36,314 nucleotides of DNA, taken from positions 1 through 36,314 of IMG/VR virus record IMGVR_UViG_3300030107_005355; one strand, 5' to 3'. Under the pieces are notes generated by a model. That model was not told the DNA's origin and searched no databases. It was given only the letters and a program-made list of their open reading frames with translations. Shown one piece after another: positions 1 through 36,314 of this stretch (the first letter of the stretch is position 1; every line of letters begins with the position of its first letter). The stretch is from a virus. The translations under genes were made by a program, and so were the position numbers.

Positions 1-519
1 TTAGAATACTTATCAAGACCACCTACAGCTGAAATATTCTTTGAAGATGTATTAATGGCGTTAGTATTTTATGGTATGCCAATACTCGCAGAGAACAATA
101 AACCACGTCTTTTATATTATTTAAGACGTAGAGGTTATAGAGGTTTTAGTATGAACAGGCCTGATAAATTGTGGAATAAATTATCTGTAGCTGAAAAAGA
201 AATAGGTGGTATACCAAACTCAAGTGAAGATATAAAACAAGCTCACGCTGCTGCAATTGAGATGTACATACAAGACCACGTGGGCATGAAACAAGATGGT
301 AGTTTTGGAGATTTATATTTTAACTCACTTTTAAATGACTGGGCTAAATTTGATATAAACAAAAGAACAAAGTTTGACGCGTCAATAAGTAGTGGTTTAG
401 CTATTATGGCTAACAATAGACATTTATATGCGCCAAACGCAAAGGTTGAAAAACCTAAACTAAATATAAACATTTCCAAGTATAGTAATACTGGAACTAA
501 TTCACAAATAATAAAATAA
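1..519 (+). CDS. Terminase large subunit, C-terminal part (5' end outside window)
   Basis: The frame is open from base 1, so this is the 3' end of a longer gene; the ATG at 55 is an internal Met and not the start. About 172 residues are visible. They match the C-terminal end of the packaging ATPase/nuclease of marine short-tailed phages as I remember it. A stretch on recruiting the nuclease (EIFFEDVLMALVFYGMP) is followed by ENNKPRLLYYLRRRGYRGF, a NRPDK segment and a late SSEDIKQAHAAAIEMYI helix. The large terminase cuts concatemeric DNA and pumps it into the prohead through the portal. The portal gene begins 2 bases after the stop, the usual order. The ATPase motifs lie upstream and cannot be checked. 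Confidence 0.75.
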   Translation, partial: LEYLSRPPTAEIFFEDVLMALVFYGMPILAENNKPRLLYYLRRRGYRGFSMNRPDKLWNKLSVAEKEIGGIPNSSEDIKQAHAAAIEMYIQDHVGMKQDGSFGDLYFNSLLNDWAKFDINKRTKFDASISSGLAIMANNRHLYAPNAKVEKPKLNINISKYSNTGTNSQIIK

Positions 520-521
520 AT

Positions 522-2936
522 ATGGCATATTCTAGTAAAAGTTATTTTCCAAGCCAAACAGTCAGTGATGCTGAAAAACTAAGCTATGATTATGGTTTAA
601 AAGTAGCTAAAGCTATAGAAACAGAATGGTTTAATGAAGACAGAAGTAATAATAAATATATGTCTAACATTAAAGATTTTCACAGTTTAAGATTATACGC
701 TAGAGGAGAACAATCAATACAAAAATATAAGGACGAGTTATCTATAAATGGTGATTTGTCCTATTTAAATTTAGACTGGAAGCCAGTTCCAATTATATCT
801 AAGTTTGTAGATATAGTTGTTAATGGTATTGCTGAACGAACATACGATATTAAAGCTTTTGCTCAAGACCCTTATAGTATAACTGAAAGAACTGAATACA
901 TGGAAGCTATAATGGAAGATATGGAAATGAGGCAATTTGATGCTGAGGTAAATACTGATTATGGTATAGACATGAGAAGTACAGAAATAGAATTACCAGA
1001 TTCACCAGAAGAGTTGCAACTTCATATGCAGTTAAATTATAAACAAGCTATTGAGCTTGCTGAAGAACAAGCTTTAAATGTTTTATTTGAAGGTAATGAT
1101 TATGAATCTATAAAGAAAAGGTTTTATTATGATTTAACAGTTCTTGGTATTGGTGCTGTTAAAACAAATTTTAATACTTCTGAAGGTGTTACTATAGATT
1201 ATGTTGATCCTGCTAATTTAGTTTATTCATATACAGACTCACCTAACTTTGATGATATATATTATGTTGGCGAAGTAAAAACAATACCAGTTAATGAATT
1301 AGCAAAACAATTTCCTCATTTAACAGAAAGTGATCTTGAGGATATAATGAAAAACAAAAATTATAATAGAAATAATTATAACACTAGATATTCTGGTAAA
1401 AAAGAAGACACTAATACTATTCAAGTTTTATATTTTAATTATAAAACTTATATGAATGAAGTTTATAAAGTAAAACAAACTGGTACTGGTGCAGACAAAA
1501 TTATACCTAAAGATGATTCATTTAATCCACCTGAAAACAAAGAAGGTGGTTATAGTAGAATGCTTAGATCTATAGAGTGTTTATATGAAGGCGCTTTAAT
1601 ATTAGGTACAGATAAGCTACTTAAATATGAAATGGCTAAAAATATGATGCGGCCTAAAAGTGATTTTACTAAAGTAAAAATGAATTATGCTATAGTTGCT
1701 CCTAGAATGTATGATGGTAAGATAGATTCTTTAGTAAAACGTATAACTGGCTTCGCTGACATGATTCAATTAACTCATTTAAAACTACAGCAGGTAATGT
1801 CACGCATGGTGCCTGATGGTGTTTACTTAGATGCGGATGGTTTGGCAGAGGTTGACCTTGGTAATGGTACTAACTATAATCCACAAGAAGCTTTAAACAT
1901 GTTTTTTCAAACTGGTTCTGTTATAGGTAGATCGTTTACTCAAGATGGTGATATGAATCCAGGTAAAATACCTATTCAAGAAATAACATCAGGATCTGGT
2001 GGTAATAAAATGCAAGCGCTTATTGCTAATTATAATTATTATTTACAGATGATAAGAGATGTAACCGGTCTTAATGAAGCTAGAGACGGTAGCACGCCTG
2101 ATAAAAACGCTTTGGTTGGTATACAAAAATTAGCAGCAGCAAATAGTAATACAGCAACAAGGCACATATTACAAGCTGGGTTGTATTTAACAGCTGAAAT
2201 AGCAGATTGTTTATCTCTTAGAATATCAGATGTTATAGAATATTCTCCAACTAAAGATGCTTTTATTCAAGCTATTGGCGTGCACAACGTTGCCACACTA
2301 GAAGAAATTTCTAATTTACATCTATATGATTTTGGAATATTTTTAGAGTTACAGCCTGATGAAGAAGAAAAAGCTAGATTAGAAAATAATATTCAAATGG
2401 CGCTTCAACAAAAAACAATAGAGTTAGAAGATGCTATTGATCTTAGAGAGGTGAAAAATGTTAAACTAGCTAATCAGCTTTTAAAAATACGAAGAAAGAA
2501 AAAAGAAGACAAAGATAGAGCGTTACAAATGCAAAATATACAAGCTCAAACCCAGTCTAATACTCAAGCGGCGCAAGCCGCAGCGCAAGCTGATGTTCAA
2601 AAAAACCAAGCTTTAAACGCTGGTAAAGCGGAGTTAATGCAAATAGAAGCTCAAATAAACGCTCAAAAAATGCAGCAAGAGGTTGAAATGAAAAAAGAAT
2701 TAATGGCTTTAGAGTTTCAATATAGCATGCAGCTTAAGAATATTGAAGTTGATGGCATGAAAGAAAGAGAAAAACAAAAAGAAGATCGTAAAGACGAAAG
2801 AACAAAAATACAAGCTACACAGCAATCAGAAATGATTGAACAAAGAAATAGTGGAAAACCACCTAAAAACTTTGAGTCTGCAGGTAATGATATACTAGGC
2901 GGAGGATTTAATTTAGGCGCGTTTGACCCTAGATAA
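522..2936 (+). CDS. Portal protein (head-tail connector ring)
   Basis: An 804-residue protein directly between the terminase and a scaffold/capsid pair, which is the standard position and about the usual length for a podovirus-type portal. Residues about 1-600 are mixed alpha/beta, with long helices around the LKLQQVMSRMVPDGVYLD region, typical of the portal wing and stem. From about 620 to 770 the chain becomes a Gln/Ala/Lys/Glu-rich coiled coil, fitting a portal crown or barrel that reaches into the head. The start has no Shine-Dalgarno; TAAATATGG follows the terminase stop immediately, so translation is probably coupled. Function is assigned mainly from position, length and architecture; a crown extension this Gln/Ala-rich is notable but not unusual for podoviral portals. 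Confidence 0.75.
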   Translation: MAYSSKSYFPSQTVSDAEKLSYDYGLKVAKAIETEWFNEDRSNNKYMSNIKDFHSLRLYARGEQSIQKYKDELSINGDLSYLNLDWKPVPIISKFVDIVVNGIAERTYDIKAFAQDPYSITERTEYMEAIMEDMEMRQFDAEVNTDYGIDMRSTEIELPDSPEELQLHMQLNYKQAIELAEEQALNVLFEGNDYESIKKRFYYDLTVLGIGAVKTNFNTSEGVTIDYVDPANLVYSYTDSPNFDDIYYVGEVKTIPVNELAKQFPHLTESDLEDIMKNKNYNRNNYNTRYSGKKEDTNTIQVLYFNYKTYMNEVYKVKQTGTGADKIIPKDDSFNPPENKEGGYSRMLRSIECLYEGALILGTDKLLKYEMAKNMMRPKSDFTKVKMNYAIVAPRMYDGKIDSLVKRITGFADMIQLTHLKLQQVMSRMVPDGVYLDADGLAEVDLGNGTNYNPQEALNMFFQTGSVIGRSFTQDGDMNPGKIPIQEITSGSGGNKMQALIANYNYYLQMIRDVTGLNEARDGSTPDKNALVGIQKLAAANSNTATRHILQAGLYLTAEIADCLSLRISDVIEYSPTKDAFIQAIGVHNVATLEEISNLHLYDFGIFLELQPDEEEKARLENNIQMALQQKTIELEDAIDLREVKNVKLANQLLKIRRKKKEDKDRALQMQNIQAQTQSNTQAAQAAAQADVQKNQALNAGKAELMQIEAQINAQKMQQEVEMKKELMALEFQYSMQLKNIEVDGMKEREKQKEDRKDERTKIQATQQSEMIEQRNSGKPPKNFESAGNDILGGGFNLGAFDPR

Positions 2937-2963
2937 ATTTATTAATTATTATTATATTATATT

Positions 2964-4118
2964 ATGGAAGAAAACAAAGAACAAGTAGTCGAAGAGACTA
3001 CACAAGACAACATTACAAAAGATGATGTTATTAAAGTAAACTTAGATAAACCACCAACACCAAAAGAAGAAAAAGATGAAACTAAAGAAGATAACGCTGA
3101 CGACAGCGGAGTGGTTGCAGAGCCTGAAGATGCCGAGTCCACACAAGAACAAGAAGAAATACAACCGGAAGCAGAAACACAAGAAGCTCCAACGCTAGAA
3201 GAAATAACTGAAGATTCTACTGAAGAAGAGGTTGCAGAAGTAGAAGAGCAGGTTGAAGAAGCAGTTGCACAAGCTGAGGCTACTGGAAAACCATTACCAG
3301 AAAATATTCAAAAATTAGTAGATTTTATGGAAGAAACTGGTGGTGATATAAACGATTATGTAAAGCTAAATCAAGATTATAGCAAGTTAAATGATAACGA
3401 TGTTTTATATGAGTATTACAAACAAACAAAACCGCATTTAACAAACGAAGAAATTAACTTTCTTATGGAAGACTCTTTCTCTTACGATGAAGAAGTTGAC
3501 GAGGAAAGAGATGTACGAAGAAAAAAACTAGCATTAAAAGAGCAAGTTGCCAGTGCTAGAAGCCACCTGGACGGGCAAAAGTCCAAATACTATGAAGAAA
3601 TTAAAGCTGGTTCAAAGCTTACGCCTGAACAACAAAAAGCTGTAAACTTCTTTAATAGATACAACAAAGAGTCAGAAGCAAATGAAAAAATAGTAAAAAA
3701 GAACTCTGAAATTTTTACACAAAAAACTAATAAAGTTTTTAACGACAAGTTCAAAGGTTTTGAATACAACGTCGGTGATAAAAAATACAGGTTTAATGTA
3801 AACAACGCTGAAGAGATTAAAACAACTCAAAGTGATATAAGTAATTTTACTAAAAAGTTTTTAGATAAAAATTCTACATTATCAGACGCTAAGGGTTATC
3901 ACAAATCTTTATTTACAGCGATGAATGCTGATGCTGTTGCAAAACATTTTTATGAACAAGGAAAAGCTGATGCTATGAAAAATAGTGTTGCTAAAGCCAA
4001 AAACGTTAATATGGATCCAAGACAAAGTCATGGAACCGTTGAAGCGGGCGGAATAAAAGTAAAAGTGTTAGGTGATACTTCTTCTGATTTTAAGTTTAAA
4101 ATAAATAAAAACAAATAA
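2964..4118 (+). CDS. Scaffold-like acidic head assembly protein
   Basis: A 384-residue protein lying between portal and major capsid genes, where tailed phages keep the scaffolding protein. Residues about 1-110 are extremely acidic and low in complexity (many EE, QE, TEE runs), then a helical, Lys/Glu-rich body follows to a basic tail (FKFKINKNK). Acidic, helical, charged composition is typical of scaffolds, which guide capsid assembly and then leave the prohead. No protease gene or cleavage site is obvious next to it. The leader is 27 bases of nearly pure A/T with no Shine-Dalgarno. Assignment is by position and composition only; a head decoration or core protein is the alternative. Confidence 0.6.
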   Translation: MEENKEQVVEETTQDNITKDDVIKVNLDKPPTPKEEKDETKEDNADDSGVVAEPEDAESTQEQEEIQPEAETQEAPTLEEITEDSTEEEVAEVEEQVEEAVAQAEATGKPLPENIQKLVDFMEETGGDINDYVKLNQDYSKLNDNDVLYEYYKQTKPHLTNEEINFLMEDSFSYDEEVDEERDVRRKKLALKEQVASARSHLDGQKSKYYEEIKAGSKLTPEQQKAVNFFNRYNKESEANEKIVKKNSEIFTQKTNKVFNDKFKGFEYNVGDKKYRFNVNNAEEIKTTQSDISNFTKKFLDKNSTLSDAKGYHKSLFTAMNADAVAKHFYEQGKADAMKNSVAKAKNVNMDPRQSHGTVEAGGIKVKVLGDTSSDFKFKINKNK

Positions 4119-4138
4119 CAATTTAAAATTACAAAATT

Positions 4139-5632
4139 ATGGCAATTTCAAATCCTGGTGGTTTGTTAAATAGTGTACCTGCTGCAATGCAACAAACACT
4201 AGCTACAAATTACTTAGACTTAGCTGCAACCACAAATGAAGGTTGGGCTCAACAATACGTTCCAGATTTAATGGAAAAAGAAGCTGAGGTTTTTGGACCT
4301 CGTACAATTTCTGGTTTCTTAGCACAAGTTGGTGCTGAAGAAGCTATGACAGCTGATCAAGTTGTTTGGTCAGAACAAGGTAGATTACACTTATCTTACA
4401 AAGGTAGATTAACAGATACTACTTCATTTTTAGTGCAAGCTGACATTGATGGCGCTGATTCTGATAACTCAGGTATTTCTAACGGTCACACTGGTGAGGT
4501 TAGACACGGTATTAGAGTTAATGACACTGTAATAGTAGCTGATGCTAATCAAGTTGTAAAATGTTTAGTTTCTGCTGTATCTACAGATGATGTTACTTTA
4601 GCACCTTATGGCGCTACTGCACTTACAGCGACAGACTCAAATCAAGCTACTACTATTTTAGTTTATGGTTCTGAATTTGGTAAAGGTACTAATTATCATG
4701 ATGCTTCTGCTGCTGATACTGATGTAAGAGGTGCTAATGAGCCAAGGTTCAAATCTTTTACTAACAAACCAATTATAATGAAAGATTACTACGAAGTTTC
4801 TGGTTCTGATGCTTCAAGAATTGGTTGGGTTGAAGTTTCTGCTGAAAGCGGACAATCAGGTTACTTATGGTACTTAAAAGCTGAAGCTGATACTAGAGCT
4901 CGTTTTACTGACTACATTGAAATGTCAATGTTAGAAAGTGAAATTGGTTTAGACGGCACTGCTGCTACTAATGCTGATTTACTTATAAACGGTAACGGTG
5001 CTAAATTTGGTACTGAAGGTTTATTTGCTGCTATTGAATCAAGAGGTAACATTACTACTGGTGTAACTGGTGTTAATGCTGCTACTGATTTAGCTGAGTT
5101 TGATTTAATCTTAGCTGAGTTTGATAAACAAGGTGCTATTGAAGAGTACATGATGTTTGTTAACAGATCAACTAGCTTAGCTATTGATGATATGTTAGCT
5201 TCGATGAACTCTTACGGAGCTGGTGGTACTTCTTACGGGGTATTTAACAACTCTGAAGATATGGCATTAAATTTAGGTTTTACTGGTTTCAGAAGAGGTT
5301 CTTATGACTTCTACAAATCTGATTTCAGATACTTAAATGACAAAGCTACAAGAGGTAGTATTAATGACGCTAACGCTACTAATGCAATTAGAGGTGTTAT
5401 GATTCCAGCTGGTACTTCTTCAGTTTATGACCAAACTGTTGGAGCAAGTATGAAACGTCCTTTCTTACATGTTAGATATAGAGCTTCACAAACTGATGAT
5501 CGAAGAATGAAATCTTGGGTTACTGGTTCTGTTGGCGCTGCTACATCTGCTTTAGATGCAATGCAACTACATTTCTTAACTGAAAGATGTTTAATCACTC
5601 AAGGTGCAAACAACTTTATGTTAATGAAGTAA
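4139..5632 (+). CDS. Major capsid protein
   Basis: A 497-residue protein following the scaffold. It is rich in Ala, Gly, Thr and Ser with few charges, and codons look more regular (TTA, GCT, GGT, ACT) than in neighbours, fitting high expression. The N-terminal segment, with NPGGLL, NYLDLAATTNEGWAQQY and VFGPRTISGF, and the C-terminal end with HFLTERCLITQGANNF match the marine-phage capsid type I recall. The protein would assemble into the icosahedral shell in the cytoplasm. A strong intrinsic terminator sits 10 bases after the stop, which would cap head transcripts here and help set a high capsid dose. No long insertion domain is evident. Confidence 0.8.
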   Translation: MAISNPGGLLNSVPAAMQQTLATNYLDLAATTNEGWAQQYVPDLMEKEAEVFGPRTISGFLAQVGAEEAMTADQVVWSEQGRLHLSYKGRLTDTTSFLVQADIDGADSDNSGISNGHTGEVRHGIRVNDTVIVADANQVVKCLVSAVSTDDVTLAPYGATALTATDSNQATTILVYGSEFGKGTNYHDASAADTDVRGANEPRFKSFTNKPIIMKDYYEVSGSDASRIGWVEVSAESGQSGYLWYLKAEADTRARFTDYIEMSMLESEIGLDGTAATNADLLINGNGAKFGTEGLFAAIESRGNITTGVTGVNAATDLAEFDLILAEFDKQGAIEEYMMFVNRSTSLAIDDMLASMNSYGAGGTSYGVFNNSEDMALNLGFTGFRRGSYDFYKSDFRYLNDKATRGSINDANATNAIRGVMIPAGTSSVYDQTVGASMKRPFLHVRYRASQTDDRRMKSWVTGSVGAATSALDAMQLHFLTERCLITQGANNFMLMK

Positions 5633-5641
5633 ATCATTTTT

Positions 5642-5671
5642 AAAAGACCGGGGCTTCGGCCTCGGCCTTTT
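5642..5671 (+). terminator. Rho-independent terminator after the capsid gene
   Basis: Stem CCGGGGC (5648-5654), loop TTCG (5655-5658), stem GCCTCGG (5659-5665) with one G-T wobble. An A-C mismatch, a G-C pair and an AAAA/TTTT extension follow outward, so the T-run 5668-5671 is both the outer stem and the U-tract. GC here is far above the surrounding DNA. The cUUCGg loop is an exceptionally stable tetraloop common in bacterial terminators. Confidence 0.9.
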
Positions 5672-5700
5672 ATTTTATTAATTTTATTATATATTATATT

Positions 5701-6519
5701 ATGGCAAAAAAACAAAAAACAGAAAAGGTGGAGGTACCTGTTGTTGAAACACAAGTTGTTGAAACACCAAAACCTAAAAAAGTTGAAACTAAAAAACCTG
5801 AGTGGGAAATAAAAGATAGAATTTACTATTTAAAAGGTAATAAAAAACCTATATCTTATAGTATGAAAAGTTCTGGAATATATTTTTTTGACGAAAAAAA
5901 AGGTTACGAAAGAGAACTAAAATATTGTGAAAACCAAACAACACCATTTGTAGATGAAATGAAAGGTGATCAAAGATTAGCTCATATAATTTTTAGAGAT
6001 GGTAATTTATTTGTTCCAAAAGAAAAAACAGTATTACAAAAGCTTTTATCTTTATATCATCCACATAAAGATAAGTTGTTTTACGAGTATAATCCAATAC
6101 AAGAAGCTTCTCAAGATATAGAGATTTTAGAATTAGAAGCCGACGCAATAGTTATAGCTAGAGATATGGATGTTGATTTAGCAGAAGCTATTATGCGTGT
6201 AGAAAAAGGTTCTGAAGTATCTAAGATGAGTTCTAAAGAACTTAAAAGAGATTTATTAGTGTTTGCTCGTAATAACCCCGCTTTGTTTTTAGAATTAGCC
6301 ACTGATGACAACGTTCAGCTTAGAAATTTTGGTATTAAAGCTACCGAGCTTGGTATTATTAAATTATCTCAAGATCAAAGAAAGTTTTTGTGGGGATCTA
6401 ATGATAGACCTATAATGACAGTACCATTTGATGAGCATCCATACACTGCTTTAGCGCATTGGTTTAAAACTGATGAAGGTATGGAAATATATACAAATAT
6501 AGAAAAACGATTAAATTAA
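5701..6519 (+). CDS. Hypothetical head-region protein
   Basis: A 272-residue protein, first gene after the capsid terminator. Residues 1-40 are a disordered Lys/Pro/Val/Glu region (VETPKPKK, VETKKPEW). A small beta-rich segment follows (about 41-115), then a mostly helical domain (about 125-270) ending in HPYTALAHWFKTDEGMEIY. I do not recognise a fold or catalytic motif. Its position suggests a minor head or head-completion protein. The leader is A/T only and includes the DNA directly after the terminator, so a promoter could lie in 5672-5700, but no Bacteroidota -33/-7 consensus is clear. Confidence 0.7.
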   Translation: MAKKQKTEKVEVPVVETQVVETPKPKKVETKKPEWEIKDRIYYLKGNKKPISYSMKSSGIYFFDEKKGYERELKYCENQTTPFVDEMKGDQRLAHIIFRDGNLFVPKEKTVLQKLLSLYHPHKDKLFYEYNPIQEASQDIEILELEADAIVIARDMDVDLAEAIMRVEKGSEVSKMSSKELKRDLLVFARNNPALFLELATDDNVQLRNFGIKATELGIIKLSQDQRKFLWGSNDRPIMTVPFDEHPYTALAHWFKTDEGMEIYTNIEKRLN

Positions 6520-6525
6520 TCAAAC

Positions 6526-6564
6526 TGTAGTGGTAGTCGCCCTATGGGGCGATTACAAACTACA
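6526..6564 (+). promoter_or_regulatory. Long imperfect hairpin between two head genes
   Basis: Three helices stack: TGTAG/CTACA (6526-6530 with 6560-6564), GTAG/TTAC (6533-6536 with 6553-6556, one G-T) and TCGCCC/GGGCGA (6537-6542 with 6547-6552), closed by a TATG loop. An internal loop TG/AAA separates the outer helix. No T-run follows, so it is not a plain terminator. It lies 12 bases upstream of the next start codon. A processing site, mRNA stabiliser or translation control element are possible; none is shown. Confidence 0.7.
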
Positions 6565-6576
6565 AACTTAAATTAT

Positions 6577-6741
6577 ATGGAAAAAAACAAATCAAAAGGT
6601 TTAGGTGATACAGTGGCTAAAATTACAAAAGCAACAGGAATAAAAAAAATTGTAGATACTGTTGCTAAAGCAACTGGTAAAGATTGTGGTTGTGACAAAA
6701 GACAAGAAACTTTAAATAGATTTTTTCCTTATAATAACTAA
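6577..6741 (+). CDS. Small basic head-region protein with CGC motif
   Basis: A 54-residue protein. The frame is open 33 bases further up, but that ATG lies in the loop of the hairpin at 6526-6564, and the ATG at 6577 has the AAATTAT leader used by neighbours, so I take 6577. The chain is Lys-rich and helical (KGLGDTVAKITKATGIKK), followed by VDTVAKATGKDCGCDKRQ and a C-terminal LNRFFPYNN. The D-C-G-C-D-K-R-Q element could bind metal or form a disulfide, but two cysteines alone are weak evidence. It recalls short proteins seen at this place in marine phage genomes. Function unknown. Confidence 0.65.
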   Translation: MEKNKSKGLGDTVAKITKATGIKKIVDTVAKATGKDCGCDKRQETLNRFFPYNN

Positions 6742-6750
6742 AAAAAAATT

Positions 6751-7488
6751 ATGGTAGATATAGATACAGTATACCAAAAAGTATTAGCTTTTGCAAATAA
6801 AGAGCAAAGGGGTTATATAACTCCTCAAGAGTTTAATTTATATGCTGATCAAGCGCAAAAAGAAATATTCGAACAATATTTTTATGATTTAGAACAATAT
6901 AATAGACTTCAAGCTAAAAAAGAAGAATATGTTGATGCTATAAATAGACTAAATGAAAAAATAAACATATTTGAAACTGTGGGAGAGTGGGAAGGTGTAA
7001 CAGCTGATGAAAACTGTGTATTAGATCCAGGTAAACTTGGTATATATAGATTAGGAACTATATATTTAGAGCAAGCTAATGGCAAAAGAACTATAATTAA
7101 CGAAGTTCAACCTGATGAAATTATAAGGATGCTAAACAGTCCTTTAACAAGTCCTAGCATGGAGAGACCTGTACATGTTAAAAATAATTATCAAAACGCG
7201 ACGAGTCATACAATGACAGTTTATCCTTATATTATAAATAGTAATGCATATTCTGGCGGGTTTACATATATAAAACACCCAAATACACCTAGATGGGGTT
7301 ATTTTGTTGTTAGCGGAAAAGCTTTATATAATCAAGGTACTGCTGAAAACTTTGAACTTCACTCTTCTGAAGAAACAGAACTTGTTTATAAAATATTAAA
7401 ATTTGCTGGTGTATCTATGAAAAGAGAAGATATTTCACAGTCTGGTCAAGGTTTAGAATCTTTACAAATTCAACAAGAAAAACAATAA
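6751..7488 (+). CDS. Putative head-tail connector / structural protein
   Basis: A 245-residue protein nine bases after its neighbour and four bases before the next gene. The N-terminus is helical (DTVYQKVLAFANKEQRGY, then a long helix with EQYFYDLEQYNRLQAKKEEY), and the middle is beta-rich with TIYLEQANGKRTIINEVQ and YIKHPNTPRWGYFVV. A helical end (ETELVYKILKFAGVSMKRED) closes it. A helix-bundle plus beta layout fits head-tail adaptors, but I see no diagnostic motif. Its place after capsid genes and just before the adaptor-like 469-residue protein supports a neck role. Shared operon with the next two genes is likely given the tiny gaps. Confidence 0.6.
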   Translation: MVDIDTVYQKVLAFANKEQRGYITPQEFNLYADQAQKEIFEQYFYDLEQYNRLQAKKEEYVDAINRLNEKINIFETVGEWEGVTADENCVLDPGKLGIYRLGTIYLEQANGKRTIINEVQPDEIIRMLNSPLTSPSMERPVHVKNNYQNATSHTMTVYPYIINSNAYSGGFTYIKHPNTPRWGYFVVSGKALYNQGTAENFELHSSEETELVYKILKFAGVSMKREDISQSGQGLESLQIQQEKQ

Positions 7489-7492
7489 ATAA

Positions 7493-8902
7493 ATGGGATT
7501 ATTAGATAATACAACTCAAGCTAATTATTATAGTTCAAATGATTTTGGTAACTACCAATTTACTTCTCTTCACGATATAATAAATCAATTTATGGTTGTT
7601 TATGTTGGTGAAGACAAAATGATACCTAGAGCTAAAATTACAGATGTTCAGTTTCACGCAATGAGATCTTTGCAAGAACTTTCTTTTGACACTCTTAAAT
7701 CTTGCAAGTCTATAGAGTTTACTGTACCCGCTGCTTTAAATTATACTTTACCTATAGATTATGTTAACTATACAAAAGTTTCTTCAGTAGATTCAGCTGG
7801 TATCAAACATGTTTTATATCCAGTTAGTAAAACTTCTAATCCTAAAAGATTTCAAGAAGATGCAAGTGGTGATTTTTTATATGATATTAATAACAACTTA
7901 ATTGAATCAGGAGAACTTGTTGTAAACGGAAGTTTTAATGGTACTTCAGATAATTGGGAATTAAATAAAGGTTATCTTGGCGATGGCAATGGTATGGTAA
8001 AACCAATTAATAATCCTGTATCTGTTTATACTTCTGCAGCGGGAACTACAACTATATATCCACCTGGTTATCCAAAAGAAGGTTGGCATTTTACTACGGG
8101 AGAGCTTGGTATTGAAGGACACGATTTACAACAGCATCAAAGTTTTGTTCAACATAATGTACCAATAGTACAAAACCAAAGTTATAAAGTTTCTGTAACA
8201 ACTAGTGGTATAACTGCAGGTGTTGAAATTAGGTTGTATATAGTTGATGATATGGGCTATTATGCTAAAACATCCGCGATAACTACAAATGGAACACACG
8301 AGCAAACTATAACTGCTAGTGATGATGGTACTCAAATGGAAGCTGAAACTATAATGATTAAACAAGAGGCAGCTCCTGGTTCTTCTAGCTTCTTTGTAAA
8401 TATTGATAATATTTCAATAAAAAAAGTTGACTTTGAAGAAACATCTACTACTTGGAGTAATTATAAATCTCATACTCCTTCAGAAAATAATATAAATGAT
8501 TACCAAGATTATCAAAACGATATATATTGGCCAAACGAAGGTAAAAGATATGGGCTAGACCCTCAACATGCGCAAGTAAATGGTTCTTTTTATATGGACT
8601 GTGACTCTGGAAAAATATATTTTAGCTCTAATATTTCAGGAAAAACTGTGATATTAGATTATATAAGTGACAGTCTTGGAACTGACAAAGAAATGCAAGT
8701 TCATAAATTTGCAGAGGAAGCAATGTATAAATCTATAGCGCATGCTATATTATCAACTTCTAATTATGGGCAAGCGTTAGTACCTAGACTAACAAAAGAA
8801 AAATTTGCTGCTATAAGAAAAGCAAAATTAAGACTTTCAAATTTAAAACTAGAAGAATTAACTCAAATACTTAGAGGTAAATCTAAGCAGATAAAACACT
8901 AG
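7493..8902 (+). CDS. Head-tail adaptor-like protein with inserted carbohydrate-binding-like domain
   Basis: A 469-residue protein in the neck cluster. Residues 1-135 and about 314-469 look like one protein: an N-terminal half with FHAMRSLQELSFDTLKSCKS and DYVNYTKVSSVDSAGIKH, and a C-terminal half with NGSFYMDCDSGKIYFSS, DYISDSLGTDKEMQVHKF and a helical tail. Between them (about 140-313) is a beta-sandwich-like insert that starts ELVVNGSFNGTSDNW and ends FFVNIDNISIKKVD. That start and end pair is the hallmark of CBM4/9/16/22-type carbohydrate-binding (galactose-binding-like) modules. This would put a glycan-binding blade on the neck or tail. Ends in TAG. Adaptor role is inferred from position. 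Confidence 0.65.
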   Translation: MGLLDNTTQANYYSSNDFGNYQFTSLHDIINQFMVVYVGEDKMIPRAKITDVQFHAMRSLQELSFDTLKSCKSIEFTVPAALNYTLPIDYVNYTKVSSVDSAGIKHVLYPVSKTSNPKRFQEDASGDFLYDINNNLIESGELVVNGSFNGTSDNWELNKGYLGDGNGMVKPINNPVSVYTSAAGTTTIYPPGYPKEGWHFTTGELGIEGHDLQQHQSFVQHNVPIVQNQSYKVSVTTSGITAGVEIRLYIVDDMGYYAKTSAITTNGTHEQTITASDDGTQMEAETIMIKQEAAPGSSSFFVNIDNISIKKVDFEETSTTWSNYKSHTPSENNINDYQDYQNDIYWPNEGKRYGLDPQHAQVNGSFYMDCDSGKIYFSSNISGKTVILDYISDSLGTDKEMQVHKFAEEAMYKSIAHAILSTSNYGQALVPRLTKEKFAAIRKAKLRLSNLKLEELTQILRGKSKQIKH

Positions 8903-8905
8903 TAT

Positions 8906-11900
8906 ATGCCGGAAATAAAAAACACCTTCACCGGTGGTAAAATGAACAAAGATCTTGATGAAAGACTTGTTCCAAAAGGTGAATACATAGACGCTATGAA
9001 CGTACAAGTATCAACATCAGAAAACTCTGACGTGGGTACAGTTCAAAATATATTAGGAAACTCTTTAGGTTGTCCTAATGATTTTCTTCCAGTCAATAGT
9101 TACACTGTAGGCTCTATATCTGATGAGTCTAATGATAATTTATATTGGATGGTTTCTGGTGATCCCTTCGGCGATTCTGCCGCAAATTTATCTCAAAATA
9201 TTAATTTACAAGCTCCAATTAATTTATCAGATCAAATAGTAAGAAAAACTACAGACGGTTGTGAACGTGTTTTTGTAGATAAATATGGTTTTTCTGCTGT
9301 TAACACCTCGACTAATGATGATAATATTATAGAAGGCATTAGTACAGAAATTTTTAATCAAATACAAGTTGGAACTGAAGTTACAGGTGTAGATTCTTTT
9401 GGTAATAGTTCAAATACTGCTTCTGTAACATCTATTTCTACTCCAGATCCATATGACGCTATTTTTGATGCAGATCCTAGCTCTTCAAACGTTACACAAA
9501 CTTTTTTTGCTGATCCTAACGTAAATCCAGCTGTAAAAATTGGAAATAAAATACTAATACCAGCTATAATGGGTGATGCTGCCAGCGCCATGCCTACCGC
9601 GTCAACAAGTTGGAGTGCAGCAGCTGATTTTATTTATATAACTCATTTTACTGGAACTTTAAGTGGTTTAATAGGTGAAACTATAAATTTATTTTATAAT
9701 GATAATGCACTTTCTCAAACTTATCAAATAACAAACGCGACTAATGCTAACTTAACAATTGCAGGTTTAGGTATATCAGCTGTAAAAGTTACTTTGGACA
9801 ACAACCTTCCTATCAACTTGGCTAATTCTTTAAATAATCCAAGTCCTTCTACTTGGGGCGTGTCAAGCCCTACACATTTCTTTGAAACTTATGGTGCAAA
9901 TCAAAATAATATAGTAGCTTCAATAACTCAAACAGTAACTGTAAATAATAACCTTTTTAATGGTAATATATACTTTTACGATTACAACACCGGAAATATA
10001 AGTTATGATGTTACTAATTTTGCTGTAGGAGATATTATAAATATAGTTCCAATAAGTAATCAAGTAGGTGGTCTTCTCAATTGCAAAATAAACAATATTA
10101 ATCCTGTAGATAATTCTGTTACAGTTGAAGATTTAAATGGAAACCCTATTATACCTTTTCAAGTTGGTGGATTTATAAATGGTGTTGCAGTTCCGGAGTA
10201 TGGACAAATCCTTATTACTGGTGAAAATAAAGTTTTTTTAAATACAGATTTAATTTTATCTAGTGGGTTTGAAAATGGTTTAAGTTCATATCAAGCTTTG
10301 CTATTTAAAAACCCTAGAGTTTTAAACTATCAACACGGTCAAATTATAACTGGTATAAATATTGTTGATGATATGTTATTTTGGACTGATAATAGAACAG
10401 AACCAAAAAAAATAAATATTAATTCTAGTATAGAAGGTACTATACAATATCCTTTTCCTTTAACTCAAACTAGATTAATTAATCCTTCTCAAAGCATTGG
10501 TTATGCTAACAATATACCTGTTAAAGAAAAACATGTAACAGTTATTAAAACACCACCACTAAGCGCTCCAATTTTAGAAATGGTTGGCGAAAGAAAAGGA
10601 AATAGCTATGGTGAAGTTAATTATAATTTTTCAGGAGTTAATAATGATAGTCAAGTAATACTAAATATATTTTCTATAACATCATCGCCTTTAAATTACG
10701 AAGTAAATGATATATTATTATTAAAATCATTTGAAATAGACTCTAGTTTTCCGGTGACAGATTATGATATTAGAGTTGTTGTTAAAGAAAAAACTTCTAG
10801 CTCTACTTTTGTTTGTGATATTCTTAGTATTGACGAAGAGTTAAGTTTTACAAGTGATGATTTTTCTTGTGATTTAGATAAGTCATATGAAAAACTATAT
10901 AAATTAAAGTTTCCAAGATTTTCTTTCAGGTTTAAATATAAAGACAATGAATATTCTTCTTTTGGACCTTTTTCTGAACCAGCTTTTATGGCTGGAGATT
11001 TTAATTTTAAACCTAATTCAGGTTATAATTTAGGTATGGAAAACAAACTTAAAGAACTAACAATAAAACAAATAGTTCCTGGTAATATTCCAGAAGATGT
11101 AAAGCAAATAGATATATTATATAAAGAATCTGATTCTCCAAACGTTTATATAGTTGATGAAATAAAACCTAGCGATCAATACTGGTTTGATAATTCTTAC
11201 AAAATAAAACAAGAAACAATTAAATCTGTAGTTGCTTCAAACCAATTATTAAGAGCATTTGATAACGTGCCAAAAAGAGCGTTAGCTCAAGATGTTTCAG
11301 GTAATAGAATTATATATGGTAATTATGAGCAAAATTACAATTTAGATGATACTAGAGTTTCTTTTACTTTTAATTTAAAAAATAGAAACTCTGGAGATTA
11401 TAAATCTATAAAATCTTTAAGAAGTTATCAATTAGGCGTTGTGTATTCTGATCAATATAATAGACAAACACCTGTTTTAACAGATGTGAGTGGTTCTAAA
11501 TCTGTAGGTAAATTAGATTCTGCGTCTACTAATCAAATAGAAGTACAATTAAATAGTAATGCACCTAGTTGGGCTACTTATCAAAAATTTTACATAAAAG
11601 AAGTTTCTACTAAGTATCACAATTTAGCACTAGACAGATATTTTGATGCTGAAGATGGTAATCTTTGGCTTTCTTTTTCTTCTAATGATAGAAATAAAAT
11701 TGATTTAGATACTACTTTGTTTCTTAAAAAAGCATATGATAGTAACGTTCCAGAAACAACTTTAGAACAATATAAAGTTATTGATGTTAAAAACGAATCG
11801 CCAGAATATATAAGAACTAGAAAAGTTTTGCTAGGTTCTGTTTCAAATGAGCAATATTCTGATGGTAGTTTACCTCGTGATGGTTTGTTATCTGGAAATA

Positions 11901-14900
11901 GCGTTCTTTTTGTAGGTGCTCATGATAGTAAATATACAGATTCAACTAACACTACTTTACGTGGAAAATATCCTTTTGAAAACGGTTTACCAGTTGTAGG
12001 TCAAGATACTTTATATATATCATCTACTGTTATGGAACGTACTTTATTAGATAATTTTCATAAAAAACATAACTCTCCAGATGCTGAAAGTGAGACTAAC
12101 GATGGTGGTGGTGGTGGTAGTAAATCTGTCAACAGTCCTTTATATATAAGAATAAGACAACAGGGCTTAGATTTTTTAACGGTAGATCAAACAGCTTGGT
12201 ATGAAGTAGATAATGTTGTAAGAACTAAAAAGTCTGATGCTACTTCTAGCCCTGCTGAAAGTGATAATAAATATATTATAAAATTAAAAAAGAAGTTAGG
12301 TGATGACGCGGAGTTTACTTATAGTAAAACAGCTCATCCTGCAGGTATTAATGGTAATAGAAACTTTTTAAGAAATAGATCTTCTGGAAACACTGATGTG
12401 AATACATATAGAATAAGCGGTGGTGGTGGCTATAGTGATTATTTAGTTTTAGACATAGCACAAGAAATAGTTCAAAATAGATCTGTATTTCAAGGAAGAT
12501 TTTTTGTAAAAATACTTAGAGACGAATACATTGATAGAGTTATAGTTCAACCAAATATTGAGCAATATAGAACTGTTGCTGTAGCTGAGTGTGGATATAT
12601 AAAAGATTTTGATTATGAAGATCCTAGTAGTGGTATTAGTAAGTCAACCCATAATGACGGTATAAACCATATAAATGATTATGGCTTTAACGGTGCGCCA
12701 GGAGGACTAGCTACACAATATACAGACACAGCTAGTGAATACTTTACAATAACTACTAATTTTAACTGGAACATAAATAATATTTTAAATTCATCTTTTG
12801 GAATTCATAACGCTAAACCTGAAACGCCTTATAATGAAAATGTTTATTGGGGACATCATGTTTGGAGAAAAATAAATAACAAACTAAAAGACTTACATAC
12901 TGAATCAAGATGGGTTATTGACGAGGCTTTTGCCGCTGGAGAAGAACCGCTTTGGGGTAGACATAGTTTTAAAAAAAGATACGAAAAAGCATATAAACCT
13001 ACTTCAAACCCATTAATTGCTCAATTACCAGCAATTTATCAAGGTGATCAAAATATAGGAACAACTAATTATGGAGGTTATAATTATCTTAGTTCTAATA
13101 CATCTTCTATATCTCATAATAGAAATAGCATGTGGGGTAATTTTGTTAATAGTAATGGCACTTATTATAATAGTGGTACTACCACTGGTGGTTATGGTGG
13201 AGGTTTAGATAAAGGAGATGACACTTATTCTTATGAATATCACACAACAGGTCTTGGTGTAACTGATTTTACAATAGATTTATCTTACATTGGACCTGGA
13301 AAAATTAATAAACAAGCACACGGCGCTAATGGTAGCGTTGCAGATTGGCATGAGCGGCCTTATAGTTTAAATCCAATAATTATAACTAGTAAGTTTGTTA
13401 AAGACCTTATAGAAAATAATTATTATCATGGAAATTTTCAAACTAGAAATTGGGTAGACAATTGGAAAATAGAAGGTAGATTCGCTGATTCCAATGAGTC
13501 AAAGGCAGAAATTTTTGGTCAAAATTTAAGACCTGGTAAGTTTTTAAGATTTAAAAATGACCCAAATAAAATTGTTTATGAAATAGTAAATGTAAATAAA
13601 TTTTATAAAGTAAATTATTCTGAAACTTTTCATGGTAAAAATGAATATCCATTTTTTGATTTATCTATGATTCCAGGTGGTACACCTGCGCTTACATACG
13701 ACGATTATTTAAAAGTAGCTGAAGTTTGGCAAAACTACGCACACTTTAATAGAAGAATAACATATAGACTAACATTAAGAGCTCCTGATGGTGGTGTAAT
13801 AGGTACTGATGGTTTAGGTAACGCGGGTGGTTACGATCCTATTGGTAATCCTACGGCTGTTGCGGCTCCAACTGCTAGTGATAAATTAGTAATAGCATCT
13901 AACGACTATAATTGTCCTATAGAAATTGTTGAAAAAGAAATTATTATAAATGATAACGATGTAGATTTTACAGAAGATGCAGCAATTTTTGAAACAGAAC
14001 CTAAAGAAACTGCTGATTTAAATATTTTTCATGAAATAAGTGATACTTTACCTGTTAATTTTTTTGGAGAAAGTGGTTATGCTTTTGCTCCAGTTGGAAC
14101 TTTAGTTTCTACAACTACAACAGGTAGTTTTCCAAATCCTATATTGCCATTGCCATCAAATAAGCCTGCTGAAGTTGTAAGTTGGGAAGATAATATAGTT
14201 AAAATAAATACAGAAGTTGCTCAAGATTATCTAACTGTTAACAACATAATAAAGTTTTCAAGATTAGATGGTAGTTATACTACAGCTAAATTTGGCGGTT
14301 TAGTAAATTCTGAAACTATTAATTATACAGACCCACTTACAGGTTCTGTTTCTAGCATAACAGTAAGTAAATCTTTTTATATAAGTCCACGTAGAGAATC
14401 TGTTTCATATGGTTTAAGCTGGCATAATTGTTATTCTTTTGGTAACGGTGTAGAGTCTAGCTCTATAAGAGATGTTTTTAATTCACCATCGTTGGATAAA
14501 GGTCCTAGAGTATCTACTACACTTGAAGAGGGTTATGAAGTAGAACAAAGAAAATATGGTTTAATATATTCTGGTATATACAACTCTAACTCTGGAGTTA
14601 ATAATTTAAATCAATTTATTCAAGCTGAAAAAATTACAAAAGAAATAAATCCTAGTTATGGTAGTATACAAAAACTACACGCTGGTTGGGGTCAAAATGG
14701 GGATTTATTAGCTTTATGTGAAGATAGAGTTTTAAAAATATTAGCAAATAAAGATGCTTTGTTTAATGCTGATGGTAGTACTAATTTAACTGCTACTAAA
14801 AACGTTTTAGGATCAGCAACACCTTATTCTAGTGAATTTGGTATATCTAAAAACCCAGAATCTTTCGCCTCAGAATCATTTAGAGCATATTTTACAGACA

Positions 14901-17179
14901 AAGTAAGAGGTAAAGTTATTAGACTTTCAAGAGATGGTTTAACTCCTATATCTGACGCTGGTATGAGTGATTGGTTTAAAGATAATTTAAAAATATCAAG
15001 AACTTTATTTGGTAGTTATGATGACAAAAAAGGAGAGTATAATATTACTTTACAAGGAGATGAAATATCAAAAACCATATCTTATAAAGAAAACGTAAGA
15101 GGCTGGGTTAGTTTTAAATCTTTTGTTCCTGAAAACGCTATTAGCTGCGCTAATGAATATTACACTTTTCGAAGTGGTAAACTTTGGAAACATCACGACG
15201 AAAGCGTAGACAGAAATACTTTTTATGGTGTTTTTGATAATTCAACTGTAACCGCTTCTTTAAATGATGCACCTGGTATTGTAAAATCTTTTAATACTTT
15301 AAATTACGAAGGTAGTAATTCTAAAATTAATTTTAACATTGAAGAATATATTAATTTAACACCAAGAGATGGTTGGTATGTAGATAATATACATACAGAC
15401 TTAGAAAAAGGTAGCGTAAATAATTTTATAGACAAAGAAGGTAAATGGTTTAGCTATTTAAAAGGAAAAGACGTAGCAGTTACGGGTAATATGAGTATAG
15501 TTATTAATGATGACAATAGCTCACTTTTTGATCAAAGTAGCTTTGCAATACAAGGTTTAGGTATTTTAAATAACACAAGCTCTCCTAGCGCTGTGTTTGG
15601 TTGTACAGATGTTACAGCGTTGAATTATAATTCATTAGCAACTATTGATAATGGAACTTGTTTAACAGGTAATATAGGTTGTACAGATGCAACCGCGAAT
15701 AATTATGATTTAGCGTTAGCTCCAACCGTTGAAGATGGTAGTTGTGAATGGTATGGTTGTACAAATCCAAACGCAATTAACCCAACTAATTTTGGTCCAA
15801 CCGCTACCTCTTATGAATTATTATATCCAGGATCTATAATAGATAATGGTAGTTGTGTTACAGCTAATTACGGGTGTACAGATCCAGTAATGTTTAATTA
15901 TGATCCTAATGCTAATATTGATGATGGAAGTTGTGTTCCAATTATAAACGGCTGTGTAGGTAGACAAAATTTCTCCGGGAATTATATTTTTGCTACAACA
16001 GCTACTAATTACCAAGGACCAGGAGTTGGAGTAGCAAACACAGACGATGGTAGTTGCGAATTTAATTTTTGTAGCGAACCTGGTGATGTAAATTACAACG
16101 TTGACACTATTAATCAAGTTGGTTTTTATCAAGATCCTGTAACTGCAGCTGTTACCACTCAATACATCTTTAATAATCTACTTCAATTAGTACATACTTT
16201 CTGTGGTAGCGCCACTTATTACGCTTGTTTAGATCCAGGTTTTAGTAACTTTAATGCTGGTGTACCGGCTAATGTAACTGCTTCACCTTGTGATGGTGGT
16301 GTTCCAGGTTGTGATAATACACCTGGTAATGAGTGTACAGGACCTGGAAATGGAGTAGCTTGTTGCGAAGGGCCTGTTTCTTCGTTGTCTGCAGGTTGTT
16401 TAAATCCTAACGCACCTAATGGTCAAGGGCTTGGAGTTGGTGTTTATTTACCTGATTGTGTCGGTGCAATACCAAACCAAACTTTAGGTGCGCATCCAAA
16501 CTACGGTAATGAAACTTGTTGTCAGCAGTATGGATGTGTTAACGATAGTACTGCTGCTAACTACATAGATGTTAATCTAGCTCAAAATCAATTTCCTGCT
16601 GGTAACGCTAACGCTGGACAACCAACTCATGTTCAAGGTACTGGTGGTTGCAATGGCACGGGATGTTGTTACGATGTACTTGCTTATCAATGTGATGTTG
16701 ACGGTTTTGTAGAAGCTACAACAATAACAGGTTTAAGTAGCTCAGATATTATGAATAACCCACAGACTTATCCTAACGATCCTGTTAATAATGTTATTCA
16801 CCCAACTACTAATTCAACAGGCTCTTGGGTAGATAATGCTTACGCGGTGGATCTTGTAGCAAGCAACTTATGGGAAGGATTAGAAACTGGCGATGGTTGT
16901 ATCGGTGGTTGTACACAACCACTAGATTGTAATTATAATTCACAAGCTACTTGGGATGATGGTTCATGCTCAGGTACTTATAATGTTGGACCTAGTAAAT
17001 TTGCCTGTATAAGCGGTGGAGGAAGTTGTACTCAAATTGGTCCTTGTCACCCGCTTTATAACACAGCAGATGCTTATAGTACTCCTGCTGCTTGTTTAAA
17101 TGGTTCTTCTGGTTGTATTCAATCTGCAGGTGGTGGCGGATTAAGTAGTGGTGGTAGTATAACTGGTACCGGTGGTTAA
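8906..17179 (+). CDS. Giant tail (nozzle/stabilisation-type) protein with C-terminal Cys-rich repeats
   Basis: A 2757-residue protein starting 3 bases after the adaptor stop. The N-terminus (KNTFTGGKMNKDLDERLV, then YIDAMNVQVSTSE and GTVQNILGN) is the pattern I remember from tail stabilisation/nozzle proteins of marine short-tailed phages. Residues to about 2220 are beta-rich with Asn/Asp/Gly-rich loops, including a Gly5 run at 1067-1071 and another Gly4 near 1170. A propeller-like core with KLHAGWGQNGDLLALCEDRV (about 1920) and SESFRAYFTDKVRGKV follows. From residue 2232 the chain changes to cysteine-rich GCTD...NY...DDGSC repeats and ends in a Gly/Ser tail. The repeats resemble those of secreted Flavobacteriia proteins. 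The likely role is the tail hub plus receptor contact. Confidence 0.65.
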   Translation: MPEIKNTFTGGKMNKDLDERLVPKGEYIDAMNVQVSTSENSDVGTVQNILGNSLGCPNDFLPVNSYTVGSISDESNDNLYWMVSGDPFGDSAANLSQNINLQAPINLSDQIVRKTTDGCERVFVDKYGFSAVNTSTNDDNIIEGISTEIFNQIQVGTEVTGVDSFGNSSNTASVTSISTPDPYDAIFDADPSSSNVTQTFFADPNVNPAVKIGNKILIPAIMGDAASAMPTASTSWSAAADFIYITHFTGTLSGLIGETINLFYNDNALSQTYQITNATNANLTIAGLGISAVKVTLDNNLPINLANSLNNPSPSTWGVSSPTHFFETYGANQNNIVASITQTVTVNNNLFNGNIYFYDYNTGNISYDVTNFAVGDIINIVPISNQVGGLLNCKINNINPVDNSVTVEDLNGNPIIPFQVGGFINGVAVPEYGQILITGENKVFLNTDLILSSGFENGLSSYQALLFKNPRVLNYQHGQIITGINIVDDMLFWTDNRTEPKKININSSIEGTIQYPFPLTQTRLINPSQSIGYANNIPVKEKHVTVIKTPPLSAPILEMVGERKGNSYGEVNYNFSGVNNDSQVILNIFSITSSPLNYEVNDILLLKSFEIDSSFPVTDYDIRVVVKEKTSSSTFVCDILSIDEELSFTSDDFSCDLDKSYEKLYKLKFPRFSFRFKYKDNEYSSFGPFSEPAFMAGDFNFKPNSGYNLGMENKLKELTIKQIVPGNIPEDVKQIDILYKESDSPNVYIVDEIKPSDQYWFDNSYKIKQETIKSVVASNQLLRAFDNVPKRALAQDVSGNRIIYGNYEQNYNLDDTRVSFTFNLKNRNSGDYKSIKSLRSYQLGVVYSDQYNRQTPVLTDVSGSKSVGKLDSASTNQIEVQLNSNAPSWATYQKFYIKEVSTKYHNLALDRYFDAEDGNLWLSFSSNDRNKIDLDTTLFLKKAYDSNVPETTLEQYKVIDVKNESPEYIRTRKVLLGSVSNEQYSDGSLPRDGLLSGNSVLFVGAHDSKYTDSTNTTLRGKYPFENGLPVVGQDTLYISSTVMERTLLDNFHKKHNSPDAESETNDGGGGGSKSVNSPLYIRIRQQGLDFLTVDQTAWYEVDNVVRTKKSDATSSPAESDNKYIIKLKKKLGDDAEFTYSKTAHPAGINGNRNFLRNRSSGNTDVNTYRISGGGGYSDYLVLDIAQEIVQNRSVFQGRFFVKILRDEYIDRVIVQPNIEQYRTVAVAECGYIKDFDYEDPSSGISKSTHNDGINHINDYGFNGAPGGLATQYTDTASEYFTITTNFNWNINNILNSSFGIHNAKPETPYNENVYWGHHVWRKINNKLKDLHTESRWVIDEAFAAGEEPLWGRHSFKKRYEKAYKPTSNPLIAQLPAIYQGDQNIGTTNYGGYNYLSSNTSSISHNRNSMWGNFVNSNGTYYNSGTTTGGYGGGLDKGDDTYSYEYHTTGLGVTDFTIDLSYIGPGKINKQAHGANGSVADWHERPYSLNPIIITSKFVKDLIENNYYHGNFQTRNWVDNWKIEGRFADSNESKAEIFGQNLRPGKFLRFKNDPNKIVYEIVNVNKFYKVNYSETFHGKNEYPFFDLSMIPGGTPALTYDDYLKVAEVWQNYAHFNRRITYRLTLRAPDGGVIGTDGLGNAGGYDPIGNPTAVAAPTASDKLVIASNDYNCPIEIVEKEIIINDNDVDFTEDAAIFETEPKETADLNIFHEISDTLPVNFFGESGYAFAPVGTLVSTTTTGSFPNPILPLPSNKPAEVVSWEDNIVKINTEVAQDYLTVNNIIKFSRLDGSYTTAKFGGLVNSETINYTDPLTGSVSSITVSKSFYISPRRESVSYGLSWHNCYSFGNGVESSSIRDVFNSPSLDKGPRVSTTLEEGYEVEQRKYGLIYSGIYNSNSGVNNLNQFIQAEKITKEINPSYGSIQKLHAGWGQNGDLLALCEDRVLKILANKDALFNADGSTNLTATKNVLGSATPYSSEFGISKNPESFASESFRAYFTDKVRGKVIRLSRDGLTPISDAGMSDWFKDNLKISRTLFGSYDDKKGEYNITLQGDEISKTISYKENVRGWVSFKSFVPENAISCANEYYTFRSGKLWKHHDESVDRNTFYGVFDNSTVTASLNDAPGIVKSFNTLNYEGSNSKINFNIEEYINLTPRDGWYVDNIHTDLEKGSVNNFIDKEGKWFSYLKGKDVAVTGNMSIVINDDNSSLFDQSSFAIQGLGILNNTSSPSAVFGCTDVTALNYNSLATIDNGTCLTGNIGCTDATANNYDLALAPTVEDGSCEWYGCTNPNAINPTNFGPTATSYELLYPGSIIDNGSCVTANYGCTDPVMFNYDPNANIDDGSCVPIINGCVGRQNFSGNYIFATTATNYQGPGVGVANTDDGSCEFNFCSEPGDVNYNVDTINQVGFYQDPVTAAVTTQYIFNNLLQLVHTFCGSATYYACLDPGFSNFNAGVPANVTASPCDGGVPGCDNTPGNECTGPGNGVACCEGPVSSLSAGCLNPNAPNGQGLGVGVYLPDCVGAIPNQTLGAHPNYGNETCCQQYGCVNDSTAANYIDVNLAQNQFPAGNANAGQPTHVQGTGGCNGTGCCYDVLAYQCDVDGFVEATTITGLSSSDIMNNPQTYPNDPVNNVIHPTTNSTGSWVDNAYAVDLVASNLWEGLETGDGCIGGCTQPLDCNYNSQATWDDGSCSGTYNVGPSKFACISGGGSCTQIGPCHPLYNTADAYSTPAACLNGSSGCIQSAGGGGLSSGGSITGTGG
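15599..16969 (+). repeat. Cys-rich GCTD-type protein repeats in the tail protein
   Basis: Degenerate units of consensus G-C-T-D-x(3)-N-Y-(x)n-D-D/N-G-S/T-C, at residues 2232 to about 2688 of the tail protein. The clearest are GCTDVTALNY, GCTDATANNY, GCTNPNA, GCTDPVMFNY, and the last at GCTQPLDCNY...DDGSC. Spacers vary from a few to about 30 residues; several later units have lost one half. Asp-rich, Cys-paired loops of this kind can bind calcium (thrombospondin type 3-like), which is inference here. DNA copies are diverged, so they are not recent tandem duplications. Confidence 0.8.
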
Positions 17180-17199
17180 TATTAATAAAATAAAAAAAT

Positions 17200-17589
17200 A
17201 TGGCAAATCAAATGACAACATTATCATTTAAAAAAGTTAACTTTTCATTACAAGTTGGAGATATAATATATTTCACAAGCGGTGGTGTAAAGGTTGGTGA
17301 TTTTAATTCTTCTAAACTAGAAAATACTAAAAAGTTAGGTGAAGTTAAGAAGATAGAATACAACGATGTGACTGAAGAGTTTGATATTGACGTTTATTAT
17401 GATGATGTTTTTTATCCTAGTACTTCAGATTTACCTTCGTCAGGAGATTATATATCTTTTGTTAAAGATAAACAAGTAAATACAACTAGTTTATTAGGTT
17501 ATTATGCTAGTATTAATTTTGTTAATGATTCTAAAGAAAAAGCAGAGTTGTTTAGTTTTGGATCTGAGTTTTCTGAAAGTAGTAAATAA
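17200..17589 (+). CDS. Small beta-rich structural protein
   Basis: A 129-residue protein between the giant tail protein and the 600-residue beta-rich protein. It is rich in beta-type residues (LQVGDIIYF, GVKVGDFNSS, FDIDVYYDDVFYP) and resembles a short SH3/OB-like barrel, but no known family is recognised. The gap to the next gene is seven bases, so the two are probably co-translated and may act together. The leader has AAAATATG with no Shine-Dalgarno. Minor tail or baseplate component is the most likely role. Confidence 0.55.
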   Translation: MANQMTTLSFKKVNFSLQVGDIIYFTSGGVKVGDFNSSKLENTKKLGEVKKIEYNDVTEEFDIDVYYDDVFYPSTSDLPSSGDYISFVKDKQVNTTSLLGYYASINFVNDSKEKAELFSFGSEFSESSK

Positions 17590-17596
17590 ATAAAAA

Positions 17597-19399
17597 ATGG
17601 ATAAAATTATAAAAGAATTTATTATAGATTTAAGTGATTTGCCTTTTAGAACAACTAAAAGAACTTTTACTATAGTTGGTGATATAAACTCTGAATTTAT
17701 ATTAGAAATAAAAAACGAAGATAGTTACTATTATAATTTTACTACTAATTCTTTTCAGGTTGCTAAAACTAGATTAGAAGATGTTTTAGTTAATAAGTCT
17801 TACTCTGGTACTATAACTTTTCCTGCTATAACTGATGATGATCAATATGATATATATTTATACGCTAAACCTGGCACTAAACACGCTGATTATGTAGAAG
17901 CTAGATTTCCTGATGGTAGTTTAAATATAAATGGTAGTACTGGATCTAATTCTTTAATGATGCAAAAAGTAATATATCAGTATACTGCTTTAACATTAAC
18001 TCTTACTGGTTTTTCTTTAACTGGTGGTGTAGCTGGTACTTTTGGTACTCAAACTATATCTGTTGATAGAGGCGGAACGTTAAGTAAAACAGCATTTTCA
18101 TTTACAACAACAGCTGGCGCAACAGCTGCTTATAGAATTTTAAAACAACCTACTTACGATGAAATATTATCTTTTTTAGAACCTACTATTGGTAGTGCAC
18201 CAGAAGATATTTATACAGAAGATATATATCCAACAGCTACAGCGGCTTTTACAGGTGATGATGTTGATGGTGCTGTTACTAGTGGCACTGTTGTTAGAAT
18301 GGATGGTAGTGCTGGTACTAATCTTACTGTTGGAGACAAAATAACAACAGCTACAACAACAGGTACAGTCGATGGTGCTATTGCAGATGGCACAGTTGTA
18401 ACGTTAGACCAAACATGCAGCACTATAATGGCTGTTGGAGATCAAGTTACTGGAACTATAGCAGATGCGGCTGGCACCATATTAGAAGTAACAGTTGTTG
18501 GAACTGGTGGTAACGCTAATAGATTTACCGTTAATGAAGCTACTGCTTTTGAAGATGGCGCAACTTTAACATTTAGCTCTAAAGTAAATAGAAGTTTAAC
18601 AACCGTTACAGTAGTTGCTACTAGTGGTACAGATACTGATTTCACAATGTCACAAGCTATTCAGTTTCGCGATAATGCGCCTTTAACTTTCTTTAAACAA
18701 AAAAATTATAGATGGCCAATAAATAATTTAAAAAATATAACAAAAGGTATGATAGTTACAGGCACGAACGTAACATCTAGCACGACTGTTAGTGATTATA
18801 TTGATACTACGGTTTTATATGCTGACACTGAAAACGAAACAACAATAGCTAATAACTATGTACCAGCTTTAGATAATAACAATCAAACACCTACTGTTTC
18901 AAAAGGTGTTGTTACTGTACAACCAGGAAATATAGTATTTAATAATCAACAAATATTAGCTTTAGCTGGAGATACAATTAAAATAGGTGGTTATGGTAAA
19001 TCTTTAATAAACGATGTTTTTGGATATACGGTTGAAATTACAGATTTAGAATTAACATTGACAGCACCAACAACTACAACATCTGGAGCAGTTAGTAATA
19101 GTACTACTATAGGTGTAGCTGATAGAGAAGGTGTTATTAATAATATTTCTAGGATTAGTGGTATAGGTATAAATCCAGCACTACAAGATCCTCTTATAAC
19201 GGCTGGTGGTGGTGCTGATGGTGCTGGTAACTTTACAGCTGATGCAGCGCAAACATTAGAAAGTGGTATAACTTTAACAATACAAAACACAGGTAGGATA
19301 GCTACAATAACAGGAAACATCGAAATTACTAAAGTTGGTAATACAGATGCAACGTTTAGATTTGATGTAGACAAGCTGTTATCAACGTCTGCTTCTTAA
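17597..19399 (+). CDS. Beta-rich structural protein with two internal duplications
   Basis: A 600-residue protein that is Thr/Ala/Gly/Val-rich with almost no Cys, as in phage fibres and sheath-like surface proteins. Residues about 229-310 hold two copies of a GTVV...VGD-x-(I/V)-T unit (near 229-250 and 263-285). A second pair of units starts with F-T and ends x-L-T-F (near 310 and 349). The N-terminus (FIIDLSDLPFRTTKRTF) is a beta-type adaptor-like head. Such duplicated beta-hairpins are common in trimeric fibres. It sits in the tail module and is probably a tail or virion surface fibre; no catalytic motif is seen. Confidence 0.5.
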   Translation: MDKIIKEFIIDLSDLPFRTTKRTFTIVGDINSEFILEIKNEDSYYYNFTTNSFQVAKTRLEDVLVNKSYSGTITFPAITDDDQYDIYLYAKPGTKHADYVEARFPDGSLNINGSTGSNSLMMQKVIYQYTALTLTLTGFSLTGGVAGTFGTQTISVDRGGTLSKTAFSFTTTAGATAAYRILKQPTYDEILSFLEPTIGSAPEDIYTEDIYPTATAAFTGDDVDGAVTSGTVVRMDGSAGTNLTVGDKITTATTTGTVDGAIADGTVVTLDQTCSTIMAVGDQVTGTIADAAGTILEVTVVGTGGNANRFTVNEATAFEDGATLTFSSKVNRSLTTVTVVATSGTDTDFTMSQAIQFRDNAPLTFFKQKNYRWPINNLKNITKGMIVTGTNVTSSTTVSDYIDTTVLYADTENETTIANNYVPALDNNNQTPTVSKGVVTVQPGNIVFNNQQILALAGDTIKIGGYGKSLINDVFGYTVEITDLELTLTAPTTTTSGAVSNSTTIGVADREGVINNISRISGIGINPALQDPLITAGGGADGAGNFTADAAQTLESGITLTIQNTGRIATITGNIEITKVGNTDATFRFDVDKLLSTSAS

Positions 19400-19447
19400 A
19401 AAAACAAGTAAAACTGTGACTATTATAGATATAAATTATATATAATT

Positions 19448-19918
19448 ATGTCTAAAAAAGAAGTTTCTATAAATTCAAGAGAAAAAATATTAAAACTTGA
19501 AAAGGCTTTAATAAACATTGCTGATGGTGTTAATGTAGAAGGTGATGGTAAAAAAATTGTTAGAACTGGCAAAATAGCACCTATAAAACATTCGTTTGCT
19601 GATGGTGTATATATTAGGCAGATGGATATGGTAAAAAATAGTATTGTAGTTGGAGCAATACACAAACATTTACATGTTTGGTTTTTATTAACTGGACATA
19701 TTACAATAGCTACTGAAGATGTAACAGAGGATTATGTAGCCCCATGCTACGTCGTTTCAACACCTGGAGTTAAAAGAGTTATACTTGCAAATGAAAATTC
19801 TATATTTGTAAATATACATAAAAACCCTACTAACACCAAAGATTTAGACAAATTAGAAAAAGAAATAGTAGCTTTAAATTATAAAGAATATGAAGAATAT
19901 ATTAACAAAAATAAATAG
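19448..19918 (+). CDS. Cupin-fold protein, probable virion component
   Basis: A 156-residue protein with a clear single cupin barrel. The metal site is HKHLH (H72, H74, H76) in VGAIHKHLHVWFLLTG, with the matching later segment VAPCYVVSTPGVKRVILAN and H124. The usual cupin-1 Glu is not obvious, so enzymatic activity is uncertain. It lies between tail structural genes and internal virion genes, and resembles cupins repeatedly found in marine phage structural modules (memory, unverified). A role as a tail-associated structural or carbohydrate-binding barrel is more likely than a metabolic one. The 48-base leader is A/T-rich and holds GTGACTATTATAGATA. Ends in TAG. Confidence 0.6.
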   Translation: MSKKEVSINSREKILKLEKALINIADGVNVEGDGKKIVRTGKIAPIKHSFADGVYIRQMDMVKNSIVVGAIHKHLHVWFLLTGHITIATEDVTEDYVAPCYVVSTPGVKRVILANENSIFVNIHKNPTNTKDLDKLEKEIVALNYKEYEEYINKNK

Positions 19919-19921
19919 ATT

Positions 19922-20818
19922 ATGGCATTTGTAACAGCAGCGTTAATTGGTGGTGGTGTAGCTGTAGCTGGTGGTATAGCTAAGCTTGGTATGTCTTTAT
20001 CTGGTAGAAAAGCTAGAAGAGAAGAGCAAAGAGCAGCAAAAGCAGAGCTACAAAAACGTATGAGTCAATATGAAGCATTAGATACTAGTAATTTAGCGGC
20101 TAATGTGCAAAATACGTTTACAAAAATGGAAAACACTATGGAAGATTTAACTGTTAACCAGCAACAAGCTCAATTTGAAGCACAACAAGTTGCTCAACAA
20201 CAAGCAAATATAATGCAAGATCTTAGTGGTGCCGCTGGAGGTTCTGGAATAGCTGCATTAGCTCAAACTTTAGCAAACCAAGGTCAACTAGCGGCGCAAA
20301 GAGCTAGCGCAAGTATAGGCCAACAAGAAGCTGCTAATCAAAGAGCTGCTGCTGCTCAAGCGGGTCAAATACAAATGGCTGAAAGAAAAGGTGAACAATT
20401 TGCACAAACACAAAGATTAGCTGGTGCTGAAAAATCTAGAGGTTTAGAATATCAAAAAACTGGAACTTTACTTGGTATGTCACAACAAAGAACTGCCGCT
20501 GCTAATAAAGCTACAGCTGAAGCTAGAGCACAACAAATGGGCGCTGTTGGTGGTATAGCTACAGCAGCTACTCAAATGGCTGGTAGCTACATGCAAGCAA
20601 CGTCAAAAGTAAAAGCAGCTGAAGCAATGGGTAAATATAAACCAGGAAGTGAATTAGCAGATGATTTAACAGATGACTCTACTACTTTTGGTACTGGAGC
20701 ATTTGGAGGAAGTGGGTATGGTTTTGGAGGTGATCCTAATCCTGTTTCTGGAAATTTAACATTTAATCCATTTACTAATAAGTTTGAAGAGTTAAAACCT
20801 AAATTTTCTAAAAGATAA
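19922..20818 (+). CDS. Internal virion protein, Ala/Gln-rich helical
   Basis: A 298-residue protein beginning with a hydrophobic segment (FVTAALIGGGVAVAGGIAKL) followed by a basic patch (SGRKARREEQRAAKAELQKR) and a long Gln/Ala coiled coil (QQQAQFEAQQVAQQ and many AQQ/AAQ runs to about 230). A hydrophobic N-terminus plus an extended amphipathic helix fits T7 gp14-type internal core proteins, which are ejected and form a channel in the host envelope. The C-terminal 70 residues are Gly-rich. Position directly before two other large internal-protein candidates supports this. No enzymatic motif is seen. Confidence 0.55.
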   Translation: MAFVTAALIGGGVAVAGGIAKLGMSLSGRKARREEQRAAKAELQKRMSQYEALDTSNLAANVQNTFTKMENTMEDLTVNQQQAQFEAQQVAQQQANIMQDLSGAAGGSGIAALAQTLANQGQLAAQRASASIGQQEAANQRAAAAQAGQIQMAERKGEQFAQTQRLAGAEKSRGLEYQKTGTLLGMSQQRTAAANKATAEARAQQMGAVGGIATAATQMAGSYMQATSKVKAAEAMGKYKPGSELADDLTDDSTTFGTGAFGGSGYGFGGDPNPVSGNLTFNPFTNKFEELKPKFSKR

Positions 20819-20833
20819 TTATAACAATAAAAC

Positions 20834-22288
20834 ATGGCAAAAAAACAAGGAATAAGTTATTCTCCAAATACAGCGTTAATACAAGGCGCGGCGGCTGCTT
20901 ATAAAAATTACGATAATGTTGCTGGTATGTATGCAGGTTTAGAACAAGCTACACAAGCGGGTGTTGACACTTTTAAATCTGTTATGGATGAAAAAGCTAA
21001 ACAAGCAGACGAAATAATTAGAGTTAACAAACTTTTTGATGACGCTGCTGATCAGGTGTTATTAAATTCAGGTGCTTTAGGCCAAACGCTTTATGATAGT
21101 ACTTATGATGAATTAGTAAAAGCAAAAAAAGTTTATCTTGATGGTGTTAACGAAAAAGATGATAAAAAAAGAATAGAAGGTCTTAAATATATACAAAATC
21201 ACTCTACTTGGGTTCAGTCTCATAAAGCTTACATTACGGAACTTGCTACTGACAAAGTGCAAAATAATTTATCTAGTTACATGTCAGAAACAGATAAAGA
21301 AATACAAGCTTTGATAATGAAAGGTGATTATAAAAAAACAAGTAGAGATGAAAAAACTGACGAGGTTGTATTTCATGTTAATTTAAAAAGTGGAGAGCAA
21401 GTTAAAATTACAGATTCACAATTTAAAGAAATGGCCGCGTATCGTGATTTTAAATTTAGTAATTCTTATGTTGACGTTTCAAACAAGGTTTTATCATCAG
21501 AAGATTTTAACGCTAATCTTATTGGTCAAACCATAATAGAAAACATGCCCAACACTAAAAAAGGTATGGGTATCATTATGAGCGATGGTATACTAGGTGA
21601 GCAAGGTGATCAGCGTAATTTAAAAACAATGCTTGAAAAATCTATGGTAGATGGCACCTTAGAATCTGAGATATTATCTGCGATTGGTTTTGATATATCT
21701 AAATTTGATAAAGAAAAAGATGGTTTAAGTGATATTGAAAAAGCGAACTTTATAGACGCTGTTGTTAACACTGAAAACCCTTTGTTTGATGTAAAAACAT
21801 CTCAGTCCATAATGAAAGAACAACTTATTTTAGCTGCTAAAAACAAACATCAAAAATATTGGGAAGAAAAAAATAAAAAAGAACAAGAAAGGCTTAATAA
21901 AATTTACGGAATTACTCCAAATCAAGGGGAAGGTAATTATTTAGTTGGTAGACAAGGAAATCTTTTTAATCCCGCGACTGGTCAAGAAGAGTATGTTGGC
22001 TATAATAAAAATAAAGCTGGAAATATTCTATATGATGACCGAGCTATAGCTACTTCTATACAAACTGGTAAGGAGTTTGAGGATGCTTTTGGTAATATAT
22101 ACAAACCGGTTGTTAGAGAAGGAAAAGTAGTTGGTTATAATATTACAGATGGTGTAACTGGAAAATTCTTAAAAACAATTGTTGATGAAAAGCCTACAGA
22201 AACTAATTTAATGGTAACTAAGCAAGTTGCTTATAGAAACGCCGTAGGACAAGGAACATTAACAGGTGGAAATAAAAAATACGACTAA
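20834..22288 (+). CDS. Putative internal virion protein
   Basis: A 484-residue protein, mainly helical and Lys/Asp/Glu-rich, beginning KKQGISYSPNTALIQGAAAAY and with a long helical body (DEKAKQADEIIRVNKLFDDA, later KKEQERLNKIYGITPNQGEG). The last 120 residues turn into a beta-type domain with VGRQGNLFNPATGQEEYVG and FGNIYKPVVREGKVVGYNI. I recognise no enzyme motif. It lies between the Ala/Gln-rich core protein and the giant 2800-residue protein, with short gaps on both sides. That is where T7-like phages keep gp15, so an ejection-complex role is a reasonable guess, but only by position. Confidence 0.45.
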   Translation: MAKKQGISYSPNTALIQGAAAAYKNYDNVAGMYAGLEQATQAGVDTFKSVMDEKAKQADEIIRVNKLFDDAADQVLLNSGALGQTLYDSTYDELVKAKKVYLDGVNEKDDKKRIEGLKYIQNHSTWVQSHKAYITELATDKVQNNLSSYMSETDKEIQALIMKGDYKKTSRDEKTDEVVFHVNLKSGEQVKITDSQFKEMAAYRDFKFSNSYVDVSNKVLSSEDFNANLIGQTIIENMPNTKKGMGIIMSDGILGEQGDQRNLKTMLEKSMVDGTLESEILSAIGFDISKFDKEKDGLSDIEKANFIDAVVNTENPLFDVKTSQSIMKEQLILAAKNKHQKYWEEKNKKEQERLNKIYGITPNQGEGNYLVGRQGNLFNPATGQEEYVGYNKNKAGNILYDDRAIATSIQTGKEFEDAFGNIYKPVVREGKVVGYNITDGVTGKFLKTIVDEKPTETNLMVTKQVAYRNAVGQGTLTGGNKKYD

Positions 22289-22297
22289 AATAAAAAT

Positions 22298-25200
22298 ATG
22301 TTAGAACAATTATATAATGGCTTACTTCAAGATGATTATATTAGTATTTCTTTTGAAGAGTTCCAAAACAAATTTAAAAACGATCCAAATTACAGACAAA
22401 AACTACACGCTGGCGTTGTAGAAGATGGTGATTTTAGTGGTGACTATAACACTTTTGAAAATAAGTTTATGGGAAAGCCACAAGGTTCTCCGGAGGTGAC
22501 TCAAGCCGAAGAGCCAATCGTTACGGAGTCAGGCTTGGACGTTGGTTCTTTGGGTTTACCAGAAACAACTGAACAAGCTGTTGTAAATTTATTTGATATA
22601 AATAAACGTATTAATAAAGACCATGAAAAAGTAAAAAATAAATTAGCTGAAGAATATTTTAACTTAGATAATTTTAAACAATCAAGAAGAAAAGTGCCAG
22701 GTGGCGGTGCTATTAATTTTAGAGGATATGTTAGGTCGGAAGAAGAGGATTTAAAAAGTTGGTTTGGAGAAGAAAAATATAAACAATACGTACGTTATAA
22801 AGAAACTGGTGTTTTTGATTCTTCTAAAGTAGAAGGTGCTGTTTTACAACAAGCGGTAGATCGCGTTAAAAAAGAAGAGGCGGAGCAATATATAAGAAGA
22901 ATAGATAATGAAGATTTAAAAGAAGATACAAAAAAAATTATACAAGACGGTATAATTAATGTGTTTGAACCCGAAGATATTGATTCTGAAGGTGAAAACT
23001 GGCTTCAATTATACACAAATGCTTTAAAATCTGATAGAGCTAGAGACAAAAAAATAAAAGAATTAGGTGGTATTAGTATTTTTAGAGTTAGAAAACAAGA
23101 CGAAGAAGTTATGAAACTTCAAGCTCAAGAAAGTGAAGCTGAAAAAGTACTTGCACAATATTTTAAAACTAAGCTTGATGATTATAAAATAAAATCTTCT
23201 GATTGGAATACCGAGCATAATGAATTTTTAAAAATAAATAACAAGTACGAATCACAACTTAATAACATAAAAGCAGAGTTAAACGCTCTTGGCTATGTTG
23301 ACGAATACTCCTCTAGGGATAAAATAATAAAATATAATAGACTGTTAAAGCAAGGAGAAGAAATTGCTAAAAAGTTTCAATCAGAACTTAGTGAAAAAGG
23401 TATTGATTACAATGATTTAACTTTAAGAGCACAATTGTTAAGAGATGGTTTTGAAAAAATAACAGGTAATTATAATAAAGTTAAAGATTCTAGCACTATA
23501 GCTAAAGCATTGGCTTTAGATTACGGTTTATTAAATAATGTTAATTTAAGTTTTGAAACTGGTTTTGCTGAAATGGGAACTATGCTAACTGGAACTTTAA
23601 AAGGTTTTGCTTGGACAGCTGACAAACTTGATGGAACTATAGATGCTATAATAAACCCTTATGGTAAGTTAAGTGATGTTGATTGGACTGGTAAAATAGA
23701 TGAAACAACTGGCCAAAGAGTATATGAAGATTCTAATGAAGAGTTTATGAGTTATTGGAGAAACTTACACGAAAGTGTTATTGACTACAATGAAAGTTTA
23801 AAAAACTATAAACAAACTGCTCTTCCTTTAAACATTGATTTTGACGATGTTAACATGAATAATATTGGTTCTTGGGCAAATCAAGCCTTAGGTAATAACG
23901 CTTTTAGCATCGCCGCCGCTTTAACATATGGAGGTGCTATTAGAGCTGGCATGAATGTTCCTAAAGCAACTAAAGTTTTAAGTGGTACTTTTTTTGGTCT
24001 TGAGTCTGGTGCTAAACTAACGCACATGGAAATTGATCAAAGAAAAGCTTCTGAACAAATTACTAAGCTGCAAGAATCTTTAGCTTTTGCTAAAACAGAA
24101 GGTGAAAAAGCAAATATATTAAATGAAATTGATTATTATGAAAAAGCACTTAGCGCTACAGAGCTAGACAAAGCTTTTTCTTCAATTATGTATGGTAGTA
24201 TTGCAACTTATGCAGAACGCATGGGTACTATGAGGACAATAAGAAATTTAAATAGAATGTCTCCTGCCACCGATAGATTAACTATAGTAAACACTTTGAA
24301 AGGAGCTGGAAAATTTGGTAAGGGTGTTGGTGTAGAATACATGGAAGAATTTTTAACTCAGGTTGGTCACAATTTAGTTGATGTTACTGTTTTAGATCAA
24401 AACAAATCTTTATTAGCTGGTGTTGATAACAATTTTAACGCTAATGTAATATTTTCAACAATGGCTATATTAGGACCATCAACCTCTATGAATGCTTATA
24501 ATACTATTAGAAGTGAAGTTATAACACAAGGCGAAATACTTGAAAATAGAAAACGTAGAGATCAAATAATAGAAATAAATTCTGCTTTACAAGCAGATCA
24601 AGAGTCTGGTTTTAAATTATTAGATCCTGATCAAAGAAAAACTCTTGAAATGGATAGTAAAAGAATAATGAGAGAGGCTGCTTTAATAGATTCTTATACT
24701 ATGGCAAAAGTTGCTAACATGACAGCTTCTGAAATTAAGCAATTATTTGCTCTTAATCAAAAGAAAAGAGATTCTTTTAATAAATACAAAAACTTAGGTG
24801 CATCTAGCGCTTATGAAAAATCTAGTGACGGTTATATTAAAAAACAAAAAGAAAAAATTCTTAACGAAATAAAAGATTTAAACTCTCAAAGAGATAAATT
24901 AAGAGATAGTCCAAGTAGAAGAAGACAAAAAACTATAGAGGCAACTTTAAAAAACGATGAAATACAAGCAGAAACTCAATTTTTCCTTGGTAAATATCAA
25001 GGTGCTGTTAACATTGTAAAAGGATTAGCTGGTAAAGTACAACAATTTGGAAAAGTAAACGAAGATGGAACTATTGATCTAACTGATTTAGAAAAGTATT
25101 TAGATAAAGCAATAAAGTCTGGTAAATTAAAAGACGTATATGTAAAAGGTGTTTTAGTAACAGCTGAACAACAAAAACAAGAATATTTAAAAGGATTTAG

Positions 25201-28200
25201 AGAAGGTAATCCTGCAAGTTTTTTAGGTAATGATGTTATTTTAGTAGAACCTAATGTTATAAGAGAAATAAATAACGCTGAAACTAATTTAGAAAGATCT
25301 ATAGTGGCTTATTCTCCTATTCACGAACTACAACATATAAACGATATTAAAACTGGTTTAGTAAAAGATAATAACATTGTAGAATCTCAAAAAGCGGTTG
25401 TAGAAGGAATACAAACAGAAATAGAAACTTTATACAAACAAGGTAAAATAAAACCAGAAGACTATAGAGTTTATCAAGAAAGAATGGATGGTTATACCAA
25501 AGCTAATAACAATACTGTTGATTTAATGGAGCTTTTAACAATAACTGGAGAATTAAAAGACGCTGGTGTATTAAATGAAAATTCTACAAGTTCTCTGCTT
25601 TCACTTAAATTAATGTTTAATCAACTTTCTAACAAGTATTTTAAGAAAGGTGATATGTTTTTTAAACTTAGCACTACTGATGACGTACTTAGATATATAG
25701 ATAGTTTTCAGCGTAGTACTAGAGCACAAACATTAGTTTTAGGTCCTGAAGAACAAGCAAAAGAAGTTAAACTTTCTAGATCATTACTTTCAGATATAAA
25801 CAAACTTATACCATCTGATGTAAAAACAAAAAAACAATATGACGAATTATTATCTAATCCTAGAAAAAATAAAGAAATATTTGAATCAATAACTGAACAA
25901 GGTGGTATTATAAATAACTATATTAGATCAAAACAAATTACTAAAGAAGAAGGTGATCAAATTATTCAAAACGTAACAGATAGAGTTCTTGGTTTTAATC
26001 CTGACGCAAAAAGAGCTGATGGCACAAAAGTTGGTATAGAAGGTTTTGGTGAAAGAATATTTGCTGATACAAGGTTTGGTAAACTAGATGCTAAAAAAGC
26101 CCTTGCTATCGAAGGAAAAAAAGAAGGACAAACTTTAAGAATAGATGCCGCTAAAAGAACAAAAGAAGGTGAAACAACTTTTGATATAAAAGATACTGAT
26201 GTTGATACTGAAACGCAAACTATTGAAACAGAAGATATTTCACCAGCTGCACAAGCTAGAAAAAAAGATGAACAAGCCAAAGTAGAAATACAAAAAGAAT
26301 CTGCATTTAGAAAAGCTATAGGTATTGAAACTGGTAGTAAAATATATAATGATATTTTAGATGGTGCTCGTAAAGCTTTATTAAGAGCTTACGAGGCTGG
26401 TACATCTGCTAGAAACATACAAAGAAAACTAAGAGACGAGGCTAATGTATATTTGTTTAAAACAGTTAAAAACTTTTTAGGTACTAAGCAATATATTAGT
26501 AATTTAAAAAAGTTTAGAGAACCTATAATGAAAGTTATGTTTACTTCTGATTTAGTACAATTAGAAAGAAACGTACCACAAGATGAAAGAGTGTTTACTA
26601 GATTTGTTAAAAAACTTACATCAAAACAAGAGGTTCAAGACGCTGTTAATCAAAATTTATTACCACCCGATGCTTTAAATACCATAGATAAAGGAACTGC
26701 TGTTAGTTTGTACGAAAAAGCAAATCCAACAGAAGCTCAATTTATGTCGTTTTTTGATATACCCGCTTTTAATCCAGTAACTAAAAAAAGATCTGGTAAA
26801 CGTGGTACTAGAAAAGATCAACTAGCTAAATATATGGCTGGTGCTTTGTCTTATGATGCCACACTTCAAGTTGCTCAAGAACCAGCAGTTATACAACGAA
26901 GAGCTGATTTAGCTGAATTAAACGACACGCAAATACTTAAAGATGATTTACAAACTTTAGCTTCTGCAATTAATAGAGATCCCAACGTTAAATTTTCTCA
27001 AAAGAAAAACAAAGTAACATATAAACAGAAAATGATAAAAGTAAAAAGCGGTCAGGTTGTAATAGATCTTGATCAAGCTGAATCTGTTTTAGATGATATT
27101 TTTAATAACAATGATAGGATTAATTTTTACAGAAATTTAACTGACAAACAAGCTGATAAGTATGGTGGCAAGTTTGTTGTAGAAGCAATAATTGACCAAT
27201 ATGATTCTAGAGGTATAGAAAGAATAGATAACAAAACTATAGTTAATTTTATAAAAAAACGTAAAAGAAAAAGAGATAAAATTAGCAATGTTTATGAGCA
27301 GTTTTTTATTGAGTTAGCTGATGCTGCTGTAAAACAAAATAAACTAGGTATTAATGTAAATCAATATGTAAGAGAAGGTGGTAGACCTGATATTCATTTT
27401 CAGTTTGAAGGAAATTCTATTGGCCTTGAAATAAAAATGGATAGCTCTAGAGGTGTTTCTTATACTTGGAAGTTTAATGATACATCAACTAATCCAAATC
27501 CTATAGATACAAACGCTACTGAAGAATTAATTAATAAAATAAAAAACACGGCAAAAGATAATATTTTTAGTGGTATTGATTTTTTAAAAGGTGTTAAATC
27601 TTATAATTTGTCAACACTAAAAACTTTTAAACACATGTTTAATCATAGTGTAAAAGTAACTGCTAAATATTTAGAGTATCATTATACTACTAAAAAAATG
27701 CCTGAGTATTTTATAAATATTGGTGATTCTGGTTTGTTTTATATGTTAGGACAAGAAGGAGATGTTAACAATGCAGAAGTTTTACGTATTGCAAACAAAT
27801 TAAATATACCTCGATTACAAGGCGAGTTTGATTTAATATCAAGAATGGATATAGGTAAAGTTAGAACTGATGGAACTAGGCCTACTAATATAAGAATAGA
27901 GCCAAGGATAGATTCTAAGTCAAGCAAAAATTTTCCAGAAAAATCAGATTTAAACTTATCAAACAAAACCGATATGAATAGTTTTGTTAAAGAATTAAAT
28001 AGTTCTTTAATAAGAGCTAGTAGAAATAAAAATAGCAAAATATTTAGTAGTGCTGTTAATTTTTCAAGATCTACTAATAAACCAACACAAGGTATTACTG
28101 TTTTAGATTTTGATGATACGTTAGCTACAACACAATCATTAGTTAAGTTTACTAGACCTGATGGTACAACTGGCACTTTAAACGCTGAACAATATGCTAG

Positions 28201-30700
28201 TACTTACGAAAACTTATTAGATCAAGGTTATACATTTGACTTTTCTGATTTTAACAAAGTTGTTAAAGGTAAGTTAGCACCATTGTTTAATAAAGCAATG
28301 AAACTACAAAGTAAGTTTGGTCCTGAAAACATGTTTGTACTAACAGCAAGACCACCAGCAGCTCAAAAAGCTATATTTGACTTTTTAAAAGCTAATGGTT
28401 TAAATATACCTTTAAAAAATATAACAGGTCTTGGTAATTCTACAGCTGAGGCAAAAGCACTTTGGATTGCTGGTAAAGTTGGTGAAGGTTATAATGACTT
28501 TTATTTTGCTGATGATGCGTTACAAAACGTACAAGCTGTTAAAAATATGTTAGATCAGTTTGATGTTAAATCTAAAGTACAACAAGCTAAAGTTAAATTT
28601 AGTAAATCAATGAACAGTGACTTTAATAAAATATTAGAAGATGTTACTGGTATTGACGCTAAAAAACGTTTTTCAGATATTAAAGCTAGAAAACGTGGAG
28701 AGAAAAAAGGTAAGTTTAGGCTTTTTATACCGCCATCACATGAAGATTTTGTAGGTTTATTATACAACTTTATGGGTAAAGGTAAAAAAGGTGATCAACA
28801 TAGAAACTTTTTTGAACAAGCTTTGGTTAAACCTTTAAATAGAGCTTATAGAGAAATAGATACAGCTAAGCAAGCTATAGCAAATGATTATAAATCATTA
28901 AATAAACAATTTGCAGATGTTAAAAATAAACTTAGAAAGAAAACTCCTGATGGTGATTTTATATTTGAAGATGCTGTAAGAGTTTATTTATGGAATAAAC
29001 ATGGGTATGATATTCCTGGTTTAAGTAAAACTGATCAACAAAAATTAGTAGATATAGTAATGAATGATCCTAGTTTGCAAGCTTATACTGAAACTTTAAA
29101 TGTAATATCTAAACAAGAGAAATATGTAGATCCAGGTAAAGGCTGGGAAGCTGGTAATATACAGACTGATTTAATAGATGCTACAGGTAGAGTTGGTAGA
29201 GCAGAATATTTTACAGAGTTTAATGAAAATGCTGATATATTATTTTCTAAAGAAAATTTAAATAAAATTCAAGCTGCATATGGTGCTGATTTTAGAAGCG
29301 CGCTAGAAGACATGTTACATAGGATTAGTACTGGTGTTAATAGACCAAAAGGTCAACATGCTACTACAAATAAGTTTATGAATTATCTAAATGGATCTGT
29401 AGGTACAGTGATGTTTTTTAACGTTAGATCTGCGATATTACAGCAAATGTCTATTGTAAACTATATTAATTTTGCTGATAATAATATATTTGCAGCTGCT
29501 AAAGCTTTTGCTAACCAAAAACAATACTGGGCTGACTTTGCATTTATATTTAACTCAGACATGTTAAAACAAAGAAGAGGTGGTATTGGTACTGATATTA
29601 ATGGCGCTGATCTTGCTCAAGCTGTAGCTGGTTCTAAAAACCCAAGCAAGATGGTTATAAGTTATCTTTTAAAATTAGGATTTACACCTACACAAATTGG
29701 TGATAATATTGCAATTGCTACTGGTGGTGCTACGTTTTATAGAAATAGAGTTAACAAATATATAAAAGACGGTATGAGTAAGAAAGAGGCTGAAGCCGCT
29801 GCTTTTACTGATTTTCAAGATTTAACACAGTCAACACAGCAGTCATCAAGACCTGATATGACATCGCAACAACAAGCTAGTTGGATAGGTAAGTTAGTGT
29901 TAAACTTTCAAAATATTACATCACAGTACAATAGAATAATTAAAAAAGCTGCAAGCGATATATATAATAAAAGAATATCACCACCTTATACCACAAGAAC
30001 TCAAAGTAATTTAGGTAACTTATCTAAGATATTATATTATGGTGGTATACAAAACGTTATATTCTACAGCTTACAAACAGCTTTGTTTGCAGTTATGTTT
30101 GATGATGATAAAGATGAAGATCAAATATTAAAGAAAAGAGAAAGAGTTATACAGGGTACTATTGACTCTATATTAAGAGGTTCTGGTATATATGGTGCTA
30201 TAGCATCTACTTTGAAAAATACTTTAAGAAAGTTTATGGAACAAAGAGAAAAAGGTTATAACAAAGATGAAAGTGCTGTATTAATGGAGTTGTTAAATTT
30301 TTCACCTGTTGTTGGTATTAAAGCTAGACAAATAGTTAACGCTGAAAAAACTATTAATTACAATGAAAATGTTATAAGTGAAATGGAAACCTTTGATGCT
30401 GATAACCCACAGTGGTCAGCGGTTACTAACTATACGCAAGCTTTGACTAATTTTCCAGCAAACAGGCTATATCAAAAAAGTATAAACATGCGTAACGCGC
30501 TTGATAAAGATTATACTAATTTTCAAAGAGTAATGTTTTTTAGTGGTTATACGACTTGGAGTTTGGGCTTAGGTGATAACGAAGCTATAATAGAAGCAAA
30601 AGAAAAAGCCAAGATAAATAAAAAAAATACAAAGAAAAATAAAAAACGATCAACTAGAGAAGAAATTAGAATAAAAAATCTACAAAAAAGTAGAAGATAA
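22298..30700 (+). CDS. Giant internal virion protein with HExxH, PD-(D/E)xK and HAD domains
   Basis: A 2800-residue protein, the largest gene here. Residues 1-55 hold a paired F-E-E-F/T-F-E-N-K-F motif often seen at the N-terminus of such proteins. Helical and hydrophobic stretches follow (about 415-450, 525-575, 690-740). At 1009-1013 HELQH, within IVAYSPIHELQHINDIKTG, is a zincin motif. At 1697-1713 P-D...E-I-K (P1697, D1698, E1711, K1713), in GGRPDIHFQFEGNSIGLEIK, is a PD-(D/E)xK nuclease motif. At 1932-2073 lies a HAD phosphatase with D1937/D1939, T2016, K2053 and D2072/D2073. The end is basic and helical. It probably enters the cell with DNA, as T7 gp16 does (inference). Confidence 0.7.
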   Translation: MLEQLYNGLLQDDYISISFEEFQNKFKNDPNYRQKLHAGVVEDGDFSGDYNTFENKFMGKPQGSPEVTQAEEPIVTESGLDVGSLGLPETTEQAVVNLFDINKRINKDHEKVKNKLAEEYFNLDNFKQSRRKVPGGGAINFRGYVRSEEEDLKSWFGEEKYKQYVRYKETGVFDSSKVEGAVLQQAVDRVKKEEAEQYIRRIDNEDLKEDTKKIIQDGIINVFEPEDIDSEGENWLQLYTNALKSDRARDKKIKELGGISIFRVRKQDEEVMKLQAQESEAEKVLAQYFKTKLDDYKIKSSDWNTEHNEFLKINNKYESQLNNIKAELNALGYVDEYSSRDKIIKYNRLLKQGEEIAKKFQSELSEKGIDYNDLTLRAQLLRDGFEKITGNYNKVKDSSTIAKALALDYGLLNNVNLSFETGFAEMGTMLTGTLKGFAWTADKLDGTIDAIINPYGKLSDVDWTGKIDETTGQRVYEDSNEEFMSYWRNLHESVIDYNESLKNYKQTALPLNIDFDDVNMNNIGSWANQALGNNAFSIAAALTYGGAIRAGMNVPKATKVLSGTFFGLESGAKLTHMEIDQRKASEQITKLQESLAFAKTEGEKANILNEIDYYEKALSATELDKAFSSIMYGSIATYAERMGTMRTIRNLNRMSPATDRLTIVNTLKGAGKFGKGVGVEYMEEFLTQVGHNLVDVTVLDQNKSLLAGVDNNFNANVIFSTMAILGPSTSMNAYNTIRSEVITQGEILENRKRRDQIIEINSALQADQESGFKLLDPDQRKTLEMDSKRIMREAALIDSYTMAKVANMTASEIKQLFALNQKKRDSFNKYKNLGASSAYEKSSDGYIKKQKEKILNEIKDLNSQRDKLRDSPSRRRQKTIEATLKNDEIQAETQFFLGKYQGAVNIVKGLAGKVQQFGKVNEDGTIDLTDLEKYLDKAIKSGKLKDVYVKGVLVTAEQQKQEYLKGFREGNPASFLGNDVILVEPNVIREINNAETNLERSIVAYSPIHELQHINDIKTGLVKDNNIVESQKAVVEGIQTEIETLYKQGKIKPEDYRVYQERMDGYTKANNNTVDLMELLTITGELKDAGVLNENSTSSLLSLKLMFNQLSNKYFKKGDMFFKLSTTDDVLRYIDSFQRSTRAQTLVLGPEEQAKEVKLSRSLLSDINKLIPSDVKTKKQYDELLSNPRKNKEIFESITEQGGIINNYIRSKQITKEEGDQIIQNVTDRVLGFNPDAKRADGTKVGIEGFGERIFADTRFGKLDAKKALAIEGKKEGQTLRIDAAKRTKEGETTFDIKDTDVDTETQTIETEDISPAAQARKKDEQAKVEIQKESAFRKAIGIETGSKIYNDILDGARKALLRAYEAGTSARNIQRKLRDEANVYLFKTVKNFLGTKQYISNLKKFREPIMKVMFTSDLVQLERNVPQDERVFTRFVKKLTSKQEVQDAVNQNLLPPDALNTIDKGTAVSLYEKANPTEAQFMSFFDIPAFNPVTKKRSGKRGTRKDQLAKYMAGALSYDATLQVAQEPAVIQRRADLAELNDTQILKDDLQTLASAINRDPNVKFSQKKNKVTYKQKMIKVKSGQVVIDLDQAESVLDDIFNNNDRINFYRNLTDKQADKYGGKFVVEAIIDQYDSRGIERIDNKTIVNFIKKRKRKRDKISNVYEQFFIELADAAVKQNKLGINVNQYVREGGRPDIHFQFEGNSIGLEIKMDSSRGVSYTWKFNDTSTNPNPIDTNATEELINKIKNTAKDNIFSGIDFLKGVKSYNLSTLKTFKHMFNHSVKVTAKYLEYHYTTKKMPEYFINIGDSGLFYMLGQEGDVNNAEVLRIANKLNIPRLQGEFDLISRMDIGKVRTDGTRPTNIRIEPRIDSKSSKNFPEKSDLNLSNKTDMNSFVKELNSSLIRASRNKNSKIFSSAVNFSRSTNKPTQGITVLDFDDTLATTQSLVKFTRPDGTTGTLNAEQYASTYENLLDQGYTFDFSDFNKVVKGKLAPLFNKAMKLQSKFGPENMFVLTARPPAAQKAIFDFLKANGLNIPLKNITGLGNSTAEAKALWIAGKVGEGYNDFYFADDALQNVQAVKNMLDQFDVKSKVQQAKVKFSKSMNSDFNKILEDVTGIDAKKRFSDIKARKRGEKKGKFRLFIPPSHEDFVGLLYNFMGKGKKGDQHRNFFEQALVKPLNRAYREIDTAKQAIANDYKSLNKQFADVKNKLRKKTPDGDFIFEDAVRVYLWNKHGYDIPGLSKTDQQKLVDIVMNDPSLQAYTETLNVISKQEKYVDPGKGWEAGNIQTDLIDATGRVGRAEYFTEFNENADILFSKENLNKIQAAYGADFRSALEDMLHRISTGVNRPKGQHATTNKFMNYLNGSVGTVMFFNVRSAILQQMSIVNYINFADNNIFAAAKAFANQKQYWADFAFIFNSDMLKQRRGGIGTDINGADLAQAVAGSKNPSKMVISYLLKLGFTPTQIGDNIAIATGGATFYRNRVNKYIKDGMSKKEAEAAAFTDFQDLTQSTQQSSRPDMTSQQQASWIGKLVLNFQNITSQYNRIIKKAASDIYNKRISPPYTTRTQSNLGNLSKILYYGGIQNVIFYSLQTALFAVMFDDDKDEDQILKKRERVIQGTIDSILRGSGIYGAIASTLKNTLRKFMEQREKGYNKDESAVLMELLNFSPVVGIKARQIVNAEKTINYNENVISEMETFDADNPQWSAVTNYTQALTNFPANRLYQKSINMRNALDKDYTNFQRVMFFSGYTTWSLGLGDNEAIIEAKEKAKINKKNTKKNKKRSTREEIRIKNLQKSRR

Positions 30701-30738
30701 AAAAGTAAAGAATTAAAAAAATAAGTGACTATATAACA

Positions 30739-31839
30739 ATGGTGAAAAGATTAATAATATTACTAACAACTATACTTTTAGTAGCTTGTTCAGCTCCTAA
30801 AAAATGTTGTTCGCAAACATTTGGAAAAGAAGATGTTAAGAAGCTATTAAAGTTTTCTACATTTTATGCCGCTGTTAATGGTGGTACGTCGCTTTCTGAT
30901 GTTGATATATTCTCTGTAGATAATGGTTTATCTACACAGACTATTTCAACTCCTTATGATTATAATTTTACTATAGGTTTACGTAAGATAGCAAGGTTTG
31001 GCTATGAAAACAAAGCGCAAACATTTTATGATGGAACTGAATCTAATTACAGTGACGCGGCCACTGTAGGTAAAGTCAAAGGAGTTGAATACTTATTTGA
31101 GGTTGATTATAAAAGACAAGAAGGCGTAGACTATATGGATCAACACCATTTTATTAGATTTAGCTCTGACGATGGTTGTGATAGTGAAGTTTGTATAAAT
31201 TTCTTTGCTTTAAAGTTAGAATACTTAGAAGATGGTTTTGCTGATATAAAATACTTTGAAGCATCTGAAAGATACAGACAACGTAAAGGTAAAAATTTAT
31301 CTTGGAATATAGGATTAACACATAGACTCGCAGAGCCTTATGGTTACAACGCTTTAGACGAGTGGATATTAGATAACGGTAATATTCATTATACTTATTT
31401 AGCTTTGGAAGAGGGTTACGAGGTAGATGTGTATAGCAACGAATACTACAACCCGGCTGGAGAAGTAGTTGCTACTAGCGCTGAAGTTTGGGAGGCTGTT
31501 GTTATACCAGAAGTATTATCAGATTATACTCAAAGAAAAAGAAATGAATTAAGCAAAACAATACAACATTCTATGGTTGTAGGTTTTGATTATTATAAAT
31601 ATACTAAATCAAATTGGATGCACGCTTGGGGTAGTTTAATGCCTTGGCACTATGATGATGGTAGTGAGTTTAGTTATCACAACTATGTAGATGGCCAATG
31701 GTACGATTATTCATTTGGCTTTATATATGGTATAAAGAAAAACAAAAACTTAGGCTACTTTGTAGAAGGTAAATACAATAAGTACTGGAACAGAGAGTGG
31801 TACGATTTTAAATTAGGATTAAATTACGTTATATTTTAA
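30739..31839 (+). CDS. Lipoprotein with outer-membrane-type body
   Basis: A 366-residue protein with a classic lipoprotein signal: VKR, a hydrophobic run, and lipobox L14-V-A-C17, so the mature chain begins at Cys17 followed by SAPKKCC. The rest is amphipathic, aromatic-rich beta sequence (YNFTIGLRKIARFGYE, GVEYLFEVDYKRQEG, FVEGKYNKYWNREWYDFKLG) ending NYVIF with a terminal Phe, as outer-membrane barrels do. I remember close relatives in marine phage metagenomes at this place. A phage-encoded surface lipoprotein could block re-infection by sister phages. It begins the host-interaction module; GTGACTATATAAC lies 2 bases before its ATG. Confidence 0.6.
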   Translation: MVKRLIILLTTILLVACSAPKKCCSQTFGKEDVKKLLKFSTFYAAVNGGTSLSDVDIFSVDNGLSTQTISTPYDYNFTIGLRKIARFGYENKAQTFYDGTESNYSDAATVGKVKGVEYLFEVDYKRQEGVDYMDQHHFIRFSSDDGCDSEVCINFFALKLEYLEDGFADIKYFEASERYRQRKGKNLSWNIGLTHRLAEPYGYNALDEWILDNGNIHYTYLALEEGYEVDVYSNEYYNPAGEVVATSAEVWEAVVIPEVLSDYTQRKRNELSKTIQHSMVVGFDYYKYTKSNWMHAWGSLMPWHYDDGSEFSYHNYVDGQWYDYSFGFIYGIKKNKNLGYFVEGKYNKYWNREWYDFKLGLNYVIF

Positions 31840-31840
31840 A

Positions 31841-32122
31841 ATGGCAAAAGAATTAAACGAAGACACGGGTTTTGTATTAAGCATTAAAACTTTAATAGCT
31901 ATAGGTTTTGCTATGGCCACATTAATAAGTATGTGGTTTATGTTGCAAGCAGATATTGCAGAGGCAAAAGAATTACCAATACCACCTCCTCAAGATGTTA
32001 CCCGTATGGAGTTTGATATGAAAGACCAGATGATTCGTAACACCATTATGACTACACAAAAAGATGTAGAAGAAATAAAAAAGTCTTTAGAAAAAATAGA
32101 AGATAAGCTATACAATAGATAA
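31841..32122 (+). CDS. One-TM coiled-coil protein, candidate holin or anchor
   Basis: A 93-residue protein with one transmembrane segment (about 14-36, IKTLIAIGFAMATLISMWFML) followed by an acidic linker with a Pro run (PIPPPQD) and a C-terminal heptad coiled coil (VEEIKKSLEKIEDKLYNR). The short charged N-terminus before the TM and absence of a signal cleavage site suggest an integral inner-membrane protein with a periplasmic or cytoplasmic coiled coil. A class III-type holin, a spanin-like or scaffold role are all possible, and no lysozyme is visible nearby to support lysis. It begins one base after the lipoprotein stop; its own TAA shares an A with the next ATG (TAATG). Confidence 0.4.
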   Translation: MAKELNEDTGFVLSIKTLIAIGFAMATLISMWFMLQADIAEAKELPIPPPQDVTRMEFDMKDQMIRNTIMTTQKDVEEIKKSLEKIEDKLYNR

Positions 32123-32463
32123 TGAAAAAAAAAATATCATATTTACTTGTACTTATATTTTGGTTAATAGTTACAACAGTCTTTGGACAAATACAAGTAT
32201 CTCAATTTAACGCTGAGTGGAATAGTGCCAATGCTGTAAGTTGGATTCAAGATCTTGAAGATTGTAAAACTATATCATACGTAGATATAAGTAAAGAAAC
32301 TAGCTTAGCTACAAAACATAAAATAGCAGTTATACCTACTATAATAATATTTAAAGATGGAGAAGAAGTTGCTAGATTTCAAGCTGATTTAAGTTTTAAA
32401 ATGGTAGCAACAAAAGAAGAAGTACAAGAAGAAATAAGTAATCAATTAATGAGTGACTTTTAA
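32122..32463 (+). CDS. Exported thioredoxin-fold protein lacking active-site cysteines
   Basis: A 113-residue protein with a signal anchor or signal peptide (KKKISYLLVLIFWLIVTTVFG, residues 2-22) and a thioredoxin-fold body. The active-site region QFNAEWNSAN places N-S-A-N at 34-37 where redox-active thioredoxins have C-x-x-C. The cis-Pro loop is intact (IAVIPTIIIFKDGEEVARF, P72). One Cys remains in ECKTISYVDI-like position (D-C-K near 50). So it cannot do dithiol redox; substrate binding, chaperone or membrane-associated scaffold roles remain. Start codon overlaps the previous stop (TAATG). Similar cysteine-less thioredoxins appear in marine phage genomes (memory). Confidence 0.6.
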   Translation: MKKKISYLLVLIFWLIVTTVFGQIQVSQFNAEWNSANAVSWIQDLEDCKTISYVDISKETSLATKHKIAVIPTIIIFKDGEEVARFQADLSFKMVATKEEVQEEISNQLMSDF

Positions 32464-32465
32464 TT

Positions 32466-32876
32466 ATGCCAGGATCAGAAAGACAAAATAATATGTTTGA
32501 AGCATCGCCTTTGGATTTTAAACAAAGAGGTAATCCTTTTGCTGTCACTAGTTGTGGTAGGCGTAGAAATAATAGTGAACCTATTTTTGAAATGGATTCA
32601 CCATTAGAAAAAAGAAGAAAAAAAAGTAACGAACCTAGAAAAACTACAAAAGGTAAAGGTCGTAACTTTAGAACAGTAAAGGAAGGCGCTGGGATGACTT
32701 CTAAAGGAGTTAAAGAATATAGACGTAAAAACCCTGGAAGTAAGCTTAAAACAGCTGTAACAGGAAAAGTTAAACCAGGTAGTAAAGCTGCAAAAAGAAG
32801 AAAATCGTTCTGCGCTAGATCAAAAGGTTGGACCGGTGAAAGAGGTAAAGCCGCTAGACGTAGATGGAAATGTTAA
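32466..32876 (+). CDS. Small Arg/Lys-rich protein (DUF6321-like)
   Basis: A 136-residue protein, highly basic. Residues 1-50 are mixed; from about 50 it becomes Lys/Arg-rich, with FRTVKEGAGMTSKGVKEY, RRKNPGSKLKTAVTGK, VKPGSKAAKRRKSFCARS and a final KGWTGERGKAARRRWKC. The KRRKSFCARS...RRRWKC ending is a pattern I associate with DUF6321-type proteins found in phages and nucleocytoplasmic large DNA viruses, some of them virion proteins; I did not search. Composition fits a DNA-binding, condensing peptide. It begins 2 bases after the thioredoxin-like gene and starts the small basic cassette. Two Cys in the C-terminal core could bind metal. Confidence 0.6.
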   Translation: MPGSERQNNMFEASPLDFKQRGNPFAVTSCGRRRNNSEPIFEMDSPLEKRRKKSNEPRKTTKGKGRNFRTVKEGAGMTSKGVKEYRRKNPGSKLKTAVTGKVKPGSKAAKRRKSFCARSKGWTGERGKAARRRWKC

Positions 32877-32887
32877 AAAAATAAATT

Positions 32888-33136
32888 ATGCCAAATCCAA
32901 AAGTAAAAGATATGCCTAGAGAACAGCAGAAAGCTGTTAAAGCATCTATGGCTGAGCGAGCTGCTATGAAAATGGTAAAGAAAAGTTCAGCATTAAAAAA
33001 AATATCTGCAGCATGTAAAGCTGCTGCTAAACGTAAATTTAAAGTATGGCCTAGTGCTTATGCTTCTGGTTGGGGTGTAAGATGTACTAGAGCTGGTGGA
33101 CCAAGTAAATTTGGTGGAGGTAAAAAGAAAAAGTAA
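32888..33136 (+). CDS. Small basic protein with KVWPSAYAS motif
   Basis: An 82-residue, strongly basic protein. The N-terminal half is helical and Lys/Ala/Met-rich (QQKAVKASMAERAAMKMVKK), then SAACKAAAKRKFKVWPSAYA, then GWGVRCTRAGGPSKFGGGKK. The FKVWPSAYASG element recurs in short phage and large-DNA-virus proteins, and with the Lys tail suggests nucleic-acid binding. Two cysteines flank the Trp-Pro core. The ATG sits in AAATTATG; the stop overlaps the next start (TAATG), so it is likely translated together with the phosphatase that follows. Function not established. Confidence 0.55.
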   Translation: MPNPKVKDMPREQQKAVKASMAERAAMKMVKKSSALKKISAACKAAAKRKFKVWPSAYASGWGVRCTRAGGPSKFGGGKKKK

Positions 33137-33660
33137 TGTTTAAAGATTTTGATATATCAAGTTTTAAAAAACAAAAACCACCTAGTGATAATAGCTTTGA
33201 TACTGATCAAGAAATTAAAGCTCTTAAAAAAATACCACTAAGAAAAGAGTTTGTCAAAAAGTATGATGATATAGAAGCTGCTTTTAAAAAAACAGCTAAA
33301 GAACAAGGCGTAGAAGATTATGATAAAAGTATCGCTAAAAAACTTATAAAAGAGTCTGCACCTGTGATATTAGAACTAAAGAAACATCATAATAGAAAAA
33401 GACCATATGAACTAGATAAAAACTTAAAAGCAATAGTTTTAAAATCTATGAAAACACCTTCGTATCCATCTGGACATTCTGTTCAAGGTATGTTAATAGG
33501 TAATGTTTTAAAAATGAAATATGGTAAATCTGCTTTTATGCAGACTGCAAAAAATATATCTTATAGTAGGAGAGTTGCCCGTGCCCACTATGAGTCAGAC
33601 AGTAAAAAGGGCGATGAAATAGGTAACTTAATGAGTAAACACATAAAAAACAAAATTTAA
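33136..33660 (+). CDS. Soluble PAP2-superfamily phosphatase
   Basis: A 174-residue protein with the complete PAP2/acid phosphatase signature. Motif 1 is K-x6-R-P at K82...R89-P90 (KKHHNRKRP), motif 2 P-S-G-H at 111-114 (YPSGHSVQG), and motif 3 S-R-x5-H-x3-D at S144-R145...H151...D155 (SRRVARAHYESD). These residues bind and attack phosphate; substrates in the family range from phosphatidic acid and undecaprenyl diphosphate to small phosphates. There is no TM segment or signal, so it is a compact cytoplasmic or virion-packaged enzyme. Its setting inside a cassette of DNA-binding-like peptides is the odd point. Start overlaps the previous stop by one base. Confidence 0.9.
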   Translation: MFKDFDISSFKKQKPPSDNSFDTDQEIKALKKIPLRKEFVKKYDDIEAAFKKTAKEQGVEDYDKSIAKKLIKESAPVILELKKHHNRKRPYELDKNLKAIVLKSMKTPSYPSGHSVQGMLIGNVLKMKYGKSAFMQTAKNISYSRRVARAHYESDSKKGDEIGNLMSKHIKNKI

Positions 33661-33661
33661 A

Positions 33662-33895
33662 ATGAAAAAACCAATGAAAATGGTGAAAAAAGCACCTGCA
33701 AAAATGGCAAAAAAATCACCTGCTAAAAAAAGCACTAAAGGATTAGAAGCTTTAGCAAAAGCAAACAATATGAAGCTTACGCCAATGGCAATGAAAAAAG
33801 CTGCTATGAAACTTAAAAAAGATGGTATGAAGATGGTTAAGAAGTCAGCTATGATGATGAAAAAAGCCGCTGGTATGAAGATGAAAAAGAAGTAA
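33662..33895 (+). CDS. Lys/Met-rich tiny protein
   Basis: A 77-residue protein with 27 Lys and 15 Met by direct count and almost no acidic residues. It has KKAPAKMAKKSPAKKST, a short leucine/alanine helix (GLEALAKANNMKLTPMAM) and then (K)KSAMMMKKAAGMKMKKK. The PAKK-type repeats recall histone H1 tails and bacterial nucleoid proteins. The Met density is unusual and unlike the neighbours. Starts 1 base after the phosphatase stop; its own stop overlaps the next gene by one base. DNA compaction in the head is the leading guess. A codon-level illusion is unlikely because its frame is the only long one and overlap arrangement is preserved. Confidence 0.6.
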   Translation: MKKPMKMVKKAPAKMAKKSPAKKSTKGLEALAKANNMKLTPMAMKKAAMKLKKDGMKMVKKSAMMMKKAAGMKMKKK

Positions 33896-34173
33896 TGTAC
33901 GTTCAGAAGAACAATCCTATAAAGAAAAAGCAAAAAGGCGGTGGCACACGTAAAACGTGTTTGCCTGCCGCTAAAATTGCTAGCATGAGCAAAAAAGAAA
34001 GACAGCGTTTAGTTTCGGCTAAACAAAAGTCTGGTAAAGCTGGTAAATATAGACGTTCTTCAAAAACAAACGTAAAAGGTGCTCGTAAAAAAGGCGCCAC
34101 ATTAAGAGACTGGTTTCAAAAAGAAGACTGGAGACAAGTTAATAATCCTAAAAAGAAATGTGGTGAAAAATAA
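33895..34173 (+). CDS. Small basic protein with CLPAAK and LRDWFQKEDW motifs
   Basis: A 92-residue protein that is basic throughout, with TRKTCLPAAKIASMSKKERQ, then KYRRSSKTNVKGARKKG and ATLRDWFQKEDWRQVNNP, ending KKKCGEK. The Trp/Asp pair near the C-terminus and the two Cys (at CLPAAK and near the end) are conserved features of short basic proteins I recall in marine phages. No enzymatic motif. Its ATG shares an A with the preceding TAA. It belongs to the same cassette of basic peptides; a virion nucleoprotein role is inferred from composition and place. Confidence 0.6.
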   Translation: MYVQKNNPIKKKQKGGGTRKTCLPAAKIASMSKKERQRLVSAKQKSGKAGKYRRSSKTNVKGARKKGATLRDWFQKEDWRQVNNPKKKCGEK

Positions 34174-34189
34174 AAGCTCAAGTTTTAAA

Positions 34190-34291
34190 ATGAAATCACC
34201 AGTGAAATGTTGGAAAGGTTATAGAAGAAAACCAGGTACAACTAGATTTTCTAAAGGTAGCTGTGTAAAAATAGGAAAAAAGAAAAAATAA
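34190..34291 (+). CDS. 33-residue basic peptide (KPGTTRFSKGSC)
   Basis: A 33-residue open frame, ATG in TTTTAAAATG. It reads M-K-S-P-V-K-C-W-K-G-Y-R-R-K-P-G-T-T-R-F, followed by SKGSCVKIGKKKK. The C-W-x-G-Y-x-R-x-P-G-T...S-x-G-S-C arrangement looks like a small conserved metal- or disulfide-clip domain seen as a building block in basic virion proteins of phages and giant viruses (memory). Two Cys frame the core. The next gene follows 4 bases after the stop. Preserved coding-like composition and cassette context support it being real. Confidence 0.55.
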   Translation: MKSPVKCWKGYRRKPGTTRFSKGSCVKIGKKKK

Positions 34292-34295
34292 AATT

Positions 34296-34394
34296 ATGAA
34301 AGAAAAAATATGTAAATTTTTATGTGAATTAACTAATGGTGTAATATGTTTTGGTTGGTGTTGCGTAGATGGTAAATGTTGCAAGTGTAAATAA
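34296..34394 (+). CDS. 32-residue Cys-rich peptide
   Basis: A 32-residue frame with 8 cysteines (positions 6, 10, 18, 22, 23, 28, 29, 31), sequence beginning MKEKICKFLCELTNGVICFG and ending WCCVDGKCCKCK. The leader is AAAATTATG, as at other starts here, and the stop TAA overlaps the ATG of the next gene, so it is likely translated and coupled. Such density suggests a metal-binding or knot-like disulfide peptide. No family recognised; it could be a small zinc-binding regulator or a toxin-like peptide. Confidence 0.5.
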   Translation: MKEKICKFLCELTNGVICFGWCCVDGKCCKCK

Positions 34395-36314
34395 TGAAAA
34401 ATATAATACTATTATTATTATTACCTATATTTAGTTTTAGTCAAGTTGTAAACAACTTTCCTTGGGTACATGATTTTGAAACAGGTGTTGAACTAGAACA
34501 AGATACAAATGATTTTGGTAATTGGTTTTTACATCAAGGAGCAACAAGTTCTTTTAACACGGGGCCATCAGGCGATCATACAACAGGTAGTGGTATTTAC
34601 TTTTATGTAGAATCTTCAGGTCAAAATTATGGTGGTAAAGTTTTTACAATTTATACTCCTACATTTGATGTTTCACAAACACCTGGTAAAGTTTTATCTT
34701 TCTGGTATCATATGTATGGTACTGCTATGGGTAGTTTAGAAATAGGTGTATTAGATAGTGCTGGATATACGGCGTTAGATACTATATCTGGAAACCAAGG
34801 AAACCAATGGAAACTTGCTTATTACCCAATAGCATCAACTACACCATTTAAAATAAAATTTAAAGGTATTACTGGTTCTAGCTATACTAGTGATATATCT
34901 ATAGATGATATAATGATTAGCGATCCATATTCAGTTTTATATGGTTGTACTGACACTATATCATCTAATTATGATTCAACAGCTACACATGATAATGGTA
35001 CATGTATATACTATTATGGTTGTATTGATCCTAGCGCTACTAATTATAATCCATGGGCTAACGTAGACAATGGTTCTTGTATTCAAGAAATTATTTGTAA
35101 TCCTGGACAATCACTAATAGATGTAGCTATAAAGCTAGATAATTGGCCAGGTGAAACATCTTGGTTGATATATTCTGCTACAGATACATTTGCATCAGTT
35201 AGTTCTGGTACTTATGATTATACACAAACTGGCCAAACAATACATACTCAAGTTTGTGTACCTGTTGGTGATACTATAATGTTTACAATTAATGATACAT
35301 ATGGTGATGGTATTGGTGGTGGTTCTGTAGTTGGTGGTTGTTTAGTTACAAACTTAGATTGTCAAGATACTGTGTTTTTATTAAGTCCACCTAACTTTGG
35401 GTATACAGCATCGTCTAGCACTTATGTGTCTGCATCTTGTAATAATGATACTACTATATACGGTTGTACCACGCCTGCTTACTTAGAATATAATCCACTT
35501 GCTACTGTTGATGATGGTAGCTGTATGACATTAGCCACTTATGGGTGTACTGATTCAACTCAATTTAACTACGATCCTACGGTTGATCGTATGTTATTAA
35601 CTTCACCTTGTGTTTATGATTTAATATTATATGATGATGGTGGTGATTCGTGGGGCTCTTGTTGGTTAGGTGTTGAACAAGGTGATTCACTATGGCAATT
35701 TAGAATTAGTAGTAATGGTGTTTATTCTGATACCTTTGCTTTAGAATTAAATTCATATGATGAAGTTTATTTTTATTACTTTGAAATACCTACACCGCAA
35801 CAAAATACTCAACAGTTAGATATACAAACTATACAAAATTCATTTAAATTAGAAAATAGTTATGGGACTATAATACATCAAGGTAATAATCCTTGGCCTG
35901 GTCCAAATGAAAATAAATTAAGAAATTATAAAAGTGCTTTAGATATATATGAAGCACAACCTTATTGTGGCAACGAATGTATACCAGTTGTACTAGGTTG
36001 TATGGATACAGCAGCTTACAATTATAATGCTTTAGCAAATACATCGGATGTTTGTTATTATCAACCAGGTTGTACTAATCCAGGTTATTTGCAATATTAT
36101 ACTCAAGGTTTTGTAGCTGGCATTGATGATGGTAGTTGTACTGATGTAGCTATATTTGGTTGTATGGATAGTACAGCTTTTAATTATGATTCTACTGCTA
36201 ATGTAGATAATGGTGGTTGTATACCTGTTATATATGGTTGTATGCAGCCTTTAGCGTTTAATTATAATCCTAATGCTAATACTGCTGATACTTGCATAGC
36301 GTATTTATATGGTT
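34394..36314 (+). CDS. Secreted MAM-domain protein with GCTD repeats (3' end outside window)
   Basis: At least 640 residues, open to the window end. The start codon overlaps the previous stop. Residues 1-17 are a Flavobacteriia-type signal peptide (KN, six-residue hydrophobic core LLLLLP, IFSFSQ). Residues about 20-176 form a MAM (meprin/A5/mu) adhesion domain, with HDFETG, GNWF, a GPSGDHTTGSGIYFYVES-type strand and DISIDDIMISD at the end. Then come eight GCTD/GCMD-type repeats, interleaved with a domain LDNWPGETSWLIY...DTYGDGIGGG (about 242-330) found in secreted Bacteroidota proteins, and a similar one DDGGDSWGSCWLGV (about 415). Likely a surface adhesin or receptor-decoy exported by the host's machinery. 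Confidence 0.75.
   Translation, partial: MKNIILLLLLPIFSFSQVVNNFPWVHDFETGVELEQDTNDFGNWFLHQGATSSFNTGPSGDHTTGSGIYFYVESSGQNYGGKVFTIYTPTFDVSQTPGKVLSFWYHMYGTAMGSLEIGVLDSAGYTALDTISGNQGNQWKLAYYPIASTTPFKIKFKGITGSSYTSDISIDDIMISDPYSVLYGCTDTISSNYDSTATHDNGTCIYYYGCIDPSATNYNPWANVDNGSCIQEIICNPGQSLIDVAIKLDNWPGETSWLIYSATDTFASVSSGTYDYTQTGQTIHTQVCVPVGDTIMFTINDTYGDGIGGGSVVGGCLVTNLDCQDTVFLLSPPNFGYTASSSTYVSASCNNDTTIYGCTTPAYLEYNPLATVDDGSCMTLATYGCTDSTQFNYDPTVDRMLLTSPCVYDLILYDDGGDSWGSCWLGVEQGDSLWQFRISSNGVYSDTFALELNSYDEVYFYYFEIPTPQQNTQQLDIQTIQNSFKLENSYGTIIHQGNNPWPGPNENKLRNYKSALDIYEAQPYCGNECIPVVLGCMDTAAYNYNALANTSDVCYYQPGCTNPGYLQYYTQGFVAGIDDGSCTDVAIFGCMDSTAFNYDSTANVDNGGCIPVIYGCMQPLAFNYNPNANTADTCIAYLYG
34943..36295 (+). 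repeat. Cys-rich GCTD-type protein repeats in the MAM protein
   Basis: Eight units at residues 184 to about 634: GCTDTISSNY, GCIDPSATNY, GCTTPAYLEY, GCTDSTQFNY, GCMDTAAYNY, GCTNPGYLQY, GCMDSTAFNY, GCMQPLAFNY, most closing with D-D/N-G-x-C or D-x-C. The same consensus as in the tail protein. Units are diverged in DNA, so this is an old protein-level repeat family. Confidence 0.85.

Follow-up and report, generated by a model that had tools for sequence, protein, structure and literature searches.

Polyproteins of eukaryotic RNA viruses carry an embedded protease and repeated sites at the seams between their modules, and the sites and the protease co-evolve. The protein described here differs from these in that it is encoded by a dsDNA tailed phage, is a probable virion cargo protein and has a metalloprotease as its candidate processing enzyme. 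Among phages, Iyer et al. (2017, PMC5512222) described MPTase domains in polyvalent proteins and suggested that these proteins process themselves, whether ahead of packaging, inside the head or in the host. Those proteins are likewise giant multi-enzyme phage proteins with an embedded HExxH motif, but the paper gives no cut-site motif, whereas here a co-evolving tag stands at each seam; the cargo and protease of our protein are also too diverged for the Pfam models used there (PMC5512222). N4 gp50 is another giant podovirus protein with an HExxH domain (residue 2228; the C1 domain of PMC12633501). Unlike the present protein, it has no tag series (a single FSR) and carries RNA polymerase as its cargo, and this vRNAP is packaged unprocessed with its HExxH domain (PMC5512222). 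P1 DdrB also has an HExxH domain and is processed before packaging (PMC5512222), but its HExxH lies at the C-terminal end and it has no FS[KR] tags. Prohead-protease maturation in T4, phiKZ and SPN3US similarly uses a short repeated cut motif in head proteins (PMC10052503); there, however, a separate protease serves many head proteins, while the tags described here are nearly confined to one protease-bearing protein. The literature covered on such proteins, which included few subscription papers and no bioRxiv preprints, mentions no tags, cut sites or tag-protease co-evolution. As far as we found, the new elements here are the seam tags and their co-evolution with the protease, self-processing itself having been proposed earlier (PMC5512222).

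We analyzed the whole 36,314-nt stretch of the IMG/VR virus record IMGVR_UViG_3300030107_005355 (hereafter the window). Its structural module is podovirus-like, with portal, capsid and virion structural proteins recognized by PHROGs. The portal is akin to those of phages of Flavobacterium, Cellulophaga, Maribacter and Tenacibaculum, which makes a marine flavobacterium the probable host. The giant protein, of 317 kDa at full length, is mapped in Table 1. The positional counterpart of its gene in phage phi18:3, gp123, was detected in virions by MS/MS, and the N-terminal region is the only part that the cultured Cellulophaga giants have in common with giants of the window's family. Elsewhere in the window, a run of small, very basic, K/M/A/P-rich proteins with a histone-like look was found at 32466-34173, the product of 33136-33660 resembles a PAP2-type phosphatase as judged by eye from the motifs KRP, PSGH and SRRVARAHYESD, and GCTDxxAxNYNxxAxxDDGSC-type repeats are present in both the 8906-17179 and 34394-36313 proteins.

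Table 1. Gene and modules of the giant protein in the window (aa, residue of the giant protein)
Feature	Position	Strand	Basis
Gene of 2800-aa giant protein	22298..30700	+	Translation; relatives; final large gene, closing the structural module
N-terminal region, aa 1-900, tag-free	22298..24997	+	Strong tag before HExxH in 0/61 giants
Zincin-like metalloprotease domain (putative), ~aa 910-1142	25025..25723	+	68-copy alignment; invariant H,E,H,E (31 copies); confident AlphaFold core
HELQH active-site motif, aa 1009-1013	25322..25336	+	Sequence, alignments
E1078, probable third zinc ligand	25529..25531	+	97% of copies; invariant in 31-copy alignment A6
FKLS 1122-1125, look-alike within protease domain, not a tag	25661..25672	+	Relatives: FKLN, LQIN, IKLK, IQLK
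Tag 1, VKLSRS 1157-1162, past protease domain	25766..25783	+	Low-confidence linker; relatives KPKFSKT or STSFSKG
Exchangeable module, aa 1163-1563	25784..26986	+	In ~20/65 relatives
Tag 2, VKFSQ 1564-1568	26987..27001	+	Matching relatives 20 to 3 beyond tag; then low-confidence linker
PD-(D/E)XK-like nuclease module, ~aa 1590-1905 (PDIHF...GLEIKM)	27065..28012	+	Motif by inspection; folded in model
Tag 3, VNFSRS 1920-1925, ahead of HAD	28055..28072	+	FS[KR] within 50 aa upstream of HAD, 35/62 giants
HAD-type hydrolase module, ~aa 1930-2095 (DFDDT)	28085..28582	+	DxDxT motif; DUF2608 E 2.7e-4; weak HAD match
Tag 4, VKFSKS 2099-2104, past HAD	28592..28609	+	F, S nearly fixed, neighbours variable; pLDDT <50
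Conserved C-terminal domain, ~aa 2110-2760	28625..30577	+	~60/65 relatives

The chain combines several enzyme domains, namely the protease motif, the HAD and, by motif only, the nuclease-like module, and an AAA/zeta-toxin kinase was found in relatives. Hardly any domain could be named with Pfam, NCBIfam, PHROGs and PADLOC. The PD-(D/E)XK-like module had no Pfam match, and for LPD-type accessory domains the window giant gave no match and two relatives gave marginal LPD14 matches. Remote forms aside, no RNAP family was found in the window giant (Pfam, PHROGs) and no RNAP occurred among the listed Pfam families in the other giants scanned.

The initial annotation had singled out five strings in this protein as recurring tags at domain boundaries and possible protease sites, and all five are found at the residues given (FKLS 1122, VKLSRS 1157, VKFSQ 1564, VNFSRS 1920 and VKFSKS 2099). 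The placement at boundaries holds for four of them, with 1157 after the HExxH domain, 1564 before the nuclease-like module, and 1920 and 2099 flanking the HAD, but fails for FKLS 1122, which belongs to a stretch of the HExxH domain, xLxTxxDVLxYIxSF, that relatives conserve without keeping these four letters. In the AlphaFold models, tag 1157 marks the edge of a low-confidence stretch directly after the protease domain, tag 1564 abuts a 24-residue low-confidence linker, tag 1920 lies between the nuclease-like and HAD modules at a pLDDT of ∼61, and tag 2099 is inside a stretch with pLDDT below 50. Along the window giant, the number of matching relatives falls directly past tag 1564 (Table 1), and at tag 1920 it climbs from 33 to 61. 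These four are real seam tags.

We compared about 100 related giants. FS[KR] was found just past the HAD in 41 of 62 giants and within the 50 aa before it in 35, against a mean of 3.4 and a maximum of 11 giants for random mid-cargo windows, and in 60 of the 62 a tag-like site was present at least once, be it in the cargo, ahead of the HAD or past it. BLAST homology ended within 15 aa of tags in 277 of 3745 cases, compared with 72 at shifted tags and 121 at random F, S or K residues of the same region. A common site thus recurs at the module seams, as in a self-processing polyprotein. Strong tags in 61 giants were confined to the part C-terminal of HExxH, with none in the 49,509 aa before the motif and 108 in the 111,263 aa after it. 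A cultured relative with the protease, Flavobacterium phage vB_FspP_elemoA, has a giant (QMP84709) with HExxH at 1543 and MMFSRS at 3509.

The presence of tags also follows the protease. No strong tag was found in five independent lineages of giants without an HExxH domain (L108, L124, phi38:1, phi18:3 with phi13:2, and Panino), whereas 65 of 90 giants with the domain had one (Fisher p = 0.0025). This comparison is limited by the non-independence of related sequences and by the shorter length of those protease-less giants that are cultured. This control set is small because searches with the cultured protease-less giants as queries returned their own near copies or nothing. A strong FS tag is missing from the remaining 25 of the 90 protease-bearing giants, of which only a part carries the alternative tag described below. 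Across seams, tags of the same protein were more alike than tags of other proteins there (1.858 versus 1.472, z 5.6), and near-tag likeness persisted with one protein per 50% cluster (z 2.7, p 0.008); more distant flanks, each taken as a single block, fell short of significance (z −1.0 and 1.2), and z was 1.7 (p 0.04) for a block that mixed distal positions. A partial Mantel test gave p 0.003 for the full set and 0.10 after redundancy removal. Tag type co-varies with the embedded protease, although one of the two covariation tests weakens once redundancy is removed. In L043 and L064, FSKASD is common to the tags before and after the HAD, a hint of matched tags within one protein.

A natural switch of tag type was found in L151 and L155, whose HAD seams bear [SA][KR]S[IAM]x[YF] in place of FS tags. 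When all giants were ranked by this pattern, L141 came out at the top beside these two, and the protease domains of the three form one clade (support 99/96). The HAD domain of L141, in a region starting at about aa 2330 of its giant, is 95–96% identical to those of L051 and L029, both of the FS-tag or an FS-like type, and the C-terminus of the L141 giant is closest to L036 and L039, while both HAD-flanking tags are of the L151/L155 type and match its own protease. By sequence comparison, L141 is a natural domain swap, and the position of an FS-type HAD between switched tags indicates that tag type follows the protease rather than the cargo. It is well supported at the sequence level that tags would be recognized by something co-inherited with the protease. 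The earlier proposal that the tags are protease sites read by the HExxH domain itself is likewise well supported as a prediction, given that strong tags occur only C-terminal of HExxH, are missing without the protease, follow its type and mark homology seams. The refuting condition set along with it, tags lying off the boundaries in relatives, was examined and left the proposal standing. Its further suggestion, release of the enzymes after entry, would be one of several timings, as cutting may take place ahead of packaging, in the virion or in the host.

The co-evolution data show recognition, not cutting, and the tags might be docking motifs: a groove, located in the N-terminal region or the HExxH region, would bind them and fold the chain back for packaging or tail threading. 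The N-terminal region was co-inherited with the protease in L141, L151 and L155 and is thus still a possible tag reader, and N4 vRNAP stays whole despite its HExxH domain (PMC5512222). On the other side stands the conservation of the HExxH domain, which was alignable across all 68 copies found and in which the sole invariant residues in 31 diverse copies are H, E and H of the motif and the downstream E, that is, the HExxH and downstream Glu ligand expected of a zincin. This signature predicts an active zincin, although the fold is only putative because fold searches with both AlphaFold models yielded no match that could be trusted, including 2ejq_A (Z 3.9, covering the HExxH part), a negative outcome that does not make the folds new. 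Invariance of the catalytic residues alone in a very diverged domain fits an active enzyme, and the presence of tags in a flexible linker at each module seam is more in keeping with cut sites than with docking motifs. We consider docking unlikely.

The tags might instead be cut by a different enzyme, either a phage head protease or a host protease. Precedent comes from the T4-like and phiKZ-like head proteases, which cut many proteins at short motifs (PMC10052503). In the window, however, the portal, scaffold and capsid have no FS[KR] or LS[KR], and in the loci of the giants FS[KR] tags are rare in other ORFs and nearly confined to the giant protein. With tags almost absent from the remaining virion proteins, the site sharing expected of prohead-protease substrates was not found, and since tag type tracks the embedded protease, any other cutting enzyme appears very improbable.

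Module exchange might also have left the tags behind as neutral linkers or as recombination seams, as their coincidence with homology breaks would suggest. The serines of the tags are, however, encoded by AGY and TCN codons about equally. This mixture argues for selection on the peptide and rules out a shared DNA repeat as the tag origin; tag conservation is at the protein level, not the DNA level. Neutral seams are also at odds with the joint shift of tag place and type within one protein and with the lack of tags before HExxH, and we regard them as very improbable.

With regard to the tag sequence, the pattern [VIF][KRN][FL]S[KRQT], chosen post hoc, occurs 5 times in the window giant against 0.2 expected by shuffling. 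A motif-free search of 66 giants, counting distinct contexts, placed FSKS, KFSK, MFSK, FSRS, FSKT and VKFS among the top-enriched 4-mers, and the tag consensus is [VI]-[KMN]-F-S-[KR]-[ST]. As judged from these sequences, F-S-[KR] is the better core, with V-K as common but variable flanks. Between HExxH and HAD, FS[KR] was found in 66 distinct contexts, compared with 11 for SF[KR], 16 for [KR]SF, 18 for F[KR]S, 21 for S[KR]F and 38 for [KR]FS, the last of which overlaps the tag itself; upstream of HExxH there was no enrichment (12 contexts versus 5–16 for the permutations). Another 23 giants, which are more diverged and have both the HExxH and the HAD landmark, served as a second set. Their cargo contained 25 FS[KR] occurrences, compared with 4 upstream of HExxH, and the margin of enrichment was smaller because [KR]FS was equally common there. 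Chance agreement with a post hoc pattern, of which FKLS 1122 is an example, is rejected by the unbiased enrichment, the permutation controls and the second giant set.

Loose-pattern matches at 415, 1885, 2314 and 2666 were not counted as tags because the core is missing or because they lie inside the conserved C-terminal domain. The match at aa 2314-2320 (29237-29257), ILFSKEN, appears as IIFSKEN in many relatives and is tag-like, yet within that domain. A neighbouring virion-module protein (19922-20818) has the tag-like C-terminus KPKFSKR, which we rejected as a packaging tag since no counterpart was found in relatives' loci.

Given that the tags stand at seams and co-evolve with the embedded protease, we consider it probable, at about 70%, that the giant is a phage polyprotein cut at its seam tags by its own zincin-like protease. 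The N-terminal region and the embedded zincin-like metalloprotease lead the chain, followed by exchangeable cargo modules (an unnamed module, the PD-(D/E)XK-like nuclease and the HAD hydrolase) and then by the conserved C-terminal domain. Every seam has a flexible linker bearing the tag F-S-[KR]-[ST], usually preceded by V/I-K/M/N, which the protease would read and cut, freeing pieces of about 131, 46, 41, 20 and 80 kDa in the window phage. The step from recognition to cleavage we infer, together with the bond cut, action in cis or in trans, and timing in assembly, in the virion or in the infected cell.

On balance, we lean towards the broader reading that a widespread group of marine phages has an RNA-virus-style polyprotein with plug-in cargo cassettes between cut tags matched to the embedded metalloprotease, in which a captured enzyme, such as that of L141, would become releasable once flanked by the resident tags. 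Since 2017, what HExxH domains do in the polyvalent and ejection proteins of phages has been a matter of guesswork. A predicted substrate grammar is now available, together with a specificity switch and a domain swap that both occur in nature, and this opens the question to tests with peptides. If the reading is true, the tags would show where modules begin and end in giant phage proteins that otherwise defy annotation, and would help to find new phage-delivered enzymes.
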